The position numbers and the translations under genes were made by a program. A model generated the notes under the pieces. It worked only from the letters and a program-made list of their open reading frames with translations. It had not been told where the DNA came from and searched no databases. Shown piece after piece: positions 1 through 43,634 of a stretch of DNA of 43,634 bases. Source of the stretch: Reyranella sp. CPCC 100927 (lineage in GTDB: Bacteria; Pseudomonadota; Alphaproteobacteria; Reyranellales; Reyranellaceae); contig NZ_VOHA01000038.1 in NCBI RefSeq assembly GCF_007859315.1, forward strand, positions 1 through 43,634, given 5' to 3'. The stretch's first letter is position 1. Every line of letters starts with the position of its first letter.

Positions 1-63
1 ATCGGCCTCAACGGCAAGAGCCACGCGCTCAACGGCAAGATGGGCATGCGGTTCCATTGGTGA
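1..63 (+). CDS. C-terminal end of a truncated unknown protein
   Basis: The window opens inside an open frame that reads 20 residues, ending in MGMRFHW, to a TGA at 61-63. The last residues alternate and end in an aromatic Trp, as the final strand of an outer-membrane beta-barrel often does, but 20 residues cannot establish a family. A hairpin repeat follows 10 bp after the stop and could act as its terminator. Function unknown. Confidence 0.4.
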   Translation: MGLNGKSHALNGKMGMRFHW

Positions 64-73
64 TCATCGAAAA

Positions 74-154
74 CCTGGGAGCGCGGGCGTCTCGCCCGCA
101 TCGAATGCTTGCTTTCGCCTTGATATGAGCGGGCGGGACGCCCGCGCTCCCAGG
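74..154. repeat. Inverted repeat, family A (full copy)
   Basis: The left arm (CCTGGGAGCGCGGGCGTCTC and on) and the right arm (ending GACGCCCGCGCTCCCAGG) are reverse complements around a roughly 25-bp spacer, giving a long hairpin. Related copies lie at 23957, 33706, 34656, 35568 (half) and 39459. The copy lies between two genes read in the same direction. It looks like a REP/BIME-type element. No transposase or RAYT gene is seen nearby. Confidence 0.85.
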
Positions 155-239
155 GGTGATGCACCTCAATGACGCTTGTCTTGAACCGCTCGCTCTTTCA
201 TCATTTCAGGGATACCGCGAAACGCGGTAGATCACTGGC

Positions 240-1499
240 ATGCGCCAGCACATGAGATGGATCACGCTGCTGATCAGCGCCATGCTGATCACCCCGGCGC
301 AGGCCGCGCCGGAGCTGCCGCCGGGCGTCCGCCTGATCGACGGCTATATTCCGCGTTTCGACCAGAAGCGCCGCATGGACGCCCTCTATGGGCACCGCCT
401 CGACGATTTCCGCAAACAGATCCTGAAGCGCGGCGCGGCGGGCGAGTACCTGCCGTGCTCGAGCCAGATCCTCGACGAGGCGGACTGGCTGATCGGCTCG
501 ACCCGCGACACCGCCCGCATCGAGCGGCGGCTCGACGATCTCAGCAAGAGCCTCACCCAGTCGGCGGAACAGCAACGGGCCGCCGGCGAGCAGTCACCAT
601 CGGATGGATCCTGGGGCGGCTGCTACGAGGCATGGTTCCTGCGCATGTGGACCTCGGCGGATCCGCTGAAGGAGTTGGTGGCACAGGGGCGCCAGCCGGT
701 CCATCCACTGGGCTTCCTCAAGGAGGTCGACTCGCCGCAGAAGATCGTCGAGCGTTTCCGGCGGCTGACCACGTCGCGCGTCCTGGACGACGGCATCGAC
801 AACCGCAAGGAGCTCAATCTCACCGTCACCGGCCTGGGCCAGCTGCTGTTCCTGCCGCAGCTCGCCGGCGTGTTCCCGCCGGACTGGCCGCGCGCCCCGG
901 TATCGGCGGCGCTGATCGAATACATGGACCGCGAATGGCAGGACCCCAAGACCGGCTACTGGGGTGCCTGGTATCAACTGGGCGATCGGCTGATCAAGAC
1001 CGAGGACCTCAGCGTCACGTTTCATATCGCCAGCTACCGTGACGGGCGCATCGAACGCCTGCCTGAGCTGATCCGCACGACGTTCCGCACGCGCGAACGC
1101 AGCTATCCCTACGGCTGGCAGGATCGCGGCGCGCAGAATTGCCACCACGCCTACGACGTGGTGCGGCTGGTGCGCTTCGGCTGGTCGGACATGAACGACA
1201 TGCAAAAGGCGTTCGCGCGGGCGCAACTGGCGATCATCCTCGCCCGCACGATCCGCCTGTCGATCAACAGCGTCGGCGAGGTCGATACGCGACCCTACAA
1301 CAGGGTCGCCGAGGCCTACTATTTCTGTACCAGCCTGCTCGATGACATCGGTTATTTCCGCCGCTCGCGCAATTTCTGGTCAAATCTCGAGTTCGACGGC
1401 GAGGACCTGCGCGAGAAGCTGCTGGCCCAACTGAAGGACCTGCCGGGCGACGATCCGATGATCAGCGCCGCCCGCCGCAAGCTGGAGCTGCGGGATTAG
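240..1499 (+). CDS. Secreted protein of unknown function, 419 aa
   Basis: The N-terminus reads as a Sec signal peptide: positive residues, then ITLLISAMLITPAQA, with likely cleavage at AQA-AP. A second in-frame ATG at 252 (MRWITLL) is an equally possible start. The mature part is rich in Trp, Tyr and Arg, with segments such as GYWGAWYQLGD, DLSVTFHIASYRDG and NCHHAYDVVRLVRFGW. Such His/Trp-rich helical repeats recall alpha/alpha-toroid proteins (terpene cyclase or glycan-acting folds), but I see no diagnostic catalytic motif. The mature part has cysteines (CSSQ, GGCYEAW, NCHH, YFCTS) that could form disulfides in the periplasm. It is a single gene followed by a repeat. The function is not recognised. 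Confidence 0.75.
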   Translation: MRQHMRWITLLISAMLITPAQAAPELPPGVRLIDGYIPRFDQKRRMDALYGHRLDDFRKQILKRGAAGEYLPCSSQILDEADWLIGSTRDTARIERRLDDLSKSLTQSAEQQRAAGEQSPSDGSWGGCYEAWFLRMWTSADPLKELVAQGRQPVHPLGFLKEVDSPQKIVERFRRLTTSRVLDDGIDNRKELNLTVTGLGQLLFLPQLAGVFPPDWPRAPVSAALIEYMDREWQDPKTGYWGAWYQLGDRLIKTEDLSVTFHIASYRDGRIERLPELIRTTFRTRERSYPYGWQDRGAQNCHHAYDVVRLVRFGWSDMNDMQKAFARAQLAIILARTIRLSINSVGEVDTRPYNRVAEAYYFCTSLLDDIGYFRRSRNFWSNLEFDGEDLREKLLAQLKDLPGDDPMISAARRKLELRD

Positions 1500-1530
1500 A
1501 CTGGTGTGAGTTATCCATTGATGAATCGGT

Positions 1531-1652
1531 CGTCCTGAGCGCAGCGAAGGATCTTGCGGTGGACCGCTCAAAAGAATGTCGGCGATGGCGATATCAGTCC
1601 CCGATCGCGCTGCCACCCACACCGCAGGATCCTTCGCTGCGCTCCGGATGAC
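1531..1652. repeat. Inverted repeat, family B (long copy)
   Basis: The arms 1532-1561 (GTCCTGAGCGCAGCGAAGGA and on) and 1620-1652 (ending TTCGCTGCGCTCCGGATGAC) are near-perfect reverse complements around a spacer of about 58 bp. The same core occurs at 15842-15908 and, in minimal form, at 18928-18956. It lies between convergent genes, where it could work as a bidirectional terminator. Confidence 0.8.
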
Positions 1653-1679
1653 GGCAAGCCGTTTCCAACGTCAGCCGCT

Positions 1680-1976
1680 CTAGCGGTTACCCGGCTTGCC
1701 CTCCAGCGCCTGCACGCGGCGTTCGAGGGCGGCCAGGCGGTCGGTGAGCTCGTTGATGCGCAGCGCCGCCGCCTCGGTGTCCACCGCGACCGAGGCGACG
1801 CCCATCGCGACGGCCAGCATCTGGGGGTCCATCGTCGTACTGTCGACCTTGGCGACGGCGCTGCCGATGCCCGGTACCGATAGACCCGCTGGTTTGTCGA
1901 CGCTCGCGCCTGCCAGCCAGCCGGTGACGAAAATGCCAGCGGCAGCGAGCGCCGTGGCTATCCGCGTGGGCTTCAT
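1680..1976 (-). CDS. Small exported or membrane-anchored coiled-coil protein, 98 aa
   Basis: MKPTRIATALAAAGIFVTGW gives a short positive start and one hydrophobic segment, either a signal peptide or an N-terminal anchor. The middle is Ala/Val/Ser-rich (VAVAMG-like stretches). The C-terminal third, INELTDRLAALERRVQALEG, has leucines at heptad spacing, typical of a short coiled coil. It has no cysteine and no catalytic motif. It is convergent with the secreted protein at 240-1499 and separated from it by a family B repeat. A periplasmic oligomerising protein is the most that can be said. Unknown function. Confidence 0.65.
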   Translation of the reverse strand: MKPTRIATALAAAGIFVTGWLAGASVDKPAGLSVPGIGSAVAKVDSTTMDPQMLAVAMGVASVAVDTEAAALRINELTDRLAALERRVQALEGKPGNR

Positions 1977-2061
1977 ATCGTTCTCTCCCTCGGCCGCGCG
2001 GCTGCAACAGCAACGACACCCTCATGGCGCTCAACGAGTATCCGCTTCTTGTGGCGCGCTG

Positions 2062-2637
2062 TCACCGTTGCGCCACCCGTTCGGTCGGGCGAAATGACTC
2101 CAGGAATGCATCGACTCGCGGCCGCGCGGTGGTCCACCGCTGCCGGGACACGACGACCTCCGCGCGATACACCGCCGTCGTCGTCGTGCAGATCCGTGCT
2201 ACGTAGTGCAGGTTGACGGGTACCGATGCCTGCACGCGGCGACCCGGGGTCCCGGAAAAACACGCCTCGGTCCGGTCGAAGTCCACGCCATTCGGCTCCA
2301 TGACCGCGAGGCTCCGTGCCGTGAATTCGCGGGCGACGTCGGCCGCACTGCGACCACCGCGGGTGGACTGCGGCAGCGGGATGACCGTAACGCTATAGAC
2401 CTCGTCGGGCGTTCCGGTCAGGTAGTGCGTGGCCGGCAATGCCCCCTCACGCCATGGCCGTACCTGCACCGTGCCCGGGAAGCGGATCGCGAAACTGCCA
2501 TCGGACGCCCGATAGTCGATCCAGTTGCTGATCGACGGTATTGCCGGCAGCTGGGCCTGAGCCGATGTTATCGAACACGCCGGCAGGCACGCGAGGGTGA
2601 CTGGGATATACGCCGCCAGTGCTTTCTTTTTCATCAT
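2062..2637 (-). CDS. Secreted protein of unknown function, 191 aa
   Basis: The start has two consecutive ATGs (2637 and 2634), then KKK and a hydrophobic segment ending AQA-QL at about residue 29, a signal peptide. 'LACLPAC' is a weak lipobox alternative. The mature part (SDGSFAIRFPGTVQVRPWRE) looks like a small beta-rich domain of the type that begins 'F.v.fPg', found in many short exported proteins of unknown role. It has two cysteines (EACFSG and ARICTT) that may pair. It lies 85 bp upstream of, and on the same strand as, the 98-aa exported protein, so the two may be co-expressed. Confidence 0.7.
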   Translation of the reverse strand: MMKKKALAAYIPVTLACLPACSITSAQAQLPAIPSISNWIDYRASDGSFAIRFPGTVQVRPWREGALPATHYLTGTPDEVYSVTVIPLPQSTRGGRSAADVAREFTARSLAVMEPNGVDFDRTEACFSGTPGRRVQASVPVNLHYVARICTTTTAVYRAEVVVSRQRWTTARPRVDAFLESFRPTERVAQR

Positions 2638-3191
2638 CTTGGGACAGCTTTCTGCTTACGAGACGTCGTTGGAATCTCTTTTCACGAAACCGCTCCGCCC
2701 CGGGGCGAGCACAAAGCCATATGCTTCTCCTGTACAGGGATGCGCGGCGCACGCCCGGCATGGATCCGGCGTACCCTCGATCACACCCCTTCCGAAGGAA
2801 TGGCCGACCTTGGGCGCTTGCGCATGCCAGCAGCACGGCGAGGGAAACAATGCGGTATTGTTCGCAGGACAGGCTCGGGAGATTCAGATTTCTTGAAGGC
2901 CAAGCCGGCCTGTTGGAAATCCAGGCGCCCTACTTGTGAATCGTTCTTAAAGAGAATCAAAATTCACTATTTACATTATATCCCCCCAGAAATTTCACTT
3001 ATTACCGCTCTATTCAATGTAATTGGAGTTTCCTATGAAGAGATCGTATTACATATCCAAATCACTCTATCACGCGATCATGACTTCTTCCATTCATATT
3101 ACTAAGTAATCTAATGTTTTTGATCCAGGATCACCACACCCGTCGAGCGCGACATTTCCACGCGACGCTGTCGATCCTCTGATGATCGCCG
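2638..3191. other. 554-bp intergenic stretch with an AT-rich island
   Basis: There is no convincing long gene between the secreted protein start (2637) and the MscS gene end (3192). From about 2930 to 3125 the sequence turns conspicuously AT-rich, with runs such as ATTCACTATTTACATTATAT, unlike anything else in the window. The open frame reading through it from 2206 is a non-coding continuation of an antisense frame. A possible 24-codon ORF inside it is listed separately. The change in base composition suggests acquired or decayed DNA. Confidence 0.6.
3035..3109 (+). CDS. Possible micropeptide ORF, 24 aa
   Basis: Within the AT-rich island an ATG follows a GGAG seven bases upstream and opens 24 codons to a TAA. 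The product would begin MKRSYYISKS and end SIHITK. It is basic, Tyr/Ser/Ile-rich, has no hydrophobic helix, and its codon use is unlike that of the surrounding genes. The evidence is only the ribosome-binding site plus frame. Chance is quite possible in AT-rich DNA. Confidence 0.15.
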   Translation: MKRSYYISKSLYHAIMTSSIHITK

Positions 3192-5402
3192 TCAGGAAGG
3201 AGCGCCGGCTGTGGCCGACGACTGCGCATGGGCGGCGGCTCCACCCAACACCGCGGGGTCGACCGGGCCGCCGCCCAGGGCCTGGACGTTGACCATGGTC
3301 TGGGCGAACTCGATTCCCAATGCCGGGAAGGCCTGGAACATGCGCTTGACAGCCTGGCGCTGAATGTAGGTCGGCTTGATCGGACGGCAGGTAAACTTGA
3401 AGCGCAGCACGAGGGCGTTGTCCGCGATGTCGGCGACACCCTGCATCTTGAGCGGCTGCAGCATGTCGCGCTTGAACTCCGGCTCGTTCATCATCTCCTG
3501 GCCGATCTTCTTGACCGCCTTGCGCACCTTCTCGAAGTCGGTGTTGCGCGCAAAGCGCAGATTGAACTTCACCGTGGTCCAGTCGCGGCTGAAGTTGCTG
3601 ATCTGGCCGAGCTGACCGAACGGAATGGTGTGTACCTGGCCGTTCTGATGACGCAGTCGGATCGAGCGCAGGGTGAAGCCTTCCACGATGCCCTTGGCCT
3701 TGCCGACATCGAGATATTCGCCGACACGGAAGGCGTCGTCGGCCAGGTAGAAAACCCCCGACACGACATCGCGCACCAACGCCTGGCTGCCGAACGAGAT
3801 CGCGAGGCCGATCACCGAGGCGCCGGCGATCAGCGGGGCGATGTTGACGCCCAGTTCCGACAACACGACCAGGGTTGTGAGCACCACGATGACGACCGCC
3901 ATGGCGATCCGCATCACCGGCAGCAATGTGCGCAGCCGCGAGACATTGGTCGGGGCGGCGTTTTCCATGTCCTCGGGATCGCCACCGGGCGCCATGACCG
4001 GGTTGCGCGCGGCATAGCGGTCGGCGAGGAATTGCACAGTCTCCCAGGCAACGTAGGCCAGGAACAGGATCGTGCCGACCGTGATGCCGGACCGCGCCAC
4101 CCGCCACATGTCTTCAGGACGGACCAGCGCCAGGACTTCCACCACCCACGTCTCGGCCACCATCACGAACGCCACGATGCGGACGAGAACGCGCAGGCAG
4201 CGGGCGGCAACGTCGATGAACCGCGGCGCCGCGATGCCGGTCTCGGTGGTGCCCGCCGGTTTCGCCAACCGCCGCGTCACGTAGTCGAACAACGTTTCCA
4301 GCAGCACCAGGGCGATGACGACCCCCAGGCTGCGCACGATGGCTTGCGATACCTCGAAGCGCGCGAAGATCACGGCATAGAAATGCGCGGCGGCGATGGC
4401 GAGGAAAAGCGCGATGGCGAAGATGAACCACTGCCGCGCCAGGGCGATGCGGATATGCTCGCCCGCATGATGCGTGTGTTCGACCATGGCCACGAGCCAG
4501 CGCGCCACGGGCGCGCGCACGAACCATATCGCCCCGATATAGGCCACCGCCAGAACGACGGTATGGACGACGGCCGCTGCCGACATGGCATCCGGCGGCG
4601 TGCCGGCGCCGTTGAGGAACGATGACCAGGACCGCACCGCCGCCGTCATCATCGTCACGAACGACAGCGCGTAGTAGATGCGGCGGGCATCGGCATCGTT
4701 CACCGGCACGATGCGCGCCACCGGCAGACTGGGGCGGAACCACAGACGGAAGACCAGGACGTACGACCGCCAGGCCACAAGGCCGAACAGCAGGAGGGTA
4801 GCCAGCCGCGCCGGCGTGTCCTCACCGGCAAACCACCAGCCACCCACCGCGCGCGCCGCCACGGCCAGCACGAGGATCGGCACCATATCGACAGCGGCCA
4901 GACCCAGCAGGCGCCACGGCCCTGGTGCCGCATCATGGCCATGCAGAATACCGCGATGCGCGCCTACCAGCGCCCATCGCGCGACCAGTTCGGCGCCAAG
5001 TGCCAGCGCCACGGCCAGCGCCAGCAGCAGGAAGACGTTGAGCGTCCCGGCCCTTTCGAGGGTTCGGCGGTTGAGCTGATCAACGACAATACCGGTATGG
5101 CGGAACAGGTCCGGAAAAGCACCGAGCACGACCTGAACGCGATCCGCCAGCACACGCGATTCGGTCCGGAACTGGCCGTCATCGCTGGGCTTGGCCGGCG
5201 CCGTCGTATCGGTCGCGCCGGGCTTGCGCGCGATCGTGCCCTGCTCCGTGAGCTTCTTGACCACGGCGCCACTGATGGCGTCGACCAGCGCGTCAAACTG
5301 CTGCTGGGTCATTCCGGGCGGCGGTGCGGGCGGGACGGGCTGCGCCATGGTACCCGTCGCCATGCTGACCAGCAGTCCCAGCGCCAGCACAAGCGATCTC
5401 AT
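3192..5402 (-). CDS. Large mechanosensitive ion channel, MscS family
   Basis: The protein is about 736 aa from the ATG at 5402, chosen because MRSLVLALGLLVSMATGTMA is a clear signal peptide. A longer in-frame start at 5420 exists. A periplasmic N-terminal region (residues about 23-100) is followed by several membrane helices, then the conserved MscS core at roughly residues 490-700: pore-lining helix with APLIAGASVIGLAISFG, then SQALVRDVVSGVFYLADDAF, the beta domain GEYLDVGKAKGIVEGFTLRS and the alpha/beta domain. Small MscS proteins are about 290 aa, so this belongs to the long MscK/YbdG-like group. It would open under membrane tension and release solutes on osmotic downshock. It lies downstream of the SSB-like gene with a 180-bp gap, so is probably transcribed on its own. 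Confidence 0.9.
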   Translation of the reverse strand: MRSLVLALGLLVSMATGTMAQPVPPAPPPGMTQQQFDALVDAISGAVVKKLTEQGTIARKPGATDTTAPAKPSDDGQFRTESRVLADRVQVVLGAFPDLFRHTGIVVDQLNRRTLERAGTLNVFLLLALAVALALGAELVARWALVGAHRGILHGHDAAPGPWRLLGLAAVDMVPILVLAVAARAVGGWWFAGEDTPARLATLLLFGLVAWRSYVLVFRLWFRPSLPVARIVPVNDADARRIYYALSFVTMMTAAVRSWSSFLNGAGTPPDAMSAAAVVHTVVLAVAYIGAIWFVRAPVARWLVAMVEHTHHAGEHIRIALARQWFIFAIALFLAIAAAHFYAVIFARFEVSQAIVRSLGVVIALVLLETLFDYVTRRLAKPAGTTETGIAAPRFIDVAARCLRVLVRIVAFVMVAETWVVEVLALVRPEDMWRVARSGITVGTILFLAYVAWETVQFLADRYAARNPVMAPGGDPEDMENAAPTNVSRLRTLLPVMRIAMAVVIVVLTTLVVLSELGVNIAPLIAGASVIGLAISFGSQALVRDVVSGVFYLADDAFRVGEYLDVGKAKGIVEGFTLRSIRLRHQNGQVHTIPFGQLGQISNFSRDWTTVKFNLRFARNTDFEKVRKAVKKIGQEMMNEPEFKRDMLQPLKMQGVADIADNALVLRFKFTCRPIKPTYIQRQAVKRMFQAFPALGIEFAQTMVNVQALGGGPVDPAVLGGAAAHAQSSATAGAPS

Positions 5403-5582
5403 CGCCCCATCAAGACACATCCGATTCAGCCGCGGTTGTGAACGACATGGAAACGCAGCGCCGAACTCGCCGTTTCGCCTCTCACGGGCAATCTCCCGAC
5501 GCGTCTGGAATGAAAGTGCACGTGATCAAGTACCGCCAGCGGCGGCCACGCGCGCGGTCCAGCATCGCTGCTGATGATCGGG

Positions 5583-5987
5583 CTACGCCATCTGGAGCTG
5601 ACGCGCTCTGCCGATGCTGCATTCGGGCGCTTGGCGTTCGGGCGACGGTTGATGGGCTGCGGCGCAATCGGCGCTGCGCTTGCTCGCCAGCTTGCAGAAC
5701 TGCGTAGCGATCAGATCGACGGTGTACCTGGTTTCACCATCTTCGTATGAGCCTTCGCACAGACGCCCCGTCACCAGCACGAGATCGCCGTCGTTGACGT
5801 GCTGCATGATGTAGGCCTGCACGTTTTCAGGAAGGACGGTGACGGTGTTCCAGTGCGGTTGGTCAACATAGGAGCCGTCGCGCTGCTGGACCCTGTAGTT
5901 GGCGCATATCGACACCCTTGTCGTAGCGCCGACCGTGGTGACATGGCCAACGCGGCCCAGAATGCGAAACTCAGCCTCGTTTATCAT
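5583..5987 (-). CDS. Single-stranded DNA-binding protein-like (OB fold), 134 aa
   Basis: The first 100 residues follow the SSB OB-fold pattern: NEAEFRILGRVGHVT, then TRVSICANYRVQQRDGSYVD, HWNTVTVLPENVQAYIMQHV and GDLVLVTGRLCEGSYEDGET, matching strands and the 'G..v.v.G+l....y.d..g' motif of the family. Housekeeping SSB ends in an acidic DDDIPF-type tip that recruits partners. This one ends RARQLQMA, so the tip is absent. It is therefore more likely an accessory SSB, of the kind seen on mobile elements, than the essential copy. The start at 5987 has a GGAGCTCC element just upstream. Confidence 0.8.
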   Translation of the reverse strand: MINEAEFRILGRVGHVTTVGATTRVSICANYRVQQRDGSYVDQPHWNTVTVLPENVQAYIMQHVNDGDLVLVTGRLCEGSYEDGETRYTVDLIATQFCKLASKRSADCAAAHQPSPERQAPECSIGRARQLQMA

Positions 5988-6327
5988 AGCGGAGCTCCCT
6001 CGTACTGCTCACCTGTGTGAGCCTCGTCAAATGGCCAGGGATGCCTGCGGTGCCATTGTTGATGTCCGCCGCACGGCAACAACGACACTGCTTTCAGTTA
6101 ACATATCAAACATATGTCTATGCTCCTGTCGCCGCAGACTGGAATTGCGGGACGGCAAAGTCCAATCGGTAAGTTTTGAGCCACTAATCGGACTCGGTTA
6201 TCAATGCGTCAACCAGCAGGATTAAGTCGATCGCGGGCGGCCGCACCGGCGGCAGAGACTACGGCGCTGCAGAGCCGGCATCGGAAAGACAATCTGCAGT
6301 CCGTCGAGATCAAGCTGTGCGAGGACA
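5988..6327. other. 340-bp intergenic region upstream of the SSB-like gene
   Basis: This is leader DNA for the SSB-like gene (leftward) and the tail of the LysR gene. A perfect 6-bp stem with a 4-base loop, GCTCACCTGTGTGAGC, occurs at 6007-6022, some 20 bp upstream of the SSB start codon, where it would fall in the mRNA leader. A locally AT-rich segment at about 6098-6120 (TTAACATATCAAACATATG) is a plausible promoter area. No gene is supported here. Confidence 0.4.
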
Positions 6328-7311
6328 TCATGTTCCCGTGGAAGCCCGGCGTGTCGAGCCACGAACTGGCGGCTGGCGATGAGATGCCAACTCGGCGGCG
6401 ATCTTCCACATGGTCGCCGTCGCCGGATGCCCCTCACCTTGAGCGCGTAGCAAGACGAGGCCGGTCTCGGCATCCAAGCCCTCGATGGGGCGACTGACCA
6501 TCGGCGCCAGGCCAGCGAGATGCGATCGACCAAACCAGCCCAGGCTTATCGCCGGCACACGCTTAACCGCGCCATAGCGCTCGACTGCCAGCGCATTGCG
6601 TTCCGGTGGACGGGTGAGGGTACCACCCGCAGAGCGCACGAATTGCAGGATCGCAGTGATCAGTGCGACGCCGTACGCGCGATCGAACATTGCGATCCGC
6701 ATTTTCTTCAGCGCGGACAGCGGCAGGACCGCATGGCGGCTGGCAGGGTGCTCCCGCGGCAGGAGAACCTCCACTCGGCGGCGGCGTAGAACAAGGCGTT
6801 CGATTTCCGTCACTGACGCGCTATGGGGGTCGAGCGGCGAATATGTCACCGCGCCACCCAGCATCGGCTCGATCAGCAGTGCGAGATCTATTTCGCGCCG
6901 CGCAAGAGCCGCGCGCAGTCGCGCATCCGTGTCATTGGCAACGCGCAGTGGGATGTCAGGCCGCTGCAGAATGAAACGATCCAGAAGGTTGACCCGCTCG
7001 GCGACGAGCATTGTCTGGACGGTGGCACCGATGGCCAGCTGATTGGTCTGGATCGCGCGCGCTGTATTCCTGGCGATCTCCGTCTCGAACAACATACGCC
7101 GGGCATTGCCAAGAAAGAGACGGCCCTGCACCGACAATTCGACGACGCGACTCGTGCGGTTGAACAGCGGAAACCCAAGAAGCCGCTCGAACTCCCTGAT
7201 TTGCGCCGAAAGCGCCGGCTGCGACACTTGGAGACGCGCGGCCGCGCGGCCGAAAGAGCGTTCTTCGGCGACGGCCACGAAAGCGCGATATGGCTTGGCG
7301 TCAATATCCAT
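6328..7311 (-). CDS. LysR-family transcriptional regulator
   Basis: The 327-aa protein starts at the ATG at 7311 (MDIDAKPYRAFVAVAEERSF). Residues about 1-60 form the LysR winged helix-turn-helix, with SFGRAAARLQVSQPALSAQI and then FERLLGFPLFNRTSR, a textbook match. The remainder is the periplasmic-binding-protein-like effector domain (LAIGATVQTML, ALARREIDLALLIEP). Length is slightly above the usual 290-310 aa through an Arg/Ser-rich tail (RGSTRRASTGT). LysR regulators usually control a divergent neighbour. Here the divergent gene, 387 bp away, is a short TetR-type protein, so the target is unclear. Confidence 0.88.
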   Translation of the reverse strand: MDIDAKPYRAFVAVAEERSFGRAAARLQVSQPALSAQIREFERLLGFPLFNRTSRVVELSVQGRLFLGNARRMLFETEIARNTARAIQTNQLAIGATVQTMLVAERVNLLDRFILQRPDIPLRVANDTDARLRAALARREIDLALLIEPMLGGAVTYSPLDPHSASVTEIERLVLRRRRVEVLLPREHPASRHAVLPLSALKKMRIAMFDRAYGVALITAILQFVRSAGGTLTRPPERNALAVERYGAVKRVPAISLGWFGRSHLAGLAPMVSRPIEGLDAETGLVLLRAQGEGHPATATMWKIAAELASHRQPPVRGSTRRASTGT

Positions 7312-7698
7312 GGCGCGACCGGCCCGGCGCAATCCTATGGCGACTTAGAATCGATCTAGGGTGTGTGTCCGACAATAGCGTCTTGGACGTGGGCTGACGT
7401 TCAGCGAGTGCTCGTCGAGAGAGCTCATCATCCTCAGACTACTCGTGCCTCTAATGGCTTGAGGACGTAGCAAAGTTGTGGGTACCTCACAATCACAATT
7501 GCGCGATATTCTTCTATTATTTGTAATAATACATGCCTGCCGACTATCTGTTTCAGTCATACTTCGGCTCGCTTGTTAACGATCCGTTTGAACGATGTAT
7601 TTGCTGGGCAGCGCTATCGTATTTTGATAAAAATTCGATATCGAAGGATTTTCCCGCACGCCAGTACGTGACCTCCTTTGTCAGCAAGCGGCGATAAC
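7312..7698. other. 387-bp divergent regulatory region between LysR and TetR-type genes
   Basis: No gene is supported. The stretch is AT-richer than its flanks and holds two symmetric sites: TATTATTTGTAATAATA at 7515-7531 (7-bp arms) and the perfect palindrome TTCGATATCGAA at 7634-7645. Both are candidates for regulator binding, and promoters for both divergent genes should lie here. Confidence 0.5.
7634..7645. promoter_or_regulatory. Palindrome upstream of the TetR-type gene, putative operator
   Basis: The 12-bp perfect palindrome TTCGATATCGAA ends 53 bp upstream of the start of the TetR-type gene, inside an AT-rich segment (TTTTGATAAAAATTCGATATC). TetR proteins commonly bind such symmetric sites over their own promoter. 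The assignment is by position only. Confidence 0.35.
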
Positions 7699-8115
7699 AT
7701 GCCACAAGTAAGTATTGTTCTCTCTTCACCGGGTCAGGAGCGCGAGGAAGACGTCGCATGGTTCACGGACGGACGCCGGCGGCGCGGCCAGCGGACCCGG
7801 TCCCGGATCATCGACGTCACGCGCCGCCTCATGCGGACCGGGTGCTGGCAGCCAACCTCTGCCAACATCGCCACGGAGGCGGGCGTCAGCATGCGCGCTC
7901 TCTTCCAGCATTTCGCCAGCATGCAGAACCTGTATGCCGTCGCACTGGAAGACGCCGAGCTGTCACGCGAGATCGCAGCCCGGTTGCTGGGCGCGACGTT
8001 TCCCCAGGCCTGGGCCGGCCCTGTCGTACGGCTGATCATCGGCGGCCCGCCCGAGCCCACACTGTCACCGATGGCGACGATGTCATCAGAACCCATGGCT
8101 TCAGCCTCGGCCTGA
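7699..8115 (+). CDS. Short TetR/AcrR-type DNA-binding protein
   Basis: The 138-aa product starts at the ATG at 7699 (MPQVSIVLSS). Residues about 28-80 form a TetR helix-turn-helix: TRSRIIDVTRRLMRTGCWQP, ANIATEAGVSMRALFQHFAS, then MQNLYAVALED. TetR proteins normally run to 190-220 aa. Here only about 50 residues follow the HTH, and they end in a low-complexity tail (PTLSPMATMSSEPMASASA). The ligand-binding and dimerisation domain is therefore missing or nearly so, as if the 3' part was lost and the frame ran on. It converges on the histidine kinase gene, 38 bp away. It could be a decayed regulator or a small dominant DNA-binder. Confidence 0.65.
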   Translation: MPQVSIVLSSPGQEREEDVAWFTDGRRRRGQRTRSRIIDVTRRLMRTGCWQPTSANIATEAGVSMRALFQHFASMQNLYAVALEDAELSREIAARLLGATFPQAWAGPVVRLIIGGPPEPTLSPMATMSSEPMASASA

Positions 8116-8153
8116 GTTCCTCGGCGTGCCGCGGGCCAGACGTACGCCCGATC

Positions 8154-10055
8154 TCAGTTCCGCAACGCTGTTTCGATCACGGGCAGGTACAGCAGGAACG
8201 TCGTGCCGCGTCCGACCGCGCTGTCGACGCTCATGAAGCCGCCCGATTGATGAACGAAGCCGTAGACCATGGCGAGTCCCAGGCCGGTGCCCTGGCCTTC
8301 GTCCTTGGTCGTGAAGAACGGCTCGAAGATGTGGGCCTGCACGTCGGGCGTCATGCCGGCGCCGGTGTCGCGTACGGCAATCTCGATCCATGCGCCGGCA
8401 CGCAGGTGCGGCCGGGGTTCGACATCCGCCGGGGTCAGGACACGCCGAGACGCCGCCACATGCAGTTCGCCGCCCTCGGGCATGGCATCGCGGGCATTGA
8501 CCGCGAGATTGAGGATCGCCGTCTCGAACCCGCTGCGATCGAGCCGGCATCGCGGCAGGCCCTCGTCGACATCGAGGCGGAAACGGATATGGCTTGGCAC
8601 GACGCTCGACAACAAACGCGCAAGATCGTGCAGCAGGACATCGATGGCCATTTCCGTCGGTTCCAGCGGCCGCTGCCGCGCCACCATCATGAGGCGCGAC
8701 ACGACGTCGGCGCCCCGCTCGGCCGCCGTGATCGCCGTCGTGATCTTGCGCTGGTGCGGCGAGTCCGGCGACAGCTCGTCCGCCAGGACCTCCAGCTTGG
8801 CCATGATGATGGCCAGGATGTTGTTGAAGTCGTGCGCGATGCCGCCGGTGAGCTTGCCGAGCGCCTCGAGCTTCTGGCTTTGGCGCAGGCTCGCCTCGGC
8901 CTGCGCCAGCTGCACCTCGGCGCGGCGCTGGCGGGTGATATCCTTCGCCACCACCAGCCGGGCGCGCTGGCGGCGGAAGCCAATCGACGCCGACGTGATC
9001 TTGTTCTCGGTGATCGACCCGTCCTTCATGACATGCCGCCAGACGCCGCGATCATGGGCGACACCGTCATCATCGACGATCGTTGTCACGAATTGCTTGA
9101 GGCGAGGCCGATCCTCGGCCGGCAGAAGATCGAATATCGTCAGTTTGCGAAACTCGGCCGTCGTGTAGCCGTAGGCATTGCGGGCGGCTTCGTTGGCCTC
9201 GAAAATCCGCAACGTGTCGCGGTGGTGTACCCACATCGCGTCGGGATTCTTCTCGAACAAGACCCGGAAACTGGCGGCGCTCTGCTGCAGATGTTCGAAC
9301 ACCAGGGTGCCAATTCCTGCCGTCAGCGCAAAAATGGCGACGCCGATCACGATCGTGGCGAACGCGCCAGACGGTATGCCGGGTGGGGCATGCAGGTCGC
9401 CGTCCGTGATGCACATCGCGTTCATCAGGAAGAGGTGCACGCCACCGATGGCGACAGCCAGGAGCAGCGGGCTGGCGAAATGCTGGATGGCGGTCGCCCG
9501 CTGCGAGCCCGAGTGGTTGGGGCGGAACCGGACCAGAAACGCGGCGATGGTGAGCGCTACAGGTGCAACAAAGGACGCACACAGCAGCAACAGATCGTAG
9601 CGGATCAGCACGCCCGGCCGCAGCGCCGCCACGGCGCCGTAGTACGTCGCGCCGATTCCCAGGCCCATGACCGTTCCGGCCACGAGGGCTCGGGGAATCA
9701 TGGCGGCAGGGTGCACCAGGACGCGCAACGCCAGGCCGGTCGCCAGCATGGCCGGGATGGCCGCGATGCCGGCCGCGATCGGGTCGTATGTCCCCGTCAC
9801 CGGTTCCATGTGCGACGACATCGTCACGAAGTGCGCCGACCAGATGCCGCCGCCCATGACGATCGCGCCGCCCACCAGCCACCACAGGCGTCGTGTCCCG
9901 TCGCGCCGTTCGACAAGTCGGCCGGCCAGCTCCAGGAAGGCGAAACTGGCAAGTGCGGCGATGGCGTAGGGGAAGATGTCCAGTGTGTGGGCGCGAATCG
10001 CCACCAGGTTTTCAACCGGACTGCACTCGGAACTGAACAACGCCGCGAGGTCCAT
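8154..10055 (-). CDS. MHYT-PAS sensor histidine kinase, 633 aa
   Basis: The N-terminal ~260 residues are seven-helix-like membrane segments with MHYT-type elements (GIWSAHFVTMSS, LGIGATYYGAVA, GVHLFLMNAM), a domain thought to sense gases or redox through a metal. Next is a PAS domain at about 270-390 (FRVLFEKNPDAMWVHHRDTL, YGYTTAEFRKLTIFDLLP). Then the kinase: H-box LGKLTGGIAHDFNNILAIIM with the phospho-acceptor His in 'AHDFNN', N-box NLAVNARDAMPEGG, G1 DTGAGM, F-box FEPFFTTK and G2 GTGLGLAMVYGF. There is no attached receiver and no response regulator next door, so its partner is elsewhere. The H-box type is that of HWE/HisKA_4-like hybrid-family kinases. Some MHYT residues are non-consensus. 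Confidence 0.9.
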   Translation of the reverse strand: MDLAALFSSECSPVENLVAIRAHTLDIFPYAIAALASFAFLELAGRLVERRDGTRRLWWLVGGAIVMGGGIWSAHFVTMSSHMEPVTGTYDPIAAGIAAIPAMLATGLALRVLVHPAAMIPRALVAGTVMGLGIGATYYGAVAALRPGVLIRYDLLLLCASFVAPVALTIAAFLVRFRPNHSGSQRATAIQHFASPLLLAVAIGGVHLFLMNAMCITDGDLHAPPGIPSGAFATIVIGVAIFALTAGIGTLVFEHLQQSAASFRVLFEKNPDAMWVHHRDTLRIFEANEAARNAYGYTTAEFRKLTIFDLLPAEDRPRLKQFVTTIVDDDGVAHDRGVWRHVMKDGSITENKITSASIGFRRQRARLVVAKDITRQRRAEVQLAQAEASLRQSQKLEALGKLTGGIAHDFNNILAIIMAKLEVLADELSPDSPHQRKITTAITAAERGADVVSRLMMVARQRPLEPTEMAIDVLLHDLARLLSSVVPSHIRFRLDVDEGLPRCRLDRSGFETAILNLAVNARDAMPEGGELHVAASRRVLTPADVEPRPHLRAGAWIEIAVRDTGAGMTPDVQAHIFEPFFTTKDEGQGTGLGLAMVYGFVHQSGGFMSVDSAVGRGTTFLLYLPVIETALRN

Positions 10056-10214
10056 AGGGCCTTTCAGGGCTCAGAGCGCACCGGCTGAAAACGATGTGAT
10101 CAAATCATTTGCATTCGAAGTATAATGCACAATGGAGCCCAGGAACACAGGGCTGTCAATTCCCGCGACGCTCGGATGGCGATCGCGGGCGGCGATCCCG
10201 GCGCGCGCTGTGCT

Positions 10215-11147
10215 TCACACCGCTTCGGCGCGGGTGCGCTCGACCAGGAGGTGGGCCGCCGTACGGAAGGCGTCGAAGAAGGAAGACAGGTCGTCGACGC
10301 CCAGCCGTTTCCTGTAGCCGGGTGCCGACTTGTTGGAGAACGCCCAGGCACCGCCGCCAGGATTGATCTCCAGCAGGTGCAGGCCGCCATCCTTGTCGCG
10401 CAGGATATCGCAGGCCTGCAGCGCCACCGTCGGCATGGCGCGCCAGGCGGCGGCAGCCAACGCCAGCATGGCCGGATCGCGGGTGACGTGCGCCGTCATG
10501 TCCGGCGGTGCCGGCATGTAGTCAGCCGGTTTGAAGGGCGCGCGCGACGGGTCCAGCATCAGCGGCCGGGTCGACTGGCGCCAGTAGGAGAACAGCGGCA
10601 CGCCGAACAAGGTCAGCACGCGGCAGGTCATGGCATGGCCGCAGTCGACGAATGTCTGCGCGATCATCGGCGCGTATCGGCCCAGATGATCGGCCGGATA
10701 GTCCGATGGCGCGCGATAATGCACGCGATCGGTCGGCAGCAGCTCGATATTCTGGCCCCAGGACGCCAGTGCGTAGGATGGCTTTACGATCACATAAGGA
10801 CCGTAGGTATCGCGGGAGAGCACGGTCTGCGGACCGATCTCCTCGAAGGCCGGCACCGGCAGGCCCGCTGCGGCCAGGCGGCGCATCTCCTCCAGCTTGG
10901 ACATCGGCTGGCCGGCATAGAGCCGGCCGCGGCGCGGACGAAAGTCCAGCAGACGGACGGGCGAGAAGATCAGCGACGGACGCTGCGCGGCCTTGCGGCT
11001 TGTCACGGACGACCGCGACGGATTGGAAACGATGAAGACCTCGATATCCGGCGCCATGCTCTCGGCATGGGTTTTGATGGCGTGGAAGTCGGCGATGTCC
11101 TGCCAGTCCGGTGTGTGAACCAGGACCAGGTTGCGGCTCGGCGTCAT
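10215..11147 (-). CDS. ATP-grasp enzyme, coupled to a glycosyltransferase
   Basis: The 310-aa protein starts at the ATG at 11147 (MTPSRNLVLVHTPDWQDIAD), which overlaps the upstream stop by four bases (ATGA). ATP-grasp features are visible: a nucleotide-binding lysine in YGPYVIVKPSYALASWGQN, the QTFVDCGHAMTCRVLTLFG strand pair, and the metal-binding end GGLHLLEINPGGGAWAFSN with Glu and Asn. ATP-grasp enzymes activate a carboxylate as acyl phosphate and join it to an amine, hydroxyl or thiol. They include peptide ligases such as RimK and the graspetide macrocyclases. The exact substrate cannot be read. The gene is third in a 58-aa peptide, GT2-TPR, ATP-grasp unit, which makes the peptide or its glycan a possible substrate. 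Confidence 0.8.
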   Translation of the reverse strand: MTPSRNLVLVHTPDWQDIADFHAIKTHAESMAPDIEVFIVSNPSRSSVTSRKAAQRPSLIFSPVRLLDFRPRRGRLYAGQPMSKLEEMRRLAAAGLPVPAFEEIGPQTVLSRDTYGPYVIVKPSYALASWGQNIELLPTDRVHYRAPSDYPADHLGRYAPMIAQTFVDCGHAMTCRVLTLFGVPLFSYWRQSTRPLMLDPSRAPFKPADYMPAPPDMTAHVTRDPAMLALAAAAWRAMPTVALQACDILRDKDGGLHLLEINPGGGAWAFSNKSAPGYRKRLGVDDLSSFFDAFRTAAHLLVERTRAEAV

Positions 11148-12250
11148 GGCGCCGGCCCGCCCAATGCCGATGCCTTGAGACGATACGTCATCTCGTCCGG
11201 CGCCAGGCGCGCCGCTTCGGCGAAGTGCGCCGCGGCATCCCGTCGGTGTCCCAACCGAAGGCACGCGACGGCCGCCAGTTCGCAGGCTCTGTCGCCGAAG
11301 ATGCGGCGGTCGAATGCCAGCACCCCGTCCTGCAGGGTGTCCGGATCGATGGCGCGCAGCTTCTGGGCGACGCGCAGCGCCGCCCGCGGGCGGCCGGCAT
11401 CGAGTGCGGCACGTCCCAGCAGGAACCAGAGCGCATAGTCGTGCGGCAGGATCGCCAGGCCTTCGGCGATCGCCGGCACGGGATCACCGCCGCCTTGCCG
11501 TTCGGCGCGGGCCAGAAGCTGGCAGCACAGGCTTGCCGCAGCGCGCTGCTCGTCCGACTCCTGCCGCCGGGCACCGGCGATCCCCGATCGCGCCGCCGCC
11601 ATCGCCGGCTGCAGCCGCCCCAGCGCGACCAGTGTTTCGGCGAGATGGTGCCAGAGAAAGGCGCGGTCGGGATCATCGCGCACGGCCTGCTCCAGCAGCG
11701 CGAGGTTACGGGCGTGCTTATGCCCCTGTCCGCCGTCGTAGCCGAGATGATCGATCCGCACGGATGTCTGCCGGATCGGCAGGCCCTCGCGGGTACTGAT
11801 CGTTCGGATGGCGGGGACCATCGTCTCATGGATGCGGCCGGCAAAGCGCAGGCGCGGATCGCTGCGGAACAGCCGCCATTCGCGGTAGCGCGTGTAGCCC
11901 GTCTTGGGCCGCAGCCGCACGAGGCCCGCGATGGCGCCCGGGTCGATATAGTCGGCCAGGACACCGCCCTCCGGCAGGACCAGGCGCTCGTCGGCGTCGA
12001 TATAGAGGACCCAGCTGCCGGACACCCTTGCCAGCGCGGCGTTGCGCGCCGCCGCAAAATCATCGCGCCAGGGCTGATGGTACAAACGTACGCCAGCACG
12101 GGTTGCGATGTCGACGGTGCCATCCGTCGAGCCGGTGTCGACCACGACGATGTCGTCGACCCGGCCCTGCAAGGACTCCAGGCACCCCGGCAGGAACGAC
12201 TGTTCGTTGCGAACAATCATCGCCGCCGACACGGTTACGGGGCTGCTCAT
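11144..12250 (-). CDS. GT2 glycosyltransferase with C-terminal TPR-like repeats
   Basis: The 368-aa protein starts at the ATG at 12250. A GTG at 12271, one base past the peptide stop, is an alternative start. Residues about 1-220 form a GT-A family 2 domain: AAMIVRNEQSFLPGCLESL, VDDIVVVDTGSTDGT, WRDDFAAARNAAL and the DxD-type VLYIDADERL. Residues 220-368 are helical pairs resembling tetratricopeptide repeats (AFLWHHLAETLVALGRLQPA, YALWFLLGRAALDAGRPRAA). GT2 fused to a helical repeat domain is the layout of peptide S-glycosyltransferases such as SunS, but is also common in cell-surface glycan loci. The donor sugar is unknown. It sits between the 58-aa peptide and the ATP-grasp gene, reading in the same direction with 22-bp and -4-bp spacing. 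Confidence 0.85.
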   Translation of the reverse strand: MSSPVTVSAAMIVRNEQSFLPGCLESLQGRVDDIVVVDTGSTDGTVDIATRAGVRLYHQPWRDDFAAARNAALARVSGSWVLYIDADERLVLPEGGVLADYIDPGAIAGLVRLRPKTGYTRYREWRLFRSDPRLRFAGRIHETMVPAIRTISTREGLPIRQTSVRIDHLGYDGGQGHKHARNLALLEQAVRDDPDRAFLWHHLAETLVALGRLQPAMAAARSGIAGARRQESDEQRAAASLCCQLLARAERQGGGDPVPAIAEGLAILPHDYALWFLLGRAALDAGRPRAALRVAQKLRAIDPDTLQDGVLAFDRRIFGDRACELAAVACLRLGHRRDAAAHFAEAARLAPDEMTYRLKASALGGPAP

Positions 12251-12272
12251 CGGCGCCCCGTCGCTTGACACG

Positions 12273-12449
12273 TCAGGTGTTGCCGGTGAACGCCAGGGCT
12301 TCGGTGATGCTCATCGCGTCGATCGGGAAGGTCACGACCCGCGGCGCCTCATAGGCCTTGTCCGCCGTCAGGGCGCGCAGCTTTTCCGGGATCTGCGGCG
12401 GGGGTGAGCTGACCGCTTCTGCTGAAGTCGCTGTTGAAATGACGGTCAT
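12273..12449 (-). CDS. Small peptide, 58 aa, possible RiPP precursor
   Basis: The start is ATG 12449 (MTVISTATSAEAV), with GAAGG upstream. An in-frame GTG at 12482 would add 11 residues. Codons in the second half are strongly G/C at position three, like real genes here. The N-terminal half is Ala/Ser/Thr/Pro-rich (SSPPPQIPEKLRALTADK). Then comes AYEAPRVV, with Tyr33, Pro36 and Val38 spaced as in the YxxPx[L/V] element that RRE domains read in lasso-peptide leaders. A 20-residue tail, TFPIDAMSITEALAFTGNT, follows. It has no cysteine and no signal peptide or membrane helix. It heads the unit with the GT2-TPR and ATP-grasp genes, and a stand-alone PqqD-like RRE protein is 1.8 kb away. Precursor status is an inference. 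A small adaptor protein is the alternative. Confidence 0.55.
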   Translation of the reverse strand: MTVISTATSAEAVSSPPPQIPEKLRALTADKAYEAPRVVTFPIDAMSITEALAFTGNT

Positions 12450-12493
12450 CGACGTGCCTTCGTTGCTGTACTCACCGACCACAGAACCGTAGC

Positions 12494-13450
12494 ATGGGCA
12501 CTTCCATTGTCAAACGCTCCAGGGGAGCGACACGCACCGTGCTGCTGCTGTTCTATGATGTGCCGTGGGGCTTGTCTCTCGATGTGCCTTCCACCCCGGA
12601 CATCACGATCTCGACCGACCGCAACCGCTACGACGACGCAGACGCGGTCGTTTTCCACCCGCCGGAATGGACGCGCGCGCGCATCCGGGCCCGCCGGCCC
12701 TGGGCGTGGGATCTCCATCCTGCCAAGCGGCCGGGGCAGCTCTGGATCGCCAGCACGATCGAATGCCAGGACCACTACCCGATCATGCGCGACGTGCGCT
12801 TCATGCGCCATTTCGACCTGACGATGACCTATCGCCGCGACTGCGACGTGCCGGCGACATATGCCATCCCGCACGGTTCGGTGCCGGCGATGATCGCGGC
12901 GCTGCGGCGGCCACCGCCACCAAAGTCCGCCGACGCCTTGCTCGCCACTTTCATCTCGAGCGCGGTCGATACCAGCAACCGGCGCGCCTACCTCTACGAG
13001 CTGGCGCAATACATGGCGATCGACTCGTACGGCACGTTCATGAACAACCGTGCGCTGGCGTCCGACGCCGGCCGGCCGTCCAAGCTGGACGCGATCTCGA
13101 CGTACAGGTTCACGGCCGCGTTCGAGAACGCGCGCGCGGTGGACTACGTGACCGAAAAGTTCTTCGACCCCCTGTGGGCGGGCTCCATTCCGGTCTACTT
13201 TGGGGCGCCCAACGTCGCGGCGTTCGCGCCCGGCGATCACTGCTATATCGATGCGTCGGATTTCCCCGATCCCCGCCAGCTGGCCGAGCACCTGCGCGCC
13301 ATTGCCGGCGACGATGAGCGCTACGGCCGCTTCTTCGACTGGAAGCAGCGGCCGCTGCGCGACAGCTTCCTGAAGCTGATCGAAACCGAAAGCCGCAGCC
13401 CGGTCGAGCGCCTGTGCGCCCTGTTGCGGCAACGCTTCAGGCGACCGTGA
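12494..13450 (+). CDS. GT10 fucosyltransferase-like glycosyltransferase
   Basis: The 318-aa protein carries the hallmark C-terminal block of family 10 (alpha-1,3/4-fucosyltransferases) at about residues 204-240: [20 protein letters not shown], then [17 protein letters not shown]. The Glu and Lys of 'VTEKFFD' and the following 'G.P.Y.GAPN' bind GDP-fucose in characterised members. The N-terminal half is variable, as usual for the acceptor domain. There is no membrane anchor. It starts 44 bp from the divergent 58-aa peptide gene, and its stop overlaps the 3' end of the damaged gmd by 14 bp, tail to tail. It would need GDP-L-fucose (or a related GDP-sugar). The local gmd looks inactive and no fucose synthase gene is in the window, so donor supply must come from elsewhere. 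Confidence 0.85.
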
Positions 13451-14168
13451 TCACCAATTCATGTTCCTCCCCAGCGAAGCTGGGGGAGGAAGTGCTCCGG
13501 GCCGCGGCGCGGTCGGCGTCGACCATCTCGGCCACGAGATCCTCGAAGCGGGTGCGATGCCACCATCCCAGGCGCTGCCGCGCCTTGGTCGGATCGCCGA
13601 CGAGGTGGTCGGCCTCGGTCGGACGCCTGTAGGTCGGATCGATTGCGATCAGAACCTCGCCGCTGCGCGCGCAACAGCCGGTCTCCTCGACCCCGGTGCC
13701 ACGCCACACGATGGGACGCCCGATGCGGGCGAAGGCCAGCTCGGCGAACGCGCGGACCGAATGCGCTTCGCCGGTCGACAGCACGTAGTCGTCAGGCTGG
13801 TCCTGCTGCAGCATCAGCCACATGCCCTCGACATAGTCGCGGGCATGGCCCCAGTCGCGCCGGGCATCGAGATTGCCGAGATAGAGGCGCTGCTGGCGGC
13901 CGGCCTCGATGGCTGCCACGGCGCGCGTGATCTTGCGGGTGACGAACGTCTCGCCGCGCAGCGGCGATTCGTGGTTGAACAGGATGCCGTTGGAGGCATG
14001 CAGGCCGTAGGCCTCGCGGCGGTAGAGGTGGTCGATGCGCTGGGTGTTGAGCGAGGAGGCGCGGCGCTTGATGCCGTGCACGATATAGTCACGGGCCAGC
14101 AGAAAGTCGGCGAGATAGGCGCCGTCCTGTCCGGTGATCCCCGTGATCAGAGCGACCTTGTCGGCCAT
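13437..14168 (-). CDS. gmd: GDP-mannose 4,6-dehydratase with internal deletion, probably inactive
   Basis: The start is ATG 14168 ([20 protein letters not shown]), giving 243 aa against about 320-350 in intact GMD. The NAD-binding GITGQDG motif and [19 protein letters not shown] are present. The frame then jumps straight to [19 protein letters not shown], which in intact enzymes lies about 110 residues later. The missing block includes the dinucleotide-fold second half, the Ser/Thr-Glu catalytic residues and the YxxxK motif, so dehydratase activity is not expected. The rest ([39 protein letters not shown]) is well kept and the frame is open. The last ~19 residues ([19 protein letters not shown]) come from a family C repeat. 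The normal product, GDP-4-keto-6-deoxymannose, is the precursor of GDP-fucose, which fits the GT10 neighbour. Confidence 0.85.
13464..13491. repeat. Short inverted repeat, family C, inside the gmd 3' end
   Basis: TTCCTCCCCAGCGAAGCTGG continuing GGGAGGAA forms a 12-bp stem with a GAA loop. The same hairpin occurs at the phnM/phnZ-like junction (36748-36824). Here it lies within coding sequence and specifies the final residues of the shortened gmd product. Confidence 0.75.
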
Positions 14169-14293
14169 CGCTTGCCATGTCCCTGTGCCATGCCCACTCA
14201 TGATACAGGACCAGCCGGCATTCGCGTTAATCGACTTGAACACTCCTGCCGGTTGATGCCCAATGCCTTGCCAACAGCGCGAGGGCGTACGCC

Positions 14294-14554
14294 GTGTCCT
14301 ACCGTCGCATCGACGGCCTTGAGTGCAATGAGCTGCCGGAGGGTTGTGTCGTCTACGACCAGGCCCGCGAACAGGTTCACTACCTCAACCGGACGGCGAC
14401 GGCCGTGCTCGACCTGTGCGACGGCAACCGCGATGCCGATGCCATCGCCGATCTGTTGCAGAGCGTCTTCAGCCTGCCGACACCGCCGCGATCGGATGTC
14501 GCGGATTGCCTGGCGGCACTGGCCAGCCAGGGCCTGATCGAACACCGCCCCTGA
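14294..14554 (+). CDS. Stand-alone PqqD-like protein (RiPP recognition element fold)
   Basis: The 86-aa protein starts at GTG 14294, chosen for the GAGGG six to ten bases upstream. The sequence has the PqqD pattern: [20 protein letters not shown] (beta hairpin with 'vv.d...e.v..LN.ta'), [21 protein letters not shown] (helix-turn-helix-like) and [17 protein letters not shown] (last helix). PqqD folds bind the leader of a ribosomal peptide and present it to modifying enzymes. Free PqqD-like proteins serve PQQ, lasso and other RiPP pathways. There is no pqqA/C/E, radical SAM or lasso cyclase gene in the window. It diverges from gmd and is followed 14 bp later by a small membrane protein. The 58-aa peptide with a YxxPxV element 1.8 kb away is the obvious candidate partner. 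Confidence 0.75.
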
Positions 14555-14568
14555 CCGATGCGACGAGG

Positions 14569-14781
14569 ATGAAGCCATTGCCATCGAGCATGCTCAAAAT
14601 GATCGCGGCGGGCACGATCGTCGGCGTGATCCTGGGCATCCTGGACAACTACGCGGTCCTCGCGAACGGCACGACGCAAGAGGTCGCGCGGGCGGTGGGC
14701 GGCACCGTGGCCTACGCGCTGTTCGGCGCCTTCGCCGGGGCTGCCACCTGGCATGTCCTGCAATCCAGCCGGCGATCCTGA
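14569..14781 (+). CDS. Small two-helix membrane protein, 70 aa
   Basis: The start ATG 14569 follows CGACGAGG, a usable ribosome-binding site, 14 bp after the PqqD-like stop. MKPLPSSMLK is followed by a hydrophobic helix (MIAAGTIVGVILGILDNYAV), a short polar loop (LANGTTQEVARAVGG) and a second helix (TVAYALFGAFAGAATWHVL), ending in QSSRRS. No family is recognised. Its position suggests co-transcription with the PqqD-like gene. A membrane partner or immunity-type role for that locus is conceivable but not shown. Confidence 0.55.
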   Translation: MKPLPSSMLKMIAAGTIVGVILGILDNYAVLANGTTQEVARAVGGTVAYALFGAFAGAATWHVLQSSRRS

Positions 14782-14793
14782 CGCGGTGACCGC

Positions 14794-15819
14794 TCAGCCC
14801 TCGGACAGATCGTCGACGTCGTTGCGCAGCGGCTGGCCGCCGCGCCAGCGCGCGAGATTGTCGAGGAAGATGTCGAAGATCGCCTCGTTCTGGCCCAGCG
14901 AATGGCTGGCCGTGTGCGGCGAGACGATCACGTTGGGCATGTCCCACAGCGGCGAGGCCGCATCCAGCGGCTCGCGCTCGAAGACGTCGAGATAGGCGCC
15001 GGCCAGTCTGCCGCTGGCCAGCGCCGCGATCACGTCGCGCTCCACCGCCACTTCACCGCGCGCCACGTTCACCAGGTGCGCGCCCGCCGGCATGGCCGCG
15101 AATGTCGCCGCGTTGGCGATGCCGCGCGTGGTGGGCGAGGCCGGACAGCACAGGATCAGCCAGTCGGCTTGCGGCAAGACCGCGGCGAGATCGCCGTAAG
15201 CGATCGTGCGGTCACAGGGCGGCACCGGCGCCGCGCCGCGGCGCACGCCGATGGTGCGCATCTCCAGCATCTTCAGCAGACCCGCGATCGTGCGGCCGAT
15301 CGGCCCCAGCCCGACGATGACGGCGCATTGGCCCTTGAGGTCGCGCGGCGAACGCTCGCCCAGGCGCGGTTCCCAGGCATGGCGGCGCTGCGCGTCGGCC
15401 AACAGTGGAAAGCGCCGGTTGAGCGCGATGACGGCACCCAGGGCGCTGTGTGCCACCGTCACCGCCGTCGCACCCGACGCCGTCGTCACCTTCATGCCGC
15501 GCGCCCGCAGCTCGGCATAGATCGGACGATCGGCGCCGGCGGGATGGATCTGCAGCCAGCGCAGCCGCGGTGACTTGCGCAGCACGGCCTGAAAATCGCG
15601 CAGCTCCAGGGTCAGATTGTTCTTGCTGGAACGGCCGGTCACCTCGCGCGTCATGAAGGCGATGTCGGCCATGCAGGGCGCGTCGACGATGATCGCCGCC
15701 TCCGCTGTCACGAAGGCAAGGCTGCCGGGCGGCACGGCCGCAGCAATGCGCTCGCCCCAGGTGCGTCGTGCATACGCGGAAAGCAGCAAGGTGAGCGGTG
15801 ATGATGGTGTATCGGTCAT
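14794..15819 (-). CDS. D-2-hydroxyacid dehydrogenase family protein
   Basis: The protein is 341 aa, normal for the family. The Rossmann motif is in KGQCAVIVGLGPIGRTIAGL (GxGxxG), followed by the ADWLILCCPASPTTRGIANA and GAHLVNVARGEVAVERD segments that carry the substrate-binding Arg, then GAYLDVFEREPLDAASPLWD and NVIVSPHTASHS with the catalytic His. These enzymes reduce 2-keto acids to D-2-hydroxyacids with NAD(P)H. The N-terminal catalytic half is divergent, so the substrate is not predictable. It lies downstream of the LLM oxidoreductase on the same strand, separated by a family B repeat. Confidence 0.88.
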   Translation of the reverse strand: MTDTPSSPLTLLLSAYARRTWGERIAAAVPPGSLAFVTAEAAIIVDAPCMADIAFMTREVTGRSSKNNLTLELRDFQAVLRKSPRLRWLQIHPAGADRPIYAELRARGMKVTTASGATAVTVAHSALGAVIALNRRFPLLADAQRRHAWEPRLGERSPRDLKGQCAVIVGLGPIGRTIAGLLKMLEMRTIGVRRGAAPVPPCDRTIAYGDLAAVLPQADWLILCCPASPTTRGIANAATFAAMPAGAHLVNVARGEVAVERDVIAALASGRLAGAYLDVFEREPLDAASPLWDMPNVIVSPHTASHSLGQNEAIFDIFLDNLARWRGGQPLRNDVDDLSEG

Positions 15820-15841
15820 GGTGTCGTGGGGTGGAGCGAGG

Positions 15842-15908
15842 TGTCATCCCGAGCGCAGCGAGGGGTCCAGGAGGAGCGCCCGGATCCCTCGCTGCGCTCG
15901 GGATGACA
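15842..15908. repeat. Inverted repeat, family B
   Basis: TGTCATCCCGAGCGCAGCGA plus GGG at 15842-15864 and its exact reverse complement at 15886-15908 enclose a 21-bp spacer. It fills the gap between the LLM oxidoreductase stop and the dehydrogenase start, so it may attenuate read-through between them. Confidence 0.85.
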
Positions 15909-15919
15909 GGTGTGCCACC

Positions 15920-17077
15920 CTACTCCGCTGCAAGCTTCGCGCCACCGAAGGCGGGCATCACGTCGCGGGCGAAGCGATGCAGCTGGTCCGTGAATTCGGC
16001 CGGCGACAGGCCCTCGGCCCAGTGGACCATGAAATCCTCGAGGCCGGGATACTTGGCCTCGATCGAGCGAATGCCGGCGATGACCTCGTCCGGCGGACCG
16101 CAGAACCAGGCCTTCTGCTTCACGCCCTCGCGGATGGTGGGGATCGACGCCGGCGCACCGGGCGTGCCCCAGGTGCGGCCCTGCTCGTCGGCGTAGCGCA
16201 CGAAGCCGAACGGCGCGAACCACTTGTAGCGCTCGTCATGCGCCGGCTCGACCTTGCGGATCGCCTCCTCCTGGCTGCCGGCGATGTAGAGCCCGGCACC
16301 CCAGATCATGTCCTCGCCCAGCTGCTTGGTGCGGCCGTGGCGGGCGCAGGCGTCGTGATACTGGCGCACCACGTCGTCGAGGATCTTCTCGCCGTTCAGC
16401 GTCACCATGGCCTTGAGGTTGTAGCGCGCCATCATGTCGATGGTGCGGCCACTGGCGATCGGCATCCACACCTCGACCGGCAGGTGCTTGGGCCGCGGCA
16501 CCACGGTGATCTCCTTCAGGCGATAGCCGCGATAGTCGACCGGCGGCGGACACTCGAAGTACTTGCCCTTGTGGTGGAACGACTCCTCGTTGAAGCACTT
16601 CAGCAGCAGCTGCAGCTGCTCCTCGAAATATTCGCGGTTGGCCTCGGCATCGATCAGCGGCGCGCCGAACGTCTCGACTTCGCGCGTGTGATAGCCGCGG
16701 CCCACACCCATGATCACGCGCCCGTCGGTCACGATGTCGGCCATGGCGTAATCCTCGGCCAGCCGGATCGGATGCCACATCGGCAGCACGTTGAAGGCGC
16801 AGCCGAACTTCAGGCGCTTGGTCTGCGTCGCCAGCCACAGGCCCAGCTGCACCAGGTTGGGCAGGCACTCGTAGCCCTCGTGCTGGAAATGATGCTCGGC
16901 CGTCCACAGCGCGTAGTAGCCGAGATCGTCCATGGTGCGCGCCACGTCGCGGGTGGTGGCGAAGACCTCGCTGAGGCGCTCGCTGGCGTAGCGACGGTCG
17001 TTGGCCGGCGTACCCTGCAAGCCAACATTGTCGAGGTCGATCTGACCGACATAGAGGACATGGAAGCGCTTGATCAC
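15920..17077 (-). CDS. LLM-class flavin-dependent oxidoreductase
   Basis: The 385-aa protein starts at GTG 17077, preceded by AAGGAG at good spacing. It follows the bacterial-luciferase-like fold: an opening strand (IKRFHVLYVGQIDLDNVGLQ), AEHHFQHEGYECLPNLVQLG, LKFGCAFNVLPMWHPIRLAE, the 'DIVTDGRVIMGVGRGYHTRE' segment typical of LLM monooxygenases, and a late HWAEGLSPAEFTDQLHRFAR. These enzymes use reduced FMN or F420 to oxidise small molecules, often in xenobiotic or sulfur/amine catabolism. No flavin reductase is next to it and no substrate can be assigned. Confidence 0.88.
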   Translation of the reverse strand: MIKRFHVLYVGQIDLDNVGLQGTPANDRRYASERLSEVFATTRDVARTMDDLGYYALWTAEHHFQHEGYECLPNLVQLGLWLATQTKRLKFGCAFNVLPMWHPIRLAEDYAMADIVTDGRVIMGVGRGYHTREVETFGAPLIDAEANREYFEEQLQLLLKCFNEESFHHKGKYFECPPPVDYRGYRLKEITVVPRPKHLPVEVWMPIASGRTIDMMARYNLKAMVTLNGEKILDDVVRQYHDACARHGRTKQLGEDMIWGAGLYIAGSQEEAIRKVEPAHDERYKWFAPFGFVRYADEQGRTWGTPGAPASIPTIREGVKQKAWFCGPPDEVIAGIRSIEAKYPGLEDFMVHWAEGLSPAEFTDQLHRFARDVMPAFGGAKLAAE

Positions 17078-17303
17078 GAGGACGCTCCTTCCGCTGCGGT
17101 GTCATCCGTCGGCACGGTAACGGGCGACGCCCGGCCCGGCCAAGGGGCGAGCGTTGACGTCATCGAATGGCTCCCCGGCATCCGCCGCCGTGCTGCGATG
17201 CCACCATTCCCAAATGGCAATATCGGCCAGCCGGTCCGCCGCGCGACGCTACACCGTGCGCACCACGAGCGTCGCGGCGTGCCAGCGACAGCGGGAGAGG
17301 ACC

Positions 17304-17558
17304 GTGGCCGATCTGACACCGGATGAGCGAAAGGAAGCACTGCAGGCGTTCAGCAAGGGCATGACGTTGCCGCTGGCCGTTACGGTGATCCCCGCAACCC
17401 TGCTCAACCTGCTGGGACCACGCACCATCGTTGTCCCGATCGCCAGCCTGATCATGATCGTGGGCGGCATGGCCGTTGCCCTAGCGCTCGGCCTGCACCG
17501 CCGGCGCGAGGTCCTCGCCGCCATCGCGGCCCGCAAACGGCCGCCGACTAATCCCTAG
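17304..17558 (+). CDS. Small membrane protein, 84 aa
   Basis: The start is GTG 17304 with GGGAGAGG immediately upstream. The N-terminal polar part (ADLTPDERKEALQAFSKG) is followed by two hydrophobic helices (MTLPLAVTVIPATLLNLLG and TIVVPIASLIMIVGGMAVAL) and a strongly basic tail (HRRREVLAAIAARKRPP), predicting a cytoplasmic C-terminus. No family is recognised. Its stop overlaps the stop of the convergent alpha/beta hydrolase by four bases. Confidence 0.6.
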   Translation: MADLTPDERKEALQAFSKGMTLPLAVTVIPATLLNLLGPRTIVVPIASLIMIVGGMAVALALGLHRRREVLAAIAARKRPPTNP

Positions 17559-18250
17559 CCTGCGACGGCGGATGCCGCCTCCGCGATCAGCGCCGAGACC
17601 TCCGCCGGTTTCGACGCCAGTGACGCGTGGCTGGCGGCCAAGGTGATGACCTTGCGCGCCTTCAGGCGTTCGGCCATGCGCTTCTGGTTGTCGGGATGGA
17701 TCATGCGGTCATCGCTGGAGATCTGATACCAGCTCGGTTTCTTCTTCCAAGCCGGCGCCGTGATGGTGTCGCCGAACGTGCTGGCCAGTGGCGCCTTCTG
17801 CGCTACCGCCATCGCGAGAGCCTCATCGGCCGCGAGGTCCTGGCAGAAGCTTTCGTGAAATTTGTCGTACTTGATCCAGAGATAGCCGTCGCTGTCGGGC
17901 GCGAGATTGGCGATCGCCGCCGGCGGCAACGCCCGGCTGATCCCGCCCGGACTTTCGCCGGCATCAGGCGCGAAGGCCGCGATATAGACCAGGCCCGCCA
18001 CGTTGGGCAGGTCGCCGGCCTGGGTGATGACGGCGCCGCCGTACGAGTGGCCGACGAGCAGCACCGGACCGTCCTGTTGTGCCACCATCTTGCGCGTGCG
18101 CTCGGCGTCATCGGCCAGCGCGGTCAGCGGCACCTCGACCGCGCGCAACCGCGTGTATCCCTGGCGCGAGAGCGCACCGATCACCTTGGTCCAGTGCGCC
18201 GCGCCACCCCAGAACCCATGCACCAGCACGATCGTCGGTTTGTCGCCCAT
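17555..18250 (-). CDS. Alpha/beta hydrolase
   Basis: The protein is 231 aa from ATG 18250 (MGDKPTIVLVHGFWGGAAHW), chosen because GGAGCG precedes it and the hydrolase fold begins there. In-frame upstream ATGs at 18283 and 18403 add residues unlike the family. It has the oxyanion HGF..G motif, the nucleophile elbow GHSYGGAVI (Ser) and the late His in LAASHASLASKP. Asp in 'SSDDRMIHPDNQ' could complete the triad. Length and motifs match the small esterase group that includes salicylate esterase- and MhpC-like enzymes. The substrate is unknown. It diverges from the SnoaL-type gene. Confidence 0.85.
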   Translation of the reverse strand: MGDKPTIVLVHGFWGGAAHWTKVIGALSRQGYTRLRAVEVPLTALADDAERTRKMVAQQDGPVLLVGHSYGGAVITQAGDLPNVAGLVYIAAFAPDAGESPGGISRALPPAAIANLAPDSDGYLWIKYDKFHESFCQDLAADEALAMAVAQKAPLASTFGDTITAPAWKKKPSWYQISSDDRMIHPDNQKRMAERLKARKVITLAASHASLASKPAEVSALIAEAASAVAG

Positions 18251-18420
18251 GGCCCGCGCTCCATCACGTGAAGGGAACACCATGGGCACTATCGCATGAT
18301 TCGCACGACAGCACATTGCGATTCGAATTCGCGCGCAAGAAGCGGAGCGCGGGGCGCGCGACACGGGCCGATAGTCCGGGCGACTCGCGCACAGAGTCGC
18401 CATCCCACAGGAGATCAGCG

Positions 18421-18870
18421 ATGTCGAAGGAAGACGACAACAAGGCCCTCATCGGCCGGTGGTTCACCGGGTTCTGGGGCAATCCCTGGGATTCCCGGAT
18501 TGTCGACGAACTCGCGGCGCCCGACATGCTCTTGCAGTATTCGCTGCACGCACCGCGCCGCGGCCGGCAGGACATCAAGAACTTCATGACCGATTTCCGC
18601 GCCGCGTTCCCCGATCTCAATTTCTGGGGCGCCGCGGATCTCATCGCCGAGGGCGACTACGTGGTCGGCCGCTGGGAAGGCGGCGGCACGCACACCGGTC
18701 CTGCTTTCAGCGACTTCCTGATCGGTTCGCTGCCCGCCGCCACCGGCCGCAAGATGAAGTTCACGGGCACCACCGTGCTGAAGGTGGTGAACGGCAAGAT
18801 CACCGAGGAAGTCGGCCTCGACGACGGCGTGACGGCGCTGCAGCAGCTCGGCCTGCTGCGCGCGGCGTGA
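18421..18870 (+). CDS. SnoaL-like ester cyclase family protein
   Basis: The 149-aa protein starts at ATG 18421 with CAGGAG upstream. The SnoaL/NTF2-like cone fold is indicated by LIGRWFTGFWGNPWDSRIVD, PDMLLQYSLHAPRRGRQDIK, FMTDFRAAFPDLNFWGAADL, GDYVVGRWEGGGTHTGPAF and TGRKMKFTGTTVLKVVNGKI. Bacterial members range from polyketide cyclases to small hydrolases and isomerases. No polyketide genes are present, so a general small-molecule role is more likely. A strong hairpin follows the stop. Confidence 0.85.
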   Translation: MSKEDDNKALIGRWFTGFWGNPWDSRIVDELAAPDMLLQYSLHAPRRGRQDIKNFMTDFRAAFPDLNFWGAADLIAEGDYVVGRWEGGGTHTGPAFSDFLIGSLPAATGRKMKFTGTTVLKVVNGKITEEVGLDDGVTALQQLGLLRAA

Positions 18871-18885
18871 TACCAACAACACGAC

Positions 18886-18918
18886 AAGAACTGGACCGAG
18901 AACATCGGTCCAGTTCTT
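18886..18918 (+). terminator. Hairpin after the SnoaL-type gene
   Basis: AAGAACTGGACCGA, loop GAACA, then TCGGTCCAGTTCTT: a perfect 14-bp stem starting 15 bp after the stop codon. There is no T-run after it, so it is not a canonical intrinsic terminator, but it may block exonucleases or work with Rho. Confidence 0.55.
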
Positions 18919-18927
18919 CGAGCGTGC

Positions 18928-18956
18928 TGTCATCCCGAGCGTAGCGAGGGATGACA
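18928..18956. repeat. Minimal family B repeat
   Basis: TGTCATCCCGAGCGTAGCGA followed by GGGATGACA is a near-perfect palindrome: the core of family B without the spacer. It sits 9 bp beyond the 14-bp hairpin. Confidence 0.7.
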
Positions 18957-19112
18957 GTGGCGGTGCGTGCAACGCTGATCGTCGGCGACATCATATCGTC
19001 ATGCGGCACCAACAACCTTATGCAGTGTCGAGGTTCCAAACGCGCGCGTATCGTTGACCGACGATAACGCACCGGCCCTTCACAACACGGTGCGGTTCGG
19101 GAGAAACGGCCC

Positions 19113-20519
19113 ATGAGCAGCACCACGCCGGAAGCGGTGGGTGGACTGACGCGGGATGTTGCGCCTCATCCCGCTGACGTCGGCCCGCTCGAGCAACAGC
19201 ACTTGCAGTCCGCCAACTATCGCGCCGTCGCCGACGACAGCCGCATCACGCGCACGCACTGGCATATCGCCACCGCCAACGGCCTGGGTTGGGGCTTCGA
19301 CGGCATGGACGGCGTGATCTTCGCGCTGATCGCGCCGCTGGTGATCCAGGAGTTCTCGCTGACCGTGCCCGAGTACCGCTCGGGCCTGCAGATCTCGCTC
19401 TTTATCGGCATCGCCGGCCTCTATGTCTGGCCGTGGCTGGCCGATCGCTATGGCCGGCGCACCCTGCTGGCGGTCAACATCGCGCTGTTCTCGCTGCTGA
19501 TGCCCGTCGTCGCCTTGTCGCCCACGTTCGCGGTGTTCGTGATCGCGCGATCGGCGGTGGGCTTTGCGCTGAACGGCGAATGGTCGCTGGGCTCGATGCT
19601 GGTGGCGGAGACCTGGCCGGCGCGACTGCGCGGGCGCGTCATCAGCATCAACCGCGCGGCGTGGTGCTTCGGTGCGTCGCTGGCCGGCGCCATCACCGGC
19701 ATCGCGGCCGCCGCCTGGGGCTGGCGCGTGGCGGTCATGGTGCCCGGCGTCATCGCGCTGCTGGCGATCTACGTGCGCGCCACCTGCCCGGAGTCGCCCT
19801 ACTGGGTGCGGGCGCAGGACCGCAAGGCGCGCGTGCGCGTCGCCCTGCAGCACGGCATGCCGGTGAGCGACGAGGACCGTGCCTGGTTCCTGAAGGCCGA
19901 CAAGGTCGGGCTCAGCCAGCTCTTCCTGCCCGACACCCTGCCCTCGACCCTGGTGGCGCTGTTCGTGGCCTGCTGCAGCACCTGCATCTTCGGCACGGTG
20001 GGCGGCTGGATGCCCTATTACCTCGCCACCGAGAAGCACTGGTCGACCGAGGAGTACAGCTGGTTCTACGTGTGCTGGGGCATCGCCGGCTTCTTCGGCC
20101 TGTGCCTGGCCGGGTGGCTCGCCGACCGCGTCGGGCGGCGCGTCGGCTTCATCGTCACCCTGCTGGAGGGCGCCGTTTTCCTCACCGCCTGGATCTACAC
20201 CGACAGCCACCTGCTGCTGTGGCTGTTCGGCCTGGCCTGGAGCTTCGGCTTCCTGGGCTTCTGGGGCCCCAGCACGGTGCTGACGGCCGAGATCTTCCCC
20301 ACCCGCATCCGCGGCGTCGCCAACGGCGCGGTGTGGGCGGTGGCGTATTTCGTCGGCTTCGTGCTGTGGCCGTTCGTCACCGTGGCCCTGCAGCAGGCGA
20401 CCGGCTCGTTCGCGCTCGCCTTCCTGTGCATCCCGGTGTTCATGGTCCTGATGGCGCTGGGTGTCTGGCTGTGGGTGCCGGAACATTCCGGCAAGGACCT
20501 CAACCAGATCAGCGTCTGA
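19113..20519 (+). CDS. MFS transporter, 468 aa
   Basis: A long hydrophilic N-terminus (about 55 residues) precedes twelve membrane helices. The first-loop signature is DRYGRRTLLAVNIALF after helix 2 and is repeated in the second half as DRVGRRVGFIVTLLEG, the usual internal duplication. FALNGEWSLGSMLVAETWPA and TAEIFPTRIRGVANG are typical of the sugar/aromatic-acid porter branches, which import substrates with protons. The substrate cannot be told from sequence. No catabolic operon is attached, and the nearest gene (DUF1036) looks unrelated. Confidence 0.88.
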   Translation: MSSTTPEAVGGLTRDVAPHPADVGPLEQQHLQSANYRAVADDSRITRTHWHIATANGLGWGFDGMDGVIFALIAPLVIQEFSLTVPEYRSGLQISLFIGIAGLYVWPWLADRYGRRTLLAVNIALFSLLMPVVALSPTFAVFVIARSAVGFALNGEWSLGSMLVAETWPARLRGRVISINRAAWCFGASLAGAITGIAAAAWGWRVAVMVPGVIALLAIYVRATCPESPYWVRAQDRKARVRVALQHGMPVSDEDRAWFLKADKVGLSQLFLPDTLPSTLVALFVACCSTCIFGTVGGWMPYYLATEKHWSTEEYSWFYVCWGIAGFFGLCLAGWLADRVGRRVGFIVTLLEGAVFLTAWIYTDSHLLLWLFGLAWSFGFLGFWGPSTVLTAEIFPTRIRGVANGAVWAVAYFVGFVLWPFVTVALQQATGSFALAFLCIPVFMVLMALGVWLWVPEHSGKDLNQISV

Positions 20520-20667
20520 GCCCGGATCCATTCTTGACGGGCGGCAATTCGTCGCGTAAAAGTGAGCGAACACTCTTGACACCGACTTGATAGTCAATTA
20601 CTTAGCCTTCGTAAGGTCGGTGAGCGGGTGGTGACCCAATTGCTGCACCGGGACGGAGGTTTTGACG

Positions 20668-21093
20668 ATGCGTTGGGGTGTATGGGCGGCGATCGCCGGG
20701 TTGATGGTGTTGCCAGGCACGACATGGGCGCAGAGCGGCGTGACCGCGATTCGCGTCTGCAACCAGACCAGCAAGCAGATCTCGGTCGCCAAGGCGTCGG
20801 CCACGGGCCAGACCGAGAATGGCAAGCCGATCTTCATGTCGCAGGGCTGGTACACGGTGGCGCCCAAGGATTGCGCCGTGCTGTGGAGCGGGCCGTTCTC
20901 GACCCGCTATTACTACGTCTACGCCGAGTCGGCGAACTCCCACTGGTCGGGCAACTACCCGATGTGCGTGTCGGACAAGGCCTTCCGTATCGCCGACAAC
21001 CAGTGCGGCCAGGGCTACCGCCGGCGCATGTTCAACGAGATCGATATCTCGGGCCGCTCGGGCGTGTTCACCTACACGTTCCAGGGCAGCTGA
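20668..21093 (+). CDS. DUF1036 family exported protein
   Basis: The product is 141 aa from ATG 20668, eight bases after GGAGG (the TTG at 20662 is too close to it). A signal peptide (MRWGVWAAIAGLMVLPGTTW ending AQ) is followed by the DUF1036 pattern: IRVCNQTSKQISVAKASA, GWYTVAPKDCAVLWSGPFST, RYYYVYAESANSHWSGNYPM and conserved cysteines (VCNQ, KDCAV, PMCVS, NQCGQ). Family members are alphaproteobacterial envelope proteins of unknown function. It converges on the EamA exporter gene with 5 bp between stops. Confidence 0.82.
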   Translation: MRWGVWAAIAGLMVLPGTTWAQSGVTAIRVCNQTSKQISVAKASATGQTENGKPIFMSQGWYTVAPKDCAVLWSGPFSTRYYYVYAESANSHWSGNYPMCVSDKAFRIADNQCGQGYRRRMFNEIDISGRSGVFTYTFQGS

Positions 21094-21098
21094 ACAGG

Positions 21099-21977
21099 CT
21101 ATCGCTGCGATGACGCGCGTGCCGCCGGCCTGGCCTGCTGCACGCGCTGGCTGAGCCAGACGCTGCCCAGCACGACGGCCATGCCGGCGATCTGCGCTGG
21201 CGTGAGGCCCTGGTCCAGGACCCACCAGCCCAGGATCACGGCGGTCATCGGGCTGAGGAAGCCCAGCGGCGACACCACCGACGGCTCCAGCCGCGCGATG
21301 CCGCGGAACCACAGGATGTAGGTCAGCGCCGCGCCGATCAGCCCGAGCCAGGCGAAGCCCAGCAGGTTGGCCGCGGTCGGCATCGGCAGCATCGGCTCCA
21401 TCAGCACCACGACCGGCACCAGCAGCAGGCCGCCAGCGGTCAGCTGCCAGGCGGTGAAGGTCAGCAGCGACACTGGCGGCTGCCAGCGGCGGCTCAGCAC
21501 GGTGCCGGCCGCCATCGCCACCGCGCCGGCGAGACCGGCGGCGACGCCGATCGGATCGAGTGCCGCGTTGGGCGTGAGGATCAGCAGCGCCACGCCGGCC
21601 ATGCCGGCGATCGCCGCGACGATGGCCAGCACGCGCACGGGGCTGCCCAGGAACAGGCGCGCCAGCAGCAGCACCGCCAGCGGCTGGATGGCGCCCACCG
21701 TGGCGGCGACGCCGCCGGGCAGCCGGTAGGCAGCGATGAACAGCATCCACCAGAAGATCGAAAAATTCAGCGCACCCAGGATGAAGACGCGGCCCCACCA
21801 GATCCCGGTCGGCAGCTGGCGCACCAGCAGCAGAAGCAGCAGGCCCGCCGGCAGGGCACGCAGCAACGATACGGTGAGCGGGTAGCCTGGCGGCAGCAGT
21901 TCCGTCGTCACCAGATAGGTGCTGCCCCAGATCGCCGGCGCGATCGCGGTCAACAGCAGATCGCCGCTGCGTGACAT
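21099..21977 (-). CDS. EamA/DMT-family transporter
   Basis: The protein is 292 aa with ten predicted helices in two EamA halves: DLLLTAIAPAIWGSTYLVTT at the start, and in the second half GVAAGLAGAVAMAAGTVLSR with LEPSVVSPLGFLSPMTAVIL and LGSVWLSQRV. The 'P.....lR...a..ll' and 'P...all....lge'-type family features are recognisable. DMT proteins of this group export amino acids, metabolites or drugs. It is divergent from a MarR regulator across two palindromes, which implies that this regulator represses it and that its substrate is the inducer. Confidence 0.88.
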   Translation of the reverse strand: MSRSGDLLLTAIAPAIWGSTYLVTTELLPPGYPLTVSLLRALPAGLLLLLLVRQLPTGIWWGRVFILGALNFSIFWWMLFIAAYRLPGGVAATVGAIQPLAVLLLARLFLGSPVRVLAIVAAIAGMAGVALLILTPNAALDPIGVAAGLAGAVAMAAGTVLSRRWQPPVSLLTFTAWQLTAGGLLLVPVVVLMEPMLPMPTAANLLGFAWLGLIGAALTYILWFRGIARLEPSVVSPLGFLSPMTAVILGWWVLDQGLTPAQIAGMAVVLGSVWLSQRVQQARPAARASSQR

Positions 21978-21994
21978 GATGAAGATCCGTGAGT

Positions 21995-22012
21995 TATCTT
22001 GATATCAAGATA
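21995..22012. promoter_or_regulatory. Palindrome 1, putative MarR operator
   Basis: TATCTTGATATCAAGATA is an 18-bp perfect palindrome 18 bp upstream of the exporter start. Its centre is 26 bp from that of a second copy. The TTGA-TCAA type is common for MarR-family dimers. Confidence 0.65.
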
Positions 22013-22020
22013 GTTCGAGA

Positions 22021-22038
22021 TATCTCGACGTCAAGATA
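22021..22038. promoter_or_regulatory. Palindrome 2, putative MarR operator
   Basis: TATCTCGACGTCAAGATA repeats the first site with the centre changed from TTGATATCAA to TCGACGTCAA. It lies 40 bp upstream of the MarR start, so one dimer at each site could control both divergent genes. Confidence 0.6.
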
Positions 22039-22077
22039 TCTGGGCAGGGTAAATTGTCCTCCTTGCAGCGAGGTGGC

Positions 22078-22575
22078 ATGGACCGCGTCGACGACATCAT
22101 CGCGCAGTGGCGCCGCGAACGGCCCGACCTGAACGTGGTGCCGATGGAATTGATCGGGCGCCTGCGGCGGATCTCGCTGCATCTGTGGCGCGAGATGGAC
22201 AAGACGTTCGCCGCGCACGGGCTGACCGACGCCAGCTTCGACGTGCTGGCAACGCTGCGCCGGTCAGGACCGCCCTATCGGCTGTCGCCCGGTGACCTGC
22301 TGGCCACGATGATGATCACGTCGGGCACGATGACCCACCGCCTGGACCAGCTGGAGAAGGCAGGCTTCGTCGAGCGCATGCCCAATCCCGACGATGGCCG
22401 TGGCCTGATCATCGCGCTCACCAAGCGCGGCTTTGCCGTGATCGACACCGCCGTCACGGCGCACGTGAAGACCCAGGAGCGGCTGACGTCGGCGCTATCG
22501 GCGAAGGACCGTACCGCGCTCAACGCGCTGCTGAAAACCTACCTGGCGGCGTTCGAGTCGCCTGACGACACCTGA
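22078..22575 (+). CDS. MarR-family transcriptional regulator
   Basis: The product is 165 aa from ATG 22078 (MDRVDDIIAQWRRERPDLNV), preceded by GCGAGG. The winged helix spans about residues 60-130: FDVLATLRRSGPPYRLSPGD, TMMITSGTMTHRLDQLEKAG and FVERMPNPDDGRGLIIALTK, with the 'DxRG/DGRG' wing. Flanking helices form the dimer interface. MarR proteins release DNA on binding small lipophilic or phenolic ligands. Divergence from the EamA exporter and the two shared palindromes argue for local, autoregulated control of export. Its 3' end overlaps the convergent DUF805 gene by 37 bp. Confidence 0.88.
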   Translation: MDRVDDIIAQWRRERPDLNVVPMELIGRLRRISLHLWREMDKTFAAHGLTDASFDVLATLRRSGPPYRLSPGDLLATMMITSGTMTHRLDQLEKAGFVERMPNPDDGRGLIIALTKRGFAVIDTAVTAHVKTQERLTSALSAKDRTALNALLKTYLAAFESPDDT

Positions 22576-23048
22576 CCGTCGCTTTGCGGTGGCGCGCGGT
22601 GGGCCACCGGGTCCGGGCCATAGCGATTGTCGCCGACGGTGCCACGGCGATAGCCCAGCAGGACCACGAGAACAGACACCAGCGCGCTGCGCGCAGCCAG
22701 GAGCGCAAGGTGCGTGTTAATGATGAATGCCTTGTCGAACTGGCGCACAGCCTCCGCAACACTCCATGCGACCTCCAGGCCGCCCAGCGCGACCACAGCC
22801 AGCGCCCAGATCGGGCGTTCGTCGCAGTCGTGGCAACGTTTGGCCACCACGCAATAGGCGAGATAGAGCACGGGGACTTTCAATGCCGCCCGCATGAACT
22901 GCCCGGCGGCGAAACTGTCCCAGTGATGGACCATCGTGCCCACAAGCTGGCCCGACACGTACAGAACGAAGACCGCGACGATGCCGATCCACCACTGCGT
23001 CCGGCCGATGCGACCGCGGCTGGAAAAGAACAGTTGGCCCACCGTCAT
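22539..23048 (-). CDS. DUF805 family inner-membrane protein
   Basis: The 169-aa protein begins MTVGQLFFSSRGRIGRTQWW, the signature opening of DUF805 ('f.GRi.R..fW'), followed by four hydrophobic segments and the internal CVVAKRCHDCDERPIWALAV, matching the family's 'vkRlhD....gw'. The end (RRGTVGDNRYGPDPVAH) is also typical ('G..g.NryGpdP'). Function unknown. DUF805 proteins often accompany regulators or secretion genes. Confidence 0.88.
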   Translation of the reverse strand: MTVGQLFFSSRGRIGRTQWWIGIVAVFVLYVSGQLVGTMVHHWDSFAAGQFMRAALKVPVLYLAYCVVAKRCHDCDERPIWALAVVALGGLEVAWSVAEAVRQFDKAFIINTHLALLAARSALVSVLVVLLGYRRGTVGDNRYGPDPVAHRAPPQSDGQVSSGDSNAAR

Positions 23049-23382
23049 GCGTCATTGCCTCCGCGTAGCCATCTACAGGCTGCGCATATGGGGCGGGCCG
23101 CCGAAGGTAAAAGCCGTCCGGTGATCTCCGTCTTCGAGGCAGCGCACATTTGCGCAAGGCCAGATGGTTCCCGCTGTTTCAACTGAACGATCGACGCAAT
23201 ATGCTACCGATCGTCAGTGCGGGACCGCCCGCATTGCACGGCGCCAGTACCAATGCGCGTTGACGCCGTGATCGCAAGCTATGACGCGCCACGGAGTGGC
23301 GCGCCCCCAGCGTTTGATCATACCGCCTCGGGTCATAGGCGATTGCCCTGCTCTATGGTGGGATGACGCCGCTGGCGTCAGG
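23049..23382. other. 334-bp intergenic region with two hairpins
   Basis: No gene is supported. GCGCCAC-GGA-GTGGCGC lies at 23286-23302, and TGACGCC-GCT-GGCGTCA at 23364-23380, just after the stop of the leftward VOC gene. The second is placed to end that transcript, although no T-run follows. A region at about 23165-23200 upstream of the DUF805 gene may hold its promoter. Confidence 0.4.
23364..23380 (-). terminator. Hairpin after the VOC-family gene
   Basis: A 7-bp perfect stem with a 3-base loop starts 2 bp beyond the stop codon of the VOC gene. It is short and has no U-tract, so only a possible terminator. Confidence 0.35.
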
Positions 23383-23778
23383 TCAGCGCGCGCAGTTGAG
23401 CATCCATTGCACGCCGAAGCGGTCGGTGAGCTTACCGTAGTAGTCACCCCAGGGTTGGATGCCGAGCGCCGTCGTCACCTCACCACCCCGCGCCAGCCGC
23501 TCGAACAACAGTCGCGTCTGTTCGCGATCCTGCATCATCAGAATGTGCGCCGACCCTCGCATCGGCTCGGCATCGTCGTTGTCGGAGGCATAGAAAAGGA
23601 CGCCCGGCCCTTCGAACCTCGCGTGCATGACCTTGCCGCGCATCGCTGCGTTGTTCACCGGCATGCCATTGTCGCCATAGCGCAACATGTCGACGACTTG
23701 GCCCAGTCCGCAGTCGGCGTAGAAGGCCAACGCGTCCTCGCATGTCGTCGTGAAAAAGAGATAGTTGGAAAGCTGCAT
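23383..23778 (-). CDS. VOC-family (glyoxalase/PhnB-like) protein
   Basis: The product is 131 aa from ATG 23778 (MQLSNYLFFTTTCEDALAFY). The frame stays open further upstream but without family similarity. The 'A..FY.d..G' opening, VMHARFEGPGVLFYASDNDD, the late LGIQPWGDYYGKLTDRFGVQ and WMLNCAR match the PhnB/YjdN group of VOC proteins (single beta-alpha-beta-beta-beta module pair). Despite the PhnB name these proteins are not part of C-P lyase. Their biochemical role is mostly unassigned. Confidence 0.82.
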   Translation of the reverse strand: MQLSNYLFFTTTCEDALAFYADCGLGQVVDMLRYGDNGMPVNNAAMRGKVMHARFEGPGVLFYASDNDDAEPMRGSAHILMMQDREQTRLLFERLARGGEVTTALGIQPWGDYYGKLTDRFGVQWMLNCAR

Positions 23779-23956
23779 CGACCGCTCCGAACATGGCCTA
23801 TGACGGCGCAAGATAGCGTGGGCGATCCTCGCGTTTCTGTCAGGCGGCGTCTCCATCGCACGCTCGACCGCGGACGCCAAGACCGGTGCCCAGATCGCGG
23901 CAGGTATCAAAAGTGCCGTCCTGCGATTGACCGACGGACACACTAGAACTTTGGAA

Positions 23957-24039
23957 CCTGGGAGCGCGGGCGCCTCGCCCATTCATGTCAGGCGAAAGCC
24001 CATTCTCTCCTTGAGCGGGCGAGACGCCCGCGCTCCCAG
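23957..24039. repeat. Inverted repeat, family A (full copy)
   Basis: CCTGGGAGCGCGGGCGCCTC at the left and GAGACGCCCGCGCTCCCAG at the right are complementary arms around a roughly 25-bp spacer containing CATGTCAGGCGAAAGCC. It lies between the OmpA-type gene and the VOC gene. Confidence 0.85.
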
Positions 24040-24067
24040 AAGCATGATTCCATCGCCAAAGATGGCC

Positions 24068-24688
24068 CTACACGCGCGGCGGCAGCCGCAGCCTGGCGTC
24101 GGTCAGCAGCCGCTCGAGCACCGGGATCGCCGGCACGGGATCGCCGGCCTCGCACTGCGCCAGCGCCAGCCCGGCATCGCCGTCAGCCTGGGTGGCGCCG
24201 AGATGCCGCCGATAGGTCGCGGCCATGGCGCGGCAATAGGCAAGGTCGTTCGCGTTGACGCCGTAGCCGGCGAGTTCGACCCGCCGGTTCTGCGGCTCGC
24301 GCACGCCGTCGGCGGTCTGCACCAGCGGCTGGCTTTCACCGCGACCGATGGCGGTGATCGCCGCCACCGGCACGCCTTCGCGCACCAGCGCATCCTTGAC
24401 CACGTTGGCACGGCGCAGCGACAGCGCGAGGTTGTAGGCGTCGGAGCCCGAGCGGTCGGTGTGGCCGGTGTCGGTGATGCTCGCCGTGCCGCTGGCCTTG
24501 AAGGCCGCCGCGGCTTGCCGGATGGTGCCCAGCGCCTGGGGCGACAGGGCCGTGCTGTTGAAGTCGAAGAACACCATGTACGACGCTGCCGTCGGTGCCG
24601 ACGGCGACGGCGGCGCGGCCGGCTCGGGTTGCTGGCAGGCACTCACCAGCAGCGCGACGGCCGCGGGGCCGAACAACTTTCTCAACAT
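24068..24688 (-). CDS. OmpA-family lipoprotein
   Basis: The product is 206 aa from ATG 24688 (MLRKLFGPAAVALLVSACQQ), preceded by GGGAGAGAG. LVSAC is a lipobox, so the mature protein starts at Cys19 and is lipid-anchored. A Pro/Ala/Ser linker is followed by the OmpA-C peptidoglycan-binding domain: YMVFFDFNSTALSPQALGTI, DTGHTDRSGSDAYNLALSLR, and the conserved ending GESQPLVQTADGVREPQNRR with VEL. It then carries about 60 extra residues, helical, with 'AYCRAMAATYRRH'. It would tether the outer membrane to peptidoglycan. Confidence 0.88.
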   Translation of the reverse strand: MLRKLFGPAAVALLVSACQQPEPAAPPSPSAPTAASYMVFFDFNSTALSPQALGTIRQAAAAFKASGTASITDTGHTDRSGSDAYNLALSLRRANVVKDALVREGVPVAAITAIGRGESQPLVQTADGVREPQNRRVELAGYGVNANDLAYCRAMAATYRRHLGATQADGDAGLALAQCEAGDPVPAIPVLERLLTDARLRLPPRV

Positions 24689-24754
24689 CGATTCTCTCTC
24701 CCCCTCCACGTGACGCCGGGCACCACGGTGTTCCCGGTCGACAGGCAGGGGGGA

Positions 24755-25555
24755 CTAATCGATGTGCGCACCCGCGTGATACTCCCATTTGGGAGTACCG
24801 CTGTTTCCCGCGCTGCCGGCGACGACCGGAATGCAGAGCCTGGCGGCGTCCGGATCAGCCATCACGATCAGGCGTCCGGTCAACCGCAACCCCGAAGCCG
24901 GGCAGCGGGATGAAGGTGTGTCGCACAGCGCCCGGCGCAGCGCGTCTGCCTTCTCCACGCCCCAGGCCAGCAACAGCGACTGGCGGGCGGCCAACAGGCA
25001 GCGCAGGCCCAGCGTCACGCCCATGGCACAGGCCTGCCGGTCCGCGTCGACGGCGAAGTTGGCGCCCAGCGTGGATGGCGACAGCCGCACCGCGCGTGTC
25101 GGGGAGGTGAAGACGGCGCCTGGCTCGTTGAAGCCGATATGGCCGTTGCGGCCGATGCCGTGCACGACCAGGTCGATCGGCGGCAGGCCCCTCTCGTAGG
25201 CCGCCGGGCTGCGCAGCAGCCGGCCATCGGCGCCGTTGAAATGGGTGAACGCGCCGATCCCCAGCGGTTCGACGAGGTGGCGGCGCAGATAGTCGGCAAA
25301 GCTGCGCGGGTCGTCGGGCGCGAGGCCCATGTATTCGTCCATCTGCACCAGATGAACGCAGCGCCAGTCGATGGCGTTGCGGTAGCGGTCGCGCAGCACG
25401 GCATAGGTTGCCAGCGGCGTGCGGCCGGCCGAGGGCACCAGGCAGGCATGCCCGGCGGCCTCCAGGCGGTCGGACAACGTGTCGACGATCCAGCGCGCGG
25501 CAGCCCGGCTCAGCGCCTCGCGCGCCAGCACCCACGGTTGCTCCGGCGGGATCAT
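24755..25555 (-). CDS. NagB-like glucosamine-6-phosphate deaminase/isomerase
   Basis: The 266-aa protein starts at ATG 25555, which overlaps the upstream stop by ATGA. Family motifs: VPSAGRTPLATYAVLRDRY, QMDEYMGLAPDDPRSFADYL (catalytic Asp-Glu) and LVVHGIGRNGHIGFNEPGAV (catalytic His). Classical NagB converts glucosamine-6-phosphate to fructose-6-phosphate and ammonia. Related 6-phosphogluconolactonases share the fold, but the GxNGHIGFNEP block fits the deaminase side. There is no nagA, nagK or PTS gene nearby. It is translationally coupled to an FAD oxygenase-like protein instead, which is odd for amino-sugar catabolism. Confidence 0.82.
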   Translation of the reverse strand: MIPPEQPWVLAREALSRAAARWIVDTLSDRLEAAGHACLVPSAGRTPLATYAVLRDRYRNAIDWRCVHLVQMDEYMGLAPDDPRSFADYLRRHLVEPLGIGAFTHFNGADGRLLRSPAAYERGLPPIDLVVHGIGRNGHIGFNEPGAVFTSPTRAVRLSPSTLGANFAVDADRQACAMGVTLGLRCLLAARQSLLLAWGVEKADALRRALCDTPSSRCPASGLRLTGRLIVMADPDAARLCIPVVAGSAGNSGTPKWEYHAGAHID

Positions 25556-26967
25556 GGCGTGTGCATGGCCTGCACCTGGGCGCCGTGCAGGAGCGTCGTG
25601 GCGATCGCGGCGCCGATGTCGCTGTGCCACAGCGCCAGCCCATTGGCCTGCCCGGTGAAGCTGCGCTCGCCGAACGTACCGGCCAACGGAAGGCCGGCGG
25701 CCAGGCCGATGCCCAGGACGCCCGGCACCGGGCAGCCCGCCGCGTCCAGCACGCACGAGGATCCGTCGACCATCGGCGGCGCCCCGGTGCCCTCGCTCTG
25801 GAGCACCACGCGAGCGCCTCGCGCATCAAACAGCGGCAAGGCCCGCGGACGATAGCCTGTCGCTGCCACCACCAGGTCGGCGGCGCGCAGCACGTCCGCC
25901 GCCGCGGCCTGCGAGGGCGCGGCCAGATGCAGCAGCCGGACGCGCCGCTCCGGCGGGCTGTTGCCCAATCCCCAGATCTGCCGCAGCAAGGTGCGTGCCT
26001 CGGCCCGAAATCCGGCGAGCGGGAAGACGCGACCGGTACGTGGACAAATGTCGTCGCGCCCGAAGGCGGAAAAGCCGTCCGCCAGTGCCTCCTCGGGCGA
26101 GGCGTAGGTGATGCGCAGTGCACGCCGGTGCAGAAGGGTGATCGACGGCTCGGACCAGGCGAGGGGCATATCGAGCAGGCGCCGTGCCGCGGCCAGCGCA
26201 CTGTGCGAGCCGCCCACGATCGCGATCCGCGGCTGCGGTACCGGCGCCAGGCGCCAGGCGACCCGCCGTGGACCGCCCTCGCCGAGAAGCGTGCTGGCCA
26301 GCATCAGCGTGCGCCGGAACGTGGGCAGCAGCGGCAGGCCGGCCACCGTCTGGTCGTGGAGCCCGGCGATCGACTGGGCCGCGCCGGTGGCCAGCACCAG
26401 GAAGCGTGTGATGAGGCTGAAACCGTGGCCATCCGCCAGGCGTCGGCACTGGACCCGCCATCGTCCGTCGGGCAGCGCGTGCGCGCTGGTGGCATCGACG
26501 CCATCGAGGAAAGGCTGCCATCCGGCCGTGGCCGCGAGGTGGCGCACGCCGCTCGCGAGCTGCGCGAGGAACGCGGCCGCCAGCCGCAGCGGCACGGGCT
26601 GGCCCCGCGCGGCGTCCAGGGCCCGCGTCGCGGGATGGCGAACCAGCGCGGCCATGTCGCGCAACGGTCCGCCGTCCACGCCGCGCAGGAAGCTGTCGGC
26701 AAAACTATCCGAGTTGATCGCGTAGCGGCCGATCGCGCCGCTGCCCAGCACCGGTCCACGGTCCAGCACCACCAGGCCAGATGCCAGCAGGTCGAACAGC
26801 CGATTTGATCGCGCCGCAGCGACCAGCACGCCCAGGCCGGCCGGTCCGCCACCAACGATGATGGCGTTCAAGGTGGCACGCGCGTTGATGTCGGGAATGC
26901 CGACGCGCAACGGCGTCCCCGACGGGGTGAATTCTTCACCTGCACGCGCCAATAAAATTGCACTCAC
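25552..26967 (-). CDS. FAD/NAD(P)-binding oxidoreductase, FMO/N-hydroxylase-like
   Basis: This 471-aa protein has an FAD Rossmann motif NAIIVGGGPAGLGVLVAAAR about 35 residues in, a second NAD(P) motif PRIAIVGGSHSALAAARRLL in the middle, and ADLVVAATGYRPRALPLFDA near the end, the ATGY block of flavin monooxygenases and ornithine/lysine N-hydroxylases. AINSDSFADSFLRGV is another conserved segment of this FAD group. It has no signal peptide. The product would use NAD(P)H and O2 to hydroxylate an amine or similar group. Its stop overlaps the start of the NagB-like gene, so the pair is one translational unit. The substrate is unknown, and an amino-sugar-linked amine is a possibility only. Confidence 0.8.
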   Translation of the reverse strand: MSAILLARAGEEFTPSGTPLRVGIPDINARATLNAIIVGGGPAGLGVLVAAARSNRLFDLLASGLVVLDRGPVLGSGAIGRYAINSDSFADSFLRGVDGGPLRDMAALVRHPATRALDAARGQPVPLRLAAAFLAQLASGVRHLAATAGWQPFLDGVDATSAHALPDGRWRVQCRRLADGHGFSLITRFLVLATGAAQSIAGLHDQTVAGLPLLPTFRRTLMLASTLLGEGGPRRVAWRLAPVPQPRIAIVGGSHSALAAARRLLDMPLAWSEPSITLLHRRALRITYASPEEALADGFSAFGRDDICPRTGRVFPLAGFRAEARTLLRQIWGLGNSPPERRVRLLHLAAPSQAAAADVLRAADLVVAATGYRPRALPLFDARGARVVLQSEGTGAPPMVDGSSCVLDAAGCPVPGVLGIGLAAGLPLAGTFGERSFTGQANGLALWHSDIGAAIATTLLHGAQVQAMHTP

Positions 26968-27172
26968 AGGTTGTATTCCAAGACAAACTTAAAGGCCCGG
27001 CATGAACGCTCGCGATGAGTCTGCTGTCGTCTTCTGTCACAGCGATGCATTGAAAAATGACGCTGACAGATGACGATTCAATGTCCTCTGGGAGTCAGTA
27101 TGCTGCCCGAAACCGACGACGTCGCACGATACCACCGATGGCTGTACGCCTCAATGCGATCGAGCAGAAAAC

Positions 27173-27199
27173 GGCGTATGCGGTGTGCCCGCATACGCC
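27173..27199 (-). terminator. Intrinsic terminator after the M20 hydrolase gene
   Basis: GGCGTATGCGG-TGTGC-CCGCATACGCC gives an 11-bp G/C-rich stem. Read leftwards it is followed by GTTTTCTG, a short U-tract. It starts 12 bp beyond the hydrolase stop codon. Confidence 0.75.
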
Positions 27200-27211
27200 A
27201 CGTCGAGACCG

Positions 27212-28459
27212 TTACCGGTTGGCGCGTGCCAGCACGGCGTGCATCAGGACATTGACGCCGGGATAGGCATCTTCGGGCGCCATGGTCTCATTCTCGTTGT
27301 GCGAGATGCCCTTGTCGCAGGGTGCGAAGATCATGGCCGTCGGGCAGATGCGGGTCATGTTGTAGGCGTCGTGGCCGGCCTGGCTCAGCATCTCGATGCA
27401 GGGGATCTTCAGCTCATCGGCAGCGCTCTTGATCAGGCCGATGCAGTCCTTGTCGAACGCCTCGTCACCGAAGCGCCAGGCCTCGGCGATCTCCATGCGC
27501 ACCTGCGCACGTTCGGCCGCCTGGACCATCGCCGCGTCGAACTCAGTTTTCATCTTTTCGACACCCGCGACAGTGGGATGACGGAAGTCGAGCGTCACCA
27601 GCGCCGACTCCGGCAGGATGCCGGTGAGGTTGGGCCACACCTCGATCTGCACCGCCGTCGAGCGGCCGCCCTCGGGGTGGTAGCGCCAGCCCAGTTCGTT
27701 CAGCGCCACGATCAGATAGGCAGCGCCGACCAGCGCGTTCTTGCGCACGTCCATCGCCGCACCGCCGGCGTGGGCACATTCGCCGTGGATCCTGATGCGC
27801 ATGCCGCGCGTGGCATAGCCACCGACCACGACACCGACCGGGATCTTCCGGGCATCCAGGATCGGGCCCTGCTCGATATGCAGTTCGAAGTAGGCATCGA
27901 CGGGTCGGCCGCCGACCGGCGCCGGGCCGGCATAGCCGATGCGCTTCAATTCCTCGCCATAGGTCTTGCCCTGCAGGTCGGTGCGGCCCAGCGCCCAGTC
28001 GAGCTTGTTGACGCCCGCGAACACGCCCGAGGCCAGCATCGGCGGGTTGAAGCGGGCGCCCTCCTCGTTGGCCCAGTCGACCAGCTCGATCGGGCGGCGC
28101 GTCTCGATGCCGGCATCGTTGAGCGTGCGGATCAGCTCCAATCCGCCCAGCACGCCCAGGATGCCGTCGTAGTTGCCGGCGGCGATCTGGGTATCGAGGT
28201 GGCTGCCCACCAGGACCGGCGGCAGGCCGTTGTCGCGTCCGGGGCGGCGCGCAAAGATGCTGCCCATGGCGTCGACCGTGACCTCAAGGCCGGCGTCCCG
28301 GCACCAACCGACGAAGAGATCGCGCATCTGCTTGTCGTCATCACCCAGCGCCAGGCGCGACAGGCCTGCTGTACGGCCTTTGCCGATCTCACCCGAGCGC
28401 GCCATGGTGTCCCAGAAGCGCTGCTCGTTGATGCGAAGTTCGTTGGGGCGGGCTGTCAT
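27212..28459 (-). CDS. M20-family Zn-dependent amidohydrolase (N-carbamoyl-L-amino acid hydrolase type)
   Basis: The 415-aa protein has the metal sites of the carbamoylase/allantoate amidohydrolase branch of M20: VLVGSHLDTQIAAGNYDGIL (His and bridging Asp), DWANEEGARFNPPMLASGVF (Glu-Glu), AYFELHIEQGPILDARKIPV and the late ISHNENETMAPED with a metal His. HGECAHAGGAAMDVRKNALV marks the lid/dimer domain. Enzymes of this type cut N-carbamoyl-amino acids, beta-ureidopropionate or allantoate, releasing ammonia and CO2. Which of these is used is not settled. No hydantoinase or allantoinase gene is adjacent. Confidence 0.9.
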   Translation of the reverse strand: MTARPNELRINEQRFWDTMARSGEIGKGRTAGLSRLALGDDDKQMRDLFVGWCRDAGLEVTVDAMGSIFARRPGRDNGLPPVLVGSHLDTQIAAGNYDGILGVLGGLELIRTLNDAGIETRRPIELVDWANEEGARFNPPMLASGVFAGVNKLDWALGRTDLQGKTYGEELKRIGYAGPAPVGGRPVDAYFELHIEQGPILDARKIPVGVVVGGYATRGMRIRIHGECAHAGGAAMDVRKNALVGAAYLIVALNELGWRYHPEGGRSTAVQIEVWPNLTGILPESALVTLDFRHPTVAGVEKMKTEFDAAMVQAAERAQVRMEIAEAWRFGDEAFDKDCIGLIKSAADELKIPCIEMLSQAGHDAYNMTRICPTAMIFAPCDKGISHNENETMAPEDAYPGVNVLMHAVLARANR

Positions 28460-28477
28460 GTGGGGCTCCTGTATGGT

Positions 28478-28632
28478 TTCTACCTTCCCCCGCCTGCGGG
28501 GGAAGGTGCCCCGAAGGGGCGGATGGGGGATGCTGAGGCAGAGGCGTTATCCACTGGCCATCACGTTTGTCGCAACAACCCCCATCCGGCGCTGCGCGCC
28601 ACCTTCCCCCGCAAGCGAGGGAAGGTAGAAAT
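28478..28632. repeat. Paired inverted repeat, family C (long copy)
   Basis: A left block (TTCTACCTTCCCCCGCCTGC onwards through GGCGGATGGGGG, 28478-28532) is mirrored by a right block (CCCCCATCCGGCGCTGCG onwards to GAGGGAAGGTAGAA, 28577-28632), about 45 bp apart. Each block also contains its own small hairpin. The element fills the gap between the hydrolase and the enoyl-CoA hydratase, and its right end touches the stop codon of the latter. Confidence 0.85.
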
Positions 28633-29498
28633 CACCGCGGCTTGGATCGCGGACCGCCGGGCTCGGGCCGGAACTTGTCGTCGCGTACCTTCAGCGAGGC
28701 GGCCAGGCCCTGGCTGCGGCGCACCTCGTTCAATTCGGCCAGCTCGGGCGAATCGTTGGAGGCATGCACGATCGTTGACAGGAACGACCCGCCCGACATC
28801 GCGGTGCGCAGGCCCATCGCTTCCATGGCGAAGGTATTGATGCGCTTGTTGATGCGCACCGAATCCGCCGGCACCAGAGCGATACGCTTGCCCAGCGCCA
28901 CGGCGCGCTGGCGCAGCTCCTGATGCGGCACCACCTCGTTCACGATGCCCATGCGATAGGCTTCCTGCGCATCGAAGTGATCACCGGTGAGCGCATAGCG
29001 CGCCGCATTCTTCCAGCCCGCCAGCCATGCCAACATGACGGTCGAGTTCTGGACCTCGCGCACCTCGGGCTGGCCGAACACCGCGCGCTCCGACGCCAAG
29101 GTAATATCGGCCGCCAGCGCGTACCAGAAGCCGCCGGCGAGGCACCAGCCGTCGACGGCGGCGATCACCGGCTTCTCGAGGCGCAGCAGGTGCCAGTGCT
29201 TGTCGGGCGTGGCCTGATCGTTGGTCCACCAGTAGCGCAGGACCTCGGCCCGGCCGCTGAGGCCGTGCTGCCGGCCAAGATCGTAGCCGGCCGAGAAGGC
29301 GCGATCGCCGGCACCGGCCAGCACGATGGCACGCACGCTATCGTCGCGCTCGGCGCGGTCCAGCGCCGCATGCAGTTCCGCCTCGAGATCGCGCGACAAC
29401 GTGTTCATGGCCTCGGGACGGTTGAACAGGATGATCCCGACAGGGCCATCCTGCTCGCAGATCAACGCATCGGACGTGGCGCCGGCAACGAAAGACAT
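28632..29498 (-). CDS. Enoyl-CoA hydratase/isomerase family protein
   Basis: The protein is 288 aa from ATG 29498 (MSFVAGATSDALICEQDGPV), with CCAGGAGGGAA upstream; the longer frame start has no support. Crotonase motifs: ILFNRPEAMNTLSRDLEAEL, the first oxyanion loop AGAGDRAFSAGYDLGRQHG, and the second VDGWCLAGGFWYALAADITL. The usual Glu pair of hydratases is not clear (Gly-Phe-Trp after the second loop), so isomerase or hydrolase activity is also possible. Substrates are acyl-CoA thioesters. It diverges from the nucleoside operon. Confidence 0.88.
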   Translation of the reverse strand: MSFVAGATSDALICEQDGPVGIILFNRPEAMNTLSRDLEAELHAALDRAERDDSVRAIVLAGAGDRAFSAGYDLGRQHGLSGRAEVLRYWWTNDQATPDKHWHLLRLEKPVIAAVDGWCLAGGFWYALAADITLASERAVFGQPEVREVQNSTVMLAWLAGWKNAARYALTGDHFDAQEAYRMGIVNEVVPHQELRQRAVALGKRIALVPADSVRINKRINTFAMEAMGLRTAMSGGSFLSTIVHASNDSPELAELNEVRRSQGLAASLKVRDDKFRPEPGGPRSKPR

Positions 29499-29664
29499 CG
29501 TGTTCCCTCCTGGACTTGGTCGTGCGCGATATTCCAAGGCAAACGATCGGCGATGTCACCCGCTGGATCGGCATCCCAGCCAGGATAGAGTGCTTCTCCA
29601 TCGAAGTTTGATGCCGCGACCACCGGAAATGAGTCACACTGGCGTCGACAACAGCGGACCCCTG

Positions 29665-30483
29665 ATGACCAACGACGACGTCCACAAGTGCCTTTCCGTG
29701 ATCCGTGACCGGGCGCCCGGCTTCGCGCCGCGCATCGGCATTGTGCTGGGCACCGGCCTGGGCAGCCTGGCCGACGCGGTGGCACCGGTGGCGACGATCC
29801 CCTACAGCGATCTGCCCGGCTTCCCGATTCCCTCTGTCAGCGGCCACGCCGGCACGCTGCTGCTGGGCCGGATCGCGGATGTGCCGGTGGCACTGCTGCA
29901 TGGCCGCGCCCACTACTACGAGCACGGCCGCGCCGACGTGATGAAGGTGCCGGTGCGCACCCTGGCCGGTCTGGGCTGCCAGACGCTGCTGCTCACCAAC
30001 GCCGCCGGCAGCCTGCGGCCGCAGGTGACGCCGGGCAGCGTGATGCTGGTGACCGACCACATCAACTTCACCGGCGTCTCGCCGCTGTTCGGCGAGCCCG
30101 GCAACGATCGCTTCGTCGACATGGTCGACGCCTACGATCCGGCACTGCGCGACCGCCTGAAGGCGGCCGCGACGGCGAGCGGCGTGACCTTGCACGAAGG
30201 CGTCTATATCTGGTTCGCTGGGCCCAGCTTCGAGACGCCGGCCGAGATCCGCGCCGCCGATCGCCTGGGCGCCGATGCCGTGGGCATGTCGACGGTGCCC
30301 GAGGTGGTGCTGGCGCGGCATGCACGGATGAAGGTGGCCGCGCTGTCGGTGATCACCAATCTGGCGGCCGGCATGGGCGATGCGCCGCTCAGCCACCTGG
30401 AGACCTTGCGCGTGGCTGCCGCCCGCGGCGCCGAGGACATCCGCCGTACCCTGCTCGCCTTCTTCGCCGACGGCGCCGGCTGA
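29665..30483 (+). CDS. punA: Purine nucleoside phosphorylase (trimeric type)
   Basis: The 272-aa product from ATG 29665 fits the PunA/XapA-type length. ATGs at 29611 and 29629 are possible longer starts. Motifs: IGIVLGTGLGSLADAVAPVA (phosphate loop), PSVSGHAGTLLLGRI, LHGRAHYYEHGRADV, LLTNAAGSLRPQVTPGSVML, WFAGPSFETPAEIRAADRLG, DAVGMSTVPEVVLARHARM and VSVITNLAAG-like ending. It splits purine (deoxy)ribonucleosides with phosphate to base and (deoxy)ribose-1-phosphate. It is the first gene of the five-gene nucleoside operon, with its stop overlapping the deoA start by one base (TGATG). The symbol is by type; xapA is an alternative. Confidence 0.88.
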   Translation: MTNDDVHKCLSVIRDRAPGFAPRIGIVLGTGLGSLADAVAPVATIPYSDLPGFPIPSVSGHAGTLLLGRIADVPVALLHGRAHYYEHGRADVMKVPVRTLAGLGCQTLLLTNAAGSLRPQVTPGSVMLVTDHINFTGVSPLFGEPGNDRFVDMVDAYDPALRDRLKAAATASGVTLHEGVYIWFAGPSFETPAEIRAADRLGADAVGMSTVPEVVLARHARMKVAALSVITNLAAGMGDAPLSHLETLRVAAARGAEDIRRTLLAFFADGAG

Positions 30484-31826
30484 TGCTGCCGCAAGAGATC
30501 ATCCGCCAGAAACGCGACGGGCAGGCGCTCGCGGCCGACGCGGTCGGCTTCGTCGTGCGCGGCATCGCCGACGGCAGCCTGAGCGATGCCCAGGTCGCCG
30601 CGTTCGCCATGGCGGTGTTCCTGCGCGGCATGACGCGCGATGAGTGCGTTGCGCTGACGTCGGCGATGACGCAGTCGGGCACGATCTTGCGCTGGGAGGG
30701 CATGCCCGGCCCGGTGCTGGACAAGCATTCCACCGGCGGTGTCGGCGACAAGGTGAGCCTGATGCTGGCGCCGGTGGTGGCGGCCTGCGGCGGCGTGGTG
30801 CCGATGATCTCCGGCCGCGGCCTGGGTCACACCGGCGGCACGCTCGACAAGCTGGCGGCGATCCCGGGTTACCGCACCGATCCCGACATCGCCACCCTGC
30901 GCCGCGTCGTGCGCGACGTCGGCTGCGCCATCATCGGTCAGACCGACGACCTAGCACCGGCCGACCGCCGCCTCTATGCCATCCGCGACGTCACCGCGAC
31001 CGTGGAATCGATCCCGCTGATCACGGCGTCGATCCTGTCCAAGAAGCTGGCCGAAGGCCTGGACGGCCTGGTGATGGACATCAAGACCGGTTCCGGCGCC
31101 TTTGCCGCCAGCGCGGCGATGGCGCGCGATCTCGCCGACAGCATCGTGGCGGTCGCCACCGGCGCCGGCCTGCCGACCACGGCGCTGATCACCGACATGG
31201 ACCAGGTGCTGGGCACCACCGTGGGCAACGCGCTTGAGGTGCGCGAGACGGTGGCCTACCTCACCGAGCCGCGCACGCGCGATGCGCGCCTGCACGACGT
31301 GGTGATGGCGCTGGCGGCCGAGATGCTGGTGCTGGGCAAGCTGGCGCCGTCACTGGCCGAAGCGCGCACCAAGGCCGAGGCTTGCCTTGCCGACGGCCGC
31401 GCCGCCGAGACGTTCGCGCGCATGGTCGCGGCACTGGGCGGACCGGCCGACATCCTGGCCCGCGGCGACGCGCACCTGCCGACGGCGACGGCGGTGCGCG
31501 CCTGCACCGCCGAACGGGCGGGTGTCGTCACCGGCATGAACGCGCGCGATATCGGGCTGGCCGTTGTCACGCTGGGCGGTGGCCGGCGCCGCGCCAGCGA
31601 TACGATCGACCCGTCGGTCGGACTGAGCGACGTGGCGGGCGTCGGCCGCAGGGTCGCGGCCGGTGATCCGCTGGCCCTGGTGCACGCTGCCGATGCCGCC
31701 GCGGCGGATGCGGCCATATCGACCCTGCGCCGCGCCATCCATGTTGCCAACGACGCGCCGCTGCCGCATCCGGTCGTGCACGCCCGTATCGACGCCGAGG
31801 GCACCTCCAGGGAGGCCATCGCATGA
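30483..31826 (+). CDS. deoA: Thymidine phosphorylase
   Basis: The 447-aa protein is full length. Signature blocks: DKHSTGGVGDKVSLMLAPVV, GRGLGHTGGTLDKLAAIPGY, SIPLITASILSKKLAEGLDG and LVMDIKTGSGAFAASAAMAR, the phosphate- and pyrimidine-binding residues of the family. The C-terminal domain has GGGRRRASDTIDPSVGLSD. It converts thymidine (or uridine/deoxyuridine) and phosphate to base and sugar-1-phosphate. It starts within the PNP stop codon and its own stop overlaps the dioxygenase start by four bases (ATGA), which implies coupled translation and stoichiometric expression of the operon. Confidence 0.92.
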   Translation: MLPQEIIRQKRDGQALAADAVGFVVRGIADGSLSDAQVAAFAMAVFLRGMTRDECVALTSAMTQSGTILRWEGMPGPVLDKHSTGGVGDKVSLMLAPVVAACGGVVPMISGRGLGHTGGTLDKLAAIPGYRTDPDIATLRRVVRDVGCAIIGQTDDLAPADRRLYAIRDVTATVESIPLITASILSKKLAEGLDGLVMDIKTGSGAFAASAAMARDLADSIVAVATGAGLPTTALITDMDQVLGTTVGNALEVRETVAYLTEPRTRDARLHDVVMALAAEMLVLGKLAPSLAEARTKAEACLADGRAAETFARMVAALGGPADILARGDAHLPTATAVRACTAERAGVVTGMNARDIGLAVVTLGGGRRRASDTIDPSVGLSDVAGVGRRVAAGDPLALVHAADAAAADAAISTLRRAIHVANDAPLPHPVVHARIDAEGTSREAIA

Positions 31827-32719
31827 GCGGACCGGAGGCCCGCGCTCCCCGGGCACCGGCGCGCTTCACGGCGCCGCCGGATGGACGGCTCGATGCGTCG
31901 ATGCTGGAGGTCTACGACCGCGACGGCTTCCTGATCCTCGACGGCTGCGTGCCATCCGATGACTGCGATGCCGTGCAGACGCGCATCGCCCAACTGGTCG
32001 ACGCCTTCGACCCGACGACCACGCGCACGGTGTTCTCGACGGCATCACAGGCGCATGCGCGCGATGCCTATTTCCGCGATTCCGGTGGCGCGATCCGCTT
32101 CTTCTACGAAGACGGCGCGCTGGACGCCGACGGCAACCTGGTCGTGCCCAAGGCGCGGGCACTGAACAAGATCGGCCATGCGCTGCATGATCTTGATCCC
32201 GTGTTCGCCAGCATCTCGCGTCATGCCCGCTTCGCCGGCCTCGCCGCGTCGCTGGGCCTGGCGGCGCCACTGCTGCTGCAATCGATGGTGATCTTCAAGC
32301 AGCCGCACATCGGCGGCGCCGTCGACTGGCATCAGGACCTGACGTTCCTGCACACAACACCGCCCAGTGTCGTTGGGTTCTGGCTGGCGCTCGACGATGC
32401 CGATATCGACAACGGCTGCCTGTTGGCCATCCCGGGCGGCCACCGCGGGCCCTTGCGCCAGCGCTTCCGCTACCAGGATGGCGCTCTGATCACGCAGACG
32501 CTCGATGCCACGCCGTGGCCGGCCGGCCCAGCCGTTGCCCTGGAAGCACCGCGCGGCAGTGTCGTGGTGCTGCATGGCCTGCTGCCGCATGCCAGCAGCG
32601 CCAACCGCTCGGCCCGCTCGCGCCATGCCTACAGCCTGCACCTGATCGACGGCACCACGGCCTATGCGGCAGACAACTGGCTGCAGCGTCCCGAGTTACC
32701 CTTGCGGGGTTTCGCATGA
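31823..32719 (+). CDS. PHYHD1-like Fe(II)/2-oxoglutarate dioxygenase (PhyH family)
   Basis: The 298-aa protein shows the PhyH fold: VYDRDGFLILDGCVPSDDCD, IRFFYEDGALDADGNLVVPK, LNKIGHALHDLDPVFASISR, QSMVIFKQPHIGGAVDWHQD. Iron ligands should be His170 and Asp172 (WHQDLTF) and His256 (LLPHASSANRS). Arg267 (SARSRHAYSLH) would hold 2-oxoglutarate. The order and wording of these blocks match human PHYHD1 closely, as recalled from memory, rather than phytanoyl-CoA hydroxylase or PhnY. The first residues MSGPEARAPR are read from half of a family A repeat. The domain proper begins near MLEVYDRDG at 31901, so a later start is possible. It is coupled by ATGA to deoA before and to the adenosine deaminase after. 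The substrate is unknown; context points to a nucleoside or its breakdown product. Confidence 0.88.
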   Translation: MSGPEARAPRAPARFTAPPDGRLDASMLEVYDRDGFLILDGCVPSDDCDAVQTRIAQLVDAFDPTTTRTVFSTASQAHARDAYFRDSGGAIRFFYEDGALDADGNLVVPKARALNKIGHALHDLDPVFASISRHARFAGLAASLGLAAPLLLQSMVIFKQPHIGGAVDWHQDLTFLHTTPPSVVGFWLALDDADIDNGCLLAIPGGHRGPLRQRFRYQDGALITQTLDATPWPAGPAVALEAPRGSVVVLHGLLPHASSANRSARSRHAYSLHLIDGTTAYAADNWLQRPELPLRGFA

Positions 32720-33756
32720 ATCAGACGATCGCCGCCCTGCCCAAGGCCGAGCTGCATTGCCACATCGAAGGGGCGGCATCGCCGGCACTGGTGCGCAAAC
32801 TGGCGCATCGCAACGGGGTCGCGCTGCCCGAGTCGATGTTCGTCGACGAACATCGCTTCGCGTGGACGGACTTCCACAGTTTCCTCGCCGCCTACGATCG
32901 CGCCTGCGATGCCATGCGCCGGGCCGAGGATTACCGCGACCTGATCTACGACTATCTCGGGCGCTGCGCCCGCGAAGGCGCGATCTATGTCGAGCTCTTC
33001 AGCTCGCCCGAGCATGCCGAGGACATCGGCCTGGGCTTTCCGGCGCAGCTCGAAGCCCTGGTGGCCGGCATCGACGCAGCCGAGCGCGACTTCGGCATCA
33101 CCGGCCGCCTGATCGCGATCTGCCTGCGCCATCGCGGGCCCGAGCGCGCGCTGTGGACGGCGCGCACCATGCTGGCCACGCGGCACCCCTATGTCGTGGG
33201 CTTCGGCATGGCCGGCAACGAGTTGCAGCACACGCCGGCCGATTTCGCGCCGGCCTTCCGGCTGGTGGCCGACGCGGGCTATCCCTGCACCGCGCATGCC
33301 GGCGAGGTGGCCGGCGCCGAGAGCGTGCGCGCCGCGATCGATGCGCTGCCGCTCTCACGCATCGGCCACGGCGTGCGCGCCAGCGAAGACCCGCGCCTGC
33401 TCGAGACCATCGCGCGCCGCGGCATCGTGCTGGAGGTCTGCCCCGGCAGCAATATCGCGCTGGGCGTCTATCCCGACCTTGCCCATCATCCGCTGCGCCG
33501 CCTGATCGACGCCGGCTGCAAGGTGACCTTGAACTCGGACGATCCACCCTACTTCGACACCTCGATCGGCCGCGAGTACGCGATGGCGGTCGAGAGCTTT
33601 GGCCTCGGTGAAGATGATTTGCTGCACATTACGCAGACGGCGATCGACGCCGCCTTTGCCGATACCGAAACCCGGCATCGCCTGACCGAACGCGTTGCGC
33701 AATACTCCCGGGAGCGCGAGCGTCCGCCCGCATCGGCGCGGAGCGCCGAGACATGA
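32716..33756 (+). CDS. add: Adenosine deaminase
   Basis: The 346-aa protein carries the metal and catalytic motifs in order: ALPKAELHCHIEGAASPALV (HxH zinc ligands), YVVGFGMAGNELQHTPADF, YPCTAHAGEVAGAESVRAAI (zinc His and catalytic Glu), LSRIGHGVRASEDPRLLETI and KVTLNSDDPPYFDTSIGREY (metal Asp). The 'AGNE' block fits adenosine rather than adenine deaminases. It hydrolyses adenosine to inosine, which the operon's PNP can then split. The start overlaps the dioxygenase stop (ATGA). The last ~16 residues (RERERPPASARSAET) are encoded by a family A repeat, so the natural C-terminus was probably replaced. Confidence 0.92.
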   Translation: MNQTIAALPKAELHCHIEGAASPALVRKLAHRNGVALPESMFVDEHRFAWTDFHSFLAAYDRACDAMRRAEDYRDLIYDYLGRCAREGAIYVELFSSPEHAEDIGLGFPAQLEALVAGIDAAERDFGITGRLIAICLRHRGPERALWTARTMLATRHPYVVGFGMAGNELQHTPADFAPAFRLVADAGYPCTAHAGEVAGAESVRAAIDALPLSRIGHGVRASEDPRLLETIARRGIVLEVCPGSNIALGVYPDLAHHPLRRLIDAGCKVTLNSDDPPYFDTSIGREYAMAVESFGLGEDDLLHITQTAIDAAFADTETRHRLTERVAQYSRERERPPASARSAET

Positions 33757-33783
33757 GCGGGCCAGAGGCCCGCGCTCCCGGGA
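33706..33783. repeat. Inverted repeat, family A, overlapping the add 3' end
   Basis: TCCCGGGAGCGCGAGCGTCC and its complement ending GAGGCCCGCGCTCCCGGGA flank GCATCGGCGCGGAGCGCCGAGACATGAGCGG. The left arm and loop are in the add reading frame, and the stop TGA of add is the TGA of the element's ATGAGCGG. Confidence 0.8.
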
Positions 33784-33800
33784 ACAAGCGGGAGGAGACC

Positions 33801-34655
33801 ATGACCATGCGTTTTGTACGTGCCCTCAGCCTGGGCCTCGCGGTGCTCGCGACGCCGCTCGCCGCCGCTCATGCGCAGGACGGTCCGCCGCCGCATGACG
33901 GCCTGCTCGCCACGCTGTGGATGCAGCGCTCGGTCGAGTACAAGGCGAGCTGCCTGGCAGCGTTCACACTGGCGCGCATCCGGCTCGACCAGGCGCTGGC
34001 GGATGCGAAATGGACCGCGGCGCCGGTGGAGCAGACCGGTGCCTACGAGAGCCTGCCGCCGGCCATCGTCGTCGATGTCGACGAGACGCTGCTCGACAAC
34101 TCCGCCTACCAGGTGTGGATGATCAAGGCTGACCAGACCTTCGACTCCAAGACCTGGACCAAGTTCGTGTCGGCGCAGATCTCGACCGCGATCCCCGGCG
34201 CACTGGAATTCGCCCAGTACGCCGACGCCAAGGGCGTCAAGGTATTCTACGTCACCAACCGCAGCGGCGAAGAGGAAGAGCCGACGCGCCAGAACATGGC
34301 AAAGCTGGGCTTCCCGATGGGCGGCAACGTCGACACCTTCCTGATGGCGCGCGAACGGCCGGAATGGGGCTCGGCCAAGGGCACGCGCCGGGCCCATGTC
34401 GCCAAGGACTACCGCATCCTGCTGAGCATCGGCGACAATTTCGGCGATTTCGACGATGCCTATCGCGGCAGCGAGGCCGAGCGGCTCGCGGCCTACGAGA
34501 AGAACGTCGCGCGCTGGGGCCGCGAGTGGATCATGCTGCCCAATCCCAGCTACGGCTCGTTCGACACCGCGCCCTACATGCACGACTTCAAGCAGTCCCG
34601 CGCGGTGCAGCGCAAGGCCAAGCTCGACGTGCTGCAAGGCTGGCAGGGACCGTAG
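33801..34655 (+). CDS. Exported HAD phosphatase, e(P4)/class B-like 5'-nucleotidase
   Basis: The product is 284 aa from ATG 33801, right after GGAGGAGACC, a strong ribosome-binding site. The frame's earlier ATG at 33753 lies in a repeat and is rejected. The signal peptide MTMRFVRALSLGLAVLATPL ends AHA-QD with no lipobox Cys, so the protein is periplasmic and not a lipoprotein like e(P4). HAD motifs: AIVVDVDETLLDNSAYQVWM (nucleophile Asp, DxD), KVFYVTNRSGEEEEPTRQNM and LSIGDNFGDFDDAYRGSEAE. Family members dephosphorylate nucleoside 5'-monophosphates. As last gene of the nucleoside operon it would release nucleosides outside for uptake and breakdown. Confidence 0.88.
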   Translation: MTMRFVRALSLGLAVLATPLAAAHAQDGPPPHDGLLATLWMQRSVEYKASCLAAFTLARIRLDQALADAKWTAAPVEQTGAYESLPPAIVVDVDETLLDNSAYQVWMIKADQTFDSKTWTKFVSAQISTAIPGALEFAQYADAKGVKVFYVTNRSGEEEEPTRQNMAKLGFPMGGNVDTFLMARERPEWGSAKGTRRAHVAKDYRILLSIGDNFGDFDDAYRGSEAERLAAYEKNVARWGREWIMLPNPSYGSFDTAPYMHDFKQSRAVQRKAKLDVLQGWQGP

Positions 34656-34743
34656 TTCCTGGGAGCGCGGGCCTCCGCCCCGCCCATACCAAGGTGCACG
34701 CGAGGCTTTCGCCTTGATGCGGGCCGGACGCCAGCACTCCCCG
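34656..34743. repeat. Inverted repeat, family A (diverged copy)
   Basis: TTCCTGGGAGCGCGGGCCTC at the left pairs imperfectly with GCGGGCCGGACGCCAGCACT to the right. The spacer GCGAGGCTTTCGCCTTGATG recalls the first copy at 74. It separates the convergent nucleoside and phosphonate operons. Confidence 0.7.
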
Positions 34744-34744
34744 G

Positions 34745-35449
34745 TCAGGCCGCGACGCTCGTTGCCGACAACGGGTAGCGCGAGACCTGACGGAACGGTG
34801 CACCGGGCGAGGGTTCGACGAACAGCCACAGCGCCTCGATCGTGACGGGGGCGGCAATGGCCGGTGCCAGATAGGTCGCCAGCGCCGGCACGGCCTGCGC
34901 GCGCGCCGCGTCGTCGAGCCGGCCGGTCAAAGTGAAGTGCAGGCGAAAATCATCCAGCACGAAGGGATAACCCCAGCGGATCAGGTTGGCCTCTTGTCGC
35001 GGCGTCAGGCCGGCGGCGCGCCGCCGTTTCAGTTCCGCATCATCCGGCGGCCGGCGGAAGACATCGAAGGTACGCACGATATCGTCGGCCAGGGCCTGCA
35101 GCGCGGCGATCGGCTCGACCGGCCGCAGCGCCACGAAGCCCGACAACGCGGTGACCTCGAGCTGGCCCAGGTCGACCGGATCGCGCACCGCGGCGAAGCG
35201 GCGCAGCGTATCGTCGAGCGCGTGACTGGAGCGGTCCTCGGCAAGCTGGAAGGGCGGTTTCAGCGTCGCATGGAAGCCATAGCGCGCCGGATCTGCCGTC
35301 CACGCCGCCGCTTCCGACTCGTCGATGCCGTCCAGCATCGGGCGCGTGATGCCGATGCCGCGCGCTGCGTCGCGGCCAAGCCAGGCGCTGGCCAAGTTAT
35401 GCAGCATGCTGTCGGGGTCAATGGCGGCGTAGATGGCGTAACGATACAC
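34745..35449 (-). CDS. DUF1045 protein, phosphonate-operon 2H phosphoesterase-like
   Basis: The 234-aa protein starts at GTG 35449 (MYRYAIYAAIDPDSMLHNLA). It has the two His-x-Thr motifs of 2H phosphoesterases: ARYGFHATLKPPFQLAEDRS and DDFRLHFTLTGRLDDAARA. This DUF1045 family is almost always encoded in phn operons next to phnN or phnM, which is the case here. By analogy it should act on a cyclic phosphate such as the 1,2-cyclic phosphoribose made by C-P lyase, but that role is inferred. It is the last gene of the phn series, 152 bp after phnN, with half a family A repeat in the gap. Confidence 0.88.
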   Translation of the reverse strand: MYRYAIYAAIDPDSMLHNLASAWLGRDAARGIGITRPMLDGIDESEAAAWTADPARYGFHATLKPPFQLAEDRSSHALDDTLRRFAAVRDPVDLGQLEVTALSGFVALRPVEPIAALQALADDIVRTFDVFRRPPDDAELKRRRAAGLTPRQEANLIRWGYPFVLDDFRLHFTLTGRLDDAARAQAVPALATYLAPAIAAPVTIEALWLFVEPSPGAPFRQVSRYPLSATSVAA

Positions 35450-35567
35450 GGCAATGGACTCAGGATGCGACGACGTCAGAATACTGCAATGCCATCATGA
35501 CTCTCCGATGTCACCTCTTCGTCCCGCGAAGCGCAGGCCGCACCCAGGCCAAAGCGTGCTGTCGCCT

Positions 35568-35600
35568 GACATGAGCGGGCCAGAGGCCCGCGCTCCCAGG
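35568..35600. repeat. Half of a family A repeat
   Basis: GACATGAGCGGGCCAGAGGC through CGCGCTCCCAGG is the right arm of family A without its left partner. It lies just beyond the phnN stop codon. Confidence 0.7.
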
Positions 35601-35601
35601 T

Positions 35602-36186
35602 CTAACGCGCCGATGCGCGCGTGGACGCGCGCGGTCCAAAGTCGATCGCTTCCAGCAGCGCATCGACGCTGGCGGCCAATGGGCCGTCGTTGTTGATCGT
35701 GCGAACGCGGCGGGCCGATACTGTGAAGGCGTCGGCGCGGCCCAGGCGCGCCACGATATCATCGGCCGATTCGCGGCCGCGCTGGCGCAGGCGCGCCGCC
35801 AGCACCGCTGGCGACGCAGTGATCACGCAGACACTGAGATCGGGATAGCGCATCTCGGCGGCCGGAATGATGGCGCGCGACACGTTGACCACCACGGCAC
35901 GGCCTGCCGTGAGATCAGCCTCGATTGTCGCCGGCACGCCATAGCGCAGACCGTTGGCGTGCCAATGAAGTGTGAAGTCACCAGCCGCGGCGCGGCGCTC
36001 GAACGCCGCCGGCTCGCACGGCTCATGGTCTTCGCCGCCGGTGGTGTCAGCCGGACGGGTGATGACGCGACGCGGAAAGACAATGTCGGTTCGTCCCGCC
36101 AATGCCTGCTGTGCGCCGCGGATCACGCTGTCCTTGCCGGCACCGCTGGGGCCGACGACCAGGACCAGTCGCTGGCCGTCAGGCAT
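35602..36186 (-). CDS. phnN: Ribose 1,5-bisphosphate phosphokinase
   Basis: The product is 194 aa from ATG 36186 (MPDGQRLVLVVGPSGAGKDS); the frame is open far upstream through the HD gene but without relatedness. The Walker A is GPSGAGKDS. PRRVITRPADTTGGEDHEPC is the guanylate-kinase-like substrate region shared by PhnN. It phosphorylates ribose 1,5-bisphosphate to PRPP, the last step of the C-P lyase route. Its start overlaps the HD gene stop by eight bases. The C-terminus (FGPRASTRASAR) is low complexity and ends next to a half repeat. Confidence 0.9.
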   Translation of the reverse strand: MPDGQRLVLVVGPSGAGKDSVIRGAQQALAGRTDIVFPRRVITRPADTTGGEDHEPCEPAAFERRAAAGDFTLHWHANGLRYGVPATIEADLTAGRAVVVNVSRAIIPAAEMRYPDLSVCVITASPAVLAARLRQRGRESADDIVARLGRADAFTVSARRVRTINNDGPLAASVDALLEAIDFGPRASTRASAR

Positions 36187-36727
36187 GCGGACGCAGCGCC
36201 GCCGCCCAGTTGCGGAACTCGTCGAGCCCCGGCGTGCCGCGCCCGCGCACCTTGGCGAAATCGTCGTAACGGCGCACGCGCACGGCCGCTTCGGCATGCG
36301 GTTGGGCGATGAAATCGGCGGCCTGGTCGGCATCGAACGGACCACCCTGCACCGCAAGGCTCGCCTGCGAGCCGCGCGAGAGCGAATCCCAGTAACCACC
36401 TTCGGCGTAGCACAGCCAGCGCTTGGCCGGCACGTGCAGGCGCACCGCTTCGGCCACGGCATCGCCGAACAGCGGCCGCAGCGCCTCGGCCCCCTGGTCT
36501 TCATGGCGGGCATCGACACCCTGGGCCACCAGGCCCTCGTCGCCCTCGCCCACGAGATGGCCGATATCGTGGAACAGCGCTGCGACCACCACGGAGGCCG
36601 GCTCGCCGGCCTCGACCGCCAGCGTCGCCGTCTGCAGCGCATGTGCCAGCTGCGACACGGCTTCGCCGCCATAGCGACGCGCGCCCGCCTTGGCGAGCAG
36701 ATCGAACAGATCATCGACTGTTGTCAT
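36179..36727 (-). CDS. phnZ: PhnZ-like HD-domain oxygenase of the phosphonate operon
   Basis: The 182-aa protein has all likely diiron ligands of the PhnZ type: His29 (QLAHALQ), His53-Asp54 (ALFHDIGH), His75 (DARHEDQ), His98 (RLHVPAK) and Asp155 (RRYDD), plus Tyr19 and Glu22 in RRYGGEAVSQ, which in PhnZ gate substrate. Known PhnZ oxidises a 1-hydroxy-2-aminoethylphosphonate formed by the dioxygenase PhnY to glycine and phosphate. No clear PhnY is in the window (the PHYHD1-like protein is a different branch). HD proteins of this class are common in C-P lyase operons, so the substrate here may differ. It overlaps phnN by eight bases. A family C repeat separates it from phnM. Confidence 0.82.
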   Translation of the reverse strand: MTTVDDLFDLLAKAGARRYGGEAVSQLAHALQTATLAVEAGEPASVVVAALFHDIGHLVGEGDEGLVAQGVDARHEDQGAEALRPLFGDAVAEAVRLHVPAKRWLCYAEGGYWDSLSRGSQASLAVQGGPFDADQAADFIAQPHAEAAVRVRRYDDFAKVRGRGTPGLDEFRNWAAALRPHA

Positions 36728-36747
36728 GGATATGATCCCCTTCAAGA

Positions 36748-36824
36748 TCTTCCTCCTCCCCACGCAGTGGGGAGGTGCCCCGATACGGCCACCTCCCCCA
36801 GCGAAGCTGGGGGAGAGGAGAATT
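36748..36824. repeat. Inverted repeat, family C, between phnM and the phnZ-like gene
   Basis: TCTTCCTCCTCCCCACGCAG with TGGGGAGGTGCCCC and ACCTCCCCCAGCGAAGCTGG with GGGAGAGGAGAA form two small hairpins that also pair with each other. The right edge touches the phnM stop codon. It interrupts an otherwise tightly coupled operon. Confidence 0.8.
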
Positions 36825-37960
36825 CACGCGACCCGCTTGCCGTCGCGCCAGACCGTGCGGACCACGGGCTGGCCGTCGATCAGGCGCACGCGCACGAGAT
36901 CGGCGCGGCGGCCGACCTCGATGGCGCCGCGGTCTTTCAGGCCGACCGCCTCGGCCGGCGTCTGGGACACCGCGGCCATCGCCTTGGGCAGGTCGATGCC
37001 AGGGATCTCGCACGCCAGCTTGAAGGCCGACTCCACGAGGCTGGTCGGCACATAGTCGGACGACACGATGTCGAGCAGGCCCTGCTGCGCCAACGCATTG
37101 GCCGAGACATTGCCGGAGTGCGAGGCACCGCGGATCACATTGGGCCCGCCCATCACGACCTTCATGCCGCCGTCGCGCGACAGCCGCGCGGCCTCGACGG
37201 TCGTCGGGAACTCGGCCACCACCATGCCGTCGGCGAGCGCCTCGGCAACGTGCTCGGGCGTGCCGTCGTCGTGGCTGGCCATCGGCATGCGGCGCGCCTG
37301 ACAGATCGCCACGACAGCGCGCCGGTTCTCGATGCTGTGCTGGGCGCCGCGCGCCCGCGCGAGGTCGAGATAGGCATCGAGTTCGTCGTCGTTGAAGCCG
37401 TTCTTGCCCTTGTAGTACTCGCGGTACTTCTCCGGATTGACGAACTGCCGCTGACCCGGCGTGTGATCCATGATCGATACCAGCTGCACGCGCGGATCGT
37501 CGATCAGGCTTTCCAGCATCTGCGGCATCTGGGGGTAGCTGACCTCGCAGCGCAGATGCAGCAGGTGTTCGCTGCGGAACAGGCCGTTGTCGCGCGCCGT
37601 GCGCGAGCCGCTCAGCATCTCGTCGAGTGCGTCGAGCCTGATGTCATGGTCCTGCATCGAGCCCAGCGATACGGCATCGAACACGGTCGTGATGCCGGCG
37701 GCGGCGATCTGCGCATCATGCGCCAGCGCCGCCGACACCGCCGGCCAGCGCACGCCTGGCCGTGGCGCGAAATGGCGCTCCATGTTGTCGGTATGCAGTT
37801 CGACCAGGCCCGGGATCAGGTAGTCGCCGTCGAACGCCTCACCGGCTGTCGAGCGCCTGTCCTCGATCGTCGCGATGATGCCGCCGCGCACCACGACCGT
37901 GCCGCGGACGACAGCCTGCGGCGTCACGATCTGCGCGTCGGTCAGTATCAATTCATCCAT
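36824..37960 (-). CDS. phnM: Alpha-D-ribose 1-methylphosphonate 5-triphosphate diphosphatase
   Basis: The protein is 378 aa from ATG 37960. Amidohydrolase metal sites characteristic of PhnM: IPGLVELHTDNMERHFAPRP (HxDN), MDHTPGQRQFVNPEKYREYY, RRMPMASHDDGTPEHVAEAL and GASHSGNVSANALAQQGLLD, with DIVSSDYVPTS carrying the final Asp. It removes pyrophosphate from ribose 1-phosphonate 5-triphosphate, giving the substrate of PhnJ. Its start overlaps the phnL stop by one base (TGATG). Confidence 0.94.
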   Translation of the reverse strand: MDELILTDAQIVTPQAVVRGTVVVRGGIIATIEDRRSTAGEAFDGDYLIPGLVELHTDNMERHFAPRPGVRWPAVSAALAHDAQIAAAGITTVFDAVSLGSMQDHDIRLDALDEMLSGSRTARDNGLFRSEHLLHLRCEVSYPQMPQMLESLIDDPRVQLVSIMDHTPGQRQFVNPEKYREYYKGKNGFNDDELDAYLDLARARGAQHSIENRRAVVAICQARRMPMASHDDGTPEHVAEALADGMVVAEFPTTVEAARLSRDGGMKVVMGGPNVIRGASHSGNVSANALAQQGLLDIVSSDYVPTSLVESAFKLACEIPGIDLPKAMAAVSQTPAEAVGLKDRGAIEVGRRADLVRVRLIDGQPVVRTVWRDGKRVA

Positions 37961-38670
37961 CAAGCCACCTCCGCCAACCGTGGCGTCAACTCGAAGATGC
38001 GGGTCGCCAGCGCCTCGCGCGCCGTCGCGTCATGCAGGATCGCGAGAATCGCCGCACCGTCGCGGCGCGCCTCCTGGATCAGGTCGATCACGACGGCGCG
38101 GTTCGCGTCGTCCAGCGACGCCGTCGGTTCGTCAAGCAACAGGATCGGATAGCGCGCGATGAAGACATGCGCGATATTGACGCGCTGCTGCTCGCCGCCC
38201 GAGAACGTCGCCGGCGGCAGATCGAACAGTCGCGACGGGATGTTGAGGCGCTCCAGCAGTGCCGCGGCGCGTTTGCGCGCGTCGGCTTCCGTCACGCCGC
38301 GGGACAGCAGCGGTTCGGCCACGATGTCGATGGCCGACACGCGCGGGATCACGCGCAGGAACTGGCTGACATAGCCCAGGGTGCCACGGCGCAGTTCATG
38401 CACCTGTCGCGGTGCGGCGCCGACCAGTTCTACCGTTGCGTCATTGTGCGCCACGCGGATGCTGCCGCTGTCGGCAGCATAGTTGCCGTAGACGCAGCGC
38501 ATCAGCGTGCTCTTGCCGGCGCCGGACGGGCCGCGCAGCACCACGCACTCGGCCGGGAACAGGTCGAGGTCGACACCGCGCAGGGCATCCAGCCGCACGC
38601 CGCCGCGCAGATGCAGGGTGAAGGTCTTGCGCAGGGAGCGGATGCGCAGCGCAGGTTCGTCGGCACGCAT
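37960..38670 (-). CDS. phnL: Phosphonate C-P lyase ABC-type protein PhnL
   Basis: This 236-aa ABC ATPase starts at ATG 38670 (MRADEPALRIRSLRKTFTLH). A GTG at 38676 that overlaps the phnK stop is an equally good start. Walker A is LRGPSGAGKSTLMRCVYGNY, the signature FSGGEQQRVNIAHVFIARYP and Walker B ILLLDEPTASLDDANRAVVI. The family-specific 'RCVYGNYAADSG' and 'LGYVSQFLRVIPRVSAIDIV' match PhnL. It has no membrane partner: PhnL and PhnK associate with the C-P lyase core and use ATP in the reaction cycle rather than for transport. Confidence 0.93.
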   Translation of the reverse strand: MRADEPALRIRSLRKTFTLHLRGGVRLDALRGVDLDLFPAECVVLRGPSGAGKSTLMRCVYGNYAADSGSIRVAHNDATVELVGAAPRQVHELRRGTLGYVSQFLRVIPRVSAIDIVAEPLLSRGVTEADARKRAAALLERLNIPSRLFDLPPATFSGGEQQRVNIAHVFIARYPILLLDEPTASLDDANRAVVIDLIQEARRDGAAILAILHDATAREALATRIFELTPRLAEVA

Positions 38671-38672
38671 GG

Positions 38673-39449
38673 TCACACCGAAAGGGCGGAGGAGACGAGG
38701 AGCTGGGTGTAGGGATGATGCGGATCGTCGAGCAGCCGGTCGGTCAGGCCGCCCTCGACCACCTCACCGCCCTTCATCACCAGCAGCCGATCGGCCAGCA
38801 GGCGCGCGACACCGAGATCGTGGGTCACGATCACGGCCGACACGCCGATCTCGCGCACCAGGCGGCGCAACAGGTCGAGCAGGCGCGCCTGCACGGAGAC
38901 GTCGAGGCCGCCGGTGGGCTCGTCCATCAGCACCACGCGCGGGTGCGTCACCAGGTTGCGCGCGATCTGCAGGCGCTGCTGCATGCCGCCGGAGAAAGCG
39001 CGCGGCGGATCATCGACCCGCGTCGTGTCGATCTCGACATGGGCCAGCCAGTCGACCGCCGCCTGGCGCAAATTGCCGTAGTGGCGATGGCCCAGCGCCA
39101 TCAGGCGCTCGCCGACATTGCCGCCGGCGCTGACATCCAGCCGCAACCCGTCGCGCGGATTCTGGTGCACGAAGCCCCATTCGGTGCGCAGCAGGCGCCG
39201 GCGCTCGGCCTCGGCCAGCATCAGCATGTCGACGGCCGGGCCCGCCGCCGTGCGGTACAGCACCTCGCCGCTGTCGGCCGGCAGGCGACCGCCGACGCAG
39301 TTCAGCAGGGTGGTCTTGCCCGATCCCGACTCGCCCACGATGCCCAGCACCTCGCCGGGCCACAACTCGAAGGCGACATCGCGCACCGCCGTGCGGACGC
39401 CGAAGCGCTTGGTGAGGCCGCTCACCTCGAGGATGGGTTGCTCTTTCAT
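38673..39449 (-). CDS. phnK: Phosphonate C-P lyase ABC-type protein PhnK
   Basis: The 258-aa protein has Walker A GIVGESGSGKTTLLNCVGGR, signature FSGGMQQRLQIARNLVTHPR and Walker B VVLMDEPTGGLDVSVQARLL, with the oligopeptide-transporter-like 'HPYTQLLVSSAL' end seen in PhnK. The conserved GFVHQNPRDGLRLDVSAGGN is a PhnK block. PhnK docks on the PhnGHIJ core. ATG 39449 has a strong AGGAGGTGACCC ribosome-binding site whose 5' edge is the end of a family A repeat. Confidence 0.93.
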   Translation of the reverse strand: MKEQPILEVSGLTKRFGVRTAVRDVAFELWPGEVLGIVGESGSGKTTLLNCVGGRLPADSGEVLYRTAAGPAVDMLMLAEAERRRLLRTEWGFVHQNPRDGLRLDVSAGGNVGERLMALGHRHYGNLRQAAVDWLAHVEIDTTRVDDPPRAFSGGMQQRLQIARNLVTHPRVVLMDEPTGGLDVSVQARLLDLLRRLVREIGVSAVIVTHDLGVARLLADRLLVMKGGEVVEGGLTDRLLDDPHHPYTQLLVSSALSV

Positions 39450-39458
39450 GGGTCACCT

Positions 39459-39535
39459 CCTGGGAGCGCGGGCGTCCCGCCCGCATCGGCGCGGAACGCC
39501 GAGACATGAGCGGGCCAGAGGCCCGCGCTCCCAGG
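39459..39535. repeat. Inverted repeat, family A, between phnJ and phnK
   Basis: CCTGGGAGCGCGGGCGTCCC and GGGCCAGAGGCCCGCGCTCC with CAGG are the arms; the spacer is CGCATCGGCGCGGAACGCCGAGACATGAG, nearly identical to that of the copy at 33706. It fills most of the 125-bp gap between phnJ and phnK, where the operon would otherwise be compact. Confidence 0.85.
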
Positions 39536-39574
39536 GCGCCGAGTCCAATCCAACCAGACATGCTCTGTGGTTCA

Positions 39575-40501
39575 TCATTCGCGACCGTCTTGTGGCTGCA
39601 AATACCCCTCCGGCATGCCGGTACCCTCGTGGCCCTCGGCGCGGCGCTGGCTGCAGTAGTCGGTGTCTGAGCAGACGAAGGCGTGGTTGCCTTGGTCGTC
39701 GACCACGATCTCATCGAGGAAGCTGTCACCCGAGCCGCACAGCGCGCACCTGTGCTCCCAGCGCTCGATCTCGAACGGATGATCCTCGAAATCGAGCGAC
39801 TTCACCGACGTGTAGGGCGGCACGGCGTAGATGCGCTTCTCGCGCCCGGCGCCGAACAGCTGCAGCGCCGGCATGTAGTCCATCTTGGGATTGTCGAACT
39901 TGGGGATCGGCGAGGGCCGCATCAGGTAGCGGCCGTTCACCATCACGGGATAATCGTAGGCCGTCTCGATGCGGCCATAGCGCACGATGTCCTCGTAGAG
40001 TTTCACGTGCATGGCACCGTACTCGGCGAGCCCATGCATCTTGCAGGTCTCGGTCTCGCGCGGCTCCAGCCAGCGCAGCGGCTCGGGGATCGGCACCTGG
40101 TAGACGATGACCTGGCCCTCGGCGAGCTTGGTCTCCGGTATGCGGTGCCGCGTCTGCACGATGGTGGCATCCTCGGTGCGCTCCGTCGTGGCGACGCCCG
40201 TCATGCGGCGGAAGAATCCGCGGATGCTGACGGCGTTGGTGGTGTCGTCGGCGCCCTGGTCGATCACCTTGAGCGTATCGTCGCGACCGATGACGGACGC
40301 CGTCACCTGGATGCCGCCGGTGCCCCAGCCGTAGCTCAGCGGCATCTCCCGACTGCCGAACGGGATCTGGTGACCGGGGATCGCCACCGCCTTGAGGATG
40401 GCGCGGCGGATCATGCGCTTGGTCTGCTCGTCGAGGAAGGCGAAGCTGTAGCCCTCCTCCTCGCGAGCAACGTCGACGGCGGGGGGTGTCATGGCGTTCA
40501 T
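39575..40501 (-). CDS. phnJ: C-P lyase radical SAM enzyme
   Basis: The product is 308 aa from ATG 40501, overlapping the phnI stop (ATGA). Cluster cysteines are Cys252, Cys255, Cys277 and Cys283, with spacing 3-22-6 as in E. coli PhnJ; they lie in WEHRCALCGSGDSFLDEI and HAFVCSDTDYCSQRR. The N-terminal GHQIPFGSREMPLSYGWGTG and IRGFFRRMTGVATTERTEDA are also diagnostic. PhnJ uses SAM to cleave the carbon-phosphorus bond of ribose 1-phosphonate 5-phosphate, giving the 1,2-cyclic phosphate. The C-terminus ends soon after the last Cys, as usual. Confidence 0.95.
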   Translation of the reverse strand: MNAMTPPAVDVAREEEGYSFAFLDEQTKRMIRRAILKAVAIPGHQIPFGSREMPLSYGWGTGGIQVTASVIGRDDTLKVIDQGADDTTNAVSIRGFFRRMTGVATTERTEDATIVQTRHRIPETKLAEGQVIVYQVPIPEPLRWLEPRETETCKMHGLAEYGAMHVKLYEDIVRYGRIETAYDYPVMVNGRYLMRPSPIPKFDNPKMDYMPALQLFGAGREKRIYAVPPYTSVKSLDFEDHPFEIERWEHRCALCGSGDSFLDEIVVDDQGNHAFVCSDTDYCSQRRAEGHEGTGMPEGYLQPQDGRE

Positions 40502-41601
40502 TCCGCGGCCTCCGCCAGGGCTGCTTCCCGCGTCTGCGCCGCCGTGCGCCGCATGCCGCGGATCACCGTCAGCTCGGACTGGAAGTCGACGTAATGCGGC
40601 AGCTTCAAGTGCTGCACGAAGCCCTGCGCCTCGACGTTGTCGCTGTGGTAGAGCACGAACTCGGTGTCCTGGGCCGGCGAGGTCACCTCCTCGCCCAGCT
40701 CCGCCGCGCGCAGCGCACGATCGACCAGCGCCATGCCCATCGCCTTGCGCTCGCCGTGGCCGAAGCTGGTGCCGTAACCGCGGGTGAACTGTGGCGGCTC
40801 GGTCTTCGATCCGGCGAACTGGTTCACCATCTGGCATTCGGTGAGCTCGATGTCGCCCAGCTCGACGGCGAAGCCGAGCTCCGGTGCCTCGAACTCGACG
40901 GTCACCTCGCCGAAGCGGATCTCGCCGGCGAAGGGATGGTTGCGGCCATAACCGCGCTGGGTCGAGTAGCCCAGCGCCAGCAGGAAGCCCTCGTCGCCGC
41001 GCGCCAAGTTCTGCAGGCGCATGGCGCGCGGCGCCGGGAAGCGCAGCGGCTCGCGCGTCAGATCGGGCGGTGTCGGCGCCTCGGACGGCGCCACCTCGGT
41101 CTCGATCAGGCTCTCGCGGTTGAGCACGTCGATCACGCCCGGCAGGGTGTCGGCCAGCGGCGTCTCGGCGATCGGCGCCGCCGGCGGCTCGCCATTGGCG
41201 GCCAGGGCGAAATCGAGCAGGCGGTGGGTGTAGTCGAAGGTCGGACCCAGCACCTGGCCGCCCGGCACATCCTTGAAGATCGCCGACACGCGCCGGCGCA
41301 CCGTCATGCGGCTGGTCTCCAGCGGCACCGTGGCACCGAAGCGGGTCAGGGTGGTGCGATAGGCACGCAGCAGGAAGATGGCCTCGACCTGATCGCCGCG
41401 CGCCTGCTTCAGCGCCAGCGCCGCGAGATCGGGATCGTAGAGCGATCCTTCGGTCATCACGCGATCAACCGCCAGCCGCTGCTGCTCGCGGATCTGCGCC
41501 ACCGTCAGCTCGGGCACCGCGGGATCACCCCGCCGCTCTTCCGCCAGCCACGCATGCGCATTGGCAATCGCCCGCTCGCCGCCCTTGACCGCCACGTACA
41601 T
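40498..41601 (-). CDS. phnI: C-P lyase core subunit PhnI
   Basis: The protein is 367 aa from ATG 41601 (MYVAVKGGERAIANAHAWLA), the conserved PhnI opening. Strong family blocks: VDRVMTEGSLYDPDLAALAL, KQARGDQVEAIFLLRAYRTT, LLALGYSTQRGYGRNHPFAG, ECQMVNQFAGSKTEPPQFTR and GYGTSFGHGERKAMGMALVD. With PhnG, H and L it displaces adenine from ATP by phosphonate, forming ribose 1-phosphonate 5-triphosphate. It is spaced one base from phnH and overlaps phnJ by four. Confidence 0.95.
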   Translation of the reverse strand: MYVAVKGGERAIANAHAWLAEERRGDPAVPELTVAQIREQQRLAVDRVMTEGSLYDPDLAALALKQARGDQVEAIFLLRAYRTTLTRFGATVPLETSRMTVRRRVSAIFKDVPGGQVLGPTFDYTHRLLDFALAANGEPPAAPIAETPLADTLPGVIDVLNRESLIETEVAPSEAPTPPDLTREPLRFPAPRAMRLQNLARGDEGFLLALGYSTQRGYGRNHPFAGEIRFGEVTVEFEAPELGFAVELGDIELTECQMVNQFAGSKTEPPQFTRGYGTSFGHGERKAMGMALVDRALRAAELGEEVTSPAQDTEFVLYHSDNVEAQGFVQHLKLPHYVDFQSELTVIRGMRRTAAQTREAALAEAAE

Positions 41602-41602
41602 G

Positions 41603-42193
41603 TCAGGACTCCATGATCGTTGTGCGCGGCAGTGCCGCGACACGATGGCCATTCGTGAACACGACATCGACGCCGCGCGGAAACGCCGCCTGCATGGCGC
41701 GCCGATCTGTGAACCAGTTCTGTGACAGGCCGGCGACCGCCAGGCGCGCCTGCGCAGCGATGCCCGGCCCGCGCAACGTCCAGCCCGTGTCGTCGGCCAG
41801 CGACGCGACCTGGACGATCAGCGTCGTGCTGGCTTCGGGTACCTCGTCCGTGCCCCAGTCGAAGGCATCGAGCGCCGGCATGGCCTGCGGCTGCAACACC
41901 ACGGCGAACGCCGCGCGGGCTGGCGCCGTCGTGACCGGTGCGCCGGCGTGGAACGCCAGCCAGTCGGCGATGGCGGCAGCGCCGGGATCCAGCCACACCG
42001 GCGTCTCACCATCGCACAGGGTCAGCAGCAGCGCCGCCGTTGCCGGATCGAGGCCCGGCGGTGCGGCCTGCGGCCCCGGCACCGTCACGATGCGGCCAGG
42101 ATGGGCCATGGCGTCGAGCAGGCGGCGAAAGGTGCCCTGGGCGTCATGCACGTTGTCGGCGAAGCCGGGCAGCGCGGCCGTGGTCATGCTCAT
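41603..42193 (-). CDS. phnH: C-P lyase core subunit PhnH
   Basis: This 196-aa protein fits PhnH in length and motifs: NVHDAQGTFRRLLDAMAHPG near the start, ALLLTLCDGETPVWLDPGAA, IVQVASLADDTGWTLRGPGI and WFTDRRAMQAAFPRGVDVVF near the end. PhnH has a PLP-transferase-like fold without PLP and completes the PhnGHIJ core. It overlaps the phnG stop by ATGA. Confidence 0.92.
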   Translation of the reverse strand: MSMTTAALPGFADNVHDAQGTFRRLLDAMAHPGRIVTVPGPQAAPPGLDPATAALLLTLCDGETPVWLDPGAAAIADWLAFHAGAPVTTAPARAAFAVVLQPQAMPALDAFDWGTDEVPEASTTLIVQVASLADDTGWTLRGPGIAAQARLAVAGLSQNWFTDRRAMQAAFPRGVDVVFTNGHRVAALPRTTIMES

Positions 42194-42642
42194 TCTCCCC
42201 GCACCACCGTGAAGAAGTCGACGCGCGTGGCCGCGGCACGGGCGAGCACGTGGTCCTGTCGCTCGCGGCGGCGCTGCTCGGCTGGTGCGATCACGTCGCT
42301 TTCGAGTTGTCCAACGCGCTCCGGGTCCTGCAGCAACGCATCGAAGATCGCGACCAGCTCGGCCTTGCGCCGGTCGCGGCCGGCGACGTAGCCGACACCC
42401 AGCGCACCATCGGCGCCGCGCACCACGCAGCGCGTCACCGTCATCTCGCCGAGATTGAACGGCGCGCCCGAGCCGCCGGCGCGGCCACGCACCATCACCA
42501 GGCCGGTCTCGGCCGGCTTCACCACATCGTAACGCGGCGGCGGTTTGATTCGATCGAGGGCATCCTCGAGCGTCTCGCGCTCGGACCGGGCCAGGGCGGC
42601 CAGCCGGCGCTGGCGGTTCTTGGCGTCGTGATCGCTTTTCAT
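42190..42642 (-). CDS. phnG: C-P lyase core subunit PhnG
   Basis: The 150-aa protein shows the PhnG sequence pattern: RQRRLAALARSERETLEDAL, YDVVKPAETGLVMVRGRAGG, GAPFNLGEMTVTRCVVRGAD, LGVGYVAGRDRRKAELVAIF and ATRVDFFTVVRGE at the end. PhnG is the subunit that with PhnH, I and J forms the lyase complex. It is the first gene of the operon and divergent from phnF over 93 bp. Confidence 0.93.
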   Translation of the reverse strand: MKSDHDAKNRQRRLAALARSERETLEDALDRIKPPPRYDVVKPAETGLVMVRGRAGGSGAPFNLGEMTVTRCVVRGADGALGVGYVAGRDRRKAELVAIFDALLQDPERVGQLESDVIAPAEQRRRERQDHVLARAAATRVDFFTVVRGE

Positions 42643-42658
42643 CTCGACAACGATCTCA

Positions 42659-42672
42659 CTTGTCTATACAAG
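42659..42672. promoter_or_regulatory. Palindrome between phnG and phnF, putative PhnF operator
   Basis: CTTGTCTATACAAG is a 14-bp palindrome with one central mismatch pair. It is of the TGTnTAnACA type bound by GntR/HutC regulators such as PhnF. It lies downstream of the likely phnG -10 and over the possible phnF -35 (TTGTCT, spacer 17, AACTAT), so one bound dimer could repress both directions. Confidence 0.65.
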
Positions 42673-42681
42673 ATATTTTTC

Positions 42682-42710
42682 AAACTATCCCTTGCCGGTG
42701 ACCGTTGCAA
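42682..42710 (-). promoter_or_regulatory. Possible sigma70-type promoter of the phn operon
   Basis: Read leftwards: TTGCAA (-35, 42710-42705), 17-bp spacer, TAGTTT (-10, 42687-42682). Transcription would start near 42675, at the edge of the putative operator. The hexamers are imperfect. Confidence 0.35.
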
Positions 42711-42735
42711 GACCAGTCGATGAAGGTTTGACGAC

Positions 42736-43455
42736 ATGCGCACCAAGGAGGCTCCGCGCCCGCGTTGGCGTCAGATCGCCGACACGCTGAGCGCCGAACT
42801 GGAAGCCGGCACCTGGAAGGCAGGCGATCGCCTGCCTGGCGAGTACGCGCTGGCCGACCGCTTCGAGGTCAACCGGCACACGCTGCGCCAGGCGGTGTCG
42901 TACCTGGAGAACGAAGGCCTGCTGCGCGCCGAACAAGGCCGCGGCATCTTCGTACCCGATCCGCCGATCCACTACGCCGTCACGCCGCACACGCGCTTCA
43001 GCGACAACATCGGCCAGGCGCAGCGTCGCCCGTCACGGCGTCTGTTGCGGGCATCGGAGATCGCCGCCGACCCCGCCCTCGCCGCAGCGATGCAGATCCC
43101 GGTCGATACCCGGTTGATCTGTCTTGAGACGCTGAGCATGGCCGACGATCGGCCGGTGGGCATCGGCAGCCATTACTATCCCCAGGCACGCGTGCCCGAT
43201 ATCGCGACCGCGTTCACGGCGGAACGCTCCATCACCGCGGCGCTGCGCCGCTGCGGCGTGCCCGACTACAAGCGGCGCACCACACGGATTTCAGCGCAGC
43301 TCATTTCCAACGCCGACGCCCGGGTGCTGGGCGTCCGCCGCGGCCGCGCCGTGCTGGTCACCGACAGCGTCAACGTCGAGCCCGACGGCAGCATCATCGA
43401 ATTCGGCCACGGCCGCATGCTGGGCGACCTGATGACCTTCGTGGTGGAGTTTTAG
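42736..43455 (+). CDS. phnF: GntR-family phosphonate operon regulator
   Basis: The 239-aa protein starts at ATG 42736 after GAAGG. Residues about 8-75 form the GntR winged helix: PRWRQIADTLSAELEAGTWK, LPGEYALADRFEVNRHTLRQ, AVSYLENEGLLRAEQGRGIF. Residues 95-239 are the UTRA effector domain (ICLETLSMADDRPVGIGSHY, RITRISAQL-like strand, VLVTDSVNVEPDGSIIEFGH), as in HutC/PhnF. It is expected to repress phnGHIJKLMN until a phosphonate-pathway metabolite or phosphate starvation relieves it. phnC/D/E transporter genes do not follow within the window. Confidence 0.9.
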   Translation: MRTKEAPRPRWRQIADTLSAELEAGTWKAGDRLPGEYALADRFEVNRHTLRQAVSYLENEGLLRAEQGRGIFVPDPPIHYAVTPHTRFSDNIGQAQRRPSRRLLRASEIAADPALAAAMQIPVDTRLICLETLSMADDRPVGIGSHYYPQARVPDIATAFTAERSITAALRRCGVPDYKRRTTRISAQLISNADARVLGVRRGRAVLVTDSVNVEPDGSIIEFGHGRMLGDLMTFVVEF

Positions 43456-43462
43456 TGACTTA

Positions 43463-43570
43463 ACTTCCCCCGCAAGCGGGGAAGGTGGCACGAAGCGCCG
43501 GATGGGGATGGTGGCAGCGCACGCGATGCTGGTTGATACGCCCGAACCGTTCGAGCAACCCCCCTCCGGC
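43463..43570. repeat. Inverted repeat, family C, after phnF
   Basis: CTTCCCCCGCAAGCGGGGAA begins eight to ten bases past the phnF stop, followed by GGTGGCACGAAGCGCCGGAT and GGGG. A partial complementary copy (CCCCCCTCCGGCC) lies at 43558-43570. It could terminate phnF transcription. Confidence 0.7.
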
Positions 43571-43583
43571 CTTAGTGCGACCG

Positions 43584-43625
43584 CAGCACATGGGTAACAG
43601 ATTGTACTCAGCACATGGGTGACAG
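43584..43625. repeat. Two 17-bp direct repeats at the window edge
   Basis: CAGCACATGGGTAACAG (43584-43600) and CAGCACATGGGTGACAG (43609-43625) differ at one base and are 25 bp apart. They sit beyond a family C repeat and run to the end of the window. Tandem sites like this often mark an insertion-sequence end, where transposase binds. No transposase is visible because the window stops here. Confidence 0.6.
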
Positions 43626-43634
43626 TTTTCTCGC

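Follow-up and report, generated by a model that had tools for sequence, protein, structure and literature searches.

A candidate locus in Reyranella for glycosylating a linear ribosomal peptide under RRE guidance, with a conserved short precursor, interchangeable glycosyltransferases and an ATP-grasp enzyme

Gene content of the locus

The stretch of DNA analysed here (the window, 43,634 nucleotides from Reyranella sp. CPCC 100927) carries a short ORF encoding a precursor-like peptide, which is flanked by genes for glycosyltransferases, an ATP-grasp enzyme and a PqqD-like RRE protein. The features are as follows.

10215..11147, minus strand: ATP-grasp enzyme, distant from D-Ala-D-Ala ligase and RimK (close homologues, tree, PDB profile search)
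11144..12250, minus strand: GT2 glycosyltransferase with C-terminal TPRs (GT2-TPR), related to SunS and GmaR (Pfam, NCBIfam, PDB)
12273..12449, minus strand: precursor-like peptide, 58 aa, with C-terminal YEAPRVVTF-x14-GNT and no Cys (ORF list, homologue alignments)
12494..13450, plus strand: GT10 fucosyltransferase, the single GT10 match of the genome (Pfam)
13437..14243, minus strand: broken copy of gmd (GDP-mannose 4,6-dehydratase), with about 122 codons missing in frame
14294..14554, plus strand: stand-alone PqqD-like RRE protein, 86 aa (Pfam, homologues near the peptide elsewhere, PDB profile)
14569..14781, plus strand: two-helix membrane protein, 70 aa, whose single tblastn hit across the loci falls in its own stretch of the window (L001)

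The GT2-TPR ATG lies 22 nt downstream of the peptide stop codon, while the GT2-TPR stop and the ATP-grasp start overlap in an ATGA. The GT2-TPR start was set at the ATG at 12250, which is preferred because the homologue alignments begin there. The GT10 and peptide genes are divergent, and 44 bp separate their start codons. An ORF check confirmed the places and strands underlying the first-pass annotation, which had put the peptide, GT2-TPR and ATP-grasp genes in one direction and the GT10, PqqD-like, gmd and two-helix genes nearby. Forty ORFs of the window, a few of which are probably no real genes, were scanned with Pfam; those at 19080-20597 and 20602-21798 (minus strand) gave no match, and other frames there did.

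Both gmd and the two-helix protein had been proposed as pathway members, a suggestion that was dropped. The gmd ORF matches Pfam GDP_Man_Dehyd (7e-83) in two separate pieces, and its damage is evident as the in-frame gap relative to another gmd copy of the same genome. Two other gmd-fcl pairs are located on contig C23 (L002, L003), elsewhere in the genome, and the broken copy is regarded as a bystander or a relic of donor-sugar supply. The two-helix protein, which has no homologue at the fetched related loci, probably lies outside the system.

Conservation of the precursor peptide

A lack of conservation of the short ORF had been named beforehand as a point that could overturn the proposal, which passed this check, since nine clear homologues were found. 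Their alignment yields the common pattern YxxPx[VIM]x[ST][FYM]-x13/14-GN-x1-2, in which Y, P, G and N are invariant in all nine and the spacing from [ST][FYM] to GN is 14 residues (13 in L039). Cys is lacking from eight of the nine, including the window peptide. The C-terminal GN is present in 9/9 peptides from genomes with the ATP-grasp family of this locus versus 1/12 from kinase-type or other loci. The peptide of locus L090 has no Ser or Thr beyond the motif, and therefore Ser/Thr in this region cannot be universal to all of the peptides.

With a looser motif ([YFW]xxPx[VILM]), an ORF within 400 nt upstream was detected for 11 of 12 GT2-TPR genes, compared with 0.85 expected from shuffles; by the same test, 4 of 35 ATP-grasp genes (7 of the 35 being the system's own) had such an ORF. 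The peptide profile missed G594, G644, G526 and G618, whose peptides were located via their ATP-grasp or GT2-TPR neighbours, and peptide counts are thus lower bounds; in the large genome scans at most 16, 5 or 7 first-look candidates were scored per genome. Class-scan profile matches at E values of 0.001-0.02, in seven of eight positive genomes, look false: two of the ORFs are CutA-like, and others have stops or lack a fitting ORF. The candidates in G562, G614 and G457 were set aside likewise.

Recurrence of the gene set

The first-pass annotation had proposed a search of genomes for co-occurrence, and close GT2-TPR/ATP-grasp pairs do occur with the ORF, mostly also with PqqD, in several genomes. 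A close ATP-grasp gene lies directly downstream of this GT2-TPR in all seven genomes found to carry the ATP-grasp clade, and in six of these a homologous short ORF directly precedes the GT2-TPR. In the seventh (G455) none does, the peptide being located beside PqqD and GT10, 47 kb from the GT2-TPR. PqqD lies no more than 2.5 kb from a peptide copy in all seven, and does not adjoin the GT2-TPR in G455 and G456. Across nine genomes this proximity was found in eight by the Pfam model, which misses the L090 PqqD, and in the ninth by tblastn; the corresponding chance product of ~3e-23 assumes independent genomes, while the loci are related and the 2.5 kb distance was chosen post hoc. Among the ten strong GT2-TPR matches listed from 249 genomes, nine have an [YF]xxP peptide directly upstream and eight have PqqD inside the fetched stretch. 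The weak GT2 matches of G701 and G623 are accompanied by neither.

The glycosyltransferases differ from locus to locus and include GT10, NodZ, GT4 and Anp1. L025 carries PqqD, GT10 and peptide and L026 carries PqqD, NodZ and peptide, which leaves the peptide and the RRE as what stays constant. The combination was found again in distantly related bacteria. Of 76 genomes from the order to which the window belongs, the window's alone was positive, and the locus is thus no core feature there. The grouping of GT2-TPR, ATP-grasp, PqqD-like and peptide genes is real.

An Omp25-like barrel was also observed in eight of nine window-type loci (L013, L014, L017, L026, L030, L038, L039 and L090; not L025), in L015 and in 2 of 19 control stretches. 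None was found in the window, L040 or L122-L124, and the barrel is not counted as part of the system.

In the sister loci L040, L123 and L124, genes encoding HprK-like and NTP_transf_5 proteins are present. The HprK-like assignment in L040 is based on sub-cut-off NCBIfam matches, and that in L123, L124 and L030, the last of which retains a diverged gene, on similarity to the L040 gene or to one another; NTP_transf_5 was detected in L040 and L123, and by tblastn in L124. L123 contains seven tandem precursor copies.

The RRE protein and the tailoring enzymes

The PqqD-like protein matches Pfam PqqD at 1.7e-10, and its profile matches the PDB entry of PqqD (5sxy, 6e-5) and, weakly, TfuB1 (0.08), a lasso RRE. 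Homologues are located close to the peptide in L017, L025, L026, L030, L038 and L039. The GT10 enzyme (Pfam, 4.3e-32) has relatives of 60 % identity beside PqqD and peptide in L025 and of 50 % in L038, and the sole GT10 match of the genome sits at the locus in G000, G455 and G704. In G804, no GT10 was detected across the genome and no NodZ in the fetched stretch.

The GT2-TPR protein matches Pfam Glycos_transf_2 (5.8e-20) and TPRs, as well as the NCBIfam SunS model (5.9e-20) with 71.5 bits, far under the 350-bit cut-off. Among the PDB matches of its profile that span the catalytic domain, GmaR (3e-39) and SunS (2e-31) rank highest, and its YIDADER stretch is kept in A12.

The ATP-grasp enzyme falls under every Pfam and NCBIfam cut-off, and its profile matches D-Ala-D-Ala ligase in the PDB weakly (E 3e-4), such weak kin being carboxylate-amine ligases. 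K122, D247, E260 and N262 are invariant in the alignment. The close homologues constitute a single clade (support 100/100, 35-row tree). The distant ones mostly stand alone: in 19 of the 20 stretches fetched, tblastn detected neither GT2-TPR nor PqqD, and the profile detected no peptide. The role of the enzyme at the window locus therefore appears to be one of recruitment to a conjectural substrate. A single-sequence search of 385 genomes of the class gave three matches, namely the window, G394, in whose surroundings no system genes were seen, and G387 (partial); plasmid records held no ATP-grasp homologue.

Proposed pathway and alternative explanations

In the reading that fits best, and that the sequence makes likely, the locus serves to glycosylate a linear ribosomal peptide under RRE guidance, with an ATP-grasp step in addition. 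The stand-alone RRE would bind the 58-aa peptide at its YxxPx[VI]x[ST][FYM] strand, so that the C-terminal ~17 residues are offered to the tailoring enzymes. GT2-TPR may then attach the first sugar, with GT10 extending it or adding others, as NodZ-like, GT4 and Anp1-like enzymes may do in relatives; the sugars would probably include fucose from GDP-fucose made by the gmd-fcl pairs of contig C23. The ATP-grasp enzyme is predicted to join something to one of the peptide's carboxylates, with the constant C-terminal Gly-Asn or its vicinity as the likeliest site, and the end product should be a linear glycopeptide. The acceptor residue and the order of steps are likewise conjectural, glycosylation and ligation being suggested by the enzyme families.

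The earlier reading of the locus as a ribosomal-peptide pathway gains support from the conserved ORF and the recurrent co-occurrence of GT2-TPR, ATP-grasp and PqqD. An ordinary polysaccharide or surface-glycan cluster, with the short ORF arising by chance and PqqD as an unrelated neighbour, would account for the glycosyltransferases, the gmd-like gene and the solitary distant ATP-grasps, but hardly for a motif and spacing fixed in nine sequences, the upstream ORFs at 11 of 12 GT2-TPR genes against 0.85 expected, or the recurrent proximity of PqqD to the peptide; it is scarcely credible. The locus may also be regarded as a decayed or simplified LPP- or lasso-type relative that has lost its phosphorylation branch, the rest drifting and yielding no product in the host. 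The broken gmd, the HprK-like and NTP_transf_5 genes of the sister loci and the diverged kinase-like gene of L030 fit such decay, which is nonetheless very improbable given that the window peptide, PqqD, GT2-TPR, ATP-grasp and GT10 are all full length and align throughout with their homologues.

Somewhat less remote, yet unlikely, is a scaffold function, in which an oligosaccharide or small molecule would be built on the C-terminus of a carrier peptide, the ATP-grasp enzyme adding the first block after GN, and then released. The restriction of the C-terminal GN largely to genomes with this ATP-grasp family, the carboxylate-amine ligase kinship and the exchange of glycosyltransferases around a constant peptide are consistent with this, whereas no peptidase or release enzyme was recognised among the 40 window ORFs and the kinship to SunS and GmaR suggests direct glycosylation of the peptide.

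For RRE-guided glycosylation, the recurrence of a conserved small protein, an RRE, sugar enzymes and a ligase in distant bacteria makes an undescribed route to a sugar-decorated peptide probable.

Comparison with known systems

The locus agrees with the general pattern of RRE-dependent RiPPs, as an RRE, a short precursor and tailoring enzymes lie in one conserved cluster. Glycocins are Cys-bearing bacteriocin peptides, and those of the SunS type resemble the locus in having a GT2 with helical repeats adjoining its peptide; they differ in that window-type peptides mostly lack Cys, an RRE is present and the SunS model stays under its cut-off. The mycofactocin gene set likewise brings a PqqD-like RRE together with a GT2 within a single pathway, whereas its peptide is unlike and no radical SAM enzyme was found among the window ORFs scanned. 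In graspetides and other ATP-grasp RiPP maturase systems, the ATP-grasp adjoins a short peptide, as in the window, yet the window match to TIGR04187 is weak (E 0.041). Lasso systems of the discrete B1 type share the YxxP leader motif and the stand-alone PqqD-like RRE, but the 40 window ORFs include no lasso cyclase (PF00733) or transglutaminase-like B2 peptidase. The earlier claim that the locus matches no class should be qualified in one respect, as linear polyphosphorylated peptides (LPPs; PMC13381572) follow a similar logic.

LPPs are the closest published family, described by Popov et al. (2026, PMC13381572) as Bacillota-only and accompanied by an SpI leader peptidase and an MsbA-like transporter. 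The same paper gives YxxPx[VL] as the motif of lasso and LPP RREs, [Y/W]xxPx[L/V/I/F/A] as the RRE motif and YxxPxVLxHQxIxFETxxS as the full LPP consensus. On this description, the likeness comprises a discrete RRE in the cluster (14294-14554), a YxxPxV motif in a short precursor (YEAPRV in the window) and surroundings rich in glycosyltransferases with no macrolactam cyclase; L040, L123 and L124 additionally share HprK-like and NTP_transf_5 genes. Window-type peptides differ in that the HQ/FET part is missing and the full consensus is not matched, and in the window GT2-TPR, ATP-grasp and GT10 stand in place of the kinase and NTP-transferase. Scanning of the 40 window ORFs revealed no HprK-like kinase, NTP_transf_5, SpI or MsbA-like transporter, nor any other leader peptidase or export system dedicated to the peptide, the two ABC ATPases at 37960-39449 belonging to a phosphonate gene set.

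In searches of the open-licence PMC literature, no RRE-dependent pathway was found with a set of glycosyltransferases, including fucosyltransferases, as its main tailoring; RRE-glycosyltransferase fusions outside known classes are mentioned in the RRE-Finder paper and a 2025 RRE paper. We give roughly even weight to the proposal that the locus represents an undescribed alphaproteobacterial RiPP class of RRE-guided linear glycopeptides, comprising a constant peptide and RRE, interchangeable glycosyltransferases (GT2-TPR, GT10/NodZ fucosyltransferases, GT4, Anp1), an ATP-grasp enzyme that targets a fixed C-terminal Gly-Asn, and a sister branch with phosphorylation and tandem precursors. If so, the locus would supply a small set of testable genes for programming the glycosylation of peptides, and an entry point to the function of linear modified peptides, and LPP-like logic would extend from Bacillota to Alphaproteobacteria, tied there to glycan enzymes related to those of Nod factors.

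Gene organization of the locus

The window (contig C32) is one entire contig of a 9.08 Mb genome of 81 contigs. The gene order claimed in the first-pass annotation, a short ORF followed in the same direction by a GT2-TPR gene and an overlapping ATP-grasp gene, is borne out by the ORF coordinates:

12449-12273, minus strand, 58-aa precursor-like peptide
12250 (ATG) to 11144, minus strand, GT2-TPR glycosyltransferase, 22 nt after the peptide stop
11147-10215, minus strand, ATP-grasp enzyme, its start overlapping the GT2-TPR stop
12494-13450, plus strand, GT10 fucosyltransferase, divergent from the peptide, with 44 bp between the starts
13437-14243, minus strand, gmd-like ORF between the GT10 and PqqD-like genes
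14294-14554, stand-alone PqqD-like gene, beyond the gmd-like ORF

The gmd-like ORF had been described as damaged, and indeed an internal in-frame stretch of approximately 122 codons is missing when it is compared with a different copy from the same genome (DNA identity 81-85 %). Since contig C23 carries two gmd-fcl pairs (L002 and L003), the supply of GDP-fucose need not rely on the broken copy. Elsewhere, the window contains a phosphonate (C-P lyase) gene set at 36824-41667 on the minus strand (PhnI, PhnJ, two ABC ATPases and an amidohydrolase), accompanied by a GntR/UTRA regulator at 42736-43455, as well as, at 5583-5987 on the minus strand, a small protein that weakly resembles single-strand-binding (SSB) proteins (2.8e-6).

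Related loci and their distribution

Scanning genomes with an alignment of ATP-grasp sequences recovered relatives at 38-66 % identity, namely three Labrys loci (64-66 %), a Xanthobacteraceae MAG (47 %) and a Parvibaculum MAG (38 %). The GT2-TPR gene directly precedes the ATP-grasp gene in all three Labrys loci, and a window-like short ORF precedes GT2-TPR in the fetched stretches L014 and L017 (in L017 itself preceded by PqqD) and is absent from this position in L013; the MAG loci (L015 and L016) contain no GT2-TPR, PqqD or peptide. Searching with a profile built from the three initial peptides recovered two second loci: L025 of L. okinawensis, with consecutive genes for PqqD, a GT10 of 60 % identity and a peptide ending in TGNF, 47 kb from the GT2-TPR/ATP-grasp pair on the same contig, and L026 of Labrys KNU-23, with a peptide ending in TGNT, PqqD and a NodZ-like fucosyltransferase. 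Later peptide searches added three genomes (G460, G704 and G804). The first-pass annotation had proposed a genome search for GT2-TPR, ATP-grasp, PqqD-like and short-ORF genes together, and the four co-occur in L017, L030, L038 and L039. L038 (G704) repeats the window's set, including the divergent GT10; L039 (G804) encodes GT4, PqqD, peptide, GT2-TPR and ATP-grasp, to which L017 and L030 add an Anp1-like transferase and NodZ, the NodZ match of L030 falling in two frames. In a further partial locus of Labrys KNU-23 (L096, 5459-6645, plus strand), PqqD immediately precedes an Anp1-like transferase that shares 81 % identity with the L017 enzyme, with no peptide recognised there; another PqqD of the same type occurs in L095.

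An ATP-grasp match at E 1e-5 or better was obtained for 21 of 397 Labrys-order genomes, and the six best matches (E below 1e-165) belong to system genomes. Of the remaining 25 listed matches, 24 were covered by 20 fetched stretches, only one of which (L090, from G594) combines GT2-TPR, PqqD and peptide. A tree of 35 ATP-grasps places the seven system members together in one clade (100/100), which argues for recruitment of a single ATP-grasp lineage; the ATP-grasp near the L090 genes belongs to another lineage. The window's ATP-grasp pairs with that of L038, but the support (93/89) falls short of the threshold set by the tool. In L071, L072, L084 and L087, members of the broader ATP-grasp family, which are solitary elsewhere, occur as tandem copies without the peptide system. 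Because no other of the 76 genomes from the window's own order is positive and its kin fall in a different, larger order group, horizontal transfer of the locus is likely.

In the Labrys order, 12 of 249 genomes gave a GT2-TPR match, which was strong in ten. A [YF]xxP peptide lies directly upstream in nine of these ten (the exception being L. okinawensis, G455), and PqqD is inside the fetched stretch for eight, being located elsewhere in G455 and G456.

Conservation of the peptide and tests against chance

The reading of the short ORF as a precursor would have been undermined by its lack of conservation. Instead, motif and spacing are kept in nine aligned peptides from eight genomes (window, L014, L017, L025, L026, L030, L038, L039 and L090): all contain YxxPx[VIM]x[ST][FYM], a 14-residue spacer (13 in L039), GN and 1-2 further residues, and none varies at Y, P, G or N. 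The nine score at least 64 bits against their own profile, the next different ORF scoring 21 bits; as the profile was built from the same nine, the gap shows separation and is not independent proof. The window peptide matches no family in Pfam, NCBIfam or PHROGs.

A loose pattern (an ORF of 35-133 aa on the same strand, containing [YFW]xxPx[VILM], in the 400 nt upstream of GT2-TPR) was positive for 11 of 12 GT2-TPR genes, where dinucleotide shuffles predict 0.85. With a stricter pattern, derived from these same peptides, the figures were 11 and 0.004. When 35 ATP-grasp genes (seven system members and 28 others) were examined in the same way, four had the loose pattern upstream and none the strict one. 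Although each genome has just 1-4 PqqD matches, eight of nine genomes examined have one no more than 2.5 kb from a peptide, that of the ninth (G594) being found by tblastn. The sole GT10 match of the window's genome, G455 and G704 is at the locus, as is one of two in G540; G456 and G460 each have one away from the locus, and G459, G804 and G594 have no match in the genome.

A proposed sister branch

The GT2-TPR scan also added G644, G526 and G618. G644 encodes a single 91-aa precursor-like peptide between PqqD and GT2-TPR (L122, 10150-10425, minus strand), in which the 11-residue unit GVNCLNVASVT occurs three times. G526 has seven closely related tandem peptides (..FATPIVASFAMDGLKISKAQAQVANGSGV..) between GT2-TPR and an HprK-like gene (L123, 10615-12384, minus strand), and G618 three (L124, 8459-9099). 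HprK-like and NTP_transf_5 genes are present in G526, G618 and G540, the kinase label resting, for the L040 protein of G540, on NCBIfam matches below cut-off (HprK_rel_B, 9e-8) and, for other proteins, on similarity to the L040 or L030 protein. The 21 genomes with an ATP-grasp match include neither these three nor G644. L030 has both an ATP-grasp and a diverged kinase-like gene, the latter without a match in Pfam or NCBIfam. Eleven sister-group peptides share FxxPxVASFxMD (alignment A13) and have no good NCBIfam match; profile-profile comparison relates them to the window-type peptides (probability 80 %, E 1.5e-5, 40 columns). The loci with HprK-like and NTP_transf_5 genes are read as a phosphorylating sister branch.

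Proposed mechanism

The motif reported for discrete lasso-type RREs is [Y/W]xxPx[L/V/I/F/A], and YxxP mediates leader-strand binding by lasso and LPP (linear polyphosphorylated peptide) RREs (PMC13381572; PMC12710340). By the same contact, the PqqD-like RRE would bind the leader strand of the peptide. The GT2-TPR profile matches GmaR (E 3e-39) and SunS (E 2e-31), and the enzyme belongs with both. GmaR glycosylates flagellin and SunS a peptide. S-glycosylation of the window peptide is ruled out because it contains no Cys. Apart from the RRE-motif Tyr, the nine peptides have just two usual acceptor residues in common, the motif [ST] and the Asn of GN. This C-terminal GN occurs in 9/9 peptides from genomes with the system's ATP-grasp family versus 1/12 sister-branch or other peptides, so that the C-terminus is the likeliest ATP-grasp site, although the correlation draws on a small number of lineages. 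Fucose in the candidate product is suggested by the GT10 or NodZ gene found close to a peptide in six of seven genomes (neither was seen for G804). L013, L014, L015, L017, L026, L030, L038, L039 and L090 each have a gene for an Omp25-like outer-membrane barrel a few kb at most from the peptide, GT2-TPR or ATP-grasp genes. Such a gene is also present in 2 of 19 control stretches, and the window has none.

Comparison with known systems

No description of an RRE-dependent pathway of this kind was found in the open-licence literature searched. Among published systems LPP comes nearest, and it is reported as restricted to Bacillota (PMC13381572). The window shares with LPP the RRE and the YxxP motif, but the LPP kinase and NTP-transferase were not found among 40 of its ORFs that were scanned, and it is therefore not filed as LPP. 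The window system looks like LPP in recruitment and linearity but unlike it in predicted chemistry, and there is a fair chance that it represents its own RiPP class.
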